From contig NZ_JALKCH010000006.1 of the NCBI RefSeq assembly GCF_023016805.1, positions 186,001-250,000 on the forward strand: a DNA stretch of 64,000 nt, written 5' to 3'. A program made the position numbers and the translations under genes. Under the pieces are notes generated by a model. That model was not told where the DNA came from and made no database searches. It saw only the letters and a program-made list of their open reading frames with translations. Of the stretch, positions 1-64,000 are shown in pieces (the stretch's first letter is position 1; the number at the start of each line of letters is the position of its first letter). This DNA comes from Ancylobacter crimeensis (lineage in GTDB: Bacteria; Pseudomonadota; Alphaproteobacteria; Rhizobiales; Xanthobacteraceae).

Positions 1-1704
1 TATCTCGACGAGACCGGCCGCAGCGACGAGCGGATCGCGCTGGTCGAGGCCTACTCCAAGGCGCAGGGCATGTGGCGCCACGAGGGCACCGCTGATCCCG
101 TGTTCACCGACATCCTCGAGCTGGACATCTCCTCGGTGCTGCCCTCGCTCGCCGGCCCCAAGCGCCCGCAGGACCGGGTGCTGCTTTCCGGCACCAAGGC
201 GGGCTTCCTCTCGGCGCTGGAAGGCGAGTTCAAGAAGGCCGGTGAGGCCGCCAAGCGGGTGCCGGTGGAAGGCACCGACTACACGCTCGGCCATGGCGAC
301 GTGACGATCGCCGCCATCACCTCCTGCACCAACACCTCGAACCCCAGCGTGCTGATCGCCGCCGGCCTGCTCGCCCGCAACGCGGTCGCCAGGAGGCTGA
401 CCTCGAAGCCGTGGGTGAAAACCTCTCTGGCGCCCGGCTCGCAGGTCGTCGAGGGCTATCTGAACGCCGCTGGCCTGCAGCATGACCTCGACGCGATCGG
501 CTTCAATCTGGTCGGCTTCGGCTGCACCACCTGCATCGGCAATTCCGGCCCGCTGCCGGAGCCGATCTCGGAAGCCATCAACAAGAACGACCTCGTCGCC
601 GGCGCCGTCATCTCCGGCAACCGCAACTTCGAAGGCCGCGTAAACCCGGATGTGAAGGCGAACTACCTCGCCTCGCCGCCGCTGGTCGTCGCCTATGCGC
701 TGGCGGGCTCGCTGCAGATCGACCTCACCACCGAGCCGCTCGGCACGGGTTCGGACGGGCAGCCGGTCTATCTCAAGGACATCTGGCCCTCGAACCAGGA
801 GATCGCGACCTTCATCCGCGAGAACGTCACCAAGAAGATGTTCCAGGAGAAATATGCCGACGTCTTCAAGGGCGACGAGAACTGGCAGAAGATCGCCGTC
901 CCGCAAGGCGAGACCTATGCCTGGGACGACCGCTCCACCTATGTGCAGAACCCGCCCTATTTCGAGGGCATGGGCATGGTGCCGGAGCCGGTCACCGATA
1001 TCCTCTCGGCGCGGGTGATGGGCCTGTTCCTCGATTCGATCACAACCGACCACATCTCTCCGGCCGGTTCGATCAAGGAAGCGAGCCCCGCGGGCGTCTA
1101 TCTGCGCGACCACCAGGTGCGCCCGGCCGACTTCAACCAGTACGGCACCCGGCGCGGAAATCATCAGGTCATGATGCGCGGCACCTTCGCCAATATCCGC
1201 ATCAAGAATCAGATGCTGGGCGGCAAGGAGGGCGGCTTCACCCGGCACTGGCCGGACGGCACCGAAATGCCGATCTACGACGCCGCCATGCTCTACAAGA
1301 GCGAGGGCGTACCGCTCGTGGTGTTCGCCGGCAAGGAATACGGCACTGGCTCCTCGCGCGACTGGGCGGCCAAGGGCACCAAGCTGCTCGGCATCCGTGC
1401 GGTGATCGCCCAGAGCTTCGAGCGCATCCACCGTTCGAACCTCGTCGGCATGGGCATCGTGCCGCTGGTGTTCCAGGGCGAGGATTCCTGGCAGACGCTC
1501 GGCCTCAAGGGCGACGAGATCGTCACCATTCGCGGCATCGAGGGCGACCTCAAGCCGCGCCAGACGCTAACCGCCGAGATCCGGTTCGGCGATGGGAGCG
1601 TGAAGAACGTGCCGCTCACCTGCCGCATCGACACGCTGGACGAGCTGGATTACTTCCGCAATGGCGGCATCCTGCAATACGTGCTGCGCAATCTTGCGGC
1701 GTGA
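1..1704 (+). CDS. acnA: aconitate hydratase, C-terminal part (5' end outside window)
   Basis: Aconitase isomerises citrate and isocitrate in the cytoplasmic TCA cycle using a [4Fe-4S] cluster. The frame is open from base 1, so the true start lies upstream; 567 residues are visible of a protein usually near 900. Two cluster-ligand regions can be read: SCTNTSNPSV (Cys codon near 325) and GCTTCIGNSG (near 525-545, two further Cys). The C-terminal swivel domain follows, with KEYGTGSSRDWAAKG and QSFERIHRSNLVGMG. The order and sequences match the AcnA/IRP branch rather than AcnB. It is a backbone gene, followed by an exported DUF1223 protein on the same strand. Confidence 0.95.
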   Translation, partial: YLDETGRSDERIALVEAYSKAQGMWRHEGTADPVFTDILELDISSVLPSLAGPKRPQDRVLLSGTKAGFLSALEGEFKKAGEAAKRVPVEGTDYTLGHGDVTIAAITSCTNTSNPSVLIAAGLLARNAVARRLTSKPWVKTSLAPGSQVVEGYLNAAGLQHDLDAIGFNLVGFGCTTCIGNSGPLPEPISEAINKNDLVAGAVISGNRNFEGRVNPDVKANYLASPPLVVAYALAGSLQIDLTTEPLGTGSDGQPVYLKDIWPSNQEIATFIRENVTKKMFQEKYADVFKGDENWQKIAVPQGETYAWDDRSTYVQNPPYFEGMGMVPEPVTDILSARVMGLFLDSITTDHISPAGSIKEASPAGVYLRDHQVRPADFNQYGTRRGNHQVMMRGTFANIRIKNQMLGGKEGGFTRHWPDGTEMPIYDAAMLYKSEGVPLVVFAGKEYGTGSSRDWAAKGTKLLGIRAVIAQSFERIHRSNLVGMGIVPLVFQGEDSWQTLGLKGDEIVTIRGIEGDLKPRQTLTAEIRFGDGSVKNVPLTCRIDTLDELDYFRNGGILQYVLRNLAA

Positions 1705-1814
1705 CGTGATGGGGAGGGTGGCGATCGGAGCCGAGCCGCCGCCCTTCCCACCTCACCTTTCCGTGCAGCGGCGACACCCGAATGTGACTGGTGCCGCCGG
1801 CCGCCCCGGCCTTA

Positions 1815-2714
1815 ATGGCAACGAAGCTGCTGAAGCGACAAGCCAGTGATCTGCCTCCGGGAGCCGCCTTGCACCTGATCTCCGCCTCGACGCCGGGTCC
1901 GGCTGCGCACAGCGCCACCCGATCTCTCCGCCCCGCATGGCTCATACCGCCATTGGGGCTGGCGATGTTCGTCGGCATGCTGGCGAGCGTTCTCGCTCCC
2001 TTCGCCGCATGGGCCGACAGCACTGCACCAGCGACGCCCACCGGGCCTGGCGCCACCAGCGCCATTCCCGTTGCGGTGGTCGAACTCTACACCAGCCAGG
2101 GCTGCTCCTCCTGTCCGCCGGCCGACACCCTTCTCGGCGCGCTGGCCGCGACACCGGGTTATGTGCCCCTCACGCTGGCGGTGGATTACTGGGACTATCT
2201 CGGCTGGAAGGACACGCTGGCCAAGCATGGCCATTCGGTGCGGCAGAAGGCCTATGCCCGGATGCGCGGCGACGGCAAGATGTTCACACCCCAAGTGGTG
2301 ATCAACGGCCAGATGATGACGGTCGGCAACGACAAGCCGGCGCTCGATGCCGCGCTCGCCAAGGCCCCGCCCCTCACGGTGCCGGTCAGCGTGATGCAGT
2401 CGGACAATGATCGTCTCGCCATCACCATCGGTAACGGGCTCGGCGCCGGAGAGGTGTGGCTCTGCCCGGTCAGCCGCAGCGAGACCGTGAAGATCGGTCG
2501 CGGCGAGAACGAGGGCACGACAGTCGACTACCACAATGTCGTGCGCGGCTGGTTCAAGCTTGGAGACTGGACCGGCGGCAAGGCCCGCTTTACCGCCAGG
2601 CTGGACGAATTGCGCGGCGAGGATGTGGATGCGGTGGCGGTGCTGGTGCAATCGGGCACCGCGGTCGCCCCTGGCCCGATCCTCGGCGCGGCGCTGATGC
2701 CGATCTCGCGCTGA
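1815..2714 (+). CDS. DUF1223 family exported thioredoxin-fold protein
   Basis: Matches the DUF1223 family of alphaproteobacterial periplasmic proteins with a thioredoxin-like fold and no proven function. A hydrophobic segment (WLIPPLGLAMFVGMLASVLA) ends in an AWA|D-like signal cleavage site. It is followed by the family hallmark VELYTSQGCSSCPPAD with a CSSC motif, then VDYWDYLGWKD and FTPQVVINGQ. The start is uncertain: ATG 1815 is used, but GTG 1791 and ATG 1965, just before the hydrophobic stretch, are alternatives and none has a convincing ribosome binding site. In many Rhizobiales this family lies next to acnA, which fits here. Confidence 0.85.
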   Translation: MATKLLKRQASDLPPGAALHLISASTPGPAAHSATRSLRPAWLIPPLGLAMFVGMLASVLAPFAAWADSTAPATPTGPGATSAIPVAVVELYTSQGCSSCPPADTLLGALAATPGYVPLTLAVDYWDYLGWKDTLAKHGHSVRQKAYARMRGDGKMFTPQVVINGQMMTVGNDKPALDAALAKAPPLTVPVSVMQSDNDRLAITIGNGLGAGEVWLCPVSRSETVKIGRGENEGTTVDYHNVVRGWFKLGDWTGGKARFTARLDELRGEDVDAVAVLVQSGTAVAPGPILGAALMPISR

Positions 2715-2760
2715 CGCCCCTCACCCCTTCCGCTCATGGCCCGCCTATGTGCAAAGAAAA

Positions 2761-2883
2761 AGGGCCGTGCGAACGGCCCTGAGAAACATTGGTCGGGGGA
2801 TTGAACCAAGAACATATCGGAGGCCGGTCCGCCGGACACCCAGGGGGCTGGGGGCTGGGGAACCGGATGCCCTACGGACCGGC
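2761..2883 (-). ncRNA. candidate structured small RNA ending in an intrinsic terminator
   Basis: Read on the minus strand the block begins with a perfect 10-bp inverted repeat, GGCCGGTCCG (2874-2883) with its complement (2822-2831). Inside this is a CCGG-closed hairpin. A TTGGT/ACCAA hairpin follows, and the block ends with an 8-bp stem AGGGCCGT-GCGA-ACGGCCCT (2761-2780) followed on the minus strand by TTTTTCTTT. That last stem is a good intrinsic terminator for minus-strand transcription, yet no minus-strand gene feeds into it. The simplest reading is a stand-alone small RNA. I do not recognise its family. Confidence 0.4.
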
Positions 2884-3124
2884 CCACGCGATGGTGACGT
2901 TATCGGCCGCCCGCTTGGCGTCGGAAGGGCCGAATTCGGGCGACTTCATGAAATCGGTTACGAGCGCGTGATGTGCCGATGATCGCACGGGGTGACTTGA
3001 TGCCCGGCGAGAGCGGAGTGATCATGACCGGCCGGTGACACGTCGCCCCGTGCGTCGCCCGTCGGGCCGGCCGCTGATGGCCGCGCGCACGAATGCCGCG
3101 GCGAAGCGAGGAGGGGAGGACCGC

Positions 3125-3478
3125 GTGGCGGACATCGAACCCATAGCCTTTCCCGGTCAGGCTGCCGCGGGCGAGCGCCCGGCCTGCGTAACCTTCGACC
3201 GGCGCGAACTGGACCGCATCCTCGATCTCTACGGACGCATGGTGGCCATCGGCGAATGGCGCGATTACGCCATCGACTTCCTGAAGGACCGGGCGGTGTT
3301 CTCGATCTTCCGGCGCTCCACCGAATATCCGATCTACCGCATCGAAAAGGATCCCCGCCTCAGCCGCAAGCAGGGTGCCTATGCGGTGGTGTCGCAGACC
3401 GGGCTCATCCTCAAGCGCGGCCACGACCTCGCCCGCGTCATCGCGGTGCTCGACAAGCCGCTGCGCGCCGTGAACTGA
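3125..3478 (+). CDS. DUF2794 domain protein
   Basis: A 117-residue protein matching DUF2794, a small conserved protein of Alphaproteobacteria with no assigned function. Diagnostic stretches are FDRRELDRILDLYGRMVA, EWRDYAIDFLKDRAVFSIFR and RKQGAYAVVS. The GTG at 3125 was chosen because AGGGGAGGA sits 5 bases upstream and the resulting length is typical; an in-frame GTG at 3035 would add 30 residues of low-complexity sequence. It is the last backbone gene before the integrated element. Confidence 0.85.
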   Translation: MADIEPIAFPGQAAAGERPACVTFDRRELDRILDLYGRMVAIGEWRDYAIDFLKDRAVFSIFRRSTEYPIYRIEKDPRLSRKQGAYAVVSQTGLILKRGHDLARVIAVLDKPLRAVN

Positions 3479-3614
3479 ACACGTGGGGGCGGCGCACTCT
3501 CTCTGGACTTCCGCCCTCCGCTCATGGCACATAGCGGCGTGCCCACGTACCGAGCCGGATTCTTGCCCGACAGGATTCTCGCGACGCCGGATCTTGCATG
3601 GTCGAGGGCCCGCT

Positions 3615-3656
3615 GCGGGTGTGGCGGAACCGGTAGACGCGGCGGACTCAAAATCC
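3615..3656 (+). pseudogene. 5' half of tRNA-Leu(CAA), split by integration
   Basis: The acceptor 5' strand GCGGGTG, the D-arm (GGCGGAACCGGTAGACGC) and the anticodon arm through the CTCAAAA loop are intact. The sequence then runs into CCTTACGAAAAATTTC, which cannot supply a variable arm, T-arm or acceptor 3' strand. The missing 3' half is found 40.7 kb away at 44397-44456, where CACCCGC pairs exactly with GCGGGTG. The gene is therefore interrupted inside its anticodon stem-loop by element 1. Confidence 0.9.
3642..3656. repeat. attL core of element 1
   Basis: GCGGACTCAAAATCC, identical to 44397-44411. It covers the anticodon stem-loop of the target tRNA. Flanking bases differ on both sides of the two copies, so the shared core is exactly 15 bp. 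Confidence 0.88.
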
Positions 3657-3730
3657 CCTTACGAAAAATTTCGAACGAAAAAATATCAATAAAATCAAAA
3701 ACATTTGCAATTTCAAACGCGCCTGATACC

Positions 3731-3750
3731 CTTACACATGTCTTACACAT
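3731..3750. promoter_or_regulatory. left arm-type integrase sites
   Basis: Two copies of CTTACACAT start at 3731 and 3742, 11 bp apart (one helical turn), just upstream of the integrase gene. The same 9-mer occurs at 44304, 44315 and 44335 at the other end, with the same 11-bp spacing for the first pair. Placement is that of arm sites bound by the integrase N-terminal domain; they may also let the integrase regulate its own promoter. Confidence 0.7.
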
Positions 3751-3762
3751 TTTGGCATATGA

Positions 3763-5049
3763 ATGGAGCTCGAAACGCACAGTCTGATGGATGGCAAACT
3801 CCACGTTTACAAACGGGAGAATAGTCGGTTCTGGCAGTGCTCGACCTACATGGGTGGCCGCAACCATCGCGCGACCACCAAGGAAGAAAGCCTTCTACTC
3901 GCTCAAGAGTTTGCGCGCGAATGGTATATGGAGCGTTACGTCGAAGAGCGTCACCGCAGGCGTAATGGCGCTCCGCTGAACGGCACCGTTCAGCGCTCTT
4001 CGGTCGGAACCGACACGCCGCCCGATAGGCGGCGCAGGCGAACGCCGAGCGGCCCAACATTCGATGAGGCCGCCGACACCTTTTTCAAGGAGTACGAAAT
4101 CAGCGTCGCTGGCGAGCGCAACGCCGCCTATGTGGCGCAAAAGCGTATGCAGATCGACGTGCACCTGAAGCCATTTTTCGGCGCCGGTAAGCCGGTCGCC
4201 GACGTAACGGAAGGGAAAGTTCAGGACTACCGCGTGCATCGCCTGACTTCGCGCATCAACCCCAAGACGGGAGAGGTGCGCCGCCCGGCGCGCAGCACCC
4301 TGCACAGCGAAATCGTCACCCTTCGTCAGATCCTCAAAACGGCGAAGCGCAAGCAGTGGATCGAGGTGGTACCCGACCTGTCTGCCGCTTACAAAACATC
4401 AGGGAAGGTCGAGCACCGAGCGTGGTTCTCGCCCGAGGAATACCGGACCCTCTACGAGGCAACCCGCGAACGCGCCAAGGACCCACCGAAGGAGCGCTGG
4501 CGCGAGGTGTGCGAGAATTTCCATGACTACGTGCTGTTCATGGTCAACACCGGTCTCCGGCCCGACGAGTCCGCCCGGCTCGAACTACGCGATGTCAAAG
4601 TGGTGAAGGATGAGGAAACGGGCGAACGTATTCTTGAGATCGAGGTTCGCGGCAAACGTGGTGTCGGTCACTGCAAAAGCATGCCGGGGGCCGTTCACCC
4701 GCTTGAACGACTTCGCAAACGCAAACAGCTATCGCCTACCTCCAAGATTTTTGGCAAAACGCCCCGCGAATTGATGAACACGGTTCTGGACGAACTGGAA
4801 CTGAAGTTCGATCGCGATGGGCATGTGCGTACCTGCTACAGCCTGCGCCACACTTATATTTGTATGCGCCTTCTTGAAGGAGCGGATATCTACGCACTTG
4901 CCAAGAACTGCCGTACAAGCGTTGAGATGATCGAAAAACACTACGCTGTTCATTTGAAGAACATTATTAGCGCAGCCTCAGTCAATACGCGAAAAATCAA
5001 GCCGAAATCAGTGAACCCGAACAAACTTAAGCCAAAGTCACGCAAGTAA
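3763..5049 (+). CDS. int: tyrosine-recombinase integrase of element 1
   Basis: A 428-residue phage-type integrase that should recombine attP with the anticodon arm of tRNA-Leu. Residues 1-60 form a small arm-binding-like domain, 100-210 a SAM-like core-binding domain, and 215-400 the catalytic domain. Catalytic residues visible are Arg266 (TGLRPDE), Lys298 (RGKRG), Arg362-His363 (YSLRHTY, with Tyr in place of the usual first His), His393 and Tyr394 (EKHY). The C-tail is Lys-rich. It lies beside attL and its arm sites, reading inward, and is followed after 62 bp by the element's own tRNA-Leu. The start could also be ATG 3787. Confidence 0.93.
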   Translation: MELETHSLMDGKLHVYKRENSRFWQCSTYMGGRNHRATTKEESLLLAQEFAREWYMERYVEERHRRRNGAPLNGTVQRSSVGTDTPPDRRRRRTPSGPTFDEAADTFFKEYEISVAGERNAAYVAQKRMQIDVHLKPFFGAGKPVADVTEGKVQDYRVHRLTSRINPKTGEVRRPARSTLHSEIVTLRQILKTAKRKQWIEVVPDLSAAYKTSGKVEHRAWFSPEEYRTLYEATRERAKDPPKERWREVCENFHDYVLFMVNTGLRPDESARLELRDVKVVKDEETGERILEIEVRGKRGVGHCKSMPGAVHPLERLRKRKQLSPTSKIFGKTPRELMNTVLDELELKFDRDGHVRTCYSLRHTYICMRLLEGADIYALAKNCRTSVEMIEKHYAVHLKNIISAASVNTRKIKPKSVNPNKLKPKSRK

Positions 5050-5111
5050 ATTCAAGCAGCGTTTATCGGTTGCGCCACCAGCAAGGCCGCTATATAGCGT
5101 GGATCTGATAT

Positions 5112-5197
5112 GCGGGCGTGGCGAAACTGGTAGACGCACGGCACTCAAAATGCCGCTCCCAAAAGGAATGTCGGTTCGATTCCGACCGCCCGCACCA
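5112..5197 (+). tRNA. tRNA-Leu(CAA) carried by element 1
   Basis: A complete class II tRNA. GCGGGCG (5112-5118) pairs with CGCCCGC (5187-5193), followed by A and encoded CCA. The anticodon stem CGGCA/TGCCG encloses loop CTCAAAA, giving anticodon CAA at 5146-5148. A long variable arm and the T-loop GGTTCGATTCC are present. It has the same specificity as the tRNA that the element splits, but differs in acceptor, anticodon-stem and variable-arm bases, so it is not a copy made from the host gene. It probably restores UUG decoding after integration. Confidence 0.95.
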
Positions 5198-5383
5198 TTT
5201 CCCACTCTCTATCGGCATGCAGCCTCCCTCGAACGGGGGAAGGCCCCGAACGGATCATGCCGCCGTTACCGCCAGTCATTGCCATGACGGAAGGGTCCGT
5301 ACGGCTCCGGTAAAGGGATGATGGTGTCGGTTCTGGCTTGTCCGGACTTAAGCCCTTCGGACGCACAAGACACTCATCAAAGC

Positions 5384-6283
5384 CTAAGCAGCCGCGCCTG
5401 CCTGGTCCAAATTAGTAGCGGCGACTATGGAGCGAAAGCCCTCCAGCAGCTCGCGGTGATGTTGAACGAGATAACGTTCTATCTCCGGGTTACCGATCAA
5501 TTTCGCCAGAAAACCGGAAACGATGACGAGATGGAGAATGTCGTCACCATAGCTGCTCTCGATCTGCTTAAAATCCTGATGAAGGGAGGCCATCTCACGC
5601 TCCATCCGGGCCATCTGTTCGGCTGTTAGTCCGGCCACTTTCTTTGGCCGCTCCGATTTCGCTAGATCTTCCTGCCTCGTAGCGGCAAGCAACGACCGGG
5701 CATAGGTAGCGGTCCAATTTCCCGCAATCTCCATGAGTTCGACCACCTCGATCTGCCGCATTGGTTTCATTCGACGCAACGAATCGAATGTCGCCGGATT
5801 GACCGAGCGATCCCTAAGAAGTTCGATGACTTCAGGGCAGATGCCGTCCAGAAGCGTCCGGCGCCGTTGTATCTGCCCAATATTTAGATCGAGCGCTTTG
5901 GCCAGCTTCTCCTCGGAGACCCCGTTTTTGATGGCCCTCAGGATCATGTAGTGCTCCTGAATCGTGGCGAGGCGATTGATCCGTTTGTTATAGGTAAAAG
6001 CCTCATCGTCATGTGCAATGAGGCAGCGGACCTCCCTGGTACCCAATTCCTGCAAGATCGCCCAGCGCATGTGGCCGTCAAGCAACACATGACGATCCGA
6101 TACGTTAGGGAGGCGTGCCACCATCAGCGGCTCGATGATCCCAACCTCTTTGACAGAGGCGGCTATCCGCCGAAACTTGACCCCTGAACGCTGGGCCGCC
6201 GTGACTTGCCGACGTGGCAAGATCTCGTCAACGGGTAGGATGATGATTTCACGCTCAAAGGCGCTGCGGACTTCCCTTTCCAT
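5384..6283 (-). CDS. ParB-like protein with RepB-type C-terminal region
   Basis: 299 residues. Residues 10-110 form a ParB/sulfiredoxin-like N-domain (IILPVDEILPRRQ, GIIEPLMV, VLLDGHMRWAIL). A helical KorB/HTH-like middle follows, then a C-terminal part resembling the RepB partition-protein tail. It is the third gene of a tightly coupled operon: its ATG overlaps the preceding stop by one base (TGATG). Recombinase plus two ParB-like proteins is a recurring cassette in alphaproteobacterial islands. Its function is not established; a regulatory or DNA-bridging partner for the recombinase is my inference. Confidence 0.8.
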   Translation of the reverse strand: MEREVRSAFEREIIILPVDEILPRRQVTAAQRSGVKFRRIAASVKEVGIIEPLMVARLPNVSDRHVLLDGHMRWAILQELGTREVRCLIAHDDEAFTYNKRINRLATIQEHYMILRAIKNGVSEEKLAKALDLNIGQIQRRRTLLDGICPEVIELLRDRSVNPATFDSLRRMKPMRQIEVVELMEIAGNWTATYARSLLAATRQEDLAKSERPKKVAGLTAEQMARMEREMASLHQDFKQIESSYGDDILHLVIVSGFLAKLIGNPEIERYLVQHHRELLEGFRSIVAATNLDQAGAAA

Positions 6284-7164
6284 CAGACAAACTCCCTGCC
6301 CAGCCGCTCCGCCAGCGGGCGTGGCATCGTGTGGATCGCCTCGGCTCTGAGCAGGGTCACAAAGTGCTCGTCCGCCAATAGGCGCTTGAGCGCGTTCACT
6401 GCGAACAGAAGGCGTCCTTGAGCGAGCGACGCCTTGCGCACCATATACTTCTGCCGGTCTGTCTCCTTTTGATAGGCTCGGACGAGAGCCGCTGCCGAGA
6501 GCGGCTGCTTGCTGGCCTTGCCAGCCCCGTGATCGACGATCCGTTTGCCGAGCAAATTGCGCTGCTCGACGATGCGCCGAATTGCCAGCACCTGGTTGCC
6601 TGGCAGTGCTTGGCGTTCATATGCATCAGCCAGGACGCGCTGCACCTCGCCATCTTTAGCGCGCGCGATCTCCATAGCTATGGCCGCCGGGATAATGCCT
6701 CGTTCCACGCCTGCCAGGAGACGCCTTTCCCCATGATCGAGTAGGCATGAAACGGCGTAGACATACTCATCGCTAAAGTCGGTCTTTGCCGCGATCTCGG
6801 CCGTCGAGTAGCCCCGATCCCGTAGGGCACCGATTTCCTCGATCAACTCCAAAGGTGAGTGCTGCCGCCTCGCCAAGTTCTCGACCAAACTCATAACATA
6901 GCAATCTTCGACAGAAGCCTCGATGACGATCGCCGGAATCTGGCGTTGCCCGAGGACGACAAAGGCCTCCAGCCTTCCTTGACCGCAGACCAGTTCATAT
7001 CCTTTACCATCGCATCTCGTGCTGACAGTGATCGGCTTCTTCAAGCCGAGACGCGCAATACTGGTCACGAGTTCATTGAAAATCTTCTTGTTCCGGGTCC
7101 TTGGATTAAGAATGTGGATTTGGTCAACTGGAATGGAGACAATCTGCGAAGCCGCTGGACTCAT
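6283..7164 (-). CDS. ParB/RepB/Spo0J family protein
   Basis: 293 residues with a clear ParB N-domain: IPVDQIHILNPRTRN, GLKKPITVS, YELVCGQGRLEAF (the equivalent of GERRxxA) and SLVENLARRQHSPLE. A helix-turn-helix region follows around residues 115-145 (YSTAEIAAKTDFSDEYVYAV). It overlaps the recombinase stop by 4 bp (ATGA) and its own stop overlaps the next start by 1 bp, so all three genes should be co-translated. No ParA is encoded nearby, so ordinary partitioning is unlikely. Confidence 0.85.
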   Translation of the reverse strand: MSPAASQIVSIPVDQIHILNPRTRNKKIFNELVTSIARLGLKKPITVSTRCDGKGYELVCGQGRLEAFVVLGQRQIPAIVIEASVEDCYVMSLVENLARRQHSPLELIEEIGALRDRGYSTAEIAAKTDFSDEYVYAVSCLLDHGERRLLAGVERGIIPAAIAMEIARAKDGEVQRVLADAYERQALPGNQVLAIRRIVEQRNLLGKRIVDHGAGKASKQPLSAAALVRAYQKETDRQKYMVRKASLAQGRLLFAVNALKRLLADEHFVTLLRAEAIHTMPRPLAERLGREFV

Positions 7165-8726
7165 GCCGTCCTCCTGACCGGGACCCGGGCTGAAAGAGAC
7201 TGGAAGGCGTCGAGAGTATCGACGCGATATGCATCCAGATAGACGCCGTTGGCGGGCGCGATACGAAGCCGCTCGACGGGAAAATCGACTCGCGGCAGCA
7301 GGTAGTAATCGAGAAGCTCGCGGTTATTCTCGCGCATGCGAACCGCGATAGTGATGTCCGGCCGAAGCCCGGCATCAAAGCGGATCTTCCAGCGGGAAGT
7401 CCCTCCTTCCGTGGTAAGACACCTTGCGATTACGACCGACACAGTGAATTCGCCGTTCACACAGAGGAGCTCGGACGCCGGATCGACCTGTACGCTTCCC
7501 CCGGCTATTTCGATTGCTTGTATGACAGCGGTGATTTGAGCGGGATGAAGGGTTCTCAAAAAGCGGTTCGTCTCGATATAGCGATAGTCGCGTTGAGGGC
7601 TATAGCCGATCAGTTCATAAGCTCTGAGCAAGCTGCCGAAGCGTGACGAATATGCCGAGCTCGATGGCATGTCGTCACGCTCGTCGATGATTAGCGCCGT
7701 CAACGTGCTCGTTTCCCGAAGCAGATTGGCAAGCCTCTGCAACATTTCATTATCCGAGAGGCGCTGGCTTCGCGCGGCGATGAGCGCAGCGGCCAAGCCG
7801 AATGTATGAGAATCAATCAGTGGCTCGAAAGCGTTCTCGGTGCGAACGATCTGGTCCGGTGGATTGCGAACCCGGTGCTCTTTTAGTTTAAAGGACACGC
7901 GATTGAAGACATTGTGACCGACATATTTCTCGTTGGTCAGCACCTGATGCACGGTTCCGCGCGTCCACGGGCGCCCCAGATCGGTTAGTTTGCTCTCGTC
8001 ATTCAGCACCATCGCGATCTGTTTTTCATTGAGATGAGCATCCACAAATAGACGATACATGCGGCGTACTGTGCGGACTTCTTCCTCTGGCCCTGGCACC
8101 AAAACGACACGATCGGTCTGAAGGCTTTTTCGCTCTCCCAACCGTAATTCTGCCTTTGGAAGACCGTGCTCATCGACTAGTTGACGACGAAGACCGTAGC
8201 CAGCCAGTCCTCCTTGTCGGAAGCCGAGGCTTATCAGCCGACACTGTCCATCAAAGACTTTTCGCGATAACTCGCGACAATATTCTCCTGCCATTGCGCG
8301 TTTCATGCTCTTGATAATGGTGGCGGTCAGACTACCGTCATTCTCGAATTCCTCCGCGCAATACCGAACATGAATTCCCGCATTCTTGCAGATCGCCTCC
8401 AGATAAGCCGCCTGATCGGGATCCTGGAAGCGGCCCCATCGGCTCACGTCATAAACAAGAATGACGCGAAAGCTCGCTGAACCCGAGACGACATCCTCTA
8501 TCAGTCGTTGTAGAGCTTCACGACCGTCAAGTTTAAGGCCGCTTTTACCTTCGTCGGCGTAAGTTCTTATAATGTCGAAGCCGCGTTCCTCGGCGTACTT
8601 GGCTATCGCTGCGGCCTGGTTCTCGGTCGAGTATTTTTGATGCTCTGTCGACATGCGCACGTACTGCGCCGCCCGGACGGAGGCGGGCTCATCGGCGCCC
8701 GGAGATGATGGTGTCCATCGAGCCAC
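7161..8726 (-). CDS. large serine recombinase
   Basis: 521 residues. The N-terminal resolvase domain has the catalytic Ser26 in QYVRMSTEHQKYS, then DEGKSGLKLDGR and VYDVSRWGRFQ. A 'Recombinase' domain follows (residues about 165-300, PWTRGTVHQVLTNEKYVGHNVFNR). The C-terminal part lacks the cysteine zinc ribbon seen in phage-type large serine integrases. It heads the operon with the two ParB-like genes. Because element 1 has its own tyrosine integrase and is bounded by the cognate att sites, this enzyme is probably cargo or a relic of another unit. Confidence 0.9.
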   Translation of the reverse strand: MARWTPSSPGADEPASVRAAQYVRMSTEHQKYSTENQAAAIAKYAEERGFDIIRTYADEGKSGLKLDGREALQRLIEDVVSGSASFRVILVYDVSRWGRFQDPDQAAYLEAICKNAGIHVRYCAEEFENDGSLTATIIKSMKRAMAGEYCRELSRKVFDGQCRLISLGFRQGGLAGYGLRRQLVDEHGLPKAELRLGERKSLQTDRVVLVPGPEEEVRTVRRMYRLFVDAHLNEKQIAMVLNDESKLTDLGRPWTRGTVHQVLTNEKYVGHNVFNRVSFKLKEHRVRNPPDQIVRTENAFEPLIDSHTFGLAAALIAARSQRLSDNEMLQRLANLLRETSTLTALIIDERDDMPSSSAYSSRFGSLLRAYELIGYSPQRDYRYIETNRFLRTLHPAQITAVIQAIEIAGGSVQVDPASELLCVNGEFTVSVVIARCLTTEGGTSRWKIRFDAGLRPDITIAVRMRENNRELLDYYLLPRVDFPVERLRIAPANGVYLDAYRVDTLDAFQSLSARVPVRRTA

Positions 8727-8805
8727 ATCGATCAGCCGCTAAAAGGGGAGGTATCCCCAAAATTTACCCTGCTGGGCCTCGACTCATAAGCAAGGAACAC
8801 TGGGA

Positions 8806-9177
8806 ATGTCGCTCACGGATAAGAACCGAAATGATAGGTCCCAAAATGGAAAAAATGTTCCTGGGCAACGCTTGGGATCGGGGGGCTTCGCTGCGGCTAT
8901 TTCGCGGGCATTGCGCGAGGAATTCGGAATGACAGGGGCCGCCGTAAAGACAATTTCTGTATTAACGACCGCCAATGAGCGGGCAGTGAAGAATTGGCTC
9001 AGTGGCAAAAACGGACCAAGCGGAGAATTCTTGATCCTATTATGCCGACACTCCGATCGAGTGATGGAGGCGGTTTTGATACTGACTGGGCGGGCAGATC
9101 TGGTGATGAACAAAAGCCTCATTGATGCGAAGCGGAAGCTGCGCGAAATGTTAGCAATCATCGACCGTATGGATTAG
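8806..9177 (+). CDS. putative DNA-binding protein, small
   Basis: A 123-residue protein read divergently from the recombinase operon. Residues 27-80 (FAAAISRALREEFG, VKTISVLTTANERAVKNWLSG, PSGEFLILLCRHSDRVMEA) look like a helix-turn-helix with the 'ANERAVKNW..G..GPS' pattern common in small island-borne regulators. AAGGA lies 10 bases before the ATG. It may control the divergent recombinase/ParB operon; this is inferred from position only. Confidence 0.7.
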   Translation: MSLTDKNRNDRSQNGKNVPGQRLGSGGFAAAISRALREEFGMTGAAVKTISVLTTANERAVKNWLSGKNGPSGEFLILLCRHSDRVMEAVLILTGRADLVMNKSLIDAKRKLREMLAIIDRMD

Positions 9178-9316
9178 CGGCTATGACCTGCTCCGCGCCC
9201 CCTCTGATCGATGATCACTGCTAGCGATTACCTTCGGCTTCCGACAGTCACGTCTCCTCTTCATCCTTCACACAGGGCCGAGGGAAAGACGCTGACCCTG
9301 ACGGCTCGCGTCGCCC

Positions 9317-9452
9317 CGTCAATCTCCAGCCCGCTCCATTCGCCGCCTCGAGGCGGCTCCCGTGTCGTCGATGACCGGACGCCTGGTGCGAGCCGTCCTT
9401 CGTCACGCGTCCTCGGCCGAGGACATGTTCAACAATGACGAAAGGACCTCCC
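9317..9452 (+). promoter_or_regulatory. plasmid-type leader, copy 1 of 3
   Basis: Starts with CAATCTCCAGCCCGCTCCAT, then a 16-bp palindrome GCCGCCTCGAGGCGGC (9342-9357), CTCCCGTGTCGTCG, a GC-rich segment, and ends ATGTTCAACAATGACGAAAG before the gene start. Copies occur at 18450-18582 and 26891-27013, each directly upstream of a different small gene. The shared order of elements suggests a common promoter or translation leader. Confidence 0.6.
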
Positions 9453-9755
9453 ATGACCGCAACCCCGAAAGACACGCTTGAGCTATCCTGGAGCGACTTC
9501 CTCGATCGCTATACGCCGATGACGAATTCGCTCTATCCCGCCGCTGCCTTCGACGGACTGATGTTCGAGACCTATGGCGAGGAATGGGATTTCGTGCGCG
9601 CGCAGCCGCGTGAACGCGTATGGACCATCATCGATGACGGTGATTGTTTCGCCGTCATCAACGGCCTCTCCATCAGCAACCGTCTCGGCTATCTCGTGAC
9701 CATCGAGCCCGTTGCAACGGGCCTCTCGGTCTTCGTGGACCTGGAAGCGGGCTGA
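9453..9755 (+). CDS. small plasmid-type protein, unknown function
   Basis: 100 residues, no signal peptide or membrane segment. WSDFLDRYTPMTN, FETYGEEWDFV, VWTIIDDGDCFAVINGLSISNRLGYLVT and FVDLEAG resemble small uncharacterised proteins of conjugative plasmids and islands. Start 9453 is preferred over an in-frame ATG at 9435, because AAAGGA lies 6 bases upstream and the homologous leader before the gene at 27014 starts at the equivalent ATG. Confidence 0.65.
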   Translation: MTATPKDTLELSWSDFLDRYTPMTNSLYPAAAFDGLMFETYGEEWDFVRAQPRERVWTIIDDGDCFAVINGLSISNRLGYLVTIEPVATGLSVFVDLEAG

Positions 9756-9832
9756 TCCCCACGGAGCATCGCCTGGTCTACCGGGCCGAGGGCGACCGAT
9801 TGCTGATCGCCCAATGCCGCTACCATAACTGA
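9752..9832 (+). pseudogene. C-terminal remnant of a YoeB/Txe-type toxin
   Basis: The stretch EHRLVYRAEGDRLLIAQCRYHN, ending at a TGA, matches the C-terminal signature of YoeB-family mRNA interferases, including the terminal Cys-Arg-Tyr-His. Only about 27 codons remain. The frame upstream belongs to the neighbouring small gene, so the toxin's body and its YefM partner are gone. Confidence 0.6.
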
Positions 9833-9972
9833 CCCCGCAGGCGACGGAAACGCCGGAGGCGACGCACGGTCAGGTACAGCAGCACGAACGGGGACACATA
9901 CAGCGCCAGCAGCACCCCGGCCGTGCAGAACCGCGAGGAAAGGGCGCCCCATCTGCTGTCGGGTGCGCTCAT
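9820..9972 (-). CDS. small membrane protein (50 aa)
   Basis: The ATG lies 1 base after the stop of the upstream gene (9974-10390), so the two are probably co-translated. After a short polar start, one strongly hydrophobic helix (TAGVLLALYVSPFVLLYLTV) is followed by an Arg-rich tail (RRLRRFRRLRGQLW), the layout of a single-pass protein with a cytoplasmic basic end. No known family recognised. Confidence 0.5.
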   Translation of the reverse strand: MSAPDSRWGALSSRFCTAGVLLALYVSPFVLLYLTVRRLRRFRRLRGQLW

Positions 9973-9973
9973 C

Positions 9974-10390
9974 CTAACGCTTCGTGCCCTTGTCGGCTTC
10001 CTTGCGTACCTGGTCGCATTGGGTCTGCAACGGGCTTTTGTCGTCGCCCAGATCAACCGCGACATGCCCGGTGACGAGCAACTTCGCGGCCGTAAAAAGG
10101 CGCTCGACAGGGCCCATCTTTTCCAGCGCCTTGGAAAGGCCGTCCGGTTCAATACCCGGGCGGGGTTTGTTCACGTAGCTGTCGCCCCGATACTCGACCC
10201 CATCTACGGTAGCGACCATCGCTTTTCCATCGTCGCGCCCTGAAATGCCGTTGTTACAGGTCACTGAACCTTCTTTTATCTTTTCAAAGGCCAGCGCCCC
10301 GTCGAGCTGGATGGAAACCGAGTTGCCCCGGTTATCGACAACGGTGAAATCGGATAGGGAATCGGAAATCAGATGTAGTTTGTCGGACAT
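9974..10390 (-). CDS. island protein family A, member 1 (unknown function)
   Basis: 138 residues. The C-terminal block GHVAVDLGDDKSPLQTQCDQ followed by VRKEADKG recurs in the protein at 19615-19941 and, more diverged, in the one at 14075-14482 (VSIDVEQGPLSAASAKVREIADK). N-terminal halves start with a short Asp/Ser-rich segment and a 'DNRGNSVSIQLD' beta-like stretch. No signal peptide. The 5' flank is AT-rich, unlike the rest of the element. The three scattered copies suggest a role specific to this element type. Confidence 0.6.
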   Translation of the reverse strand: MSDKLHLISDSLSDFTVVDNRGNSVSIQLDGALAFEKIKEGSVTCNNGISGRDDGKAMVATVDGVEYRGDSYVNKPRPGIEPDGLSKALEKMGPVERLFTAAKLLVTGHVAVDLGDDKSPLQTQCDQVRKEADKGTKR

Positions 10391-10447
10391 AGAGCCTCAT
10401 AGAAGTAGCAGATTATATCAATAAATACGTTTCTCAATAAAAGAAAA

Positions 10448-10464
10448 CCGGGCTTTTGGCCCGG
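10448..10464 (-). terminator. stem-loop with minus-strand T-run in an AT-rich gap
   Basis: CCGGGC-TTTTG-GCCCGG, followed on the minus strand by TTTTCTTTTAT. It lies in a gene-free, AT-rich stretch (10391-10673) between divergent genes. It would end a minus-strand transcript started in that gap, so a short RNA ahead of the 9974-10390 gene is possible. Nothing else was recognised in this gap. Confidence 0.4.
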
Positions 10465-10673
10465 CTTAAGTAACATTTGGGAATTTTAGCGGAGAGGATG
10501 TCTCCAGTTATTATCGTAGATAGAAAACATTAATTCTTTACTAAACTTGAGTTATATTTATTTCTCCAAAGAAATAATGCAAAATTATCCACATAATTAA
10601 ACGGTAATTAACCATTATGACCTAACAATCACCCTGTACCGCCTCCGCGAATGAGAGGCGGGCAGGGAGATAA

Positions 10674-11906
10674 GTGTATGACTTACGATGCATGCATCGT
10701 GATGCGGAAAGGGCGCTGACCATGCGCCCGACGCAGGGAGATTACGGCGAGCGCTTCGGCCGCGCCCTCGGGCAGGCCAAAGGTGCGCTGCACGGCGAAC
10801 GGCCCGACCCGCTGCAACAGGCCAAGGACGAGCTGGCGCACCAGATAGAAGGCCCGTTGGCCCTGCTGCGCGAGCAACGGGCCCAGCTTCGCGCGACCGC
10901 GCCGAACGACCCGCAACTGGCCGCGATCGAGCGCCGCGAGGGCGACCTGCAGGCGCTCCTGCAGCAGGTCGAACAGAGTGGAAACCTCGCCACCATTGCC
11001 CAGCTCAAACACCAGATAGCCGAATCCACCCGCGCCGCGACCGACACCGCGCAGGCCGTGCAGGCCTCGGGTGTTGGTGTGAGCGCCGCAGGGAACATCG
11101 CCCTGCATATGGCGAGCGCCGAAACCCGCCGCCTGCTCACCGAGGGCAGCGCCCGTATCACCGAGCGAGCGGGTGAAATGCTCGCCTGGGGCAAACAATA
11201 CGGCGTGGATCTCAGCGAGCAGGAAGAACGCGAGCGCGAGCTGAAGAAGAAGGAACAGGAGCTGCGCGACAAGGGCGATATCGTCGGCGCCCTCGGCATC
11301 CATGGCGACCGTCTGCGCAACCAGATCAGCGGCTATGATGAGCTGCTGGATAGCGACAAGGTGCCCCCGGCCGCTAAGGACAGGATTGCCGCCCGCAGGC
11401 GTCAGTCTCTCAGGGAATTGGAAAGTGTGAACCGCGAGCGGGAGGCACAGGACAAGGGCGCTGGCGGACATGGCCAGGCCACACGGCGCACCGCCGAGGC
11501 GGAAGCGGCGCTTACGCAGGTCTATGGCGGGAGTGACCTCCGTACCGCGCAAGCATTGGAACGCAGGGCCGATGAGAAGAAATTACGGCTTGGGACAGAT
11601 GCCCAGCAGGGTGAGGGAACCCGTACCGTGACGGCGGCGCAGAAGGAGGAGGAGGCGGCAGTAGGTATGAAACAACGTGATACGGCCTATGCTGCACTGG
11701 GGGCCGCGTCCGACGACGATATGCAGCTCGCCCTGGCTGCGCCGGATGCCGTGAAGGCACAGGCGAAACAGGCGGCGATTCCCGCCGCAGCGGCGGGTGC
11801 GGCCGATAGCTCGAAGACCGCCGACCTCTCCGGCGACGCCAAACCCGCGCCCGTCCAGACCGCCGATGCGGGCAAGCCGCAGTCCGGTCGCGGTGCGGCC
11901 GTCTGA
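10674..11906 (+). CDS. coiled-coil protein, unknown function
   Basis: 410 residues, soluble and Ala/Gln/Glu-rich. Residues 40-135 and 180-270 show long heptad-like helices (for example EQEERERELKKKEQELRDKG). The tail from about 350 is low-complexity Ala/Pro. No catalytic motif was found. GGGAGA precedes the GTG at 10674; ATG 10722 is an alternative start. It could be structural or a conjugation-accessory protein, but nothing in the sequence decides this. Confidence 0.6.
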   Translation: MYDLRCMHRDAERALTMRPTQGDYGERFGRALGQAKGALHGERPDPLQQAKDELAHQIEGPLALLREQRAQLRATAPNDPQLAAIERREGDLQALLQQVEQSGNLATIAQLKHQIAESTRAATDTAQAVQASGVGVSAAGNIALHMASAETRRLLTEGSARITERAGEMLAWGKQYGVDLSEQEERERELKKKEQELRDKGDIVGALGIHGDRLRNQISGYDELLDSDKVPPAAKDRIAARRRQSLRELESVNREREAQDKGAGGHGQATRRTAEAEAALTQVYGGSDLRTAQALERRADEKKLRLGTDAQQGEGTRTVTAAQKEEEAAVGMKQRDTAYAALGAASDDDMQLALAAPDAVKAQAKQAAIPAAAAGAADSSKTADLSGDAKPAPVQTADAGKPQSGRGAAV

Positions 11907-12012
11907 GCGGCAGACCTATAAGCAACGTCCCAAAATCTGACGTGAATGGCGGCGAATTTTCCAGAAACTGGCAGACTGAACGGAAGCCTCCGACCAAGGA
12001 GGAGGCTGATTA

Positions 12013-12249
12013 TTACCGACCGCGACCTGTCGACGAGGTCGGCGCGGGAGACGGCGCAGGACCGTCCGCCGCTCCAGGACAGTCCAACTCAACCGCAGTG
12101 AATTGAATCGGTCCTGTCTTGATATCCGCGCCACGCATCACCACGAGCCCGAGCGATTCCGGTAGCTGCTCGTTCTTGAGAACAACGCGACACTCCGACA
12201 TATCGGAGCCATCGTTCTTCTCATTTGATTCGATTATTTGATCACGCAT
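12013..12249 (-). CDS. small hypothetical protein
   Basis: 78 residues from ATG 12249; the frame stays open to 12309, but the added residues are AT-rich and overlap an older gene remnant. The centre (SECRVVLKNEQLPESLGLVV) looks protein-like and the end is Pro/Ala/Ser-rich. The AT-rich upstream region resembles that of the family A genes. Confidence 0.4.
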   Translation of the reverse strand: MRDQIIESNEKNDGSDMSECRVVLKNEQLPESLGLVVMRGADIKTGPIQFTAVELDCPGAADGPAPSPAPTSSTGRGR

Positions 12250-12296
12250 AATTAAATTTAATATATACTTCTTAAGTAAACTACTTTTATTATTTA

Positions 12297-12474
12297 ATGC
12301 ACGGACCATCGTAGCCGAGCCGCAGACAGAACTGACCGAGCGCCGGGGCGCTCATCGTGCCCAACTGATAGAGCAGCAGATAGGGCGCGATATCCTTCGC
12401 GGCCGCCAGACGCGCAAGCTGCACAGCGCGTTCGAACGTCACGAATTCAGGCGTTGTCGTATCGTATGCGCCAT
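12297..12474 (-). pseudogene. frameshifted small gene remnant
   Basis: A strong AGGAG site (12485-12489) precedes ATG 12474, but that frame stops after 11 codons. A shifted frame continues with TPEFVTFERAVQLARLAAAK and IAPYLLLYQLGTMSAPALGQ down to a stop near 12297. The combination suggests one small gene broken by a frameshift. Confidence 0.35.
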
Positions 12475-12573
12475 GGTGCGAAAGCTCCTAAGGCAAGACG
12501 GCATAGGGGCCGCCCGTTGCCTCTGCCGGCGCGGCCGTCAGCGCGAAGATGGTCAGGGGCCCGTCTGTCCGGC

Positions 12574-12894
12574 TTACGCGTGCAGTGACTGGGTTTTTGC
12601 GTAATGGAACCCGCCCTGTCCCCGGCAATGGGGGCAGGTTTTCTCCGTCAGGGAGAACTGTACCGGGCTTCTTCGCTGCCAGATGGTTTCAATGTTCCGG
12701 TGCAGGCTCGTGCCGCAATCGGCGCAGTTGGCGACGACAGTGAACCGCGCCTGTTTCGGATTGGGATGTTTGGCGTCGAGCAGGCTGCGCGACAGCGAGG
12801 CATGCTTGTCCGTCGCCAGTTGGATCTTGGCGAAGGATGCCACCACATCACGCAGATCGTCGGCAAAGGTGCTCAGGTCGACATGAAGATACAT
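12574..12894 (-). CDS. small zinc-ribbon-like protein
   Basis: 106 residues. A CxxC pair in NCADCGTSL and another in KTCPHCRGQGG, about 28 residues apart, form a plausible zinc ribbon in the C-terminal half. The N-terminal half (VDLSTFADDLRDVVASFAKI) is helical. Its role is unknown. It follows the exported-protein gene at 12951-13847 on the same strand. Confidence 0.55.
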   Translation of the reverse strand: MYLHVDLSTFADDLRDVVASFAKIQLATDKHASLSRSLLDAKHPNPKQARFTVVANCADCGTSLHRNIETIWQRRSPVQFSLTEKTCPHCRGQGGFHYAKTQSLHA

Positions 12895-12950
12895 GAACGG
12901 TGCTCCAGATGCCTACGCGGCATTGAGGGGACAGGGGAAGCGGAGGCGTT

Positions 12951-13847
12951 TCAGCGCGGCGGGGTCGAGCGCCGCACGTCGGCGTCACGGTTGGCGATCG
13001 CCGTGCCGGGCGTCGGTGCTGGCGTGAGTGCGCCTGTGTCCTCCGGGGCCGGGTTCGGCGGCGTGGTCGAGCCCGTCTGCTCGGGCGACACCGCATAGCG
13101 CTTGCCCGCATTGCCGCCCACGATGAAACAGGCCTTGGTCGCAGGCAGTACATGTCCGTCGAGCGTGATGCTATCGAGCGGCGTTTCCGCATAGCAGGCG
13201 ACAACACCTTGCGCCTGCGCCCCGGCGCTGATCGCCGGAATGCTCTCCGGCTTCGCCTGCCCCTGATAATGGCCGAGGTCATAGGCCAGCTCAGGCCTTA
13301 GCGGCATGACCTTGCCTGTGATGCCGGTATAGCTGCTGTCGCCCTTCGCGGCCGCGCGGCGGATGGCCAGCATGGTCTGCAGATCCTCGCCGTTGGCGAC
13401 GGCTTCCATGGTGCCTTCGCTGTCCACCTGGTTGCCGATGCCCATCTCCCGCACCGTGAGCGAGCCATAGAGGGTGCCGGAGAGTTTGCGTTCGGCGGCG
13501 GCATCGACCGCAGCGGCGCAATACTCCCACACCTCGGGGAACCCGTTCCCGCGTGCTTCCTGTCGGGCCTTCACCTGAGAGGTGCCGCCCAGCACGCAGA
13601 CCAAGCGTGTTTCGTCCAGGGATATGGCATTGATGTATTTGAGCTCGCTAAGCCTGTCCTTGATGGCTTGTGCCTTTTCGGCTTCGACAGCCTTCGTATT
13701 CCGTGCCGCTACTTTGGATTTTGACGCCATATCGCCTCCGTATCCCGGTTGGATACATGACGAGTACACGAGAGCGGCAAGGCTGAGTGTGACGATTTGC
13801 GGAAGATTGCGGCGCAGCGGCCTTGGGCGTGAAGCTGTATCAGCCAT
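12951..13847 (-). CDS. exported protein, paralogue 1 (unknown function)
   Basis: 298 residues from ATG 13847, which has GGGGAGC 7 bases upstream; a longer frame from 13964 lacks such a site. A basic start and hydrophobic stretch (QIVTLSLAALVYSSC) indicate export or membrane anchoring. Then come a Lys/Ala-rich helix, a central domain (EVWEYCAAAVDAAAERKLSG) with scattered Cys, and a Pro/Thr-rich tail. It is paralogous to 15601-16479: the last roughly 490 bp of the two genes differ at about one position, while the 5' parts differ much more. Confidence 0.65.
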   Translation of the reverse strand: MADTASRPRPLRRNLPQIVTLSLAALVYSSCIQPGYGGDMASKSKVAARNTKAVEAEKAQAIKDRLSELKYINAISLDETRLVCVLGGTSQVKARQEARGNGFPEVWEYCAAAVDAAAERKLSGTLYGSLTVREMGIGNQVDSEGTMEAVANGEDLQTMLAIRRAAAKGDSSYTGITGKVMPLRPELAYDLGHYQGQAKPESIPAISAGAQAQGVVACYAETPLDSITLDGHVLPATKACFIVGGNAGKRYAVSPEQTGSTTPPNPAPEDTGALTPAPTPGTAIANRDADVRRSTPPR

Positions 13848-14074
13848 CCAAGCTCCCCATCGATTGCTGGTAGCATAGGGCGTGTCCCTCCGTTGCGGAA
13901 GTAAATCCTTCTGCTGCCGATGCGGGCAAGTCGCAGTCCGTTCGTGATGCGACCGTCTAGGCATCAGAATCGCGCGGAAGGAGAGAGATGACCCTGAACT
14001 GTAACAATGGCTATGTAATATGAAAAGAACGGATGGCGTAGTGTCATCCGAAAATAGGTAATTACGGAGTGTTT

Positions 14075-14482
14075 ATGGCAGAGGATAAGAGCAATGATTT
14101 TAAGAATGTAGAGGTTATTGCATCGGACCCGGAAGGGAACCGCATCGATTACAGCACCATTAGAGGGGAGCAGGCTCTGCTTTGCGCGGATGGATCATCG
14201 ATGCATATGGACTTCGCCGCCGCACTCGCGAAGGCTGACAAGTCCCAGATTGATTGGAGTGTTCGCAAGGACGGGCGTCATATTCCGGTGTCCGAAGCGG
14301 AACTCGAACCGGTGCTGAAGGGCATGGGGGCAGCCCTTGGGCCTGCCATCAAGGACCGTGCGAGTTTGGAGGCCCATACGCTTGTACGTGACGGGGTGAT
14401 GTCGGTCTCCATTGATGTTGAACAGGGGCCGCTCTCGGCCGCCAGCGCCAAGGTCAGGGAAATCGCGGATAAAACGCGGTGA
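14075..14482 (+). CDS. island protein family A, member 2 (diverged)
   Basis: 135 residues; ATG 14075 has ACGGAG 5 bases upstream. The N-terminal half includes NRIDYSTIRGEQALLCADGS. The end (VSIDVEQGPLSAASAKVREIADKTR shortened here to its key residues: hydrophobic-D, GPL, and a final 'ADK') aligns with the C-terminal block of the genes at 9974-10390 and 19615-19941. Function unknown. About 230 bp upstream hold no gene. Confidence 0.55.
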   Translation: MAEDKSNDFKNVEVIASDPEGNRIDYSTIRGEQALLCADGSSMHMDFAAALAKADKSQIDWSVRKDGRHIPVSEAELEPVLKGMGAALGPAIKDRASLEAHTLVRDGVMSVSIDVEQGPLSAASAKVREIADKTR

Positions 14483-14543
14483 AAAGGGTGCCAGCTAGGG
14501 TTCCCGGGGCTGCGCAAGCCGTAAAATGCTTCCCCGTCCCGAA

Positions 14544-14963
14544 TTAGGAATCGGCCCAGGGATCATGCAGCGGCACGCCCAGCCCCTCGAAATCCGCAAT
14601 GTTGCGCGTGGCGATGGTGAGCCCGTGGACAAGGGCGGTGCCGGCGATCAGCGCATCGGCAAGATGCAGCGTACGGCCACGTTCCGCCTGCCCCGCCCGC
14701 AGGACCGCGGCGGTTCTCGCCTCTGCCGTGCCAATCCCGAGAATCCGGTCGCTGTAGAGTGCGAGGAACTGCGCGATCGCCTCCGACAGGGCGTTGCGCC
14801 GTGTGCCGGAGGGTAGCCGTTCCAGCCCGTAGGTCAGCTCATGCAGCGTGACGACGGAGATATAGCCGTCCTCGAGCGCGTCGAGAAAGCGCATCACCTG
14901 CTCGCTGCGCGCGGGCCGGGTGATCTCGGAAATCACATTGGTGTCAAGGAGCACGCCCGTCAC
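14544..14963 (-). CDS. vapC: VapC-type PIN-domain toxin
   Basis: 139 residues with the PIN acidic residues in order: Asp in GVLLDTNVISE, Glu in TLHELTYGLE, Asp in LHLADALIAG and Asp in RNIADFEGLGV. PIN toxins of this type are Mg-dependent RNases held inactive by a cognate antitoxin. Its start overlaps the antitoxin stop by 4 bp. The FitB-like subgroup is the best fit, because the partner is of Phd/YefM style. Confidence 0.85.
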   Translation of the reverse strand: MTGVLLDTNVISEITRPARSEQVMRFLDALEDGYISVVTLHELTYGLERLPSGTRRNALSEAIAQFLALYSDRILGIGTAEARTAAVLRAGQAERGRTLHLADALIAGTALVHGLTIATRNIADFEGLGVPLHDPWADS

Positions 14964-15247
14964 ACCGCCTCATCGGGCGCGAAGGGGTTCGGGCGGTCGG
15001 GTTCGTCCCGCGCCGGCAGCTCTAGCGCCTCGCCTTGCGGCAGATGCATCCGCAGCCATTGGCCGAGCGGCGGGCGTGCGACCTGCAATCGCTGCCATTC
15101 GGCTTCCGAGACGACCATATACCCTTGCCGGGTGCCGATCCGCTGAGGCCCGTCCCTCTCGACCCGACGCAGCAATTCCGACAGCCGGGCCTTGGCCTCC
15201 GCTATCGTCCAGGCCCCTTGCGTCAGTGTATGTGAGCGACGTTCCAT
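14960..15247 (-). CDS. Phd/YefM-type antitoxin of the VapC pair
   Basis: 95 residues. The N-terminal half has the Phd/YefM fold pattern (WTIAEAKARLSELLRRVERD, QGYMVVSEAEW). The C-terminal part is disordered and acidic, as expected for toxin wrapping. It is the first gene of the pair. A 14-bp palindrome lies 15 bp upstream and is the likely autoregulatory operator. Confidence 0.8.
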   Translation of the reverse strand: MERRSHTLTQGAWTIAEAKARLSELLRRVERDGPQRIGTRQGYMVVSEAEWQRLQVARPPLGQWLRMHLPQGEALELPARDEPDRPNPFAPDEAV

Positions 15248-15261
15248 AAAGAAAATATAGT

Positions 15262-15275
15262 CCAGACTAGTCTGG
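15262..15275 (-). promoter_or_regulatory. palindromic operator of the VapC toxin-antitoxin pair
   Basis: CCAGACTAGTCTGG is a perfect 14-bp palindrome. It sits immediately upstream of a TATATT -10-like hexamer on the minus strand, within 30 bp of the antitoxin start, where antitoxin or complex binding would block transcription. Confidence 0.65.
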
Positions 15276-15309
15276 TGCGCAAGCGGTTTTCCTTCTGGTG
15301 AGCGGAGGC

Positions 15310-15552
15310 TCAGCCCCGCCGGTAATGCGAGAGCATGTCCGCCATCTCCTTCAGGAGCGCGAACCCAGTCGCGTCCTGTGAGATGCCTAAGCCAGCCTTC
15401 CGGGCCACGAGCCGCATCTCCCTCCAGGAGTTGTGCTGCGGCTCGTAGACATGCATGAACGCTTCAACGGCATACATATTGACTTGGCGAAGCTCGAACT
15501 CGCCAAGGCTGTCCAGATAGCGCTCTAGGTTCTGCACCTGAAATGCATCCAT
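15310..15552 (-). CDS. small hypothetical protein
   Basis: 80 residues, soluble (LERYLDSLGEFELRQVNMYA, MHVYEPQHNSWREMRLVARK). No motif recognised. It lies directly downstream of the exported paralogue 2 in the same orientation, so it may be the last gene of that operon. Confidence 0.45.
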   Translation of the reverse strand: MDAFQVQNLERYLDSLGEFELRQVNMYAVEAFMHVYEPQHNSWREMRLVARKAGLGISQDATGFALLKEMADMLSHYRRG

Positions 15553-15600
15553 GGTCTTCTCCAGCGACGACGGGGAACATGGGGAACGTGAGGGGGAGCC

Positions 15601-16479
15601 TCAGCGCGTCGGGGGCGAGCGCAGCACGTCGGCATCGCGGTTGGCGATCGCCGTGCCGGGCGTCGGTGCTGGCGTGAGTGCGCCTGTGTCCTCCGGGGCC
15701 GGGTTCGGCGGCGTGGTCGAGCCCGTCTGCTCGGGCGACACCGCATAGCGCTTGCCCGCATTGCCGCCCACGATGAAACAGGCCTTGGTCGCAGGCAGTA
15801 CATGTCCGTCGAGCGTGATGCTATCGAGCGGCGTTTCCGCATAGCAGGCGACAACACCTTGCGCCTGCGCCCCGGCGCTGATCGCCGGAATGCTCTCCGG
15901 CTTCGCCTGCCCCTGATAATGGCCGAGGTCATAGGCCAGCTCAGGCCTTAGCGGCATGACCTTGCCTGTGATGCCGGTATAGCTGCTGTCGCCCTTCGCG
16001 GCCGCGCGGCGGATGGCCAGCATGGTCTGCAGATCCTCGCCGTTGGCGACGGCTTCCATGGTACCTTCGCTGTCCACCTGGTTGCCGATGCCCATCTCCC
16101 GCACCGTGAGCGAGCCATAGAGGGCGGCGGAGAGTTTGCGTTCGGCGGCGGCGTCGACCGCAGCGGCGCAATACTCCCACACCTCCGGGAACCCGTTGCT
16201 GCGTGCTTCCTGCATAGCCTTGAGCTTGGGGGTGAGGCCCTGTGCGCAGTTCAGGCGGGTGTCGTCCAGGGATATGGCATCGATGTATTTGAGCTCGTTC
16301 AGCGCATCCTTGATGGATCGTGCCTTTTCGGCTTCAACAGCCTTTGTAATCCGTGCCGCTCGTTTCGATTTCGACGCCATATCGCCTCCGTATCCTGGTT
16401 GGATACATGACGAGTACACGAGAACGGCAAAGCTGAGTGTGACGATTTGGAGAAGATTCCTCTGTGATCCGGCGGCCAT
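15601..16479 (-). CDS. exported protein, paralogue 2 (unknown function)
   Basis: 292 residues. Hydrophobic start (LLQIVTLSFAVLVYSSC) like its paralogue at 12951-13847, then the same Lys-rich helix, Cys-containing centre and Pro/Thr-rich tail. DNA aligns without gaps at a constant 2650-bp offset: nearly identical from the 3' end to about position 16130, clearly diverged beyond. It starts 4 bases after the stop of a small exported protein, so these form an operon reading away from the invertible segment at 16920-17065. Confidence 0.65.
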   Translation of the reverse strand: MAAGSQRNLLQIVTLSFAVLVYSSCIQPGYGGDMASKSKRAARITKAVEAEKARSIKDALNELKYIDAISLDDTRLNCAQGLTPKLKAMQEARSNGFPEVWEYCAAAVDAAAERKLSAALYGSLTVREMGIGNQVDSEGTMEAVANGEDLQTMLAIRRAAAKGDSSYTGITGKVMPLRPELAYDLGHYQGQAKPESIPAISAGAQAQGVVACYAETPLDSITLDGHVLPATKACFIVGGNAGKRYAVSPEQTGSTTPPNPAPEDTGALTPAPTPGTAIANRDADVLRSPPTR

Positions 16480-16483
16480 GGGC

Positions 16484-16864
16484 TCAGGCTCCGCATCCGA
16501 GGGCGAGTTTGCGCCGCTTTACTTCCTCTGCGGCCTTCTCCAGCTCCGAGGCGGCCGTTCCGAGCTCCATGCAGGTGCCGACGCCAATCGAAAGACAGGC
16601 CACACCCGCGCATACGAGGACCGTGCCGAGGCGGTCGCCCTCGGGCTGCTGGTTGGCCAATGCGGCGCAGCCGAACAAGGTTGCGGCGGTGCCCGGATAG
16701 GTCGCCAGCAGCTTGCCTTTCATGGCCCCGATGCGGGCCTGCGTTTCGATAAGATCGGCGCAGCTCTCTGCGAACGCGCCGCCGCCTGAAAGCACCAGGG
16801 CCAACAACCCGATGACGCTGGAGCGCGTCAGGCTGCCGCGACGTGATCGAAAGAGAGAGTTCAT
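16484..16864 (-). CDS. small exported Cys-containing protein
   Basis: 126 residues from ATG 16864. A basic start and hydrophobic core (SSVIGLLALVLSGGG) end in AFA|E, a good signal peptidase site. The mature part has five Cys (ESCADLIETQ, FGCAALANQ, CAGVACLSIGVGTCME) and a C-terminal Lys/Arg helix. It is the first gene of the operon read from the candidate invertible promoter. Confidence 0.6.
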   Translation of the reverse strand: MNSLFRSRRGSLTRSSVIGLLALVLSGGGAFAESCADLIETQARIGAMKGKLLATYPGTAATLFGCAALANQQPEGDRLGTVLVCAGVACLSIGVGTCMELGTAASELEKAAEEVKRRKLALGCGA

Positions 16865-16919
16865 GGAGGTCCCCGTCACAGCCCCTAAATGGCCGTGTTC
16901 CGGGGGTAAATTATGAATA

Positions 16920-17065
16920 ATGCACCAAAATAGGCAATTTTGATGCATGATATTCTATCGAATCACTCTCAATACATTGTCCATATCGGAGCATTTATCC
17001 GAAAAATACTGACATAAACCGCTTGAGAGTTTTTTGATGCAACCGTATTGCCTATTTTGGTGCAT
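16920..17065. promoter_or_regulatory. candidate invertible DNA segment flanked by inverted recombinase sites
   Basis: Site 1 (16920-16948) is ATGCACCAAAAT-AGGCA-ATTTTGATGCAT: two near-perfect 12-bp inverted arms around a 5-bp centre, the layout of a tyrosine-recombinase core site. Site 2 (17065 down to 17037) repeats the first arm and centre exactly on the other strand, with a diverged second arm. The 18-mer ATGCACCAAAATAGGCAA is thus a perfect inverted repeat enclosing an AT-rich segment with 88 bp between the sites. TTGAGA hexamers occur on both strands inside (16967-16972 minus, 17023-17028 plus). It lies between the exported-protein operon and the small tyrosine recombinase gene. Confidence 0.7.
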
Positions 17066-17079
17066 CGAAAACATGAGTC

Positions 17080-17637
17080 ATGAAACAGCCATCCTCTCAC
17101 CTGTTCGACGGCGACGGTCAGCGCAAATATTGTGACTGGAGTGAGTACGTGCGGCTTCGCGCGGTCGCGCAGCATTTGCCGCTGCACAAGAGCCTCTTCG
17201 TGCAACTCGTGGCGGTCAGCGGGTGCCGGATCTCCGAGGCGTTGGAAGTGAGCCTGTCGCGGGTCGGGACCGGATATGTCGTGCTGCGCACCCTCAAAAG
17301 GCGCACCACGGTCTACCGCCTCGTGCACCTGCCCGCACCGCTGGCGGCGCAGCTTCGCGCGCTCGCTAGGGGCGGCATGCCCGACCAGCGGCTATGGAGC
17401 GTCAACCGCAGCACGGCCTACCGCTGGGTAAAGCGCGCAATGCGGCTGGCCGATGTGCATGGCCGTCAGGCCTGCCCGCGTGGCCTGCGCCATGGCTTCG
17501 GCGCGCGTAACGTCATCGCCGGCACCCAGCTCAATTTCATCCAGAAATGGATGGGCCATGCCAGCCCGCGTTCGACCGTCATCTATATGGATGTGAGCGG
17601 CCCGGAAGAGCGCCAGTTGGCGAGCCGGACATGGTAG
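17080..17637 (+). CDS. minimal tyrosine recombinase, FimB/FimE-sized
   Basis: 185 residues, essentially only a catalytic domain. Visible active-site residues: Arg in SGCRISEALE, Lys in RTLKRRTTVY, Arg-His in RGLRHGFGARN, His in WMGHASPRST and the Tyr nucleophile in VIYMDVSG. The small size and lack of an arm-binding domain match FimB/FimE-like invertases and cassette recombinases rather than island integrases. It starts 15 bp beyond the inverted site at 17037-17065, which is the obvious substrate. Confidence 0.85.
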   Translation: MKQPSSHLFDGDGQRKYCDWSEYVRLRAVAQHLPLHKSLFVQLVAVSGCRISEALEVSLSRVGTGYVVLRTLKRRTTVYRLVHLPAPLAAQLRALARGGMPDQRLWSVNRSTAYRWVKRAMRLADVHGRQACPRGLRHGFGARNVIAGTQLNFIQKWMGHASPRSTVIYMDVSGPEERQLASRTW

Positions 17638-17647
17638 TGACCGCTCC

Positions 17648-17956
17648 CTATTCCAGGGGCTCATCCCGCATGAGCGTTTCGTAATCCATCCCGCCGGAGA
17701 AGACGCGCACGATCACGATGGCGCTCTCGGTGATGCGGTAGAAGACCACGATGCGGCCGAACATGGGATAGATGCGCAGCCCCGGCTTGATATCGGACCG
17801 GGCAGGCCCGAGTTCCGGGTGCTCGCAGAGCGTCCGGCACCGCTTCCTGATATCTTCCACGAAGCTGAAGGCGCGACGCGGATTCTCCGGCTCGATGTAG
17901 TCGTAAATTCCGTCGAGATCGTCCAGCGCGGCCGGGCGGTAGGTCAGCTCACGCAT
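17648..17956 (-). CDS. parE: RelE/ParE-family toxin
   Basis: 102 residues with the ParE pattern: RPAALDDLDGIYDYIEPENP, RCRTLCEHPELGPARSDI, GLRIYPMFGRIVVFYRI and a terminal VRVFSGGMDYE. ParE toxins poison gyrase; some relatives cleave mRNA. It overlaps the upstream antitoxin gene by 8 bp. Confidence 0.85.
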   Translation of the reverse strand: MRELTYRPAALDDLDGIYDYIEPENPRRAFSFVEDIRKRCRTLCEHPELGPARSDIKPGLRIYPMFGRIVVFYRITESAIVIVRVFSGGMDYETLMRDEPLE

Positions 17957-18236
17957 GATCGTCCGGAACGGCGAGCGACTTTTTCAGGCGCTCCGCAAAA
18001 TGCGTTTCCACCTCGGCCTCCGCCAAGGACGGGCGAGGGTCGTTCTCGGCCTCGTCGATCTTGGCGCGGATACGCGCAAGGCGTTCAGCGTGGTGCTGCT
18101 CCTGCTCTTGCCATGCCCTCATGGCTTCACGGATGACCTCGCTGTTCGAGGCGTAGCCGCCACCCTGCACCTTGGCGCGGATCATCCGCACCATGTCGGC
18201 CGGGAGCGTGATGCTCAGGCGTTCAACGTTCTGCAT
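17949..18236 (-). CDS. parD: ParD-family antitoxin
   Basis: 95 residues from ATG 18236, which has GGAGG 6 bases upstream. The N-terminal ribbon-helix-helix is clear (RLSITLPADMVRMIRAKVQG, YASNSEVIREAMRAW), followed by a charged toxin-binding tail. It precedes and overlaps the ParE toxin gene. Confidence 0.85.
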   Translation of the reverse strand: MQNVERLSITLPADMVRMIRAKVQGGGYASNSEVIREAMRAWQEQEQHHAERLARIRAKIDEAENDPRPSLAEAEVETHFAERLKKSLAVPDDHA

Positions 18237-18449
18237 GATAACCTCCATCCCACATAATGCCATTTTGTATTACTTTGTGCCACTCTTTTCGCGGCCATGC
18301 CCCAAGCTGCGCTCCCGCATGCCCGGCTGCTGATAGCTCAGCGGCATGTTCGATCGGCCTGCTGGTGGGCTGAGCCCGCAGCAGTGCCGCCCCTGTTCCT
18401 CTGCGTTTTGAGGGTGCGCCCGAAAGCTTGAACGGGCCCCGTATGCCCG

Positions 18450-18582
18450 GCGTCGGCCGCTTGTCCCGCTCCTGCCCGCTCCATTCGCTGCGCTCCCGTG
18501 TTGGGGACAAGCGGCCTCATCCGCCGGGCTCCTTTGGTGCCGTCCTTCGGGACGCGACCCATCAAACCAAAGGAGACAAACG
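18450..18582 (+). promoter_or_regulatory. plasmid-type leader, copy 2 of 3
   Basis: Contains GCCCGCTCCATTCGCTGCGC then TCCCGTG, enclosed by a 13-bp inverted repeat GGCCGCTTGTCCC/GGGGACAAGCGGCC. It ends with the strong AAAGGAGA site before ATG 18583. The core is shared with leaders at 9317-9452 and 26891-27013. Confidence 0.6.
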
Positions 18583-18822
18583 ATGGCTTACAACCGCAAC
18601 ACCCAGACCCGCCAACAGGCCGAATCCAAGCAGGCCGAAGGCAGACCCGTTTACCTCAACGCCCTCGTCGGCCGTGAAGGCAAGGACGACAAGGTCCACT
18701 GGAAGACCATTGGCGCGGCGTTCCCCGCCAAGAGCGGCGAAGGTTGGGACCTGGTGCTCGATGCCCTGCCGATCGACGGGCGCATCTACCTGCGCACCCC
18801 GACCGCCAAATCCGAAGCGTAG
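18583..18822 (+). CDS. small plasmid-type protein, unknown function
   Basis: 79 residues: a polar Gln/Lys-rich start, then PVYLNALVGREGKDDKVHWK, IGAAFPAKSGEGWDLVLDAL and GRIYLRTP. Short beta-rich proteins of this type are common next to plasmid adenine-methylase-like genes, as here. Strong ribosome binding site AAGGAGA. Confidence 0.65.
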   Translation: MAYNRNTQTRQQAESKQAEGRPVYLNALVGREGKDDKVHWKTIGAAFPAKSGEGWDLVLDALPIDGRIYLRTPTAKSEA

Positions 18823-18832
18823 GGAGGCGGCG

Positions 18833-19570
18833 ATGCAAACCCCCTTCCACAAGGAGTTCATCGCCACCCTCGGGAGTATCGGGCGCGATCGCGCCCGGTA
18901 CGACCGGTTCGGTGACTTCCTGGAGCTGGCCTATTGCGCCGTCGCCAAACAGACCGCCGACGCGCCGCGCGCCGAGCTGCTGGAGGCGCGGTACATGAAC
19001 GTGGTGAGGCGCTACCCGGCCGACGACATACGCGCGCTGCCGAAGCTACTGGCCCTCATCCAGCTCGCCCTCATCGAGGGCGGCTGTGACTTCCTCGGCG
19101 GCATCGCCGCCGAGCTGGGCGCGCTCGATACCGAGGCCGGGCAGTTCTTCACGCCCTACGAGGTATCCCGCCTGATGGCGGAGATCTCCATGGGCGATGC
19201 GCCTGCCGTCATTGCCGAACGCGGTTTCGTCACGCTCGACGAGCCCGCCTGCGGGGCGGGGTGCATGGTCATCGCTGCCGCCGATGCCCTCACGGCGACC
19301 GGGCACGATATCGGCCAGGCGCTCTATGTCGAGGCGGCCGACCTGTCGGCCACGGCGTTCAAGATGGCCTATCTCCAGCTCGCCGCGCGCGGCGTGCCCG
19401 CCCTTGTGCGCCATGCCGACAGCCTCAGGCCCGAATGCTTCGAGGCGGCATGGACGCCTGACATGGTGGGATTCCTCGCCTGCCATGGCGAGGCCTTCGC
19501 CCGTTGGCGCAGCGAAGCCCGCCCGGCCGAGCCCGCCCTGCGCGCCGGGCAACAGCTCCTGCTGCTGTAG
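18833..19570 (+). CDS. N-6 adenine DNA methylase-like protein
   Basis: 245 residues; ATG 18833 has AGGGAGG 5 bases upstream and starts 10 bases after the preceding stop. The region GQFFTPYEVSRLMAEI and the SAM-binding motif I LDEPACGAGCMVIAAADAL match HsdM-type methylases. The expected catalytic NPPY/NPPF motif is absent: the corresponding segment reads LRPECFEAAWTPDMV. It may be an inactive or antirestriction-type methylase, or a protein that needs a partner. No restriction subunit is nearby. Confidence 0.75.
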   Translation: MQTPFHKEFIATLGSIGRDRARYDRFGDFLELAYCAVAKQTADAPRAELLEARYMNVVRRYPADDIRALPKLLALIQLALIEGGCDFLGGIAAELGALDTEAGQFFTPYEVSRLMAEISMGDAPAVIAERGFVTLDEPACGAGCMVIAAADALTATGHDIGQALYVEAADLSATAFKMAYLQLAARGVPALVRHADSLRPECFEAAWTPDMVGFLACHGEAFARWRSEARPAEPALRAGQQLLLL

Positions 19571-19614
19571 CGGGGCTGGTCAGGTTCGAGGAATGTGGCG
19601 GCGCCTATGGCGCC

Positions 19615-19941
19615 CTACCGGGTAGGCCCTTTGTCCGCGGCCTTGCGTGCGCCCTCGCAGGCAGTCTGCAACGGGCTTTTATCCTCGCCCAGATCGACCG
19701 AAGCATGCCCGCCCAGCAAAAGCCCAACCCCAATAGGAAGGAGGTTGTCTTTCAATTTCTCCGGCATCTGCACATCGCCCTGCGGATGAGCGCCGTTACC
19801 ACAAATTATGTCCTTGGCCTCGGCCCTGATATTGGAAAGATCCTTGAGGTGGACGGTGGCGGAATTTCCGTGATTGTCCGTTATGGATGCTGAACGGGAT
19901 TTGTCGGTTTGGTTTAGCGAAATGTTGATGTCATCTGACAT
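19615..19941 (-). CDS. island protein family A, member 3
   Basis: 108 residues. GGHASVDLGEDKSPLQTACE and RKAADKG align closely with the gene at 9974-10390 and less closely with 14075-14482. The N-terminal half has the DNHGNSATVHLKD stretch equivalent to member 1. Upstream (19942-20143) is AT-rich. Confidence 0.6.
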   Translation of the reverse strand: MSDDINISLNQTDKSRSASITDNHGNSATVHLKDLSNIRAEAKDIICGNGAHPQGDVQMPEKLKDNLLPIGVGLLLGGHASVDLGEDKSPLQTACEGARKAADKGPTR

Positions 19942-20143
19942 AAATATCCTTTATTGTAGTTTATCAAAATAAAGATCGATTAATATCGAAATATTAACGG
20001 CATAATATTTCATTTTCATTAAGATGGGCGTGTCCGTCATGGGAATGCAATTCCGCCATCTATGCTGCCGTCGCAGTCGCGGTCCTGTTGCCAAGCTAAG
20101 CAAGGTTTCCGAAGATGGGGCGATCTTCCTGTGTGGGGCTTCG

Positions 20144-20713
20144 ATGCGCGATTTTCATCTGCGAATTTTAGCGGTGGCTGGCCTTGCCTCGTCGCTCTGC
20201 GGTTGTATCGATCTTGAGAACGATTTGGATCTCAAGATAGGCGTAGGTAATCGCAACGCATATGTTCAGGAATATGCGATCCATACGAGGGATTTTTATC
20301 AAAGAATAGGATACGATAAGAAACAATCCGGCGTGATAGCCTTGGCGTTCACTTCCTTCGTGCCGGATAATGATCGGAAAAAACTCACGCGGGAGCAGGT
20401 GCGGAATATATTCGCTTGTTCAATATCGGAGGGACGGCCGAATATCGTTCGGAAACACACGAAACTGGTAAATGACGCAATAGAAGTAATTGATGTCGGA
20501 TATCAGGGTTCGATGAGAGCTGGTAAGTCTGGAGACATTAATGCTGCGGATGAAGCTGTTCGAGCCCGTTACGGATACGATGTTATGGGTTGGCACGATC
20601 GGAATCGTCCGCGGATAGAAGCGGCCGTGCGGGAGTGGCGGGCGCAGGAATGCGCGACACAATATCAGACACGGAATTTCATTCAGGAGATCGGTGAGAA
20701 TCTCGTGCCTTAG
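20144..20713 (+). CDS. putative lipoprotein
   Basis: 189 residues from ATG 20144; the frame extends upstream to 20024 but without signal features. MRDFHLRILAVAGLASSLCG followed by Cys is a lipoprotein-like signal. The mature part has no recognised motif. Lower GC than its neighbours. Its 3' end overlaps the convergent membrane-protein gene by 35 bp. Confidence 0.55.
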   Translation: MRDFHLRILAVAGLASSLCGCIDLENDLDLKIGVGNRNAYVQEYAIHTRDFYQRIGYDKKQSGVIALAFTSFVPDNDRKKLTREQVRNIFACSISEGRPNIVRKHTKLVNDAIEVIDVGYQGSMRAGKSGDINAADEAVRARYGYDVMGWHDRNRPRIEAAVREWRAQECATQYQTRNFIQEIGENLVP

Positions 20714-21188
20714 CCATGCGGGCGAAGAGCTGGCCGCTTTTCACGACGATGCTGCCGACCACGACCATGATGACGAAGACCAAGGCATACCATTTAAAGA
20801 ATGATACCCATTTTATTAGGTTTTCGCTTGTGGTGAGGACCGCGCTGGGCTCGACGAAATCTTTCCCCGTGAGCCCCTTGTAAACGAGGGCGCGGTCTTC
20901 AGGCGTCGCGGCGATGGGCGGCGGCTCGATGATGGCCTCGTATACCGCAAGCAGCGCAAGGCCGACGAGGCCCGCGCCCCCGAGAAGGCGGATGCTGTTG
21001 CCGTAGAGGGTGAAATGCCGCGCGCCTGCTGCACCTCGAATGAGGCTGAGTGCGAACCATAGGAACAGCGCGAAAAGAGCGGCGGCAGTCGCATTGCCAG
21101 TGACGTATTCCAGTCCCCGAGCGAGGCCGTGGCTGCCTTCTCCCGCCGATTTCAGGGCGTTGCCGATGGAGTCAAAGACGTTTTCCAT
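20679..21188 (-). CDS. membrane protein, three predicted TM helices
   Basis: 169 residues with hydrophobic segments near 35-50 (AAALFALFLWFALSLI), 68-84 (LLGGAGLVGLALLAVYEA) and 132-150 (YALVFVIMVVVGSIVVK), and a charged C-tail. No family recognised. Confidence 0.6.
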   Translation of the reverse strand: MENVFDSIGNALKSAGEGSHGLARGLEYVTGNATAAALFALFLWFALSLIRGAAGARHFTLYGNSIRLLGGAGLVGLALLAVYEAIIEPPPIAATPEDRALVYKGLTGKDFVEPSAVLTTSENLIKWVSFFKWYALVFVIMVVVGSIVVKSGQLFARMAKARDSHRSPE

Positions 21189-21371
21189 GCGCCCCCCCGC
21201 GCTTAGCGTCCGATGTCGCGATATTGAACAGCAATAAGGCTATCGTCGTGTTTGGCCCGGCCAATTATCACTAGGAATGCCAGCCTGCAAAGAAATACAC
21301 GCCGATTCCCACGACCTCGACAACGGCAAGTCCCGTTTTCTTGCTGGCATCAAGGGCAATAGGGACGTCCC

Positions 21372-21701
21372 ATGTTGCCGCCGCCGACCTTGTTCGACCG
21401 CTTCATTGGCAGCCTGCCCGTGTTCCTGGCGCTGTGGGAGGGGTTCATCATCACCCTCATTCTGTGGTTCGACGGCAAGGCCCCCAACCAGTTCCTGCCG
21501 TTCATCCTCGGATTCCTCGCCATCGTCTCGAACGGCCGCCGTAACCACGTGGTGGCGGATGCGCGCTGGCAGGAGGAAAAATCCGTCGCCCTAGGCCGAC
21601 CGCTTCCCGCACCGTCACGCTGGCGCTTGCTCGTGCTTGTGCCCTTCTGGGCGGCGGCGCTGTTCCTCGCCTACCACTTCACGGCCGGGCTCATGGGCTA
21701 A
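21372..21701 (+). CDS. small membrane protein
   Basis: 109 residues. Hydrophobic helices near 12-30 (PVFLALWEGFIITLILWF), 40-52 and 85-105 (LLVLVPFWAAALFLAYHF) surround a charged loop. The layout resembles small low-affinity Fe/SMR-like or DUF-type membrane proteins, but no call is justified. Confidence 0.55.
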   Translation: MLPPPTLFDRFIGSLPVFLALWEGFIITLILWFDGKAPNQFLPFILGFLAIVSNGRRNHVVADARWQEEKSVALGRPLPAPSRWRLLVLVPFWAAALFLAYHFTAGLMG

Positions 21702-21716
21702 AACGGCAACGAGCTG

Positions 21717-21935
21717 GTGGCGCAGGCGTTCGAGATGACCGCGGCCGCGGCCCTGCATCCGCTGGCCCTGTACGGTGGCGTGGGGGTGCTTGGAGCCGCT
21801 ATCGGCCTTTCAGGCCTGCGCCGCCTCCTTCGCCGCCGTACGCGCCCGAAGGCGGCGCGCGCCCCCAAAGGCTGGGACGGCACGGTCCGCGTGATGCGTC
21901 CCGCACAGACGGATGACCACAGTAGAAATCAATAG
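21717..21935 (+). CDS. small membrane protein, single TM
   Basis: 72 residues from GTG 21717, or 66 from ATG 21735; no decisive ribosome binding site. A hydrophobic stretch (LALYGGVGVLGAAIGLSGL) precedes an Arg-rich cytoplasmic-type tail (RRLLRRRTRPKAARAPKG). It begins 15 bp after the preceding membrane-protein gene. Confidence 0.45.
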   Translation: MAQAFEMTAAAALHPLALYGGVGVLGAAIGLSGLRRLLRRRTRPKAARAPKGWDGTVRVMRPAQTDDHSRNQ

Positions 21936-22154
21936 AAATAATAATCTGCTAGTCTATAGTAATACGTAGAAATGCGAAGCATTTCCGGGGTGTTCCAACC
22001 TCAGCAAAAGCGGTTTGTGTGACCGTTATTCGCACTCCTCGACCTATCCGGTCGGGGAGGCATCGGCGTATGTTCAGGCACCTTGTGCTAAAGGTCGGTG
22101 CGCCTCTCTTTTGCAGGTTTGGAAACTCCCCGATCACCATCGTCCGGGAGACCT
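21932..22154 (+). promoter_or_regulatory. structured prepilin leader RNA, copy 1
   Basis: About 220 nt directly upstream of the first prepilin-like gene; copy 2 is at 23131-23354. Predicted helices: P0 GAAATGC/GCATTTC (21969-21985); long-range P1, TTCCAA-CCT-GCAAAAG (21993-22010) with CTTTTGC-AGG-TTGGAA (22108-22124); P2 GTGTGA/TCGCAC; P3 CTCCTCGACC/GGTCGGGGAG; P4 AGGC/GCCT. Last, CTCCC pairs with the GGGAG ribosome binding site. Each helix is conserved in copy 2, P1 with almost completely different bases. This suggests a cis-regulatory RNA with a sequestered ribosome binding site. Confidence 0.7.
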
Positions 22155-22970
22155 ATGCCGTCGAGTCATTGCAAAGGATTTTCACTTGTCGAATTGAGCA
22201 TCGTGCTCGTGATTCTCGGCCTGCTCACAGGTGGGATATTGGCGGGGCAATCGCTCATCCGCGCGGCTGAGCTGCGCTCTGTAGCAACGGAATATCAACG
22301 ATGGATTTCCGCTATTAATGGATTTCGTGACAAGTACATGGCAATCCCCGGTGATATGGCCAATGCGACGCGTTTCTGGCAGCGGATGCGTAACACGACC
22401 GATTGTGTGACCAATTCCAGCGCGACCGTCGTCGATACGGGTGTATGTGATGGCACGGGCGACGGGATGATCGCGTGGGATAACAGCGCCACGGGAGCCA
22501 CGCATGTCAACGAAATGCACCAGTTCTGGAGGCAACTGGCCGCCGCAGGGTTCATTGACGGGAACTATACAGGGTTCGCCATCAATAATTCGGCTAGCGT
22601 AGTTCCGGGAACCAATTCGCCGTCATCGAAATTGACCCATGCAGGATGGGGAGCCGGAGGAAAATACAATTGCGGAAGCAATGGAAGCCAGTGTTTTTAC
22701 GGTACGACAGCGTCAGTTTATAGAAATTACCTAGCATTTGGTGCTTACACCGGAGGAAATATTCCAAATACGGCTGTATTATTGCCTGATGAAGCCTGGA
22801 ACATTGACGTGAAGCTGGATGATGGAAAGCCGGGAACCGGCTTTATCATACCCCAATGGCGCGCTGCGAATCAGTGCACAACATCCAGCAGCAATACCGA
22901 CTATACGGGTACATACAACATGTCTAGCAGCACTGTGTACTGTTCTTTTCTGTTTGTGAACCCATTCTAG
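22155..22970 (+). CDS. prepilin-like protein 1
   Basis: 271 residues. The type IV prepilin N-terminus is clear: short leader ending in KG, then FSLVELSIVLVILGLLTGG with Glu5, cleaved and methylated by a prepilin peptidase in known systems. After the hydrophobic helix come a variable Cys-containing globular part and a C-terminal block EAWNIDVKLDDGKPGTG ending near a Cys, shared with the genes at 23355 and 24143 and the remnant at 30498. No peptidase, ATPase or platform protein is encoded in the window, so assembly would depend on host machinery. Confidence 0.85.
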   Translation: MPSSHCKGFSLVELSIVLVILGLLTGGILAGQSLIRAAELRSVATEYQRWISAINGFRDKYMAIPGDMANATRFWQRMRNTTDCVTNSSATVVDTGVCDGTGDGMIAWDNSATGATHVNEMHQFWRQLAAAGFIDGNYTGFAINNSASVVPGTNSPSSKLTHAGWGAGGKYNCGSNGSQCFYGTTASVYRNYLAFGAYTGGNIPNTAVLLPDEAWNIDVKLDDGKPGTGFIIPQWRAANQCTTSSSNTDYTGTYNMSSSTVYCSFLFVNPF

Positions 22971-23130
22971 CAGGTTGATTTAACGGAAAAAGCTCGGGTG
23001 AGATCGTGGCGCCCTTGCCCGAGCCCCAGATGCGGGATGCGCGCACGATCAGGAGAGGCCTTCACCTGTCGCGCCTGTAAATCCACTCCCGACACGCTGC
23101 GCGTGCAGAAGGATGGCTTCGGTAAAAATA

Positions 23131-23354
23131 AATAGAAATAATAATCTGATAGTCTATAGTAAAACGTAGAAATGCGAAGCGTTTCCGGAGTGTAGAAGCT
23201 TCTGTAAGAGCGGTTTGTGTGACCGTTACTCACACTCCTCGACCCTGCGGTCGGGGAGGCGTCGGCGTATGTTCAGGTCCTACGACTAAAGGCCGGTGCG
23301 ACCTTACTCTTACAGGTTCTTCTAACTCCCCGATCACCATCGTTCAGGAGGCCT
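23131..23354 (+). promoter_or_regulatory. structured prepilin leader RNA, copy 2
   Basis: Same helix plan as 21932-22154. P0 is GAAATGC/GCGTTTC (23169-23185, one U-G). P1 is TAGAAG (23193-23198) with CTTCTA (23319-23324) plus CTGTAAGAG (23202-23210) with CTCTTACAG (23307-23315). P2 is GTGTGA/TCACAC; P3 is CTCCTCGACC/GGTCGGGGAG with loop CTGC; P4 is AGGT/ACCT. CTCC is again placed to pair with the GGAG ribosome binding site. Loops and junctions such as CGGTTTGTGTGACCGTTA and ACTAAAGG are conserved while P1 bases change in pairs. Confidence 0.7.
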
Positions 23355-24134
23355 ATGCCATCCAGTCATTACAACGGATTCTCCCTTGTCGAATTGAGCA
23401 TCGTACTCGTCATCCTTGGATTGCTCACGGGCGGGATACTGGTGGGGCAAAGCCTGATACGCGTGGCAGAGCTGCGCAGCGTGACGGCGGATATGAGCCG
23501 TTATCTGTCGGCATTCCATGCGTTCCGCGACAGATACATGGCCGCGCCGGGCGACATGACGAACGCCACCCAATTCTGGGGCTCGGTGACGAGCGACGGG
23601 GCAAGCTGCCCGAACGGGCTCGGCACCGGCACACACACCTGCGACGGCAACGGTAACAACCGGCTCGATACATCGGACGGCGTTTATTACGAGGGAACAC
23701 GCTTCTGGCAGCACCTCGCCAATGCGGGGCTCATCGAGGGAAGCTATACCGGGGTGGTCGGGACTTCGCCGCGCTTCGTCATCGGGGAGAACCATCCAGC
23801 GGGAAAACTGTCGAACACGGCGTTCCGGGCCACGGCCTTCGGCGGGGCGACCTACGGCACCGGCTATACGGTGGTCTGGGGGCCTCAGACCAATGCGGGC
23901 ATCGGGTTCTTCTTCGGCTACGGTGCCAGTGCGACCGGCCCGGCGCTGGCACCGCAGGAAGCCTGGAACATCGACGCCAAGCTCGATGACGGCAAGCCCG
24001 ATTTCGGCACGGTACAAGGCGGCGGAGAAAATGCCAATTCCGCCTGCTACACGGCCTTCCCGTCGCCGGGGGACTACAACCTCACCGACAGCAACGTGCT
24101 GTGCGCGCTCACCTTCACGCTGGCGCGGAGGTGA
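23355..24134 (+). CDS. prepilin-like protein 2
   Basis: 259 residues. NGFSLVELSIVLVILGLLTG with Glu5 forms the prepilin signal and helix; then a variable domain, and the shared C-terminal block EAWNIDAKLDDGKPDFG. It is GC-richer than prepilin 1. It has its own leader, and its stop lies 8 bases before prepilin 3, so genes 2 and 3 should be one transcript. Confidence 0.85.
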   Translation: MPSSHYNGFSLVELSIVLVILGLLTGGILVGQSLIRVAELRSVTADMSRYLSAFHAFRDRYMAAPGDMTNATQFWGSVTSDGASCPNGLGTGTHTCDGNGNNRLDTSDGVYYEGTRFWQHLANAGLIEGSYTGVVGTSPRFVIGENHPAGKLSNTAFRATAFGGATYGTGYTVVWGPQTNAGIGFFFGYGASATGPALAPQEAWNIDAKLDDGKPDFGTVQGGGENANSACYTAFPSPGDYNLTDSNVLCALTFTLARR

Positions 24135-24142
24135 GAGCGATC

Positions 24143-24931
24143 ATGCATCCGCGTCACGGATTCTCCCTTGTCGAACTGTCCATCGTGCTGGTCATCCTCG
24201 GCCTGCTCACGGGCGGCATCCTCGCCGGGCAGTCGCTCATCCGCGCCGCCGAACTGCGCAGCGTCAGCGCCGAGTACAGCCGTTACAGCAGCGCCACCCA
24301 TGCATTCCGCGATAAATACCTGGCCCTCCCTGGCGATTTCAGCAACGCGACACGGTTCTGGGGCAGGCAGACAAGCACGGTGGATTGCGCCGCCAACGGC
24401 GGGGCGGCCGTCACGACTCCCGGCGCCTGCGACGGCGACGGTAGCGGCATCGTCAATCGAAAGGACGTCGGCGCCGGCGTGAGCACCGAGTTGTTCCAGT
24501 TCTGGCGTCATCTGGCGCTCGCCGGCCTGATCGAGGGCGAGTACTCCGGCCTCACGGTGGACAACGGCATAACCCCCACGGCCCAGAATGTGCCAAGTTC
24601 CAAACTAGGCAAGGGTCTGTGGTTCACCATCAAGCGCGTGCTGAGCGAGGAGGGCAGCGCCCCAGCCTATTTCTTCGATATCCCTTATGGCCATACGCTT
24701 CAGGTCGGCACGGCACGGGCCAGCGGTTCCAATATTGCCCCACTGTTTCGTCCGGCGGAGGCATGGAACATCGATACCAAATTGGACGACGGCCGACCCG
24801 GCCGGGGCAAGGCCATTGCGATCCAGTGGGACACGTGCACCGACGCTGCGGACAATACCAACCTCGACGCAGCCTATCTGCTGGGCGACAATAGCCTGCT
24901 GTGCGCGCTGCTGTTCGACAAGGCCTATTGA
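24143..24931 (+). CDS. prepilin-like protein 3
   Basis: 262 residues from ATG 24143. HGFSLVELSIVLVILGLLTG prepilin N-terminus, variable middle, and EAWNIDTKLDDGRPGRG near the end. It lacks the structured leader of its two upstream paralogues and uses GGAGG at 24127, overlapping the end of prepilin 2. Translation probably depends on transcription from the copy 2 leader. Confidence 0.85.
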   Translation: MHPRHGFSLVELSIVLVILGLLTGGILAGQSLIRAAELRSVSAEYSRYSSATHAFRDKYLALPGDFSNATRFWGRQTSTVDCAANGGAAVTTPGACDGDGSGIVNRKDVGAGVSTELFQFWRHLALAGLIEGEYSGLTVDNGITPTAQNVPSSKLGKGLWFTIKRVLSEEGSAPAYFFDIPYGHTLQVGTARASGSNIAPLFRPAEAWNIDTKLDDGRPGRGKAIAIQWDTCTDAADNTNLDAAYLLGDNSLLCALLFDKAY

Positions 24932-25025
24932 TCCATGCCTTGCTGAACCAATTGTGGCGCCGCACGATCGGCCGGCCGGCAGCAGGCCGACGATCAGGAG
25001 AGATCTTCACCCGCTGGCCCACGCC

Positions 25026-25220
25026 GTGCCGATTATCGCGAAAGAGCCCTTCCAGGTCTGGGCGCTCACCGTGGCCTCCGACCAGACGGGCGAACTCGCC
25101 TGCGAGGATGGCAATGGTCGCCCGGTCTACACCAAGCGCCTCACCTTCACCGACTTCCCGGCCGAGGGTATCCACTTCTTCCTTACCGACGCCGTACTGC
25201 TGCTCCCCAGCGAGTATTAG
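25026..25220 (+). CDS. small plasmid-type protein, possibly truncated
   Basis: 64 residues from GTG 25026: PFQVWALTVASDQTGELACE, RPVYTKRLTFTDFPAEG and HFFLTDAVLLLPSEY read as a coherent small domain. The frame is open further upstream into unrelated sequence, so the true 5' end may be lost. Confidence 0.5.
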   Translation: MPIIAKEPFQVWALTVASDQTGELACEDGNGRPVYTKRLTFTDFPAEGIHFFLTDAVLLLPSEY

Positions 25221-25300
25221 CGGCAGCAGGGGTGCGGCGCAGGCCACGCCCTTTCACGGCCCCCGCCTGTTGAGCGCCGTCGGGCGCGATCGTGGGCCGC

Positions 25301-25549
25301 TCACCCATCGCGGTCGTCTTTTAGGGGCAGTTTGTCCAAAGACGCATGCTCGGCCGCTATGCGCGACGCCGCGATCGCATCGATATCGGACGCAGAAAGG
25401 CTGGTGGTCGCGAATGCCTTACGACGGGAATCATGCCGCGCAGCAAGCGCCCGCAACGCATCGTCATCAAGCGCCCCGACCTTGTGAAGCGCAGCAGCCG
25501 AGACGAGGATCGCTTCTGAGCAGGCGTGTCTGGACCGGTGGCTCGTCAT
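25301..25549 (-). CDS. small hypothetical protein
   Basis: 82 residues, Ala-rich and helical (GALDDDALRALAARHDSRRK, SASDIDAIAASRIAAEHASL). It lies downstream of the HigA-like antitoxin on the same strand. No motif recognised. Confidence 0.4.
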   Translation of the reverse strand: MTSHRSRHACSEAILVSAAALHKVGALDDDALRALAARHDSRRKAFATTSLSASDIDAIAASRIAAEHASLDKLPLKDDRDG

Positions 25550-25561
25550 GCGGATGCATCC

Positions 25562-25864
25562 CTATCCTTGCGGCGCGGGCTCTAAGGTGATGCGCAGGCG
25601 CGTGCCCGTCGCCTCGGCGTAGCGCTTCAGCGTGCGGGTCGACGGCATAGTGCGCCCGCTCTCCAGCCGGCTCACCGCGCTCTCGGTCGTGCCCATCTTC
25701 GCGGCCACTTCGGCCTGCGTCAGATGCGCCCGCGCGCGCGCCTGGATCATCGAGGTGATCAGCGCGAACTCCTCCTCCAGCGCCTCATATTCGGCCCGGT
25801 AGGCCGGGTCCTTCATGTCCTGTGCGTGCACCTCCTGTGCACTGATCAGCTTGACCTTGCTCAT
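25562..25864 (-). CDS. higA: XRE-family antitoxin, HigA-like
   Basis: 100 residues. After a charged N-terminal helix, a Cro/XRE helix-turn-helix is clear: LTQAEVAAKMGTTESAVSRL then ESGRTMPSTRTLKRYAEATG. It overlaps the toxin stop by 3 bp, the usual toxin-first HigBA order. Because the toxin is frameshifted, this is probably an orphan antitoxin or regulator. Confidence 0.8.
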   Translation of the reverse strand: MSKVKLISAQEVHAQDMKDPAYRAEYEALEEEFALITSMIQARARAHLTQAEVAAKMGTTESAVSRLESGRTMPSTRTLKRYAEATGTRLRITLEPAPQG

Positions 25865-26177
25865 AGCACCTCCTTTGCCCGCTGCCGGGCCAGTTCCAGT
25901 TCCTTCCGTGGCGTCTTCTGGGTCTTCTTCTCGAATATCCTGACGATCACGACCCGCCGGCCGGCGCTGTCACATAGATCGCCCGCGCGATGCCATCCCT
26001 GCCGGTGATCCGCAGCTCCCACAGCTTGCCCTCGAGCGGCTTCACCCAGTCGCGCGGGAAATCCTGGAAGCCGTTCTGGCGGATGACAGCGAGCATCCGT
26101 CCCAGTCGGGCCTGCATGCCCAACGGCAATGCGGCTTCTTCAGCCTGCGCCGCCGGCAGATATTCCACTGTCCACAT
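25861..26177 (-). pseudogene. higB: HigB/RelE-type toxin with a frameshift
   Basis: The first frame encodes a phage-derived Gp49/HigB-like start (EYLPAAQAEEAALPLGMQAR, KPLEGKLWELRITGRDGIAR, AIYVTA) and stops at 25947. The expected ending (RRVVIVRIFEKKTQKTPRKE then LELARQRAKEVL) continues in another frame to the TGA at 25861 that overlaps higA. One missing base in the GCCGGCCGGCGG run near 25960 explains it. Confidence 0.75.
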
Positions 26178-26215
26178 GCAAAAGAACTTAGCAAAAATGA
26201 TAAGTCGTGTCCAGC

Positions 26216-26776
26216 TTATTCAGGCGGACCCGACGGCACGGGCCCCGACGCGTCTCCGGCCGGGCCTTGCTTGATCACTTCGCCGATCGCGACGAGAAGT
26301 GCGTGGGTACGAGCGGTCAGCGCCTCTGGATAAGGGAGCAGGAAAGATTGGGCGCCCTCCACATGCAGTCGCAACATCCGGCCGCTCTCCTCCGGTTCCA
26401 GCACGACCCTTGTTGCACGAGCCCGATCGTCGTTAGGGCAACGTCCGCTGCGACCAGGTGCTGCATGATCTCCGGCAACATCCATGCGAGCGCTTCGGCA
26501 AAGCACGGATGATCCGTCACATAGGGGCAGGACAGCGGCATGTGCTTCAGCGCCCGTTGGGCTTCCTCCCACACCGCTCGCCATACCTCGGCGGGTATCC
26601 CGTCCCGGGGGCTGGCTATAGCGTTGCGCCATCAACTCCCGGCCGCGCGCGGCAAGCTCGGTCACGTCCAGACAGCCATGGGCGCGATACGACCAGTCGA
26701 ACAGGTGCAGCACGAACGGGTCAGGCCGCTCCCGATAGCGCATGAGCGCCTGTATCGCTTCGCTGTTCCAGGGCAT
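26216..26776 (-). pseudogene. unknown gene with two compensating frameshifts
   Basis: From ATG 26776 the frame reads AIQALMRYRERPDPFVLHLF, then loses sense near a C5G3 run at about 26615. A second frame carries the plausible middle (VWRAVWEEAQRALKHMPLSC, FAEALAWMLPEIMQHLVAAD), and the first frame resumes with RVVLEPEESGRMLRLHVEGA. Joined, these give one protein of about 185 residues. No family recognised; either a decaying gene or sequencing error in GC runs. Confidence 0.5.
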
Positions 26777-26890
26777 CGGCCGGATTCTAAGCCGTGCAGG
26801 TGGATAATGCAGCCATACATCTGTGCCCCGATCGTCAGCGCCCACACCCGGCGAGGATGACCGCGAGCCATGACGGCGCGCGCCCCCTCG

Positions 26891-27013
26891 TCAATCTCCA
26901 GCCCGCTCCATTCGCTGCGCTCCCGTGTCGTCGGTGACGATGGGGCTCGTTCGCCCCATCAAACGTCCCGCGTCCCCGCAAGGGGCGTGTTCAACAATGA
27001 CGAAAGGGCCGAC
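26891..27013 (+). promoter_or_regulatory. plasmid-type leader, copy 3 of 3
   Basis: CAATCTCCAGCCCGCTCCAT then TCGCTGCGCTCCCGTGTCGT, a GATGGGG/CCCCATC hairpin, and GTGTTCAACAATGACGAAAG before ATG 27014. Nearly the same order of elements as the leader at 9317-9452; the last 20 bases match it except at a few positions. Confidence 0.6.
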
Positions 27014-27331
27014 ATGACCGACAGCGATTACACTTTCAGCACCACCCTCCAATGGGCTCAGCTCCCTATCCGCATCCGCTTCGCGCCCGCAAAATTCGGC
27101 GGGGTCATCTCCCACTTAGAACTGCGCTCCGACGGGCCGAACCCCATCACCTCGACGGGCTATCGCTCGCATTTCGTGCCCTGCGGCACCATCGAGGCCG
27201 AAGGCGGCCCCGAGGCCTTCACACGCGCATGGCTCGCTGAGGCCGAGGCCTCTGAGGAGTGGCAGGAGCATCTTGCCCGGTCGCGGCAGGGCGACCTGTT
27301 CGGGGGCGGCTGGAACGCTTTCACTCCGTGA
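27014..27331 (+). CDS. small plasmid-type protein, unknown function
   Basis: 105 residues, soluble: FGGVISHLELRSDGPNPITS, GYRSHFVPCGTIEAEGG and [20 protein letters not shown]. No known domain. The last part of its gene (about 75 bp) is duplicated at 29185-29258. It lies behind the third plasmid-type leader. Confidence 0.6.
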   Translation: MTDSDYTFSTTLQWAQLPIRIRFAPAKFGGVISHLELRSDGPNPITSTGYRSHFVPCGTIEAEGGPEAFTRAWLAEAEASEEWQEHLARSRQGDLFGGGWNAFTP

Positions 27332-27345
27332 ACTGTGTACCGTCC

Positions 27346-28323
27346 TCAAGCCCAGAGGGCTTCGGTCCGCCAGTTCGTGGGGAAGCCGGCGCTCTTGAGC
27401 GACAGAATGGGATTGGCCGGCATGGTGTCGAGATGCTCCACCAGCCGTTGCCCCCATGAGCTGGACGGGTTCACCACCTTCAGCATGCAGCGCATGATTG
27501 CCAGTGCGGCGTAAAGACGGGTCTGTCCGTGGATGTCGCCGTCGAGGTGGTCGAGGTCAGGGATTGCCCCCAAGGCTGGCCAGCGGGGCTGCGCCACGAG
27601 CGGTTTATTCCAGAGGCGGGAATGGTGCGCGCAGATGTTGCGCACGTCATTCAGGCACCGCAACCACGCCTCGAAGGCCTTGCCGGCCGAGAGGCCATAG
27701 CGCGCCGCGATGGTGTCTTGGTCCGCAATGGTCATGCCGGCGTAAAAATGCGAGAGCGCGCCAAAATCCAGCAACTCGACCGCTATCCAGATAGGTGGGT
27801 CGCTACTTGAATACCTCGCCTTGAAGTGCTTGGCGAAGTCCTCTTTCGAGCGGCGGAATTTGTCGTCCAGTCGGTCGAGCCATTCCTGGTGCGGGGTGAA
27901 TGTCGCGCCCTTCTTATTGCGGCGGGCAAAATTGCCATGGAGCACCTGAGGGTCGCGGTGCGCCCAAGCCCCGTGCTGGCCGAGCAGCAAGGCTATTTCC
28001 GTCCGCAGGGCGATCTCGATGCGTTCCAGCGCATCGAGGACGATCATGCGCAGCTTCTTATCGAAGACATACAGGCCGAGGATGGTCGGGAAGTCGGTTC
28101 CGTCTTGAAAGTCATCGAGCACCTGCGTTGCCGGAAGGCCCGTGGCGGCGTCAATGACCTGCTGCGACTTGCGGAACGGAAACCAGTACGCGCTGAGCCG
28201 ATAATACCCTATGCGCGCGAGGCAAGATTTTGCCTTGCCTATATCGGATATCACCATCCCCCTCGAAACTAAGAGGGCTACCTGCTGGTCAGTGGTGAGG
28301 TATGGCTTCCGATAGATGGTCAC
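27346..28323 (-). CDS. Abi_2 (AbiD/AbiF-like) HEPN protein
   Basis: 325 residues matching the Abi_2 family of abortive-infection proteins, which contain a HEPN RNase fold. Family stretches: KPYLTTDQQVALLVSRGM, CLARIGYYRLSAYWFPF, VFDKKLRMIVLDALERIEIA and the HEPN motif R228-N-I-C-A-H233 (DVRNICAHHSRLWN). Known relatives stop phage growth by RNA cleavage, and some are paired with a noncoding RNA antitoxin. A gene-free region with a perfect 21-bp hairpin lies just upstream. Confidence 0.85.
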   Translation of the reverse strand: MTIYRKPYLTTDQQVALLVSRGMVISDIGKAKSCLARIGYYRLSAYWFPFRKSQQVIDAATGLPATQVLDDFQDGTDFPTILGLYVFDKKLRMIVLDALERIEIALRTEIALLLGQHGAWAHRDPQVLHGNFARRNKKGATFTPHQEWLDRLDDKFRRSKEDFAKHFKARYSSSDPPIWIAVELLDFGALSHFYAGMTIADQDTIAARYGLSAGKAFEAWLRCLNDVRNICAHHSRLWNKPLVAQPRWPALGAIPDLDHLDGDIHGQTRLYAALAIMRCMLKVVNPSSSWGQRLVEHLDTMPANPILSLKSAGFPTNWRTEALWA

Positions 28324-28586
28324 GGGGGTAAGAGAATAAGGGACTTAAAAACGAAGACCGACCCGTACACAAATGTGCAGAGGGGCCGGCCATGTCGTTT
28401 TCTATAATGGCAACCGGACTCGTAATTGCAACGAGAATTAATTCACAACACCATGAATATGATAGCAACGCTGCAGGTCTGCAGCGTTGCTATCATATTT
28501 TATATGTCCAGTCAATGCGTCTAACTGCCTTGAAATCTGATGACTTTTTGTATATTTGAAACGCGCTATCCGTTGCAAAAAAGAAA
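28324..28586 (-). ncRNA. candidate regulatory RNA region upstream of the Abi_2 gene
   Basis: 263 bp without a convincing gene between divergent genes. It contains a perfect 21-bp inverted repeat (28456-28476 with 28479-28499; core GCAACGCTGCAG) followed on the plus strand by TTTTATAT, so it may be an intrinsic terminator or part of a structured RNA. Some Abi_2/AbiF relatives use an adjacent RNA antitoxin; assigning that role here is inference. Confidence 0.35.
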
Positions 28587-29015
28587 GTGAAACGCGCAGT
28601 GGCCGATGAGCCGATTTCCTATTACGAGCGCCGGCTTCAGCGCGAAATTGAGCAGATCGATGTGCGTATCCGCGAGCTGACGCAGGAGAAAAGTGCCCTG
28701 CAACGTCAGCTCTTGAAGGCGCGGCAGGAAGCGAGTGGCCTTAGCGAGGTCAGTCGCAGGAACAGCGTCATGCGCATCATGATCGAGAACAGGGTGCTCG
28801 ATGCACTGCGCTCTGCCAACAAGCCATTGTCGTCCTACGAGCTGTTCCAGAACGCTCGCTATGCGAACTTTGAGCTGAAGGAGAATACCTTCCGCACCTA
28901 TCTGCATCGGTTGAAGCAGCGGGGTCTCATTGCGAGTGCAGGGCAGCCCGGCCGTTGGCGCGCTATCGCTCCCCAGCCCTCTCCTACTTCCAAAGCGACG
29001 GATATTTTCAGCTAA
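28587..29015 (+). CDS. coiled-coil plus winged-helix-like protein
   Basis: 142 residues from GTG 28587. Residues 10-50 are a coiled coil (RLQREIEQIDVRIRELTQEK). Residues 58-125 look like a winged helix (VLDALRSANKPLSSYELFQN, ENTFRTYLHRLKQRGLIASA). Probably a DNA-binding regulator; target unknown. Confidence 0.6.
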   Translation: MKRAVADEPISYYERRLQREIEQIDVRIRELTQEKSALQRQLLKARQEASGLSEVSRRNSVMRIMIENRVLDALRSANKPLSSYELFQNARYANFELKENTFRTYLHRLKQRGLIASAGQPGRWRAIAPQPSPTSKATDIFS

Positions 29016-29184
29016 TCCGGCTTTGCCGAGTTGCAGCCTAAAAGTGAAGACCGAACGGGCGAAGCTCGACGCCTCGAAATTCAATACCCAGATACCGACG
29101 GCAGGTTCCAAAGAGCTTTGCCGACGCGAGTTGCTTTGAGGCCGAGTCGATCAAGGATGGCCCGAGGAACCGTGCATCGGGGGC

Positions 29185-29258
29185 GGCCCCGAGGCCTCCG
29201 AGGAATGGCAGGAGCATCTTGCCCGGTCGCGGCAGGGCGACCTGTTCGGGGGCGGTTA
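29185..29258 (+). repeat. partial copy of the 3' end of the 27014-27331 gene
   Basis: GGCGGCCCCGAGGCC then TCCGAGGAATGGCAGGAGCA and TTGCCCGGTCGCGGCAGGGC and GACCTGTTCGGGGGCGG repeat the end of the gene at 27014, with an internal deletion of about 33 bp. A recombination relic next to crcB. The rest of 29016-29255 holds nothing recognised. Confidence 0.7.
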
Positions 29259-29687
29259 GGCATCCTCCTCGATGGCGAGCTGCGCGACCTGGCGCGCACC
29301 TGCATTGAAATGCGCGGCGATGACATGCCCGAGGGCGACGGCCGCCACGCACAGCACGACGGATAGCCCGACATTGAGCGCTGCGCGCAGCGAGGCCCCC
29401 GCCCGCAACAGATCGAGGGTCTGGAGGCTGAAGGAGGAAAAGGTGGTGTAGCCCCCGCAGATGCCGATCATCACGAACAGCCGGACATTCTCCGAAACGG
29501 GGAAGCGGCCCGAGGCAAGGGTCAGGGTGCCGAACAGGCCGATGAGGAACGATCCGCTGATGTTGATAAGGATGGTGCCCCATGGCAGCGAGCGGCTGAT
29601 GGGCAGGGCGGCGACGGACACCGCGTAGCGCAGGAAGGTGCCGAGCGCGCCGCCGAGGATGACGATGAGGGTGGTGGTGAAAGACAT
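29256..29687 (-). CDS. crcB: fluoride channel CrcB/Fluc
   Basis: 143 residues, four hydrophobic segments. Family signatures: [13 protein letters not shown] near the N-terminus, [15 protein letters not shown] around residue 36-50 and [13 protein letters not shown] around 73-85, with the conserved Asn and Phe residues of the dual-topology fluoride pore. It exports fluoride from the cytoplasm. A fluoride riboswitch lies 62 bp upstream, so induction by fluoride is expected. Confidence 0.95.
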
Positions 29688-29749
29688 GGTGGCTCCTGCT
29701 CTGGCGGCACGAAACGCCCGGCATGAGGCCGGGGAGGTGCCGTTCGGTT

Positions 29750-29805
29750 GCTAGGAGTCATCAGCCCACGGCGGGCGGTCGAAGGGGGAACCCCATCCCC
29801 TTGCC
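29750..29805 (-). promoter_or_regulatory. fluoride riboswitch (crcB motif)
   Basis: Read on the minus strand: GGCAAGGGGATGGGGTTCCC, then CTTCGACCGCC, then GGGCTGATGACTCCTAGC. This reproduces the crcB-motif aptamer: a GGxGATGG 5' part, a pyrimidine-rich loop able to form the pseudoknot, an ACCGCC segment, and the conserved GGCTGATGACTCCTA 3' part. It stands upstream of crcB in the correct orientation. A GC-rich stem between aptamer and gene (29705-29745) could be the expression platform. Confidence 0.93.
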
Positions 29806-29840
29806 TACATATTACCCGCAGCCGCAGCAATGGGCAATCG

Positions 29841-29868
29841 TCGTGCAAAATTCAGGAGTTTTGCACGA
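29841..29868. promoter_or_regulatory. res-like site of the adjacent resolvase
   Basis: TCGTGCAAAA-TTCAGGAG-TTTTGCACGA: a perfect 10-bp inverted repeat spanning 28 bp, the length of a resolvase crossover subsite. It lies about 70 bp upstream of the resolvase start. Further imperfect copies of the GTGCAAAA-type arm (TTTGTGCAT, GGTGCGAAA) lie between it and the gene. Confidence 0.7.
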
Positions 29869-29936
29869 ACTTCTAGACCCAGCAAAATCAACACGTTACT
29901 TTGTGCATAAATCAGGTGCGAAAGTGATGGGGTTTT

Positions 29937-30491
29937 ATGGGCGTGATCTACGGCTATGCGAGGGTGTCAACGGACGGGCAGATGCTCGATGCGCAGCGGG
30001 CCGCGTTGAGCGACGCCGGAGCCGTGCGCGTGTTCGAGGAAACCGCCAGCGGTGCCCGCACCGACCGCCGCCAGCTCGCCCGCGCCATCCAGCAACTCGC
30101 CTCCGGTGACGTGCTCATGGTGACGCGCCTCGATCGCCTCGCCCGATCGCAGCGCGACCTTCTCAACATCCTTGCCGCGATCGGGGAGCGCGGAGCGCTG
30201 TTCCGTTCGCTGGCCGACGCATGGGCCGACACCACCACGCCGCACGGTCGCCTGATGCTTACCGTGTTGGGTGGACTGGCCGAGTTCGAGCGCGAGCTAA
30301 TCCGCTCTCGCACGGTCGAAGGCCGCGAGCGTGCGAGAGCGCGGGGTGTGAAGATGGGCCGCAAGCCGAAGCTCACGGCGCACCAGCGGGCCGAGGCGCT
30401 GGAACGCCGGAACAAGGGCGAGGAAAAGGTCAAGGACATCGCCAATAGCTACGGGGTGAGCCATTCGATGATTTCGAGGTTGCGGGCGTGA
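29937..30491 (+). CDS. serine resolvase/invertase of Tn3-resolvase type
   Basis: 184 residues. Catalytic Ser in IYGYARVSTDGQMLDAQ, then MVTRLDRLARSQRDLL and the hallmark LMLTVLGGLAEFERELIRSR. The C-terminal helix-turn-helix is KVKDIANSYGVSHSMISRLR. Length is typical of Tn3 resolvases. No transposase is left nearby, so it may act only on its own res-like site. Confidence 0.93.
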   Translation: MGVIYGYARVSTDGQMLDAQRAALSDAGAVRVFEETASGARTDRRQLARAIQQLASGDVLMVTRLDRLARSQRDLLNILAAIGERGALFRSLADAWADTTTPHGRLMLTVLGGLAEFERELIRSRTVEGRERARARGVKMGRKPKLTAHQRAEALERRNKGEEKVKDIANSYGVSHSMISRLRA

Positions 30492-30497
30492 ACATCG

Positions 30498-30970
30498 TCA
30501 GAACGGTTTGGTGAAGATCAGCGCGCAGCCGATGCTGCTACTGCTGAACAGGTAGGTGGCGCTTGTGTCGGTATTGGCCGTGGCCGTGGTGCAGGTCGTG
30601 ATGCGCCCGCCCATGATCGCACCGTTCGCAGGTTGCCCATCGTCCAGTTTCACATCGATGTTCCATGCCTCCTCGGGCTTCAGGGCTGCGTTCGAGGTGA
30701 TGTCGTTCGTATATGCGAGCCCGAAAACATAGAGGTTCCGACTGGGATTCAGCGGAAAGAAGTTCGGGGAGTTGAGATTGGTGTAGGTCATGCTCCATCC
30801 GGCTTTGCTAAGCCGAGAAGCGGGAACATTGGTTCCGATCAGTGCCGTGTCGGAGTCGCCACCATTGATACCAGTGAAGGTCCCCTCAACGAGCCCGGCG
30901 AGTGCCAATTGCCGCCAATATTGAAACATCTCGCCACTATCACCATTGGCGGAACCTGTGGGGCGAGCGC
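30498..30970 (-). pseudogene. 5'-truncated prepilin-like gene
   Basis: The reading frame matches the C-terminal two thirds of the prepilin-like proteins at 22155-24931: FQYWRQLALAGLVEGTFTG, VPASRLSKAGW and EAWNIDVKLDDGQPANG, ending SSIGCALIFTKPF. The prepilin signal and hydrophobic helix are missing. Homology stops near 30970, exactly where ParB-like sequence begins on the other strand. Confidence 0.75.
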
Positions 30971-30974
30971 AAGC

Positions 30975-32275
30975 GCATGCATCTGTCACCACCGACCATC
31001 CGCCGTGCCTTGACCGAGAACACGATTCCCGCCACGCACAAACTCGCGCGTTTCGTCGGCATCGACGCCTACACCGCCGCAGGCGGAGCCGTGATGCGTG
31101 ACCTGTTCGACATGCAGAATGAAGGTTTCCTCACCGACAGCGCATTGCTGATGCAGCTCGCTACCGACAAGCTCACCGCCGCCGAAGCGGAGGTACGGGC
31201 CGAGGGTTGGAAATGGGTACGCTCCGAACTGGAGACCGACCACTCCATCCGCTACGGGCGTATCGTTCCGTTGCAGCCTCTCACGACCGAGGACGACGAG
31301 GAGGCGGGCGAAGAGGGGGCGGAATACGACAAAGCCGAGACCTATCGCGAGAGTGACGACGACACCTGCGAGGAAGATGCAGAACCGGAAGAGGATGACA
31401 GCATCCCGCCCGTCTATGGCCCCGAGGACTTGGAGAAGGCAGGCGCGCTGCTCCGCATCACCCGTGACGGAACCCTCGATATCCTGCGCGGATTGGTGCA
31501 TCCCGACGACCAGCAGCGACCCGAGCGTCAGGGTGCATCCGATACCGTGAAGCCCGATGCTGCGAAGGGCGAATATGCCGCGACCATCGTGGAGGATTTG
31601 ACCGCCCACAAAACCGCCGCGATACGTCTTGAACTCTCCTGCGATACCGCCATGGCACTTGCCGTGACCGTCCACGCCATGACGCTCGAACTGCTTTACC
31701 CCTATGCGACGACAAGAAGTTGCATAAAGCTGCGCGTGGAGCGGGTCGAGCTGACGGGCCGGGTGAAAGCGCAGGAGGATTGCCCCGCCCATGCCGCCTT
31801 GCAGCAGCAGAAAGAGCATTGGGTCGGTATCCTCCCCGAGAACGCGGCCGACCTGTTCGAGTGGTGCATCAAGGCCGATGCGATGACCCTGTTCAACCTG
31901 CTGGCCTTCTGTACGGCCATGTCGGTCACGGCGGTGCGCGAGCGGCATTGGAAGGGAACGCCGCTTCATCTGCGACATGCCGAGCAACTGGCACAGGCCC
32001 TCAAGCTCGATATGACCAAGCACTGGCAGGGCACCGCCGATGGCTTTTACGGGAACGTGCCGAAGGCCGCACTGGTCCATGCCGTGAGCGAAGCGAGCGC
32101 GCCCATGGCGGTATCGGTGTCCAATCTCAAGAAGCAGGAAGCCGCCCGCTATGTGGCGAAGGCCATGGCGGGAACGGGGTGGTTGCCCGCACCGCTGCGC
32201 AGCGTAGAATCCGCGACCGTCGAGGGCGGGCAGGACGAAGCACGCATCGACATTTCTCAAGCCATTGCCGCCTGA
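30975..32275 (+). pseudogene. 5'-truncated plasmid ParB-like gene
   Basis: From TIRRALTENTIPATHKLARF onward it matches large plasmid-type ParB homologues (about 650-700 residues), including AYTAAGGAVMRDLF, WKWVRSELE, an acidic linker, and the conserved end IKADAMTLFNLLAFCTAMSV with HWQGTADGFYGNVPKAALV. The ParB/sulfiredoxin N-domain that should precede is absent. In-frame ATG codons upstream (30902) lie in unrelated sequence, so any product would lack the DNA-binding domain. Confidence 0.75.
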
Positions 32276-32676
32276 CCGGGTGTCGTCGATCTGGCCGGGT
32301 AAGGCCCGGCCAGCTCGGTTGACCCGACCGTTTCGCGCCAGAAGCAGACATTCCCCAGCGCGTGTCTGAACGTCCGGTATGGGGCCGGTAGCAGACTGTC
32401 CGCTATTGGGGACTTCAAACGAGAAGCGGACCTATCGCCGATGAGTGACCGAGGCAGAAATTGACCCTTCTCGGACTCTCAACGGGTCCGGTTTCTGGCT
32501 GTACAACTTGTCTATCCCACGGGACCGCCTCTCCCACCGCGCGAGACCCGGTCCGCCTCAGGCCTACCGACGATCAGGCGATGGTGCTGAGGTTGTTTCC
32601 TCATCATGTTCGCCTCATCTTACTGCCGATGTGGGGGCTATCTCCCTGCTATCTCACGCGGGAGGCGACGAGGAGA
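32276..32676 (+). other. gene-free stretch before the TIR-like/P-loop gene
   Basis: About 400 bp. No tRNA, repeat or strong hairpin was seen. The frame of the downstream gene stays open back to 32461, but residues there lack domain character. Promoter elements are not obvious. Confidence 0.4.
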
Positions 32677-35052
32677 ATGCTGGAACAAAAGGTTGCGTTC
32701 GTAGCGTATTCGTCGCGTGACCCGGCCGTCGCGTCTATCATCTTAGAGGGAGTGCGGCGTGCGAACGCGGTCGCCGCTCAACCCATCCGTTACGAACCCT
32801 GGGTCTTCAACGATATCCCCGGCAACCCACTGATCTCCCCGATCCTCGCGAAGATCGAAGAGGCGCCGTTCGTCGTTGCGGACATCAGCTACCTCAACCT
32901 GAACGTCATCTACGAGGTGGGATTCACCGTCGGCCGCGGGAAACGCGCCTTCCTGATCCGACATGCCGAAACGGCCGGTGATAAGAGCGTCGCCAAGGAG
33001 GCCGGGATCTTCGACACGCTCGGCTACCACGAGTACGCCACGGCCGAAGACATCAGGAACAGGTTGACAAGCCACGTTGACGAAACCTCGCTCCCATTCA
33101 ACCTGACGCTTGATCGGAAGGCGCCGGTTTATCTCATTGAACCCCCGACCCGAACAGCCGCCGCGACGATGGTAGTGTCTCGTGTAAAGAAGGCGGGCTA
33201 TCGATACCGCAGTTTCATGCCCACCGAGGACACCCGTCTGGCGGCAGCCGATGCCGTGCGGCAGGTGGCCGCCTCGGCTGGGGTCGTCCTTCTACTGCAG
33301 CAACCCGACGTCGAAGGCGCGGATGTGCACAACGTGCGAGCACTCTTCGTCGCGGGCTTGGCTCATGGAATGAACAAGCCGACTCTGATTCTGTCGCCGG
33401 CTGGTTATGAAGCACCCCTCGACATCCGCGATGCCGTGAGGACCTATCGCTTCCCTGACGACATCGTCGAACGGGTCGCAGATTACTGCCCTGGGATCAA
33501 CGATCACCTGCAGCAAGCGGACCCGGCGCCGATTGAAACCGGTGGCCTGCTGCAAAGTATGTCCATCGGTGACCCGACCGCCGAGAACGAGATGACGACG
33601 CTGTCACAGTATTTCTTAAAGACGAGCCAATACGACCGGGCATTGCGAGGGGACGTAAATCTCGTGGTTGGTCGAAAAGGGTCAGGAAAGACGGCGCTAT
33701 TCATTCGTGTGCGCGACAAAATCCGTATGGACAAACGCAATATCGTCGTGGACCTTAAGCCCGAGGGCTATCAGCTGCTCAAACTTAAGGATGACATCCT
33801 GTCCTACCTGACCGAGGGAGCACGGCAGCACCTTATCACAGCTTTCTGGGAGTACCTCATCCTGTTGGAGGTGACATACAAGCTTCTCGAGAAAGACCGC
33901 AATACCTACAAGTTCAACCACGAGATCAACGAGCTCTATCTGGAGCTCGACGCCGCATACAGGGTGGATAACTTCTCGGCGGAAGGAGATTTCTCGGAGC
34001 GCCTCCTCACACTCTCTCAAAGGATCAGCGAGCAATACTCCGCCCGATACGGCCGCGATGACGCACGCAAGCTCACCACGCAACAGGTCACCGAACTCCT
34101 CTATACCCACGACCTTCGCAAGCTCCGCGACCGCGTCTCGCGCTATCTCGAGAAGAAGGAGAGCGTCTGGGTGCTCTTCGACAATCTCGACAAGGGATGG
34201 TCGACCCAGGGAGTCGACGTCATCGACGCCATCGCGCTGCGCTGCCTGATTGACGCCGGCCGCAAGGTCGAACGGGAGATGCAGCGAGCAGGGCATCTGT
34301 TCCGCTGCATCGTCTTTGTCCGGAACGACGTCTACGAGCACCTGATGGCCAACTCGGCTGACTACGGCAAGGAGATGCGTGCGACCCTGGACTGGACTGA
34401 TCCGGACATGCTGCGAGAGATGTTACGCCTTCGCCTCGTCTCAGGTCTTGACGGCAAGGCGGCCGAAGTGTCTTTCGAGCAGATCTGGCCTACAATCTGC
34501 ACCTCTCACTATCATGGCGAGGAAAGTTCGACGTTCATCATCGACCGCTCCCTCATGAGGCCCCGCAACGTACTGAAGATTTTCAATCACGCCCGCGGCT
34601 TCGCCAGTAATTTCAATCGGGCGCGGATCAGTGAAGGCGACATCGAGAAGGGGATGCGGGCCTATTCTCAGGATCTGCTGATTGAACTCGATCGGGAGCT
34701 CGGCGACGTTTTACCCTCGGCCAAGGACTTACTCTACCACTTCATCGACGCGCCAAGCGTCCTTGACACTGCGGCCCTGCACAACATCGTACGCGAGGCT
34801 GGCATTGAGCAAGAGGTTGCTGAAGGCGTGGTCGACTTTCTTCTCTACTACGGCGTTCTCGGCGTGCGCACCGAGAACAGCGACCTCTTCATCTTTAATG
34901 TCGCCTATGACCTAAAGGCATTGAAGATTAGAGCCAAGCGGGGAGGCGCCGATACGCTTTATCTAATCAATCCGGCGTTCGGTCCTGCACTAGGTCTGAA
35001 GGAGTTCAAACAGGAAGTTGTCGATCTCGACGAACCGGCGCTACCGCTCTGA
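32677..35052 (+). CDS. TIR/deoxyribosyltransferase-like plus P-loop ATPase protein, putative defence gene
   Basis: 791 residues from ATG 32677 (AGGAG is only 1 base away, GGAGG is 11 bases away; the exact start is uncertain). Residues 5-95 resemble a nucleoside-deoxyribosyltransferase/TIR-like fold (VAFVAYSSRDPAVASIILEG, VVADISYLNLNVIYEVGF with Glu80). A second such fold may occupy 150-245. Then a P-loop ATPase: Walker A GRKGSGKT (332-339) and Walker B-like VWVLFDNLDKGW, similar to Sll1717-type ATPases. Nucleotide-sensing N-domains fused to ATPases are typical of anti-phage systems; this role is inferred. Confidence 0.7.
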   Translation: MLEQKVAFVAYSSRDPAVASIILEGVRRANAVAAQPIRYEPWVFNDIPGNPLISPILAKIEEAPFVVADISYLNLNVIYEVGFTVGRGKRAFLIRHAETAGDKSVAKEAGIFDTLGYHEYATAEDIRNRLTSHVDETSLPFNLTLDRKAPVYLIEPPTRTAAATMVVSRVKKAGYRYRSFMPTEDTRLAAADAVRQVAASAGVVLLLQQPDVEGADVHNVRALFVAGLAHGMNKPTLILSPAGYEAPLDIRDAVRTYRFPDDIVERVADYCPGINDHLQQADPAPIETGGLLQSMSIGDPTAENEMTTLSQYFLKTSQYDRALRGDVNLVVGRKGSGKTALFIRVRDKIRMDKRNIVVDLKPEGYQLLKLKDDILSYLTEGARQHLITAFWEYLILLEVTYKLLEKDRNTYKFNHEINELYLELDAAYRVDNFSAEGDFSERLLTLSQRISEQYSARYGRDDARKLTTQQVTELLYTHDLRKLRDRVSRYLEKKESVWVLFDNLDKGWSTQGVDVIDAIALRCLIDAGRKVEREMQRAGHLFRCIVFVRNDVYEHLMANSADYGKEMRATLDWTDPDMLREMLRLRLVSGLDGKAAEVSFEQIWPTICTSHYHGEESSTFIIDRSLMRPRNVLKIFNHARGFASNFNRARISEGDIEKGMRAYSQDLLIELDRELGDVLPSAKDLLYHFIDAPSVLDTAALHNIVREAGIEQEVAEGVVDFLLYYGVLGVRTENSDLFIFNVAYDLKALKIRAKRGGADTLYLINPAFGPALGLKEFKQEVVDLDEPALPL

Positions 35053-35060
35053 TCTTCGAG

Positions 35061-35297
35061 GTGAATGCCCGATTCAGCGATATCTGCCGAGACGAGCTCG
35101 TCAGGCTTTCTCTTGGAGCTTCACCCCGGGGATGGGAGCGGACGGGCGAACGGTTGCTGCTGCTACCGATAGCCAACGACGCCACAACTAGCCGGTTTCG
35201 AACGAAGCTCCAACGTCAGCTCTGCCGCCACCTTGATTTCACACGTCCTAATAAAATCGGCATTTCTGTCGACGACTCAGCGCGGGCTTCCGGATGA
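35061..35297 (+). CDS. small hypothetical protein
   Basis: 78 residues from GTG 35061, 8 bases after the preceding stop, so possibly co-translated with the ATPase gene. Arg/Leu-rich (ERTGERLLLLPIANDATTSR); no recognised motif. Weak support beyond position and an open frame. Confidence 0.3.
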   Translation: MNARFSDICRDELVRLSLGASPRGWERTGERLLLLPIANDATTSRFRTKLQRQLCRHLDFTRPNKIGISVDDSARASG

Positions 35298-35303
35298 GCG
35301 ATA

Positions 35304-35957
35304 CTATCGAGCAACAATCCTCAGCGCATTCAATGTCTCTGGTGTAATTGTTCCTGTCGGCTTCAATCCATAATCTGTCTGCAGACGCGTCAGTGCCTCG
35401 CGTGTCTGCGGGCCGACCTTACCGTCAACAGGCCCGTTGAAATATCCGAAGGCAACCATCGCGGTCTGAACCTGACGAACGATAGCCGCAAACTTGTCGG
35501 TGTTTCCAGGAAGGGGGACCGGTCCGGTGCGCGTCGGCGGAACAGGGTTTGGTCCAATCTCCACAGGCGCGGACAGAGCCGGTGCCGGCGTCGTCGCGTA
35601 GCTTCCTGTTGCTGGTGAACCGCTGATGGTGGGGGCCGGTGCGGCCGGTCGTGTTGGTACAACTGGCGGCGGCGCATAGAGGGGCGTCGCGTAGGAGGGT
35701 GAGGGGCTATAGCTCGGACTATAGTAGCTGCCGCCAGTCGAGGAGCGGTGGCTCGTGTGGCTGCTATGGCTTCGATGCGAGCTATGACTGCGATGTCCGG
35801 CCAACGTATAAATGTGGTCGAGTTTGAAGATGTCGAAGAGCGATTTGCTCTTCTGGGGGTCAAAGCCTGGCGGCGCGCTGAGCGGAAGGGCCAGGCCTTT
35901 TGACGGGAGAAGGCCAGCCGCGAGCAGCGAGGGAATGGCAAAAAGCCTGCGTTTCAT
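35304..35957 (-). CDS. hxsA: His-Xaa-Ser repeat protein HxsA
   Basis: 217 residues from ATG 35957. A signal-like N-terminus (LFAIPSLLAAGLLP) leads to the diagnostic His-Xaa-Ser run at about residues 55-75 (HRSHSSHRSHSSHTSHRS), a Ser/Tyr/Pro-rich linker, and a C-terminal peptidoglycan-binding-like domain (GYFNGPVDGKVGPQTREAL). It is the presumed substrate of the two radical SAM enzymes encoded upstream; its start overlaps the hxsC stop (ATGA). The chemistry installed on the repeats is unknown. Confidence 0.9.
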   Translation of the reverse strand: MKRRLFAIPSLLAAGLLPSKGLALPLSAPPGFDPQKSKSLFDIFKLDHIYTLAGHRSHSSHRSHSSHTSHRSSTGGSYYSPSYSPSPSYATPLYAPPPVVPTRPAAPAPTISGSPATGSYATTPAPALSAPVEIGPNPVPPTRTGPVPLPGNTDKFAAIVRQVQTAMVAFGYFNGPVDGKVGPQTREALTRLQTDYGLKPTGTITPETLNALRIVAR

Positions 35958-37057
35958 ATGCGAGCGAGCCTCTGGAAGCCTCGATCCTCTGGATACCACT
36001 CAAAGAACCCACCGCAAATGTCCCGCTCTTGGCAGCCGCTGCACTCCCCCAGATAGCGTCGTTTCCAGTCTGAGATCGTCGACGGCGCGCGATCGCGATA
36101 AGGCTGTGGGACCGTGCAGCGAGGAAAGTTGAAGAGCACGGCTTCGACGTTTCGCGCTTTTGCGATATTCAGGGCATCTGCAATCGGCGTGAACTCGGTC
36201 GAATGGTCGAAGAAAAGCCGGTCCCAATTCTGCCGGCCGAAGCCGATGCTCTCCAGCTGCATGAGAGCCCAGCGGTTGATGAACGGCAAATGCATGATCA
36301 CGAAGCTGGCGAGGCGCGCAAGTAAGGCAGCGTTCTCGCGCATGATGACCGTACGCAGTTCGATCGATGCACCGGCACGGGCGAAGATGGGAAGGGTCTC
36401 CATCAGCTGGAGGAAAGCCCCCGACTTGCCGACGATGCGATCGTGCGTGGCGGCGTCGGCCGCATAAAGCGGAATGCCCCACAGCACGCGGTCGCGCATG
36501 CCAGCCAGAGGATCCAGATCGTCTTCGTCGATATGCTGGGCGTTGCTCAGTACGTGAAATCCGAGGTCCGGTCTGTGCGTGAGGACCCTCTGCATCATCG
36601 GCAGGAGCGCCGCCTTATAGAGCAGCGGCTCTCCCCCTGAGATGCCGATTGTCGTGCCGGCGGGCGCGAGCAGCGCCGCCGCCTCGAAGAACGGCAGCAA
36701 ATCCGCGTGATGATGCTTCGGTGGCTGAGAGCACATTAGGCATAGCTGGTCGCAGCGCTCGGTGATCAAAAACGTGTTGTGGGGTGATGTTGCCCGGATC
36801 AGTCGCTGGGCAGCCCGTCCGCCAGGCAACGCCAGCACTACGTCGCCGTCAACCTCTTCGGCGGTCGTACCGTCGATGACGAGTGTGCCCCGGGGGCTCG
36901 CATAGGTCAGACGCTGACCCGCCACCTCAACCAGGTCTCCATCAAATTCCGTACGCAGGCCCGTTCTATCGAGTTCGTATGCCCGCACCTCGGCGTTAAG
37001 CCGCATGACGAAGGGTTCAGGCTGTGACGATCGAGCTGCGAACCTGAGCGGAATCAT
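35954..37057 (-). CDS. hxsC: His-Xaa-Ser system radical SAM maturase HxsC
   Basis: 367 residues. The radical SAM cluster motif is CDQLCLMC in TFLITERCDQLCLMCSQPPK, followed by GISGGEPLLY. C-terminal Cys residues (YLGECSGCQERDICGGFFEW) can hold an auxiliary cluster. It overlaps hxsB and hxsA by 4 bp on each side, so a fixed-ratio complex acting on HxsA is likely. Confidence 0.9.
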   Translation of the reverse strand: MIPLRFAARSSQPEPFVMRLNAEVRAYELDRTGLRTEFDGDLVEVAGQRLTYASPRGTLVIDGTTAEEVDGDVVLALPGGRAAQRLIRATSPHNTFLITERCDQLCLMCSQPPKHHHADLLPFFEAAALLAPAGTTIGISGGEPLLYKAALLPMMQRVLTHRPDLGFHVLSNAQHIDEDDLDPLAGMRDRVLWGIPLYAADAATHDRIVGKSGAFLQLMETLPIFARAGASIELRTVIMRENAALLARLASFVIMHLPFINRWALMQLESIGFGRQNWDRLFFDHSTEFTPIADALNIAKARNVEAVLFNFPRCTVPQPYRDRAPSTISDWKRRYLGECSGCQERDICGGFFEWYPEDRGFQRLARI

Positions 37058-38463
37058 TGGTGCTCTCGCACGAGATGTTCGGGCCAGCTCTCCAGGTCCG
37101 CCCAGCGGCTCAGAGAGAAGCGCGTCGCCTCATCACGGCGATACAAGAGCTCGAAAACCTTATCGAACAGGCTTGTGTGGCGGCGGCAAAACCATGTGGC
37201 TTGCTTGGGGAGGTCAATGCGGCCGTATCGCGAAATGTCGTCGACCAGATCAGAGCCGCAGAACGGCTGATAGGGACAATGGATGCAGTCCGGGTCGAAA
37301 TTGTTGCACGAGGCCGCGTTGAGCGTAGCGACCTTCTCGGTGTCGATGCCATGGTGGACATGGCCGACTGACAGATCGATCCGACCGATGCGCGACTGCA
37401 TGCGGGCCTCATCCGTTGGATACAGCACGCCATCGTGGTCAATGACGAGGTAGTCCGACGCGAAGAAATTGGGGTTGCGCAGATCGACATGCTCGTCGGC
37501 GCCAGCGCGCAGCACACGCTTGAGACACTGACTGAAATAATACTCCTCAAGGATAGTGCCTGTACGGAAGTTCCGCTCGATCAGATGCTCGATGAAGGCC
37601 GCATGCCAGGCATTCCAGCGATCAAGACCCACATCAGGGTCCCTGCCGCGACGGGCAAAGCCTTGATGATTGATCGGACGGAGATAAATCGATCGCAAGC
37701 CGCGGTCCACGAAACTGCTGATGATTTCGTCGACCGCAGGCGGGCGTTCAATGTCGATGGTTGGCAGAGCCGAGACCTTGCTCGAACCGAACTGCTCGAT
37801 GGCTCGGTCAAGGTTGCCAAAGAATGCATTAGTAAGCTCGGTTGACCGGGTACGTTGGCGCTGGTGCGTCACTGCATCGCCGTCGAGCGAAGTGCTGATG
37901 AAGGTATCCGGTGCCGCCAAATAGTCCCATGCCTCCGCGCTCACCGCTTGCAAGTTCGTGCACACGACGAACTCGGCTTTGCCGAACCGTTGGCGGCAAA
38001 AATCCCGCACGCGCTCAAGGAGGTCGAGGCGTAGTAGCGGCTCACCTCCCTGGAATTCGATCTTGATTTCCGGGGCTGCCAGTCCCCCGATAAAGGCCAG
38101 CACGGCGTCGAGGGTGTCTTCGGTCCAGTCGAAGCCACGCGCACCTTCGGGCGCCCGCGACACTTGGCAATAGCTGCAGGTCAGATTGCAACGAAGCGTC
38201 GGGACGAGGATTACATATCCCAGTTGGCGGCGGGGTGCCTGGCGCGCGCACCAGCGATAGGCGAAACCGAGATAGGAGAGATCGAGTTCTCGCTGAAAGG
38301 TATGGCCGCCTTCGTGGAGAAACGCTTGGTCCTCGTCGGTGAGAGCATCAAAGGCATAGCGATGCAGAAAGTCTTCGGTTCCCTTGAAGAATCCCCCGGC
38401 GTCATCAGCGAAAAGCAGTGAGCCGCAGCCGAGGTCGCGAAAGCGAAGAGGCCAGATGTTCAC
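37054..38463 (-). CDS. hxsB: His-Xaa-Ser system radical SAM maturase HxsB
   Basis: 469 residues. Radical SAM motif CNLTCSYC in LVPTLRCNLTCSYCQVSRAP, then IKIEFQGGEPLLR. A SPASM-like C-terminal region carries Cys in SCNNFDPDCIHCPYQPFCGS and CRRH. Such SPASM enzymes modify ribosomally made peptides. It overlaps hxsD and hxsC by 4 bp each. Confidence 0.92.
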   Translation of the reverse strand: MNIWPLRFRDLGCGSLLFADDAGGFFKGTEDFLHRYAFDALTDEDQAFLHEGGHTFQRELDLSYLGFAYRWCARQAPRRQLGYVILVPTLRCNLTCSYCQVSRAPEGARGFDWTEDTLDAVLAFIGGLAAPEIKIEFQGGEPLLRLDLLERVRDFCRQRFGKAEFVVCTNLQAVSAEAWDYLAAPDTFISTSLDGDAVTHQRQRTRSTELTNAFFGNLDRAIEQFGSSKVSALPTIDIERPPAVDEIISSFVDRGLRSIYLRPINHQGFARRGRDPDVGLDRWNAWHAAFIEHLIERNFRTGTILEEYYFSQCLKRVLRAGADEHVDLRNPNFFASDYLVIDHDGVLYPTDEARMQSRIGRIDLSVGHVHHGIDTEKVATLNAASCNNFDPDCIHCPYQPFCGSDLVDDISRYGRIDLPKQATWFCRRHTSLFDKVFELLYRRDEATRFSLSRWADLESWPEHLVREHQ

Positions 38464-38699
38464 CTGAGCACCACATTCAGCAAAGCCTCGCGCAGGGGCA
38501 GCGTTTCGGTATAGATTTTTTCACGGTAGATCGCATGTAGCACGACAGATCGAAGATGTTCCGGCGCTGATTGCTTTCCGGCACTTGCCCGAATGCCATC
38601 CTGTGTCCGCTCAAAAGCGATATCGGGAAACTGGCCTTGCAGGCGAATCAGAGCTGCATCGATGAAGTTGGCGAGCGGCGATGGAATATCGATTTGCAT
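38460..38699 (-). CDS. hxsD: His-Xaa-Ser system protein HxsD
   Basis: 79 residues, small and acidic (NFIDAALIRLQGQFPDIAFE, VLHAIYREKIYTETLPLREA). Position as the first gene of the hxsDBCA operon and its size identify it. HxsD may be a recognition or chaperone protein for HxsA; this is not established. The 260 bp upstream hold no other gene. Confidence 0.85.
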   Translation of the reverse strand: MQIDIPSPLANFIDAALIRLQGQFPDIAFERTQDGIRASAGKQSAPEHLRSVVLHAIYREKIYTETLPLREALLNVVLR

Positions 38700-38962
38700 G
38701 ACGGCGCGTGCACCAAATGACCAAGATCCACCGCGTCCATATAGAAACGGCCAAGCGATCCCAATCTACAATCTCGGCGAGAATTGGCCAGTCGTTATTT
38801 CTGATATTCTGAAGTGCCGATCGGCTTCCTGACGCAACCCTGCCCAGCTACGTTGACTACAAAGCCGTCAATGACCCGATCGCATTGCCGGTCTCCAAAT
38901 CTAAGTTGATGCTCGCGAACACGGGCGATGACAGCGGCGACGCCCGCGTCAGTTGCGGTAGC

Positions 38963-40603
38963 CTAGCCCTTTAGGCGCTTGATGAAGCGCTTCAATACCA
39001 CCCGATCTTCGTCAATCAGGAAGAAGGAATCGACGGCGAGACTGGTGCCGTGGTAGCGGCTCACCCGGTCGTTCGAGAGTTGCGACGCCACGTATTCTAT
39101 GCTCGGATTGAAGCGGCGCAACGTCCAGCCTGTCGCCTTAAAAAGCGCCTCGACATCGACGCTGTACTCGCACGCCAGGGCCATTTCGGCCAATGTCCTC
39201 GCGTCGACGAGCGGATCGGTGCCGAACGCGATGCCATCAAAGGTTAGGTAGAGCTCGAGATTGGGTCGAAAGGACGTCACGTCGGAACCCATCGCATGAG
39301 ATACCTCGACAAGGCTGTCCACGCTCAATTCGGCGATGGCTTCACCAAGTTCTTGCTCAGAACTCTCGCTGAAAGCGTCGCGCAAAGTATCGCCGTCGAC
39401 GGAATCTCGCATACCCTCAGCGTCCTGCTCGACTGCCCATAGTGCGATCCGCCGCGCCAGCAAAGAAAGCTGAAGATCGAGGCCCATAAGGCCGCGGGGA
39501 TCGTCAGGTGCCATCTGCGGCTCCTTGATCGTCAACAGTAGAGGCTGCCTACTGATTGTGGGTGACGGCGATCCTCCCAGCCATGCGTCGAGCCCGTCTA
39601 CAACCTTCTGGCAGATCGCCGCGAATGTGCGGATATCGTCACCGACAAGCTGGACCGTCTCGCCGATTCTAGCGTCTGCGGCCTGCACGGCGAACTTGTC
39701 GTCGATCACACTAAGATTGTGTCCGATGATGTGGCGCTTCTGGATATTCAGTTCCAACGCCGCCATCTCCGGTTCGGCTAGGCTATCGAAAGGATCGAGG
39801 CCCAACTCCGCGAAGCGCCGCCCACTCTTCTCCACATTTTGAAAGTCGTTGCCGACCTTGGGCCTCGTCTCGATCCCAGCTTGTACCTTGCCGTACAGAT
39901 ACACGGTCTTCATGGTTGCCTCGAACGCTGTGAGGACATCCTCATGTGCGTTGCCGAGCAAGCGATACGCCAGCTCTTCCTTGCTGTCGGTAAGTGCTTC
40001 GGCCATCGATGCCTGATTCCCGACCAGCTCGGCCTCGCGCGCGAAATGCAGGCGGAGGTTCGGAGCGCCACAATCGGGACAGAAAAGGCCGATCGCGAAG
40101 ACACCATAGTCGCGGCCGCAGTGATCGCAGACCAGTTCACGCATGAGATCCCGGCGTGCGAAGCGCGGCGCCGGCGGCGGCGCACCGCGGGCTAGCTTCA
40201 TCGAGATGCTGATCGGGCCTTTCCGGGATGTCCGACCACCGAACGCTGACGTCAACATGCCAACGATTGCATCCTCGACATCCTGCATTGCCGCATGCTT
40301 CACCACCTCGATAGCCGCGTCGCGATCCTCGGGATGTAGGAAGTCATCATCGGTGCCGACCGCGCCGGTGTAAGGGCAGACACACTGCCTAGAGCGCGGC
40401 TCAAGTTTCATGCGGGCGCGCAGGCCGTCGGTCAAAGGTACCTCGGCCGCAACCGGGCCGATCACGAAGTGGCGCGGATGGGCATTTTCATTAGGTGAGA
40501 AGCGATAGACTCGCCCGTCCGGAGTCCGTGGCGGGGGCACACCGAGTTGCATGTGGTCATCCGTGCCGCCGGTCCTGTACCGGCCAAGTTTCTTGAACTT
40601 CAT
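38963..40603 (-). CDS. zinc-ribbon and HEPN-like protein, unknown function
   Basis: 546 residues. A zinc ribbon is formed by C159, C162, C175 and C178 (VCDHCGRDYG, FCPDCGAPN). The following helical region (about 205-345) contains QKR290HIIGH295N, an RxxxxH motif like that of HEPN RNases. N- and C-terminal parts are unassigned. HEPN proteins on islands are often toxins or defence effectors, which fits the neighbourhood but is unproven. Confidence 0.5.
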   Translation of the reverse strand: MKFKKLGRYRTGGTDDHMQLGVPPPRTPDGRVYRFSPNENAHPRHFVIGPVAAEVPLTDGLRARMKLEPRSRQCVCPYTGAVGTDDDFLHPEDRDAAIEVVKHAAMQDVEDAIVGMLTSAFGGRTSRKGPISISMKLARGAPPPAPRFARRDLMRELVCDHCGRDYGVFAIGLFCPDCGAPNLRLHFAREAELVGNQASMAEALTDSKEELAYRLLGNAHEDVLTAFEATMKTVYLYGKVQAGIETRPKVGNDFQNVEKSGRRFAELGLDPFDSLAEPEMAALELNIQKRHIIGHNLSVIDDKFAVQAADARIGETVQLVGDDIRTFAAICQKVVDGLDAWLGGSPSPTISRQPLLLTIKEPQMAPDDPRGLMGLDLQLSLLARRIALWAVEQDAEGMRDSVDGDTLRDAFSESSEQELGEAIAELSVDSLVEVSHAMGSDVTSFRPNLELYLTFDGIAFGTDPLVDARTLAEMALACEYSVDVEALFKATGWTLRRFNPSIEYVASQLSNDRVSRYHGTSLAVDSFFLIDEDRVVLKRFIKRLKG

Positions 40604-40726
40604 GGCCTTTGATCACTCAAAGTGAGAGAGCACAGAACCCATATTGCTCTCCATCATGATGAATGCCGGAAGGGTTGCGGCAAAAACGGCGGCCGGCCTA
40701 TGCCGAGCCGCCGCATCTTTTGAGAG

Positions 40727-40993
40727 CTAGACACACTCGTAGAGCGCCAGCAGGTTGTCGTTCCATTTGCCGTCGGCATAGGTCCGGACATACTTGCCGT
40801 TCGGGCCGTTCACAACGCCGACTGTGGCGTGATTGCCGCGCACCAGCGTGTAGAAGCCGTGCGTGCCGGCCTCGATTGACGCGATAACCTGGGAACGGGT
40901 CCATTTCCAGCCGTCACCGCCAAGATGGGTGATCCCCTCGTAGGTGTCGTTACGCGGCAACTTGCTGATGCATTTCACCTGAAGCAAAGCCAT
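40727..40993 (-). CDS. DUF3892 protein
   Basis: 88 residues matching DUF3892, a small family of unknown function: ITHLGGDGWKWTRSQVIASI, GTHGFYTLVRG and the end YVRTYADGKWNDNLLALYEC. It follows the small proline-rich protein after 23 bp. Confidence 0.8.
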   Translation of the reverse strand: MALLQVKCISKLPRNDTYEGITHLGGDGWKWTRSQVIASIEAGTHGFYTLVRGNHATVGVVNGPNGKYVRTYADGKWNDNLLALYECV

Positions 40994-41016
40994 TTGATGT
41001 TCCTGCGTTGGAAAGA

Positions 41017-41124
41017 CTAGTTGGGGCGCGGCCGGGGTCGCTCGGTCGGCGGCGGCGACGGGCGCTCATAGGGCGGAGGGGAAGGCCGCTGGATCGGCGG
41101 CCAGTTGCTCGGAATCTTGGCCAT
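41017..41124 (-). CDS. proline-rich microprotein (35 aa)
   Basis: An ATG with AGGTGA 6 bases upstream opens a 35-codon frame rich in Pro and Arg (MAKIPSNWPPIQRPSPPPYE and a PPP/RPRPRPN end). It sits in line with DUF3892 and DUF2188 genes on the same strand. A real small protein is likely, given its ribosome binding site and position. Confidence 0.5.
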   Translation of the reverse strand: MAKIPSNWPPIQRPSPPPYERPSPPPTERPRPRPN

Positions 41125-41196
41125 TCGTATCACCTGTCGTTCTTAAAGCCGGTGAGGCCGGCGGAAAAAGGGTCGCGCAGGGCGCGACCCTCGCTG

Positions 41197-41418
41197 TCAG
41201 CCCTTCGGCGGGAAGGGATCGTTGCCGTAGGAATCGGCATCACGGATGCGCCCGTCCGGACGGTGGATGATCACCTCGCCACCCTCCCGGATCGCCGTCG
41301 ACCGCGCAGCCTGGCTTGCCTCGGCCTGGGTGTCGTGAACCGAACCAGCGCGCGAGGCGCCCTCGCGGCGGGTGGCCCATCCGTCAGGGTGAGGAACTAC
41401 ATGAATACGCTTGGACAT
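41197..41418 (-). CDS. DUF2188 protein
   Basis: 73 residues from ATG 41418, with AAGGAACG upstream. MSKRIHVVPHPDGWATRREG, QAARSTAIREGGEVIIHRPD and SYGNDPFPPKG match DUF2188, small proteins of unknown function. Longer frames reaching 41544 run into the divergent promoter region. Confidence 0.8.
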   Translation of the reverse strand: MSKRIHVVPHPDGWATRREGASRAGSVHDTQAEASQAARSTAIREGGEVIIHRPDGRIRDADSYGNDPFPPKG

Positions 41419-41507
41419 GACCCGTTCCTTCTGTGGGCCGGCACTGTGTCGGCCGATGGGAGAAGGATTCCCGAGTCTGACACCGGCGTCAATAGCCAAC
41501 ATTAACA

Positions 41508-41543
41508 TGTTTGCAATACAAACAAATGTTTGCAGCGTTGACA
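41508..41543 (+). promoter_or_regulatory. operator and promoter of the XRE-ImmA/IrrE-exonuclease operon
   Basis: Overlapping inverted repeats TGTTTG-CAATA-CAAACA (41508-41524) and CAAACA-AA-TGTTTG (41519-41532) directly precede a consensus TTGACA at 41538. They lie 30-60 bp before the XRE regulator gene and are its likely autoregulatory binding sites. Confidence 0.6.
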
Positions 41544-41572
41544 CACCCCTCGCACCGTACCAAACATGGCGT

Positions 41573-41905
41573 ATGATTGGTGATTCACTCTATGTGGCGT
41601 TCGGAGAGGCCGTGGCTCTGAGACGCGACCATCTCGGCATGACGCAGGCGCAGCTCGCGGCGCGCGTGGGACTGTCCCGCGCTTCGATTGCCAATATCGA
41701 GGGCGGCCGGCAGAACGTACTACTGCATCATGCCTGCAGCATCGCCGCCGCGCTCGGCCTCTCTGACGTGGGCGATCTTCTTCCCGTTCAGGCAGAGGCT
41801 TCGCTCGAGGATCAGGCGCTGACGCTCTCGGAGCCGGTCAGCCGGAATGCGCAAGCGCAGATCAACAGTATGATTGCCAAGGCTACCGCCAAGGCGAAGT
41901 CATGA
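41573..41905 (+). CDS. XRE-family transcriptional regulator
   Basis: 110 residues from ATG 41573; longer frames begin upstream of the promoter. The helix-turn-helix is GMTQAQLAARVGLSRASIAN then IEGGRQNVLLHHACSIAAAL. It overlaps the metallopeptidase gene by 4 bp. In known XRE-ImmA pairs the peptidase cleaves the repressor to induce the operon. Confidence 0.85.
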   Translation: MIGDSLYVAFGEAVALRRDHLGMTQAQLAARVGLSRASIANIEGGRQNVLLHHACSIAAALGLSDVGDLLPVQAEASLEDQALTLSEPVSRNAQAQINSMIAKATAKAKS

Positions 41906-42420
41906 GCAAAGTCGAGGAGGCTCGCGAGAAGGCTCGAGCTATCATCCGGGACTTCCCGGTCCGGGCGGCGCCGGTGCCTATCGAGCGCGTCGTGAAGGCA
42001 CGCGGAATCGTCCTACAGCACGCGCCGTTGGATGATGAGATTTCGGGAATGGCCTATATCCGCGACGGTGTGAGTATCATCGGCGTCAACGCCCTGCATC
42101 ATCCCAACCGGCAGCGATTCACGATCGCGCATGAGCTCGGACATCATGTCCTTCATCCCGAGCATCTGCGCTCCGAAGTCCATCTTGACAAGGCGTTTCG
42201 TGTCCTGATGCGCGACGGCATGACCTCCCAGGGCATTGACCAACTGGAAATCCAGGCGAATGCCTTCGCGTCGGAGCTCCTGATGCCCACCGCCTTCCTA
42301 GAGGACTATGTTGACCCCGCCGGTCTCGATCTCGACGATGACGAGCGCCTCGAAGCCCTTGCCCGCAAATTCCGGGTGAGTACCTCGGCCTTGCGCTACC
42401 GGCTGGCCCCGCGCGGGTAG
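41902..42420 (+). CDS. ImmA/IrrE-family metallopeptidase
   Basis: 172 residues. The zinc site is HELGHH in FTIAHELGHHVLHPEH with a downstream Glu in ANAFASELLMP. It should cleave the adjacent XRE repressor or a similar target in response to DNA damage or another cue. Confidence 0.88.
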   Translation: MSKVEEAREKARAIIRDFPVRAAPVPIERVVKARGIVLQHAPLDDEISGMAYIRDGVSIIGVNALHHPNRQRFTIAHELGHHVLHPEHLRSEVHLDKAFRVLMRDGMTSQGIDQLEIQANAFASELLMPTAFLEDYVDPAGLDLDDDERLEALARKFRVSTSALRYRLAPRG

Positions 42421-42424
42421 AACC

Positions 42425-43849
42425 ATGACCGGCTTTGTCTTCTTCGATACGGAGACGACCGGGCTGAAGAAGGGTTTTGACCAGATCATCCATTTCGCGG
42501 CTGTCCGCACCAACCACGAACTGAATGAACTTGATCGCTTCGAGGCATACTCGCGGCTCCAGCCGCATGTCGTACCGCATCCTGCAGCACTGCTGACCAA
42601 CGGCCTGCGCATCGGCGAGCTGACCGATCCGGAACGCCCATCCCACTACGACATGATCGGCGCCATAGGCCGGAAGTTGACGGAATGGTCGCCAGCAATC
42701 TTCGTCGGCTACAATTCCATCTCCTTCGATGAGGAGATGCTGCGACATGCCCTGTTTCAAGCGCTTCATAACCCCTACCTGACCAGCGGCAGGGGCTGCG
42801 GCCGTGCCGACGCCATGGCCCTCGCGCTGGCAGCGCATGCCCTTCCGCCCCAATGCCTGATCGCTCCCCTGCGCGCGGACGGTCGGAAAAGTTTCAGGCT
42901 CCCCGACATCGCGGAAGCCAATGGCCTCTCCCATGTGCGGGCGCATGACGCCCTTGCCGACGCGCTCGTGACCCTTGACCTGTGTCGGCTGGTCCGGGAC
43001 CGGGCCGATGATACTTGGCAGCGCTTCCAGCGCTTCGCCAATAAAGCGGCGGTTGCGGATTTCGTGGCATCGGAGGACGGCTTTGTCCTCACGGAGTTCT
43101 TCGGTGGTGAAGCGCGCCACCGTTCCGTCGGGCTGCTCGGCTCTGTGCCGGGAAACGCCAATGGCCGTTTCTGTCTCGACCTCACCGCCGATCCCGACCA
43201 TCTGGCGGAGATGTCCGATGAAGAATTGCGCCAGGAGATCTGCCGCAAGGGGACGCCGGTGCGCCGCCTCGCCACCAACGCCTGTCCGGCGCTGACGGAG
43301 TTATGGTCCGCTCCCGCCGAGCTGCTCGGCGATCTCGACGTGGACACGGCCGAGGAGCGGGCCCGGCGCATGAAGGATGATGCCGATCTTTGTGCCAGGA
43401 TAATCTCGGTCTACACGGCGACATGGGAAGAGCGTCCGCTCTCCCCTTTTCCGGAACGCCAGCTCTACGATGGCGGCTTCCCCGGCGATGCCGACAGTCA
43501 GCGCAGATTCGACTTCCACGACGCGCCGCGCGATCAGCGCCTCGGGATTGTCCGGAACTTCGATGATCCCCGCCTGACGACCTTCGGGCTGCGTCTGATC
43601 CACGCTGAGCACCGGAGCAGTCTGCCGGAAGCGGAGCGCCTTGCCGCCGACCTCGATCTTGCAGAGAGGCTGGTCGAGGAGCGCGACGGGCCGCTGACGC
43701 TTGGCGGGGCCCTCGCCGCCGTCGACGAGTTGATGGCATCCGGCGCTGCCGATCCCATCGGTCTGCTGCCGGATTATCGTGGATGGATCATGGAAAGGAT
43801 TGAGCGTATCGACCGATTCCGCAGTGAACGCCATTCTGAGGTGAGGTAG
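42425..43849 (+). CDS. exonuclease I-like DEDDh nuclease
   Basis: 474 residues. DnaQ/SbcB-type motifs: FFDTETTG at the N-terminus, VGYNSISFDEEMLRHAL, and HVRAHDALADALVTLDL. A larger C-terminal part resembles the SH3-like/helical region of exonuclease I (GSVPGNANGRFCLDL). It starts 4 bases after the peptidase gene, so regulator, peptidase and nuclease form one operon, plausibly DNA-damage or defence related. Confidence 0.82.
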   Translation: MTGFVFFDTETTGLKKGFDQIIHFAAVRTNHELNELDRFEAYSRLQPHVVPHPAALLTNGLRIGELTDPERPSHYDMIGAIGRKLTEWSPAIFVGYNSISFDEEMLRHALFQALHNPYLTSGRGCGRADAMALALAAHALPPQCLIAPLRADGRKSFRLPDIAEANGLSHVRAHDALADALVTLDLCRLVRDRADDTWQRFQRFANKAAVADFVASEDGFVLTEFFGGEARHRSVGLLGSVPGNANGRFCLDLTADPDHLAEMSDEELRQEICRKGTPVRRLATNACPALTELWSAPAELLGDLDVDTAEERARRMKDDADLCARIISVYTATWEERPLSPFPERQLYDGGFPGDADSQRRFDFHDAPRDQRLGIVRNFDDPRLTTFGLRLIHAEHRSSLPEAERLAADLDLAERLVEERDGPLTLGGALAAVDELMASGAADPIGLLPDYRGWIMERIERIDRFRSERHSEVR

Positions 43850-44396
43850 AGAGGTAGCAGGCCAACGAAGCCTGGCGAGAAGTTAGAGCGGGTGACGAGT
43901 TTTGATCGGTTCGCTGAATGTCTGGTATTCGCGCTAATCACAACTTCCGCTTATGGCGCTCCATGACCTGTGATGCGGTACTCAGCAACGTCTGCTTTCA
44001 GGAAACCGCAAGTCCGATCGCTACGGCCGAGATCGGGGCGCAAAGCGGCCATTCGCAACGCCGTGCCGGGGAGGCCGCTTCGGGTCAAATCTGGCTTCGT
44101 CGGCTTGAACGAACATACTCCGGTGGCGGCTAAACACTCAGAATGCCGCCCTCCCAAAATACCTAGCAAGGTCCGGGCTGGAGGCAGTCTACCAGAAGTT
44201 GAATTTTCTAAGAGAGCACGACGTGTAAATTGCCTGTGGGTGGGTTCGAGACCCTGCTTGTGCCGATGCCTGGTTCGGTCAAGATAGGCGCGTTATATTT
44301 CGACTTACACATGCCTTACACATTTACACAAATCCTTACACATTTTTAAAATTTTCAAAAATTCCCCTTACAAATCAATCACTTATTCTAGCATAA
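43850..44396. other. right-end noncoding region with arm-type integrase sites
   Basis: No gene was recognised in about 550 bp. CTTACACAT occurs at 44304-44312, 44315-44323 and 44335-44343, matching the repeats at 3731-3750 near the left end, and is followed by an AT-rich stretch up to the attR core. This is the expected right attachment arm. Confidence 0.65.
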
Positions 44397-44411
44397 GCGG
44401 ACTCAAAATCC
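44397..44411. repeat. attR core of element 1
   Basis: GCGGACTCAAAATCC, the second copy of the 15-bp core; it leads straight into the 3' half of tRNA-Leu(CAA). Confidence 0.88.
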
Positions 44412-44456
44412 GTTTCTGGTGACAGAGTGTCGGTTCGAGTCCGACCACCCGCACCA
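44397..44456 (+). pseudogene. 3' half of tRNA-Leu(CAA), split by integration
   Basis: Anticodon loop CTCAAAA and 3' stem TCCGT, long variable arm, T-arm GGTTCGAGTCC and acceptor CACCCGC-A-CCA. The acceptor strand complements GCGGGTG at 3615-3621, and anticodon stem GCGGA/TCCGT is complete only with the attR core. No D-arm or 5' acceptor precedes it; the upstream sequence is the AT-rich element end. Confidence 0.9.
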
Positions 44457-45300
44457 TTTCATACTTTCCCATGCGGAAGTCTCCTAAAGCCCTGAAGGGC
44501 AAGGAGGTTTTTGCGGTTCGATAGCCCTCTCCACGGACATAGGGCAACCTCTCCGCAAACACGAGTCGCAGGACCGCGCGCTTATCCTCCAGGCGATCGG
44601 AAGCCCAGAGATTGCAAGGGTTTGCGAGGAACGAAAAAGCGGTTCGATAAGTCTCGTCGAACATGGCGACCGGCTTGCCGCTTCGGCCGATCTTTTCGGC
44701 AACAAGGGCCTTCTCAGTCTCCAGATCGCGAATGCGCGCTTCATAGGCAGCGATGACCGAGCGATTGTCGGTCTCGACGATCCGGTCGAGGAATTGCGCG
44801 ACCTTCTTCTCGATCTGCGCGAGGTCGCGCTTCAGCGCCGACGTGTCGGACTGCGCGGCATTGGTGCGGGCGTTCCAAAGGTCGCGGAACATCTCGAAGG
44901 CGAGCACGAAGAGCTCCTCGCTCGGCGTGAGTTCGGCCAGCAGCTTCTCGAAGTCGCCTTCGATGGTCTCCCGGCGCACCGACTTGCGATGGGCGACGCA
45001 GCCGCGCGTGTCGCACAGATAATAGGGATAATAGGCGCTGCGGCCCTTTGACCAGCAGGCGGTCATCGGCTGGTTGCAGTGGCCGCAAGTGACGAAGCCC
45101 CGGAGCGGGAAGTCCTCATTGATGTCCTTCCGCACCGGCGCGACGGCCGTACCTTGCCGGCGCCGCTGCACCGCCTGCCAGGTCTCGAAGCTCACAAGGG
45201 CCTCATGCTTGGCGGGTATGAGATGCAGGTCCCATTCGGGGATGGTGATGCGTCCGGCATAGATCGGGCGGGAGAAGATCTCTTCCACCCGGGTCACCGA

Positions 45301-45748
45301 GCGCATCGACAAGGCGCTGAACGAGGCGGTGCAGCTTCCCGACGGGCGCCGGGTGTTCAAGACCGAGGACGGCAAGCGCGTCTTCGACGAGCACGGCACC
45401 GAAGTCTCGCCGGAGGAACTTGGCGCCGACCAGATTCCCGACGCCAGAAAACGCTTCGAGCCGTTCATGCGCGACCGCGAGCAGCAGCGTGCCCTGATGG
45501 AGGAACGCGCGCAGCTTCACAAATTCCAGCAGAAGCTGGACGAGGCCCGCGATAGGCTGGACGACAAGGACCTGACCGCCGACGCGCTCGACGACATGGA
45601 AGGCGACATCGACGCTTCGACGCCGGACCGGGTCCGCAAGCTGATGGGCGAGGATCCCACACTGGGTCGGGATGGCCCCCGGCAACGCGACGCCGGAATG
45701 GATCTTCGGTCGCAGACGCCTATCGTGACCGAGCCGGCTGCGCCCTGA
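45301..45748 (+). pseudogene. 3' fragment of an unknown gene
   Basis: An open frame with no proper start runs from the recombinase junction: LNEAVQLPDGRRVFKTEDGK, DARKRFEPFMRDREQQRALM, then a Glu/Arg/Gln-rich coiled coil. Its other end is cut at the same point as the recombinase on the opposite strand. Family not recognised; islands of Rhizobiales carry similar coiled-coil proteins. Confidence 0.5.
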
Positions 45749-45804
45749 TCCCGACGGCGACGTGGGGGCGGATCATCATCGCTTCAGGGAGACCTCATGA
45801 CCGA
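45729..45804 (+). repeat. direct repeat copy 1 (second copy about 46330-46404)
   Basis: GAGCCGGCTGCGCCC, then GGATCATCATCGCTTCAGGG and AGACCTCATGACCGA recur at about 46330-46404. The first copy opens an 11-codon frame only; the second opens a 66-codon gene. The DUF7736-like gene lies between, as if inserted with a partial duplication. Confidence 0.6.
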
Positions 45805-45891
45805 AGCCATCTTCGCCAGGAATATGAGGTAGATCAGCGGACTCTGACCCGCGCTCTCAAAAGGCCGACCCGGCAATGAACGTTTGCGCTG

Positions 45892-46251
45892 TCAGTGCTT
45901 CGCGGGGTTCTTCATGCTTTCCAATTCGCTGATCGGATCGCACGTGAGATGAACGCCGGCAGGAAGAGGCTCCACGCTCAGCATGGTCCCGTACTTTTCT
46001 GCAACGCGCGACGACCATTCGCCCAAGGTCTCCGCAGTGACATCATCGGCGTTCTCGTCGGCGAGTGCAGGAAACTGCCGGAGCAGATACGGCGCGCATT
46101 CCCTGACGGCCCTAGGAATCTGATGACTATAGATCGGCTCGCCGTACATGAACTCAAGCATTTGGTGAATTCCGTCCATGTGCGAGGTCGACACCATCTT
46201 GCCGCTAACAATGCTTATAACTTCCGTTATATGAAATGATTTCCTATTCAT
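45892..46251 (-). CDS. small phage-type protein, DUF7736-like
   Basis: 119 residues: FHITEVISIVSGKMVSTSHM, DGIHQMLEFMYGEPIYSHQI and PRAVRECAPYLLRQFPALAD resemble small proteins common in phages and islands that I associate with DUF7736. The AT-rich 5' region differs from its neighbours. Confidence 0.55.
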   Translation of the reverse strand: MNRKSFHITEVISIVSGKMVSTSHMDGIHQMLEFMYGEPIYSHQIPRAVRECAPYLLRQFPALADENADDVTAETLGEWSSRVAEKYGTMLSVEPLPAGVHLTCDPISELESMKNPAKH

Positions 46252-46395
46252 GAAGATATTGTACTAAAATTAATCAGACAATTTCAACAAAAACTAAAAG
46301 TGACTACAAATCAAACATCTGGCGAGGCCGGACCGGCTGCGCCCCGGCCTCGCCAGCAGCATGGGAGCGGATCATCATCGCTTCAGGGAGACCTC

Positions 46396-46596
46396 ATGAC
46401 CGAGCCCACGCATCAGATCCTGACCCTCGACGAGTTGCGGGGGCGGCTGGCCCGCTCGAAAGCCAGCGGCATTAATCCGCGTACCGTCGATGACATCTTC
46501 GCAGAGGCGGAGGCGATCTTCCGGGAATGCCACCCGGCTGCAACGTCTCATCCCACGGAAATTTCTGGTAAATTACCCCCGCCTGTGGCAGACTGA
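46396..46596 (+). CDS. small hypothetical protein
   Basis: 66 residues; strong ribosome binding site AGGGAG. ILTLDELRGRLARSKASGIN and TVDDIFAEAEAIFRE look like a small antitoxin-like or regulatory protein. It precedes the toxin-antitoxin pair by 4 bases and may be co-transcribed. Confidence 0.45.
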   Translation: MTEPTHQILTLDELRGRLARSKASGINPRTVDDIFAEAEAIFRECHPAATSHPTEISGKLPPPVAD

Positions 46597-46600
46597 ACCT

Positions 46601-46837
46601 ATGAAGCACAAGACCGACATCTCCGACGATCTCAGCCGCCGCCTTGATGCGCTGGCGGCACGGTCCTCGCTCACGCGCGAGCAGATCATCGAGGATGCGC
46701 TGGCGCATGGGCGCTCGCTCGCCTGGCAGGAGAAGTGGATCGCCGGGGTCGAAGACGGCATCGCCGATGCCGATCGCGGCGACTTCGCCACCGAGCAGGA
46801 GATCGCCGCGGTGCTGAGCAAATACGGCCCCGCCTGA
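46601..46837 (+). CDS. ribbon-helix-helix antitoxin
   Basis: 78 residues. DISDDLSRRLDALAARSSLT and REQIIEDALAHGRSLAWQEK form a CopG/ParD-like ribbon-helix-helix, followed by an acidic tail. It is followed after 13 bp by a ParE-type toxin. Confidence 0.8.
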   Translation: MKHKTDISDDLSRRLDALAARSSLTREQIIEDALAHGRSLAWQEKWIAGVEDGIADADRGDFATEQEIAAVLSKYGPA

Positions 46838-46850
46838 AAGCCGGGCCTGC

Positions 46851-47138
46851 GTGCGCATCGTCTGGACCCGTCGCTATCTGAACGAGCTCGCCGCCATCGG
46901 CGATTACGTCGCCGAGCACAGCCCGCGGGCGGCGGCGAAACTGGTCAACGACATCCATTCCAAGACCGGCAGGCTTCTTGAAGCCAATCCCTTCATCGGC
47001 CGCGCCGGCGAGATCGCCGGCACGCGCGAGCTCGTCATTCCCGGTACGCCCTATATCGTCGCCTATCGCGTCACCGACACTTCGATCGAAGTGCTATTCG
47101 TCCAGCACGGTGCGCGGCAGTGGCCGGATGAGGCGTAA
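46851..47138 (+). CDS. RelE/ParE-family toxin
   Basis: 95 residues from GTG 46851. WTRRYLNELAAIGDYVAEHS, NPFIGRAGEIAGTRELVIPG and YIVAYRVTDTSIEVLFVQHG with a final ARQWPDE are typical ParE/RelE features. Partner of the antitoxin just upstream. Confidence 0.88.
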   Translation: MRIVWTRRYLNELAAIGDYVAEHSPRAAAKLVNDIHSKTGRLLEANPFIGRAGEIAGTRELVIPGTPYIVAYRVTDTSIEVLFVQHGARQWPDEA

Positions 47139-47144
47139 AGAGCT

Positions 47145-47588
47145 TCAGCTTTCGTCCTCATTGTCATCTTCATCCATATCGGCGAGCACCATGCCTTCGA
47201 CGTCGAGCCGGTCCTGCCGCGCCTCGATGATGGCATCGCGGATCCGTAGCATGCGCCAATAATTTCCCCAGAGCACCCGGCTCTCATGGCGGTAGCTGCC
47301 CATCTCCAGCGCGGCAATGGAATACCCCCCGACCAGGATCGTGGCGCCGAGGCCGACAAGGCCGAGTTGTTCCGGCACATAGAGCAGGTCGCCGAACTGC
47401 AGGGCGAACAGCGCGAGGCCGAGCCCGCAGGCGAGCGCGACATGGAGCGGATCGCGCCCGACATGGAGCGAAGTGACCGGCGCCAGCGCCTGGTCCTTGT
47501 GGCGGGTGCGCAGATAGGTGCCGCTCACCCGCACGCCATGACGATCGGAATAATAGAGACGATGCTTCGTGTCCGTTTGCTTGGCCAT
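47145..47588 (-). CDS. membrane protein of the transfer-like gene block
   Basis: 147 residues from ATG 47588; a longer open frame upstream is out of register with the neighbouring gene. Two adjacent hydrophobic helices near 55-100 (VALACGLGLALFALQFGDLL, GLVGLGATILVGGYSIAAL) with basic N- and acidic C-terminal parts. It is last in a minus-strand block headed by the TraG-like ATPase. Confidence 0.55.
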   Translation of the reverse strand: MAKQTDTKHRLYYSDRHGVRVSGTYLRTRHKDQALAPVTSLHVGRDPLHVALACGLGLALFALQFGDLLYVPEQLGLVGLGATILVGGYSIAALEMGSYRHESRVLWGNYWRMLRIRDAIIEARQDRLDVEGMVLADMDEDDNEDES

Positions 47589-47596
47589 GACCGACC

Positions 47597-48082
47597 TCAG
47601 GAGGCGCAGGAGCTGTCGAGGAAGGTACCGGCGGTGAAGGGCAGCGCCGTCAGCGCGGCGGGCTGGTAGGTGCGCAGGCTCATCACATGCAGCAGCATCG
47701 GCAGGCGGGCGGCGTCGAAGGCCGAGGATACCGCGCAGGCGCAGCGCGAGGAGTGGTCGATCCCGGCGCTCGGAAGCTCCGGCACGCCGGCCTCGGCCAT
47801 GGTGCGACCCTGTTCCATCATCTCGTTGAAGCCGGGGAACTGGCCGAGCGGCGAGTTGCGGAACATGTCCATCATCTGCCGGGCGGCGTTGCGCTTGCCG
47901 TCCTGCTCGGCCCGCGCCCTCGATTGCGCCTTGATGAGCCCGGCCTCGCATTGAGGGATATAGATGCGGTCGGCGAGACGGCGCTCGACCAGCGGCTGCA
48001 GCCACAGCGCGGTGATGCCGGCATAGAGAAGAAGTCCGGCAAGCAGCGCCGGCGGAAAGATCTTGAACGGGATGTCCAGCAT
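47597..48082 (-). CDS. membrane-anchored protein of the transfer-like block
   Basis: 161 residues. One N-terminal helix (PPALLAGLLLYAGITALWL), a charged Gln/Arg-rich middle with MMDMFRNSPLGQFPGFNEMM, and Cys in the C-terminal part (SSRCACAVSSAF, LDSSCAS). Probably periplasmic. Family not recognised. Confidence 0.55.
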   Translation of the reverse strand: MLDIPFKIFPPALLAGLLLYAGITALWLQPLVERRLADRIYIPQCEAGLIKAQSRARAEQDGKRNAARQMMDMFRNSPLGQFPGFNEMMEQGRTMAEAGVPELPSAGIDHSSRCACAVSSAFDAARLPMLLHVMSLRTYQPAALTALPFTAGTFLDSSCAS

Positions 48083-48085
48083 GGG

Positions 48086-48526
48086 TCAGCTTTCCCTCTG
48101 AAAGCGGCAATGGGTGGTGACGAGCCTGGCGGCCTCCGGCGAGGTCAGGCCGAGCGCGGCAAGGGCGGAAGACGAGAGCGGGTTGAGGGACGGCGATGCG
48201 CCGGATCGGGCACTCGCGAGCTCGACCCAGGGCACGAGGTCGCCGTCGCGGCCGTCGCGGCGCAGATAGCACCATTGCGAGGTGATGCTCCGGTCGGTCA
48301 TGGAGGCGAATTCGGTGCCGGTGGTGACGGACAGGTCGCGATACGGCACCGTGGTGAACAGCACGAAATTCGACACTTCGTCTCCGGTCCGCACGGCAGC
48401 GCCCGTCGTGTGTCGAAACGGGCCGCCCTCTCCGGCGAGGATGCTGGCGAGGACCACGCTGGTCGCAATCCCGCCCATCAGCCAGGCCGCCCCATAATCG
48501 CGAAGATGGGCGACCAGCCGCTTCAC
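48086..48526 (-). CDS. membrane-anchored protein of the transfer-like block
   Basis: 146 residues from GTG 48526, which overlaps the preceding stop by 4 bp (GTGA). One helix near 12-30 (AAWLMGGIATSVVLASILAG), then a presumably periplasmic domain (VPYRDLSVTTGTEFASMTDR). No known domain. Confidence 0.55.
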   Translation of the reverse strand: MKRLVAHLRDYGAAWLMGGIATSVVLASILAGEGGPFRHTTGAAVRTGDEVSNFVLFTTVPYRDLSVTTGTEFASMTDRSITSQWCYLRRDGRDGDLVPWVELASARSGASPSLNPLSSSALAALGLTSPEAARLVTTHCRFQRES

Positions 48527-49686
48527 CGGCGCGCCTCCTTGGGAGCCGGCAGGCGGCGGCGCGGCGCCTCGATCTCCGGCAGGGCGCGGCGGGCCTCGAT
48601 GACGTCGCGCACCGGACGGTCGAGCATCCGCTCGTCGGGATCCTTGCGCCCCGCCGCGGCATGGATGGTGACGAACACCAAGAGCACCAGCGGCAGCACG
48701 TCGAGGGCGATGCCGACGATCCAGATCGGCACGATCGCCGAGGCATGGGTGACCACGGCCTGCAGCGCGTTCTGCCGGGTCATCGTCACCGGCTCGGCCG
48801 CCTCGCTGATGGGGAGCGCCGCGGCACGGCGGGCCAGTTCGTCGGCCTTCTGCTTGATGGTCGCGAGGATGCGGGCGACCGCCTCCTTCTGCTGCGCCGT
48901 CTTCACCGTCACCGGGATGACGATGCCGCTGGTGAAGGAGCCGAGCGCCTGGCCGACCTGGGCGGCGCCGTCGATGCCGCGCGCCTCCGTCATGGCGGCG
49001 TTGAAGCAGTCGACCTGCCGGGCGACCTCCTCGCTGCGCCTCTCGATCGCGACCGGCTTGGTCAGCGCCGCCCGCATCGCGGCGAGGCAGGACCGGGCCG
49101 CATCGCCCTTGGCGCCGAGATCGGCCTGCGACCGGCTCACCGCCTCGACGATCGTCCCGGCGGCGCCGGCCAACTGCTGCAGGGTTGCGGCGACGCCGCT
49201 GCGGCCCTTGGTCGAGGTCACGCAGCCCGCTTCGGCCTCGCATTCGGCCAGTCCCGCGAGATAGGTACGGAAGGCGTCGAGGTCGGGCAGCAGCGGCTGG
49301 ATCGAGCGCCCGCTCCCCTGGCTACCGGCGGCGAAGCTGCGCTCCGCCGAGGCGACCACCTCCTGCAGCCCGACCTGCCGGGCCTCGTGACCGCCGAGCG
49401 CGGCGACGTTCAGCGCGGCGCTGAGCCCGACGATGCACAGCGTGCCGAACAGCGTCGTCAGCCAGGCGACGAGACGATGGTCGGGATCGAGCATCTGCGG
49501 CACCACGTGGAAGGCGAGATGCCAGAAGACCAGGATCGACGACATCACGCCGATCGCGATCGCCGCGCAGAAGGCGCGGTCCCAGAAGGTCTGGGCGTCG
49601 ATGGTGAGGGCGAGGCCCTCATAGTTCGCCAGCGCCGCCAGGAAGGCGACGACCAGCAGGCCGGCATTGATCAGGCGTGCGTTCAT
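48523..49686 (-). CDS. multi-pass membrane protein of the transfer-like block
   Basis: 387 residues from ATG 49686. Four or more hydrophobic segments: residues 5-25 (INAGLLVVAFLAALANYEG), 40-60, 78-100 and near 330-350 (IVPIWIVGIALDVLPLVLLV). Between them is a long helical loop with several Cys. The layout suggests an inner-membrane protein working with the coupling ATPase. Family unknown. Confidence 0.55.
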   Translation of the reverse strand: MNARLINAGLLVVAFLAALANYEGLALTIDAQTFWDRAFCAAIAIGVMSSILVFWHLAFHVVPQMLDPDHRLVAWLTTLFGTLCIVGLSAALNVAALGGHEARQVGLQEVVASAERSFAAGSQGSGRSIQPLLPDLDAFRTYLAGLAECEAEAGCVTSTKGRSGVAATLQQLAGAAGTIVEAVSRSQADLGAKGDAARSCLAAMRAALTKPVAIERRSEEVARQVDCFNAAMTEARGIDGAAQVGQALGSFTSGIVIPVTVKTAQQKEAVARILATIKQKADELARRAAALPISEAAEPVTMTRQNALQAVVTHASAIVPIWIVGIALDVLPLVLLVFVTIHAAAGRKDPDERMLDRPVRDVIEARRALPEIEAPRRRLPAPKEARR

Positions 49687-50012
49687 GGCAGCACTCCGAA
49701 GGTCCAGTCGGTGATGGGGAGGAAGTCGATGACGGGGCACGGATCGTCGCCGTCGAACGGCGTCACCCGGCGGTCGTGCCAGCCGGAGAAGGCGGACAGG
49801 TACAGGCAGCGGTCATAGACCGGGGCCGATGTCGTGCCGTGGTACCAGTACTGGATGCGCAGCGCGGGCTGGCCGAACCAGGCCAGCAGTGCGACCGCGA
49901 TCGCCGGCACGGCGGCGACCTTGACGAGCGCCGGCCAGAAGGTCGCACGGGCGGTACCATCGAAGACGGGCGTGGTGGAAGCGCGCGACGGCACGCGCCG
50001 GAACAGCGACAT
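49683..50012 (-). CDS. small membrane protein of the transfer-like block
   Basis: 109 residues from ATG 50012 (or 113 from 50024). One helix (VKVAAVPAIAVALLAWFG), then a tyrosine- and aspartate-rich part (YHGTTSAPVYDRCLYLSAFS). It overlaps the next gene start by 4 bp. Confidence 0.5.
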   Translation of the reverse strand: MSLFRRVPSRASTTPVFDGTARATFWPALVKVAAVPAIAVALLAWFGQPALRIQYWYHGTTSAPVYDRCLYLSAFSGWHDRRVTPFDGDDPCPVIDFLPITDWTFGVLP

Positions 50013-50047
50013 GGCAGTCTCCATAGATGTGGGGGTTCAGGAAGGGA

Positions 50048-51727
50048 TCAGGCGCGGTATTTGACCGGCAGGTCCTTCAGCGGCGGCGCGCCGGGCATCG
50101 GGTCGGCGTGCTGATGCCAGCCGTCGACCATGCGATAGGAGACGAGGTCGACGATGATCGGCGGGTTTTGCTTGTAGAAGACCGCCGCGGTGAAGTCGGG
50201 CAGTTGCAGGAACTCGTCGGACCGCAGATTGGGGATATTCTTCTCGGAGAGGCTCAGAGAATGATTGCCGGCGGGGCTTCCCGCCTGCTGCGGCACGCTG
50301 TTGCTCTCGACGATCACACTGCGCTGGCCGGACCGCTTGGAATATTCCTCACTGTCCTTGGTGCTGCGGATCGACCAGGCCACGACCACCTCGCTCTGCG
50401 TGGTGAAGGCGCTGGCTTCCTTCGCGTAGCGGGCGTAGCTCAGAGTATCCTGTACATAGGTAATGAGCTGTAAGCCCCGCGACCTGCCCATCATGAGGGC
50501 GGGAACCGCTGAAGGCATCACGCCCAGAGAGGCGAATTCGTTAGCAACGACAGTAACTTGGGGGAGAAAGCGGTCCGCCTCGATGCACAGGTCGATCAGC
50601 GTGTTCATGCACAGCCCGATATGCGGACCATACAGCGTGGTCTTTTCGGGCGGGACGATAAGAAAGACAGTGGTAGGTCGATCGGGGTTCTTCAAGTCCC
50701 GCGGATCAAACTCACTGAGCTCGGTTGTCCCGCCGAGCGGCCCGGCCGGATCGTAGAGGTCCAGGGCGGCAATGGCCTCGCTCAGGATGGATTCGGCGAA
50801 CTTCTCCGCCTTCATCATCCGGCTGAGGAAGCGCTCGGCGCCGCGGCGCACGCTGCCCTCATAGGCGTCGCACAGCAGCATCTCACGGAAGAAGGCCTCG
50901 ACGTCGGAGGTCGACCCGCTGAGCTTGCGAAAAAGGTAGGGCAGATTGCAGGAGAGTTCCCCGGTCTCGGCCTGCCATAGGGCAAGATAGACGATGCACC
51001 AGGTAATCAGATCGCGACCGAGGATTCGGAAGATCTTGTTTTCGCCTCCGCCTCCGCTGTCCGGCTCTGGCAGCAGGATCAGCGCGGCGGCGCGGGCCTT
51101 GTCGATGAGCTCGAAGGAGCCGCCGGTGGCATAGTCGACAAGATGGCCGATCGGGTTGAAGTCGTGCGAGGGCAGGCCGAGCTTCCTCATCAGCCGCCAA
51201 GGGTCGACATAGACGACGTTCTGCCGGAGTATCTTGCTTCGATACCGTCCACATAACCACGCAAGCTCGGCGCCCTTTGCGGTGGCGATGATGTTGCGGT
51301 GAACGCCGAGTGCGAAGCAAATATTCGTAGAACTTGACTCTGTCTTCCCGGCATTTGTAGAGGCTCTAATACTCACTGGAGCCGGGCCTTTGTAGTAAAT
51401 GATCCTGTCGCCGACGCCGCCGAGCGGAATGCCGTTGCCGTCCTCATTGGAGAAGGACAGGCCGAGGTCTTCCGCATCCGCCGCCGTCGGGAACGAGGTG
51501 CGCCCGAACAGCCCGCTAGGCTCGCGCATCGCCTTGAGCAGACGGCTCCAGCGGAAGGCGGCGATGAGCCCGCGGAACGTCACGAGGGCGAACAGCCCGA
51601 CCAGTCCAGCATAGAGCCAGATGAGGATCGGGCTGGCGTCGATCGAGACCAGGAAACGCCAGATCAGGAAGAGCAGCGCGGCCGACAGCGCCGCGCTCCA
51701 GGGGCTGACCGGCCGGCCCATGCTCAC
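50048..51727 (-). CDS. TraG/VirD4-like coupling ATPase with atypical motifs
   Basis: 559 residues. Two N-terminal TM helices (residues about 8-28 and 33-52) precede the ATPase. The Walker A region reads RASTNAGKTESS, GKT present but the leading Gly replaced. Walker B-like VTVVANEFASLG has Asn-Glu instead of Asp-Glu, and the TraG-type end GRSRGLQLITYVQD is clear. Coupling proteins bring relaxase-DNA to a secretion channel. It begins the operon of membrane proteins. ATP hydrolysis may be altered. Confidence 0.75.
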   Translation of the reverse strand: MSMGRPVSPWSAALSAALLFLIWRFLVSIDASPILIWLYAGLVGLFALVTFRGLIAAFRWSRLLKAMREPSGLFGRTSFPTAADAEDLGLSFSNEDGNGIPLGGVGDRIIYYKGPAPVSIRASTNAGKTESSSTNICFALGVHRNIIATAKGAELAWLCGRYRSKILRQNVVYVDPWRLMRKLGLPSHDFNPIGHLVDYATGGSFELIDKARAAALILLPEPDSGGGGENKIFRILGRDLITWCIVYLALWQAETGELSCNLPYLFRKLSGSTSDVEAFFREMLLCDAYEGSVRRGAERFLSRMMKAEKFAESILSEAIAALDLYDPAGPLGGTTELSEFDPRDLKNPDRPTTVFLIVPPEKTTLYGPHIGLCMNTLIDLCIEADRFLPQVTVVANEFASLGVMPSAVPALMMGRSRGLQLITYVQDTLSYARYAKEASAFTTQSEVVVAWSIRSTKDSEEYSKRSGQRSVIVESNSVPQQAGSPAGNHSLSLSEKNIPNLRSDEFLQLPDFTAAVFYKQNPPIIVDLVSYRMVDGWHQHADPMPGAPPLKDLPVKYRA

Positions 51728-52194
51728 CGCTCCGGCTCGCGGTCATGATCGGGCTGGCGGGAACGGTCCTCGCCACTGCGCGCGCTGGCGATGATCTGCC
51801 GGATGTTGGCCTCGGCTTCCCGCTCGATATTCCGGAGGTAGAAGGCCTCGCGCTCGGCGACCATGCGCTCGGCTTGCTCGTTGATGATGACGAGGTCCTG
51901 CGTCGGGTCCGCCCGCACCTCCGGCGGACGCTCGGACTGGTCGCGAATATAGTTCTCAAGCAGTTCGACCTTGGTGCGCATCAGCCGGAAGCCGTGGCTG
52001 CGCTGCTGCGCTCGATGCTCGGCCTCCAGCCGTTCGCCCTTCAGCTCCTGGAGAACCTCGACCTTCCGGCGCGTCTCCGGCGGCAACGCCGCGATCTGGC
52101 TGTCGAGATCGTTGTCGCGATTGAAGGCCTCCCGCATGGGACCGCGGCCGCCGGAATTGGCGGAGCCGCCGCCGGATTTGGTATCCTCGGACAT
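51724..52194 (-). CDS. coiled-coil protein ahead of the coupling ATPase
   Basis: 156 residues from ATG 52194. A Gly/Ser-rich start, then long charged helices (RKVEVLQELKGERLEAEHRA, ERMVAEREAFYLRNIEREAE). It overlaps the ATPase start by 4 bp and may be a soluble partner of it. Confidence 0.5.
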   Translation of the reverse strand: MSEDTKSGGGSANSGGRGPMREAFNRDNDLDSQIAALPPETRRKVEVLQELKGERLEAEHRAQQRSHGFRLMRTKVELLENYIRDQSERPPEVRADPTQDLVIINEQAERMVAEREAFYLRNIEREAEANIRQIIASARSGEDRSRQPDHDREPER

Positions 52195-52230
52195 GATAGT
52201 CACCTCATGATTTCAGGAAGGAGTTTTGAA

Positions 52231-52503
52231 ATGCAGGATGTTCATCACGGCGCATCCCACGACGCCGATGCCCGCCTCAAAGGCGAGATCTTGTCGTCCC
52301 TGTCGGCGTGGACCGCCGATTACGAGCTGGAGAGGCTCGATCTCGCCTGGACGGTCGCGCAGATGCTTCTCAAGCATGTGCAGCGCGAGCAGACGCTGGA
52401 CGTGTATCTGGAGTTCACCGAGAAGCTCGTCGCGATCCTCTCGGACGAAGCGCGGGACATCCGCGCCGTCGTCGGCGAGGCCGTCCGCCGCCATGCGCAT
52501 TGA
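52231..52503 (+). CDS. small helical protein
   Basis: 90 residues; AGGAAGGAG lies 7 bases before ATG 52231. RLKGEILSSLSAWTADYELE, LAWTVAQMLLKHVQREQTLD and EKLVAILSDEARDIRAVVGE predict an all-helical protein. Divergent from the ATPase operon. Function unknown. Confidence 0.55.
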   Translation: MQDVHHGASHDADARLKGEILSSLSAWTADYELERLDLAWTVAQMLLKHVQREQTLDVYLEFTEKLVAILSDEARDIRAVVGEAVRRHAH

Positions 52504-52639
52504 GGCGCCGGCACGGTGGAAGCGGACTTTGCGGGGAAATGACGGCCGGTAGGACCATGCCGCCTACCATGACGATGGGAAGCGTTCGATGCCGCCGCAA
52601 GAGGGCGGTCGGAGAATTTTTCCGGGGCGGCCGGCTCGG

Positions 52640-53365
52640 CTACTCCGCCAGCAGGCGATCGAGCGGGATGGGGATGTCACGCCATTCCGCGAGCATTGCC
52701 ACGCTGCGATCCACCACCTCGGCGCGCACGCCGCGGAGCCGGACATACCGGACGAAGTACCCGAACTCGTCGACTTCCGCAGTCGGCACCAGATGCCGGT
52801 CGCGGAGGGTACCCGCGAGCCGGGCCTTATGAATGCCCGGCTCGGTGGCGAAGCCGATCCGATCGAGCGATTTCGCGGAAGGCTTGTTGAGGCCGCCGTC
52901 GCGAAGCACCCGAACGGCGCAGGTCACCGACGCGAACGACACGCCACGAACGAAGGCATCGAGGATGACCGCGCTCGCCAGGGCCGAGCCCATCCTGAGA
53001 CCCGCGTAGGCCGGGTTCACGATGAGCGTACGGACGAGAAGCGCCCCGTCCGCATCGGGATGCGCAAGCACGGTGCCGAATACCTCGTCGCCGTTCCGGG
53101 CGACCGCCATGCACGCCGAGCGGGCGAAGGCGTCGTCCGGGAGGCTGTCGAACAGGAAGTGCCGCTGATCGGACTGGATCATGCGGGCCTGCAGGCGCCG
53201 CCCCTCGGCGAAGAGGTCGAGATTGGCGCCGACGGCACCGGTCTCGATCGCAAAGCCGAGGTTCAGGTTTTCGTGCCGGGTCGACGACCGAGCCGCCGCC
53301 GGGCTGATCGCCTCCCCCGGCCGCGACGCGGCCGGGGGGATGGTGGGGACGAGGGACCTAGACAT
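52640..53365 (-). CDS. GNAT-like acetyltransferase domain protein
   Basis: 241 residues with a disordered N-terminal 30. The core EVFGTVLAHPDADGALLVRT, LIVNPAYAGLRMGSALASAV and LDRIGFATEPGI fits a GNAT fold, with R-x-G-x-A-like acetyl-CoA loop. Substrate unknown. It overlaps the upstream small gene by 8 bp. Confidence 0.5.
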   Translation of the reverse strand: MSRSLVPTIPPAASRPGEAISPAAARSSTRHENLNLGFAIETGAVGANLDLFAEGRRLQARMIQSDQRHFLFDSLPDDAFARSACMAVARNGDEVFGTVLAHPDADGALLVRTLIVNPAYAGLRMGSALASAVILDAFVRGVSFASVTCAVRVLRDGGLNKPSAKSLDRIGFATEPGIHKARLAGTLRDRHLVPTAEVDEFGYFVRYVRLRGVRAEVVDRSVAMLAEWRDIPIPLDRLLAE

Positions 53366-53648
53366 CGGCGCCCTCCTTGCTGTCCGCCGCGAACAGGCGG
53401 TCGGCGAGCTCCCGCCGGAGATCTCGGTTCTCCTGCTCCAGGAAAATCAGCCGCGCCAGGACATCTTCGACGTTGAGCCGCAGATGGCGCTCCCGTCGGG
53501 TATCCAGGTCTTCAGACCGAGGCAGGTCGTCATTCAGAGGATCGTTCGCGAGGTCCGAATAGGGACAGTCACGACAGATCTGACAGAGGGTTGCGCCTAC
53601 AGCCGCGAGCTGGCGGCAAGCAGGAAAGTTGGAAATTTCACCACGCAT
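53358..53648 (-). CDS. small Cys-containing protein
   Basis: 96 residues from ATG 53648, with GAGGAGG 7 bases upstream. A Cys cluster (FPACRQLAAVGATLCQICRD then CPYS) may bind metal or an Fe-S cluster; a charged coiled coil follows (VEDVLARLIFLEQENRDLRR). Possibly a regulator acting with the GNAT-like protein. Confidence 0.5.
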   Translation of the reverse strand: MRGEISNFPACRQLAAVGATLCQICRDCPYSDLANDPLNDDLPRSEDLDTRRERHLRLNVEDVLARLIFLEQENRDLRRELADRLFAADSKEGADV

Positions 53649-53817
53649 AGGGACCTCCTCTTTGGTGCGAGAGGAACTTGCCCAGAATTTCTTGAGAACA
53701 ACATGCCAGAAAAACATCGTAACTGCTAATAATTCGTTACGAGGTTCCGATACGATGTTTATATGTTGCAATTTTACTTCATTATGTATATAGTTACCTC
53801 ATTGAGGTACGCAGGCG

Positions 53818-54372
53818 TTGGTTTTAGACTTCTACATTGTTCAGATCGAGCGTGATGAGGCTACGGGGAAGCCCGTTCGCGAAGAATGGTTCAGGGACAA
53901 GCAGCGCGACCGGGAAAACGGCCCGGCGCTGATCGAATACGACGTGCAGTCGGGAAAGCCGATCCGCCAGGAGTGGTACACGGCCGGACGCATGCATCGG
54001 ACCAGGGGACCGTGCGCCCAATCTTTCGACGTCGCCACGGGCGCTGTCACCAGCGAGCGCTGGTGCTTTCATGGGTACGGCCATCGCAACAAGGGCCCAG
54101 CGTTTGTCACCTACGACGCCCAGGGCAATGTCGTCCGCCAGGAGTGGATGAAGGACGGGCAGCTTCATCGCCCGCACGGCCCCGCGATCGTCGAACGGGA
54201 CCCCCAAACCGGAATAGTGACACGAGAGGAATGGTATCGCTGGGGAGAGCGCCATCGCTCCGACGGCGCCGCGATCGTGCTGCGCGATCGAAGCTCGGGT
54301 GCGATCACCGAGGTCGGATATTTTGTCGACGGAGCGCGTCAGCCAAGTTCCCGGGCGCCAAGACCCGATTGA
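53818..54372 (+). CDS. MORN-like repeat protein
   Basis: 184 residues from TTG 53818 (start uncertain). About five repeats of the pattern W-x-x-x-G-x-x-H-R-x-x-GPA-x-(V/I)-x-x-D: for example EWYTAGRMHRTRGPC, EWMKDGQLHRPHGPA and EWYRWGERHRSDGAA. The repeats resemble MORN/YwqK-type antitoxin-like proteins. It precedes the STAND/ankyrin gene by 55 bp and may be its partner. Confidence 0.6.
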   Translation: MVLDFYIVQIERDEATGKPVREEWFRDKQRDRENGPALIEYDVQSGKPIRQEWYTAGRMHRTRGPCAQSFDVATGAVTSERWCFHGYGHRNKGPAFVTYDAQGNVVRQEWMKDGQLHRPHGPAIVERDPQTGIVTREEWYRWGERHRSDGAAIVLRDRSSGAITEVGYFVDGARQPSSRAPRPD

Positions 54373-54427
54373 AACCCTAGGATGAAGTGCTAGCGTTACG
54401 CGGGTTGTCCTCAATCTGGATTCTGCC

Positions 54428-57283
54428 GTGGCGAAGCTTTCCTTTGAGCAGTTCATGACGCTCAGGCGCCCAGAGCCGGAGCATCGACGAGCACTGAGGG
54501 ATGCCCTGCGAAAGACTTTCCGCACTAAAATAAGATGGCGAAAAATTCACGCCCAATTATTTAATTGGCATAAAATAAAACGGTCTGAGGATGATTTTGC
54601 GATATTTGGAAGTAATATCGCCCGCGAAGATCCGCATGTCAATGATCACATTGCTCTGCTGATCATATACTGGATGCATCAAGACAATACATTTTTTCAC
54701 GACAAGGAACGCCTGCGCGAACAGGCCAGCATGATCGCCCAAGCGATCTGGGGCCGCGCGCCGGAGGAAGAGTTTGCGAATTTCGAACGCGAGCAGCTAG
54801 AGCGTGAGAAGTTGCGACGCGCCGCGAAGATTGAGCACGCAAACTCGCGAAAATCGTCGGCACCCTTGCCGAAGCCTGGCGATCAGAACGCCCCGATTTC
54901 AACGCCTTCGGCGCCGTTCGAATGGCCCCCCTACGTCTCGGAAGCGGATGCCCGCTCGCCGGACGCCCATGAGGGCATTTGGCTCAATCCGTTCAATCAC
55001 TATTCGATCCCGTTCTCGCATCGGCAGACCGAGAAGGCGCGCCTCGACGCCTTCATGAAGGATGACCGGCCCTTCCTGATCTGCGCGCTCGTGGCCTCCT
55101 CCGGCGCGGGAAAAACCCGCCTAGTGTCCGAATGGATGCGCCCCTATGTACCGGTCGATGGCAACGATACGGACTGGGATGCTGGGTTCGTCCGGAGCCG
55201 CGATCCGAGTAGCTGGAAAGAGTGGGAGATCACCCGCAAAACCCTCATCGTCATCGACTACACCTATGGCTATGAGAGGGTGATGAGGGCCATCGCCGAA
55301 AAATGCCTCCGCCATGGTGGCCCCAAGGTGCGGGTCCTCGTCGTCGATCACGTCTACCCCGACATACTTCATGACGACTTCTTCTGGGGCAGTTCGTTCA
55401 CCGATCAGAAGCGGATCGACGGCCACAAGAGCCGTGTGTTGTATGAAGCCTCCCCGATCGAAATCAAAGCCGAGAAGCAAGATTCGCGCTTCATCCGCGA
55501 AATCATCGCCACAGCGGCACGGACGGAGGCTCGGGAATTTTCCCCCGACGACGCGGCCATCGTCGCCGCCGAGAAGATATTGGACCGGATGTCCGGTAGT
55601 ACGCGGGCCGGCTCTCCCGACGCCGTTCGCCATCCGCTGTTTGCCGCCCTGCTGGGGCAAGCCATTCGGGATTCCAAAAGAGACATCTCGAAGTGGAGCC
55701 GGAGGGATCTCATCCGGCATTATTTCGACCGGCGGACGCGCTTGCCCTGGGTGCAATCGGACGACAATCCCCACGCAGCGACGATCGGTATATGGGTGGG
55801 CGCCTATGTGTCCATAGCCACCTTGTTGCGAGGTGTAGACTTTTCGGATCTTGAGGAAAATCTTCCGAGGAAAATCCTATCCGATCGGTCGCCCATCCGT
55901 CTTTCGCACGTAGCGGCCCAATCGGCAAACAGGATTGTTTCCTCGTCTGATCTTGAGATCCTGAAACCGTTTGAGCCCGACATTCTCGGAGAAAACTCCC
56001 TTATTTTTTTCTTACAGGAAGTGAAGAATGACGACGATTTATTAGCATCATTTATCAATATGATTTATTCGATTTTTATGAATGACGATGAAGAAAAATG
56101 CGCGCTTAATTTCATAGAAACGATACAACGACTTACACGAAATCTACTGAATGACGATCGGGCGCTTAGCGAGGTCCGGAGCGCGTGGTCGACGCTTCTG
56201 CATTTCCTCGATCCAGAGCGCTTCCCTACGGATAGCCTGCTCCGACATGCAGTATCCGTCAGCGGTGCGGATGTCGTCAGACAAGGCCGTGGATCCCTGG
56301 AAGCCAAGCTCATAAACCGCTTCGCCGATCGCGTGAACGTCGCCGATCTGCACACCGCGAGCGCAGGGCCGCTTTGGCGCCAGTCCTGTACCGCGCTTGT
56401 GATTCACTATGACTGGCAAGCGTCCAAAGGACGATTGAAGACGGGTGACGTCGATATTCTATTCGCGAGCCTCGCTCGATTTAAAGACAAGTCGGAAACT
56501 CGCTGGCCCGCGCTTATGTTGGCGGCCTCCGAAGGTTGCCTGGACTCAGCGAAGGTCAACCAAGGCATGACGGTCGATGGTTGGACCGCCCTGATGGCGG
56601 CCTGCGCGGCAGGCCACACGGACACAGCCGCCCTGCTGCTCGACCGCGGCGGCAAGGTCAACCAAGGCGCGACGGATGACGGCAGGACCGCCCTGATGGG
56701 GGCCTGTCAGGGAGGCCACACGGAGACCGCGGCGCTGTTGCTCAATCGCGGCGGGGAGGTCAACCAAGGCATGACGGACACTGGCTGGACTGCCCTGATG
56801 GGGGCCTGCACACGAGACCACACGAAGACCGCTGAGCTGCTGCTGGACCGCGGTGCCAAGGTCAACCAGAGCACGACGGATGATGGCAGAACCGCCCTAA
56901 TGGTGGCCTGCGCGGGAGGCCACACGGAGACCGCTGCCCTGCTGCTCCACCGCGACGCAGAGGTCAACCAGGGCACCACCGACAATGGCTGGACCGCCCT
57001 GATGGCGGCCTGTGAGGCAGGCCGCACGGAGACCGCTGCCCTGCTGCTTAATTGGGGAGCCGATCCGGATATTGCATCAGCCGACAACGGCCTCACTGCG
57101 CTGATAATGGCTTGTCAAGCCAAGAATCATCAACTCGCAATGAATATATTAAATAAATCTTCCAGATCTATTAACAATTCAATGAATGATGGAATGCATG
57201 CTCTTTTTATTTCTGCATACATAGGCGATTTAAAAATGATAAATTTAATAATATCTTACGATATGGACATAGACAAAATATGA
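54428..57283 (+). CDS. STAND-type P-loop NTPase with ankyrin repeats, putative defence gene
   Basis: 951 residues to the first stop, from GTG 54428. A helical N-terminal region (1-160) is followed by a P-loop NTPase: Walker A ASSGAGKT (223-230) and Walker B-like TLIVIDYTYGYE. A helical region (about 430-690) leads to ankyrin repeats from about 700 (GWTALMAACAAGHTDTAALL and copies). NTPases with repeat sensors are typical of anti-phage STAND proteins; this role is inferred. The frame continues after the TGA at 57281 with further ankyrin sequence to 57595. Confidence 0.7.
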   Translation: MAKLSFEQFMTLRRPEPEHRRALRDALRKTFRTKIRWRKIHAQLFNWHKIKRSEDDFAIFGSNIAREDPHVNDHIALLIIYWMHQDNTFFHDKERLREQASMIAQAIWGRAPEEEFANFEREQLEREKLRRAAKIEHANSRKSSAPLPKPGDQNAPISTPSAPFEWPPYVSEADARSPDAHEGIWLNPFNHYSIPFSHRQTEKARLDAFMKDDRPFLICALVASSGAGKTRLVSEWMRPYVPVDGNDTDWDAGFVRSRDPSSWKEWEITRKTLIVIDYTYGYERVMRAIAEKCLRHGGPKVRVLVVDHVYPDILHDDFFWGSSFTDQKRIDGHKSRVLYEASPIEIKAEKQDSRFIREIIATAARTEAREFSPDDAAIVAAEKILDRMSGSTRAGSPDAVRHPLFAALLGQAIRDSKRDISKWSRRDLIRHYFDRRTRLPWVQSDDNPHAATIGIWVGAYVSIATLLRGVDFSDLEENLPRKILSDRSPIRLSHVAAQSANRIVSSSDLEILKPFEPDILGENSLIFFLQEVKNDDDLLASFINMIYSIFMNDDEEKCALNFIETIQRLTRNLLNDDRALSEVRSAWSTLLHFLDPERFPTDSLLRHAVSVSGADVVRQGRGSLEAKLINRFADRVNVADLHTASAGPLWRQSCTALVIHYDWQASKGRLKTGDVDILFASLARFKDKSETRWPALMLAASEGCLDSAKVNQGMTVDGWTALMAACAAGHTDTAALLLDRGGKVNQGATDDGRTALMGACQGGHTETAALLLNRGGEVNQGMTDTGWTALMGACTRDHTKTAELLLDRGAKVNQSTTDDGRTALMVACAGGHTETAALLLHRDAEVNQGTTDNGWTALMAACEAGRTETAALLLNWGADPDIASADNGLTALIMACQAKNHQLAMNILNKSSRSINNSMNDGMHALFISAYIGDLKMINLIISYDMDIDKI
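56552..57061 (+). repeat. five 102-bp tandem ankyrin-coding repeats
   Basis: Units begin at 56552, 56654, 56756, 56858 and 56960, exactly 102 bp (34 codons) apart. Units are closely similar at DNA level (GGTCAACCAAGGC, ACCGCCCTGATGG, GCCACACGGAGACCGC), indicating recent expansion. They are GC-rich, in contrast to the AT-rich repeats that follow. Confidence 0.8.
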
Positions 57284-57595
57284 GTATCGGGATTTACAGC
57301 CCTTCACGCAGCTTCTGGGCATGGATATATTGAAATATTGTCAATATTAATTGATAATGGAGCTGATGTAAATAAAACAAATAATCAAGGGATATCTGCC
57401 CTCATATTGTCGTCTACAATGAATCAAATTGATTCTATAAAGTTTCTATTGAGATTGAAGAATATAGACATTAATGCGGTTGATTTTGAAGGAAATACGG
57501 CTCTAGATTACGCTTATAATGAATATAATTCTGATATTGCAATGATTTTGATTGGTTCGGGAGCTAAACATGGAAAGGAAATCATTAATATATAG
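57284..57595 (+). pseudogene. C-terminal ankyrin part cut off by an in-frame TGA
   Basis: In the same frame as the upstream gene the sequence continues VSGFTALHAASGHGYIEILS, ILIDNGADVNKTNNQGISAL and DFEGNTALDYAYNEYNSDIA to a TAG at 57593. A single TGA (57281-57283) separates it from the STAND protein. It is strongly AT-rich compared with the NTPase part. Confidence 0.75.
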
Positions 57596-57688
57596 AAGGG
57601 TAGAAATTGCGTCATTTGATATTTCACCGTTAATTTTCTCAAATTATCCTGACTAAATTGTCCGGATTGGACAATTATTGTATTTTAT

Positions 57689-58978
57689 CTACCCTTGATC
57701 AAGCTCGAGATCCGTTCTGCGTCTAACCAAATGTTTCTGAATATCTTTTTCATGCCTAAACATTATAGGTGGACTGTGCACTTCTTCGTCAAGAGCGCGC
57801 CACGTCGTGTCGCGAACCTTGGCATGCAGGCCGCGTACACGCGAAATTTTAATGTACAGGCGAACCATCTCGTCTCGCTGCCTCTTACGAAGTGCTTCCC
57901 GTTGTTCGGTAATGCCTTGTTCAAGGCGGAGCATTTCCAACTTGGCTTGTTGAATGAGTTTGTGACGTCGGCCCGTGACCCAATCCCACATGCCAATTAG
58001 GCCGCGCCGCACGCGTTGCGTCTGCTTGCGCGTCTCTGCCTCGCACAGGGCAATCTGCCTCTGTTCCACTTCGCGCCGCTCCCGTCGTTGACGCGCTACG
58101 ATCTGCACGCGTTGTTCCAGCAAAGGCTGCAGATCGGCAGATTGCTTTCGTTCGATTTCCTCCAGCAGCCGTTGTGCCACCGCACTCGTGGTCGATACGA
58201 TCTCGGCTTGCGTATCGACGACGGATCGATAGCGGGATGGTACGCCGAGCCGAGCCTGCAATTCCTTTCCCTTGACATCTAGCCAACGGCTCAGCGAATA
58301 GACATTCCCCTTATAGTCCAAGGCGACGAAGCCGCGTCGGTCGCCCTGCGCCAACCAAAAGCCACGCTCCTTTAGCGCCGCCGTAAATGCTTCGGCACTG
58401 TCCGACTGTGCCCAGCAGCGCTTCATAACCGCCTTGATCTCGCGCGGATCGCGCTTCGCGTTCTTGGCCTCGTGCCATTCTGTGAGGCCGAAGTTCAGCG
58501 GATCGGCGAAAGACGGATCGGCGAGTCCTTTGGGCAGATCCCAGTCATGCGTCAGGTAGAGCTCGCGGGACAGCTCGGTCAGGCGCTCCTTGAAGAACGG
58601 CAGATTGACCGCCCGCATCTTCTCCACATTGATGCGGGACCACACGCAGTGGGCATGACGGCGACCTTGCTTCTCATGGAATAGGACGACCTTCGGCTGG
58701 CCACTGAGGCCGAGCTTCTCCGCGATTTGATCGATGGCGGCTTCGAAGTCGGCCACCTGCACAAACGCATCTTTGGGTGGGCTGAGGCTGACCGAGAACA
58801 GGTACTGTCGGCAGCGCGTCGCCCGGCTGATGGCGTACATCTCCGCGAAGGCGCCGGCCACGTCGGCAGCGATGCAGCCGTCGACGGAGACGACTTCGAC
58901 ATGGTCGTTGTCGCGTGTGTTGAGGAGGTGCAGCGCGAGCTGCCGGCCGCCGCCGCGTTGGCTCGCCTTAAGGATCAT
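57689..58978 (-). CDS. relaxase, mobilization nuclease family
   Basis: 429 residues. The histidine motif HEKQGRRHAHCVW (His101, His108, His110) is the metal-binding motif III of relaxases; a candidate catalytic Tyr lies at 48 or 59 (EMYAISR, RQYLFSV). The C-terminal half is a long basic coiled coil. It nicks oriT and carries the strand to the recipient. Its start overlaps the MobC-like gene by 4 bp. Confidence 0.82.
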   Translation of the reverse strand: MILKASQRGGGRQLALHLLNTRDNDHVEVVSVDGCIAADVAGAFAEMYAISRATRCRQYLFSVSLSPPKDAFVQVADFEAAIDQIAEKLGLSGQPKVVLFHEKQGRRHAHCVWSRINVEKMRAVNLPFFKERLTELSRELYLTHDWDLPKGLADPSFADPLNFGLTEWHEAKNAKRDPREIKAVMKRCWAQSDSAEAFTAALKERGFWLAQGDRRGFVALDYKGNVYSLSRWLDVKGKELQARLGVPSRYRSVVDTQAEIVSTTSAVAQRLLEEIERKQSADLQPLLEQRVQIVARQRRERREVEQRQIALCEAETRKQTQRVRRGLIGMWDWVTGRRHKLIQQAKLEMLRLEQGITEQREALRKRQRDEMVRLYIKISRVRGLHAKVRDTTWRALDEEVHSPPIMFRHEKDIQKHLVRRRTDLELDQG

Positions 58979-59385
58979 CGTGCCCCCCCGTCAGCCGGGC
59001 GGAGTCCAAGCCCACGCAAGAGGCCGTCGCGAATCTCGGCAATGTCCAGGCAGGCGCCGCGGATGTCGGCGAGGACGTCGGGCGTCAGGGGCAGCACCCC
59101 GATCCGGGCCGCGTCGGCGAGTTCGTTCAGCGAAGGGAGGGCCTTCGAGGCGCCAAGTTTCGCCAGGATCTGTGCAAGAAGCTTCTGGCGCTCAGCGGGA
59201 CCCAGACGACCGGACGTTTGGCTGGTGGTCTCCGCCTTGGTATCGGCTCCGAACAGGCGGGACCGGATGTAGGCGCTCAGGCTGCGTCCGGCGGCGTCGC
59301 ATTCGAGCTGGTGGCGCTCCTCCGGCGTCAGGCGCAGGGATATCGGTGCGGCGGCATGACCGCGCAGATGAATGGGCTTTTTCAT
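58975..59385 (-). CDS. mobC: MobC-like relaxosome protein
   Basis: 136 residues. The ribbon-helix-helix-like start PISLRLTPEERHQLECDAAG then RSLSAYIRSRLFG is the usual MobC pattern, followed by a helical domain. It should bind oriT and assist the relaxase encoded next. Confidence 0.8.
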   Translation of the reverse strand: MKKPIHLRGHAAAPISLRLTPEERHQLECDAAGRSLSAYIRSRLFGADTKAETTSQTSGRLGPAERQKLLAQILAKLGASKALPSLNELADAARIGVLPLTPDVLADIRGACLDIAEIRDGLLRGLGLRPADGGAR

Positions 59386-59403
59386 GTGAGGATGAGGGGA
59401 AAA

Positions 59404-59429
59404 TCGGCCGCCTTGCGCGCGGCGGCCGA
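59404..59429. other. GC-rich hairpin upstream of mobC, candidate oriT feature
   Basis: TCGGCCGCC-TTGCGCGC-GGCGGCCGA, a perfect 9-bp stem 18 bp upstream of mobC. oriT commonly lies in this position with such inverted repeats; a promoter-region structure is the alternative. No nick-site consensus was identified. Confidence 0.35.
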
Positions 59430-59473
59430 GGGTGGTCAGGCGGAAAAGCGTGAAATCAAAGCCGGCAGCGCCG

Positions 59474-59740
59474 TCACGGGGACGGCGGGGAGACGTTCAA
59501 GCTCGTATCCTTGAGGATATGAGTCCAGTTCGCGAACTCGGCAAAGAGTTCTGACAAACGGTTTGAATTCTCGCCGGACTGGCGCACCATTTCTGTCCCT
59601 TCATTTTCCATGTCACCCGCGAGTTTGAAGGGCATGGAGATCTGGGCGGTCCGATAGCTCTCTCCGCGCATGTGGATCAGGCTCTCGGCGAGGACCGCCT
59701 TGAGCTGGGCACAGAAGTGCGGTCGATCTCTCGGCTTCAG
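59474..59740 (-). pseudogene. C-terminal fragment of a large serine recombinase
   Basis: KAVLAESLIHMRGESYRTAQ then ISMPFKLAGDMENEGTEMVR aligns with the end of the recombinase fragment at 44383-45300 (AVLRLVFAERLPYVRGEGYR, TAKTSLPFRALGD, YEMVR). Only the last part of the protein remains. It marks the right border of element 2. Confidence 0.65.
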
Positions 59741-59929
59741 GATGGAAGCCGCCGGGCGAGGCCGTCGACGCCACCGCCATCAAGTCCTGTCCGGCCACAC
59801 CATCAAGGCGCGACGGATCCAACACCCTCAACAAGAGGCGGGCGGTAAGGTGGCGCCCTTGCAGGATCCCATGCCCGAGGTGCCTAATATAGAAGGTCGT
59901 CTTCTCCCCGACCCAGGCATCACCCCTCC

Positions 59930-60811
59930 ATGCCCGCTCCCTCGCTCACCCCTGCCGCCGCCGATCGCGGCCTTGCTCTCGCAGCGCGGGCGCTGGAGGC
60001 GGGGCGGCGCGGCGAGGCGCTGGCCCTCGCTCGCTCGCTGGCGACTCATGTGCCCGGCCATGCACCGACCCGGCGTTTCCTTGCCGCGCTCCTCGAATCC
60101 GCCGGCCGGCTCGAGGAGGCGGAAAGCGAGGTGGCCGCCGCACTTGCCGGTGAGCCCGATCACATTGCGACCCTGACGCTGGCCGGCCGTATCGCCTATC
60201 GCGCCGGGGAGCCGCAGCGAGCGCTGGAACGGCTGCGCCGGGCCGCGCACCTAGATCCCTCCGACCCGCGTCCGGCCTTCATGACGGGGGTATTGCTGGC
60301 CGAGACCGGTGCGCTGGACGACGCCGCCGAGCAGCTCGCCGCTGTGCTGCGGGCCGATCCAGACCATGCCCCGGCACTCGCGACGCTCGGCCATGTCGCA
60401 CAGCGGCGCGGCGACGCGGCAGCGGCGTGCCGCTACCTTGAGCGGGCGGTTGCGCTTGCCCCGGTATCGCCCGCGGCATGGTTCGATCTCGGCCTTGCGC
60501 AGCAGGATTGCGGCGCTCTTGCTGCGGCCGCCGAAGCTTTCGCACGCACCTTGGCGCTCTGCCCGGAACGGGCGGATGGGTGGGTCAATCTCGGCGTCGT
60601 ACAATTGGAACGTGGCGTGCGGGAGGAAGCCTTCGCTGCTTTCGGCCGGGCCTACCGGCTCGATCGCTCGACGTTACCTGCCATAGCGCTGGCATTGACG
60701 GCTGGACCCCATGGCGCGTTGTGGCTTGATCTCGATGGCCTCACCGGCACATTGGCGGCGGCGCCCGAGCCGTCCCTTGCGGCCTTTACCCCCGCGGACG
60801 GCGCGGCCTGA
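59930..60811 (+). CDS. tetratricopeptide repeat protein
   Basis: 293 residues, Ala-rich, with at least six TPR-like units (for example AGRIAYRAGEPQRALERLRR, TGVLLAETGALDDAAEQLAA, LGHVAQRRGDAAAACRYLER, LGLAQQDCGALAAAAEAFAR). No catalytic domain or signal peptide. A scaffold, perhaps for secretion or glycosylation as in similar backbone proteins. Its end overlaps the convergent DUF6065 gene. Confidence 0.75.
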   Translation: MPAPSLTPAAADRGLALAARALEAGRRGEALALARSLATHVPGHAPTRRFLAALLESAGRLEEAESEVAAALAGEPDHIATLTLAGRIAYRAGEPQRALERLRRAAHLDPSDPRPAFMTGVLLAETGALDDAAEQLAAVLRADPDHAPALATLGHVAQRRGDAAAACRYLERAVALAPVSPAAWFDLGLAQQDCGALAAAAEAFARTLALCPERADGWVNLGVVQLERGVREEAFAAFGRAYRLDRSTLPAIALALTAGPHGALWLDLDGLTGTLAAAPEPSLAAFTPADGAA

Positions 60812-61493
60812 AGCGCTTGCGATAGACCCCCGGCTCCGCCATCACGGCCTGAACCAGCGCGCTGTAGCCGGCCGCGCGGGAAGCATCGAGCGACTCGAAC
60901 ACCAGTTCGGCCGGCTCACGCGGAACGGCGAAGCACTGGACGACCGGCAGGCCCTTCGGCAGCACGCCGCTGAAATCCGGCTCAGTCCACAGCGCCGGAA
61001 AATTGATGCCGGCGTCGTTGAAGAGATCGGCATGGACCAGCCCGGTCAGGGTACGGAACGGCAGATCCTCGCGATTGGCGGGATGGGTGGCAAAGAGCGA
61101 CCAGCCAGGCTCCAGCTCGATGGTCCAGAAACTGTTGAACTTGATCGCGGCGTGGCGGGGATCGTGTCCCGGCATCCCGGAGAGCTGCGCCGGAACGTGG
61201 AACGCCAGCGGAGCGCGGGGATGCTCGCGCACGCTCGGTCCCGGAATCTGCCAATCCCATTCGAAACGACCGGCCTCGACCCGGACGTCGCAGGGTAGCG
61301 GCATGAGGAAGCCGGTCCGCATCGCCTCGACGAAAGGCGGGCACTGCTTCACCGTCCGTACGGCCTGCCCGGTCAGCTCGGAGCGAGCCGTGACGGGCAT
61401 GCGTCTCAGCCAGTCCGGCAGCGCGTCGCCCGCCGCCACCGGACGCGGCAGATGATCGGCGAGGGCAGGATCGCAACGGAACACGATCTTCAT
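60786..61493 (-). CDS. DUF6065 family protein
   Basis: 235 residues from ATG 61493. Family stretches: VKQCPPFVEAMRTGFLMPLP, AIKFNSFWTIELEPGWSLFA, THPANREDLPFRTLTGLVHA and GINFPALWTEPDFSGVLPKG. The protein is soluble. DUF6065 has no assigned function, though members often occur near TPR genes as here. About 350 bp upstream (61494-61845) show nothing recognised. Confidence 0.8.
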   Translation of the reverse strand: MKIVFRCDPALADHLPRPVAAGDALPDWLRRMPVTARSELTGQAVRTVKQCPPFVEAMRTGFLMPLPCDVRVEAGRFEWDWQIPGPSVREHPRAPLAFHVPAQLSGMPGHDPRHAAIKFNSFWTIELEPGWSLFATHPANREDLPFRTLTGLVHADLFNDAGINFPALWTEPDFSGVLPKGLPVVQCFAVPREPAELVFESLDASRAAGYSALVQAVMAEPGVYRKRFRPRRPRG

Positions 61494-61845
61494 CGACGCA
61501 ACGCCTTCCGCTCGGCACTGCCGGTCATCCGGGCCCGCACCTAAGACCGGCAGTATCTCACCCATGGCGTTGCCGGATGCAAGTCGCGGCCCGTCCATGG
61601 TCGGCGGTGACAGGAATCGCGGTCCCTACAGGTCGGCGACGGGAGGTGGATGCCGCACGAGACCCGCCACGCCGCCTCTTCTGCCGGCACGAACGCGCGA
61701 TCCGGCCGCGGCGACGGTCGACCTCTTCAGGACGCGTTCTTCGCCCCTGAACCGGGCGCCACAGGTGGCAACCTCCAGACCAGACCGAACCAGAACCGGG
61801 AACACATCAGCATTCTCCGTGCGAGCCCGGAAGCCCTTGGGCGGA

Positions 61846-63021
61846 TCAGCCGACGTTGCTGTCGGGGGCTCCCTTGAGGGCTTCGCCGTAATTGATCAGG
61901 CTGTCCCGCGTGATCTCGGAAATGCTGTGTGCGCCGGTGAGGGTCATGGCGACGCGCATCTCCTTCTCGAACAGGTCGAGCATGTGGGTGACGCCCGCTT
62001 CGCCAGCCACCGCGAGCGCGTAGACGAAGGCCCGGCCCAGCAGCACCGCATCGGCGCCCAGCGCGATCATGCGCACCACGTCGAGACCGGAGCGGATGCC
62101 GGAATCGGCAAGGATCTTCAGCTTGCCCTTCACCGCATCGGCGATGACCGGAAGCGCGCGGGCGGTGGAGAGCACGCCGTCGAGCTGGCGGCCGCCATGG
62201 TTCGACACCACGATGCCGTCCGCACCGAACGTCACCGCGTCGCGCGCGTCATCGGGATCGAGAATGCCCTTGATGACCATGGGACCGGTCCAGAACTCAC
62301 GGATCCATTCGAGGTCCTTCCAATCGATGGAGGGATCGAAATTGGCACCGAGCCAGCCGATATAGTCGGCCAGCCCGGTCGGGTTGCCGCGATAGGCCGA
62401 GATGTTGCCGAGATCGTGCGGCCGGCCCATCACGCCGACATCCCAGGCCCAGGCGGGATGGGTCATCGCCTGAAGGACGCGGCGCAGCGGGCCGTGCGGG
62501 CCGGACATGCCGGCATGGGCGTCGCGGTAGCGCGCCCCGGGGACGGGCATGTCGACCGTGAAGACCAGCGTGTTGATTCCGGCCGCCTTGGCGCGTTCCA
62601 GCGCATTGCGCATGAAGCCGCGGTCCTTCAGCACGTAGAGCTGGAACCAGAGCGGGGAAGGCGAGGCCGCCTGCACCTCCTCGATCGGGCAGACCGACAC
62701 GGTGGAGAGCGTCATCGGGATGCCCTTCTTGTGGGCCGCCCGCGCCACCTGCACCTCGCCGCGCCGGGCATACATGCCGCACAGGCCGACGGGGGCGAGC
62801 GCCACCGGCATCGCCATCCTGCGGCCGAAGAGCTCCGTCTCGAGGCTGAGGGAGGACATGTTGCGCAGGATGCGCTGGCGCAGCGCGATCTCCGAGAGGT
62901 CGTCGACATTGCGGCGCAGCGTGCGCTCGGCATAGGCGCCGCCGTCGGCATAGTGGAACAGGAAGGGCGGAACCTTGCGGCGGGCGGCTTCGCGGTAGTC
63001 GGTTGCTGCGGAAATGATCAT
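61846..63021 (-). CDS. lldD: L-lactate dehydrogenase, FMN-dependent
   Basis: 391 residues from ATG 63021. Alpha-hydroxyacid dehydrogenase motifs: [26 protein letters not shown]-type FMN segment ([20 protein letters not shown]), [39 protein letters not shown] and the active-site [10 protein letters not shown] with catalytic His. It oxidises L-lactate to pyruvate and passes electrons to the respiratory chain. Other 2-hydroxyacids such as mandelate or glycolate are possible substrates. Confidence 0.88.
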
Positions 63022-63197
63022 CGGCGTTCCACTATCAACGGCGCCCCCTACGGACTCCCGTTGCCCCATTCCTCGCCCCGCCCCCCGGGAGCTGTGGCAA
63101 GCGGTATGCGGCGTCGGGACGCGGTTGTCCAGCCGCAACACGCGCCCCCGCGCTTGGGCTTTCGGGGGGAGTCATGACCGGCGTCGCTGTCTCGTTG

Positions 63198-64000
63198 CTA
63201 TGCCTGCGCACGCTCATTGGCGGGGTCGAACATAGGTTCGGCACCGATGGTCGCCGGGCAGCGCCGGCCGTAGATCTCGATAACGATCGCCGTACCCCGC
63301 GCGGCGGCCTCCTGCGGCACGATGGCGAGGCCGATGCTGCGGCCGAGCGTGTAGCTCCAGCCGCCTGAGGTCACCATGCCCGCCCGCTGGCCAGCGACGA
63401 AGACCGGCGCCGCCGCCGGGGCATCGGCTTCGCCGGCTTCGTCCAGCAGGAACGGCACCAGAACCTGCCGGGGTTGCTGCATGCCGCCCTCCAGCAGCGC
63501 CGCCTTGCCGATGAAGTCCGGCTTGCCGAGGTCCACCGCCCAGCCCAGCGAGGCCTCGTAGGGGGTGAAGCCGGTCTCGATATCCGTCTTCCAACCACGA
63601 TAGCCCTTGTCGAGCCGAAGGCTTTCGAGCGCGTAGAGGCCGAATTCCCGGAGCCCTGATGCCTCCCCCGCCTCCAGCAGCGCGCGATAGAGTGCGACCG
63701 CATCGCCATTGCGCACATGCAGCTCCCAGCCGAGCTCGCCCACATAGGAGGTGCGCACCGCCAGCACCTCGATGCCCGCGACATGGATCGTGCGCGCACC
63801 GAGCCAGGGGAAACCGTCATTGGAGAGATCGGCCTCCGTGAGCCGGGACAGCACCTCGCGCGCCTTCGGCCCGGCAAGCGCCAGCAGCGTCTCCGTGAGG
63901 CTCGCGACCCGCAGCGTCACCGAGCCGTCCGCCGGCAAGGCGTGGCGCAGCAGGTCGTCATCGTGCCACTCCGCCGCAGCGGCCGCGGTGAGGAGGAAGG
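63198..64000 (-). CDS. GcvT-domain protein, C-terminal part (5' end outside window)
   Basis: Frame open to the window edge; about 267 residues visible. LLALAGPKAREVLSRLTEAD, VLAVRTSYVGELGWELHVRN, GLYALESLRLDKGYRGWKTD and TPYEASLGWAVDLGKPDFIG match the aminomethyltransferase fold, with the C-terminal barrel at the end. The FLLTAAAAAEWHDDDLLRHA segment suggests the longer dimethylglycine/sarcosine-dehydrogenase-like proteins, where an FAD domain precedes. Folate-dependent one-carbon transfer is the likely role. Confidence 0.85.
   Translation of the reverse strand, partial: FLLTAAAAAEWHDDDLLRHALPADGSVTLRVASLTETLLALAGPKAREVLSRLTEADLSNDGFPWLGARTIHVAGIEVLAVRTSYVGELGWELHVRNGDAVALYRALLEAGEASGLREFGLYALESLRLDKGYRGWKTDIETGFTPYEASLGWAVDLGKPDFIGKAALLEGGMQQPRQVLVPFLLDEAGEADAPAAAPVFVAGQRAGMVTSGGWSYTLGRSIGLAIVPQEAAARGTAIVIEIYGRRCPATIGAEPMFDPANERAQA

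Follow-up and report, generated by a model that had tools for sequence, protein, structure and literature searches.

Two prepilin-like genes of Ancylobacter crimeensis lie on the forward strand of the DNA analysed here, a stretch of 64,000 nucleotides called the window, and each is preceded by what looks like a structured RNA leader. Which kind of RNA is this and how might it act on the gene behind it? An earlier note, drawn from the letters of the window, had proposed twin leaders with the same helix plan, selected for RNA structure and belonging to no class that it recognised, and had placed them at 21932-22154 and 23131-23354.

Two leaders with a common fold

The two + strand leaders have one common fold and are about 1,200 bp apart, at about 21969-22154 and 23169-23354. 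The core of each stops 23 nt 5' of a prepilin-like gene start. The structures of the earlier note were thus recovered; its upstream limits were not, as a 5' hairpin opens the leaders at 21969 and 23169 and the cores run from 21987 and 23187. The features are as follows (R1 is a homologue-derived model, see below).

21969-21985, +: 5' hairpin GAAAUGC-GAA-GCAUUUC opening leader copy A (sequence and predicted fold)
21987-22131, +: structured core of copy A with P0, P1, P2, P3 and P4 (R1, 123.7 bits, E 5.2e-25)
22050-22059, +: GGUCGGGGAG of copy A, 3' strand of P3 or 5' strand of the competing helix PA (sequence and own-versus-swapped duplex test on the family)
22060-22101, +: P4 of copy A with the conserved internal loop UAUGUUCAGG / CUAAAG
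22126-22135, +: CUCCCCGAUC of copy A, 3' strand of P0 or PA; its CUCCC may alternatively pair with the ribosome site
22146-22150, +: ribosome site GGGAG of copy A, complement of CUCCC
22155-22970, +: prepilin-like gene A, 271 aa, N-terminal methylation motif (PF07963, E 1.9e-6)
23169-23185, +: 5' hairpin GAAAUGC-GAA-GCGUUUC of copy B (sequence and predicted fold)
23187-23331, +: structured core of copy B (R1, 116.7 bits, E 1.7e-23)
23249-23258, +: GGUCGGGGAG of copy B, 3' strand of P3 or 5' strand of PA (sequence)
23326-23335, +: CUCCCCGAUC of copy B, 3' strand of P0 or PA (sequence)
23347-23351, +: ribosome site GGAGG of copy B; a pairing with CUCC would be limited to 4 bp and is not predicted
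23355-24134, +: prepilin-like gene B, 259 aa, N-terminal methylation motif (PF07963, E 9.1e-6)

Copies A and B could be aligned end to end (repeats D1, D2 and D5), and the folding energy of both was better than in any of 200 dinucleotide shuffles (z -3.9 and -3.1). Because the leaders align throughout, as do the first codons of the genes, a duplication of leader plus gene start is suggested. The most diverged part is P1, while the loops are unchanged. Six two-sided compensating changes in P1 were counted by reading: four turn UUCCAA/UUGGAA into UAGAAG/CUUCUA and two GCAAAAG/CUUUUGC into GUAAGAG/CUCUUAC. So the shared helix plan, the P1 pairing kept by largely different sequences and the prepilin-like nature of both downstream genes, all claimed beforehand, were confirmed. 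A 5' hairpin of differing sequence was seen by eye at the same place in many homologues.

A third prepilin gene (24143-24931) follows 8 nt past the stop of gene B and has no leader of its own. A fourth prepilin fragment of the same family, with the N-terminus absent, lies on the - strand at 30498-30992, beside an ORF (29937-30491) that by reading resembles a resolvase. The region 17080-28323 looks mobile, with a phage-type integrase, a ParE toxin family gene and an Abi_2 gene. Two further RNA matches are on the - strand, an ordinary fluoride riboswitch (RF01734, 29745-29809) before a CrcB-fluoride-channel-like ORF (29256-29687) and the Bradyrhizobiaceae sRNA family BjrC174 (RF02355, 2757-2972).

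Covariation, a competing helix and the relation to sRNA-Xcc1

Homologues were aligned by plain MAFFT, 9 sequences in alignment A2 and 49 in alignment A3, and R1 was built from the 49. Two-sided changes were present in 20 of 46 pairs among the 9 sequences and in 15 of 34 among the 49. R1 was then run on 97 sources and yielded 102 matches, 101 of them distinct (alignment A4). Here paired cells made up 95.6% and 32 of 34 pairs had two-sided changes, including 8/8 in P4 (helix 4) and 5/5 in helix 6, a local hairpin in the 3' strand. The covariation score of A4 was 0.629, compared with 0.067-0.113 with slid partners and 0.209 in shuffles, and none of 500 shuffles reached any of five measures; because A4 was fitted to the model and thus favours its structure, the plain alignments count too. 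G-U pairs were accepted on the strand of the gene, and the letters of the internal loop and junctions were kept across many hosts. In the window-type family the P1 strand gave -22.9 with its own partner and -15.7 with swapped partners (sd 0.30, 65 non-redundant sequences of 205), although such swap controls, here and below, overstate significance as the test sequences are related. The homologue alignment, which by the earlier note would have refuted its idea if free of covariation in P1-P4, shows covariation; together with the placement before starts it is strong support for 5' leaders under selection for their RNA structure.

The helix plan P0-P4 stood as far as the core helices are concerned. 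It lacked, however, a covarying pairing, GGUCGGGGAG/CUCCCCGAUC, which competes with P3 and P0. GGUCGGGGAG is complementary to the 5' strand of P3 as well as to CUCCCCGAUC at the 3' end, the latter pairing being PA. PA was favoured in the R1 branch (own -17.7, swapped -14.2, sd 0.27, 73 non-redundant sequences) and in the branch of the Rfam family sRNA-Xcc1, RF02221 (own -20.4, swapped -14.2, sd 0.38, 50 non-redundant sequences). P3 was less strongly favoured in the R1 set (own -13.1, swapped -10.8, sd 0.30), for which alone the test is cited since its two windows have 7 nt in common in the Xcc set. PA persisted with letters changed on both sides, as GAUCGGGGUG/CACCCCGAUC in L174 and GGUGCAGGAG/CUCCUGCGCC in L236, with a weaker partner for P3. 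Of the two strands of P1, the 5' one is located outside PA and the 3' one within it; formed at the same time, P1 and PA would thus make a pseudoknot. They may coexist in this way or alternate.

In the alignment PA corresponds to the helix that closes the Rfam sRNA-Xcc1 model. An Rfam search with the window copies hit no family, either at gathering or at E up to 10, and the cut-off of RF02221 (53 bits) was not reached. The statement that the leaders match no known class accordingly held for the copies themselves, but they have distant relatives in RF02221. The Rfam closing helix is present in both copies as GGUCGGGGAG / CUCCCCGAUC. The internal loop of P4 reads AAUACAAUA / GGGGAAUA in RF02221 and UAUGUUCAGG / CUAAAG in the window; by eye, the loop of L214 and the UAUACAACAG of plasmid copies are intermediate. 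In one family relative (L007) RF02221 scored 26.1 bits, below its cut-off, exactly at the leader RNA, and 7 of 24 weak RF02221 matches in 21 relatives were R1 matches. A scan of 385 genomes of the class (R1 at E up to 0.001, RF02221 at E up to 0.1) found R1 in 56, RF02221 in 63 and either in 83; with the stricter filters used for genome searches over 40 genomes, weak copies may have been missed. Among the 121 R1 and 129 RF02221 matches of these 385 genomes 28 coincided, on the same strand and with 3' ends 11-13 nt apart, and no coincidence was on opposite strands. One locus, L184, passed both cut-offs (RF02221 56.2 bits, R1 E 4.5e-10). In 299 genomes of the phylum RF02221 was found in 53 (E up to 0.01), 35 of them above its cut-off. 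R1 missed both of the two gammaproteobacterial RF02221 members that were tried, hence the branches are far apart and the link rests on the intermediates.

RF02221 spans just the 3' half of the structure, and its members hold the missing 5' strand of P1 upstream of the annotated sRNA; it preferred its own partner (-24.6, swapped -17.1, sd 0.37, 36 non-redundant sequences of 62). As judged from sequence, the window copies are distantly related to RF02221 within a wider superfamily joined by in-register intermediates, and sRNA-Xcc1 seems to represent just half of a leader of this kind. The position 5' of symE in integron cassettes, given in an excerpt of PMC12444791, fits the leader reading. According to the accessible part of PMC11701678, RF02221 is among the families improved with R-scape in Rfam 15, with two covarying pairs added. 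At the coordinate printed for sRNA-Xcc1 reads in E. coli NZ_CP008957 (excerpt of PMC5331693) no RF02221 match was found; perhaps another coordinate system was used. In the available excerpts of the open-licence PMC literature we found no description of sRNA-Xcc1 as a leader switch.

Carriers and downstream genes

Homologues reside on hundreds of plasmids, mostly rhizobial, and also in phages and genomic islands. With the window leader as query, blastn of plasmids returned three records. Two of these were intergenic core matches, in Methylobacterium radiotolerans (R1 133.5 bits) and in the planctomycete Singulisphaera acidiphila (R1 98.8 bits). When the Methylobacterium copy was used as query, 324 of 72,556 plasmid records matched, 225 of them typed as conjugative; the Singulisphaera copy matched only 3 plasmid records. 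Methylorubrum extorquens CM4 also carries a copy, on its plasmid pCMU01. A pattern scan of species genomes retrieved at least 118 stretches, nearly all from Alphaproteobacteria as judged by titles and recall. One carrier, Modicisalibacter, we take to be a gammaproteobacterium, and two records are titled 'proteobacterium' only. The same kind of scan of viral contigs gave 5 stretches. Phage records did not match the window leader, whereas an RF02221-type query matched 27, with one annotated sRNA-Xcc1 among the 20 listed. Closer to home, only the two known copies were found in the genome of the window. By blastn 6 of 198 genomes of the family matched, the own genome included, and none of the 11 other listed genomes of the genus; R1 detected copies in two genomes of the genus (G022 and G198). 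R1 thus finds copies missed by blastn, which understates the patchy distribution. Three small alphaproteobacterial genomes (G505, G308 and G287) carry 17, 11 and 10 copies, with several kinds of genes downstream.

The survey of downstream genes relied on a simple score for start codons; of 255 elements 42 were left out ahead of clustering, and some called ORFs in the resulting 138 protein clusters are surely wrong. Among the 25 of 60 Pfam families listed, HTH_3 occurred in 12 of the 138 clusters, glycosyltransferase 2, BamE and Rha in 3 each, ORF6N, Bro-N, DNA methylase and N_methyl in 2 each, and KilA-N and TraM in 1 each. The largest cluster comprised 40 loci with a protein of about 97 aa and a sub-threshold match to PF10074 (25.3 bits, cut-off 26.4), a family presumably connected to DUF2285. 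DUF2285 is a domain of the ICE antiactivator QseM, and the excerpt available of the paper in question mentions no leader, untranslated region or RNA structure (PMC10359603). Prepilins recurred downstream in L021, L188, L229, L234, L249, L256 and L261 (by reading sequences). In L021, a Rickettsiales MAG, twin leaders on the - strand (5979-6125 and 7065-7212) each stand 25 nt before a prepilin, and these twin prepilins look related to those of the window.

Is the RNA a dedicated prepilin switch? This was rejected. R1 had no match in 30 other loci of prepilin relatives (L296-L324 and L005, one locus per genome, the own locus L295 set apart), and the downstream genes are very diverse. Prepilins are therefore one client among many. 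The downstream genes have no evident common pathway; many are mobile or accessory, with roles in transfer control, phage control, modification or at the surface.

Two Ti plasmids carry the leader before traM, NC_002377.1, which we take to be pTi15955, and pTiC58. The R1 scores are 52.1 and 63.9 bits, and 66-67 nt lie between the end of the match and the gene:

L326, 1523-1665: leader before traM (NC_002377.1)
L327, 1522-1668: leader before traM (NZ_KY000040.1)

These copies bear on an alternative in which a general host RNA-binding protein (Hfq, ProQ/FinO or similar) binds the leader and no small ligand is involved. A proteome study, seen in excerpt, lists lower TraM in an Agrobacterium hfq mutant (PMC4201532); TraM is encoded downstream of the pTiC58 copy and its decrease is consistent with post-transcriptional control, yet the effect is not mapped to the leader RNA. 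In NC_002377.1 a ProQ/FinO-family gene is situated just 5' of the leader, and a general chaperone would also suit downstream genes that share no evident pathway. Against this, the loop and junction letters kept across many hosts go beyond the needs of a general chaperone site. We consider this alternative rather unlikely.

Position before the start codon and a possible switch

From 267 collected elements, near-copies included, 60 were dropped for short flanks and 207 kept. In 165 of the 207 a start codon preceded by a ribosome site lay 8-90 nt downstream and opened an ORF of 45 codons or more, compared with 11 of 207 in the mirrored control. In 42 of the 165 the start is 10-39 nt past the core, the window type among them, and in 123 it is at 40-79 nt; plasmid copies of the latter platform often have an extra hairpin GCGGGGGCGYACCGC. 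By its placement the RNA is a cis leader.

Does the 3' strand reach the ribosome site? It paired better with its own downstream region than with swapped ones in the Xcc branch (-17.1 and -14.5, sd 0.43) and in the R1 branch (-15.0 and -13.5, sd 0.33). Parts of the 5' strand of P1 are repeated before the start in members of the RF02221 branch, CCTAAGAAA in L294 and CGTTAGAA in L195; in the Vibrio phage copy VPBES TCGAAA and CAAGGAAA occur in both places. Shared words were in clear excess in this branch (7.02 against 6.14, sd 0.15, 49 non-redundant sequences) and less so in the window branch (5.95 against 5.57, sd 0.11, 74 non-redundant sequences). On a Pseudomonas plasmid (L163, 1187-1299) the sRNA-Xcc1 strand CCUCUGCUUGG complements CCAAGCAGAGG immediately 5' of a BRO gene start. 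The own-versus-swapped tests favour mutually exclusive helices that reach the expression signal family-wide; in the predicted folds copy A conforms to this and copy B does not.

The earlier note had both leaders end in a CTCC placed to pair with the ribosome site. This is plausible in copy A, where CUCCC/GGGAG is predicted and 12 of 200 shuffles of the 37-nt piece fold equally well; for copy B, with its 4 bp, it is not predicted. The ribosome site of copy A had a predicted open probability of 0.42 when free, 0.00 with the 5' strand blocked and 0.07 with PA forced, and in copy B a local hairpin kept the site shut under each of these conditions (0.00-0.02); nearest-neighbour folding cannot treat a pseudoknot, so these values are weak evidence. 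In the folding model, a ribosome site that is on when P1 forms is supported for copy A and unsupported for copy B.

Sequence does not distinguish between riboswitch, thermosensor and protein-binding leader. A different role, a trans-acting sRNA released from or independent of the downstream gene, has been published for sRNA-Xcc1. In the accessible part of PMC2996969 a single Northern band of about 100 nt is reported from Xanthomonas, with a length of 88 nt by RACE. This is close to the 87 positions of the PA-closed Rfam model, and a PA-closed domain may be stable in vivo; an excerpt of PMC12189769 reports Xylella copies among the sRNAs of extracellular vesicles. As the RACE length is that of the PA-closed part, we read the 88-nt RNA as a piece of a longer leader. 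A trans-acting RNA is improbable in view of the 165 of 207 copies before a ribosome site and start, of the P1 strand that precedes the annotated sRNA and of a 3' strand fitted to the ribosome-site region of its own gene. If the 88-nt piece arises by processing, both modes could operate. A thermosensor acting on the ribosome site would make use of the CUCC that is able to cover the site of copy A; a fold of 145 nt, a fixed loop core and several long competing helices are far beyond its need and argue against a plain thermosensor, which is very improbable. That a DNA element (recombination site, origin of transfer or transposon end) merely resembles RNA structure, as the patchy occurrence, often on conjugative plasmids, might suggest, is hardly tenable in view of the G-U pairs on the gene's strand, a position and orientation that track the gene and one homologue that is a proven transcript (excerpt of PMC2996969).

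The cis-acting leader is therefore the reading we favour. The fold with P1 enclosing P2, P3 and P4 is conserved, PA competes with P3 and P0, the 3' strand has competing pairings, and the link to RF02221 exists. As the 3' strand is able to pair with the 5' strand or, alternatively, close to the ribosome site, a translational switch that is on when P1 forms is favoured. Folding of the core, aided by a partner, would let P1 and P0 or PA keep the 3' strand off the ribosome site, and the gene would be translated. In the unfolded core the 3' strand would cover the site. In the window such a switch would set the translation of the two prepilin-like genes. We infer the direction of the switch and the existence of a ligand; favoured is a response to one common cellular signal, a small molecule or host factor. 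Some data point the other way. With PA forced the site of copy A is mostly closed, which leaves the on-state unsettled, the local hairpin of helix 6 competes with inner P1, and the RF02221 branch shows the downstream mimicry more strongly than the window-type branch does. Taken jointly, the leaders are probably members of a large superfamily of switch-like RNAs that act in cis on mobile and accessory genes, with RF02221 as the 3' half of a divergent branch and with translation on when P1 forms.

Members of this large and barely described superfamily stand in front of a wide variety of genes carried by plasmids, phages and genomic islands. Tentatively, we go one step further. It may be a hitherto unrecognised class of ligand-sensing RNAs common to mobile elements of Alpha- and Gammaproteobacteria and to at least one planctomycete plasmid, in which one sensor for one signal serves antiactivators of conjugation (TraM, DUF2285-like), antirepressors of phages, HTH regulators, modification enzymes and surface proteins such as prepilins, with sRNA-Xcc1 as a truncated half. 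If true, one signal of the cell is sensed alike by plasmids, phages and islands, and naming it would tell what the mobile elements of many proteobacteria listen to. A published family of virulence-linked trans-acting sRNAs would turn into half of a cis-acting switch, with a model ready for tests. Via traM of the two Ti plasmids, a quorum-sensing circuit that has been studied in depth may include RNA control that has escaped notice.

How does this compare with known systems? The c-di-GMP-I (GEMM) riboswitch precedes some surface and pilus genes and in this respect is like the window leaders; the Rfam search found no match to it in the window, and the lack of resemblance asserted in the earlier note was borne out. 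RF02221 shares with the window the PA closing helix, the P4 hairpin with an asymmetric internal loop and the 3' strand of P1. It differs in that its 87-nt model has no P1 5' strand, P2 or 5' hairpin, and it is typed in Rfam as an sRNA gene and described as trans-acting, whereas the window RNA is a leader. Riboswitches with translational expression platforms combine a conserved core, a position in the 5' leader and an alternative pairing at the ribosome site. The first two are shared by the window family, and the third is favoured family-wide by the swap tests and predicted for copy A, not for copy B; the family is set apart from those riboswitches by downstream genes that have no evident metabolic pathway in common.
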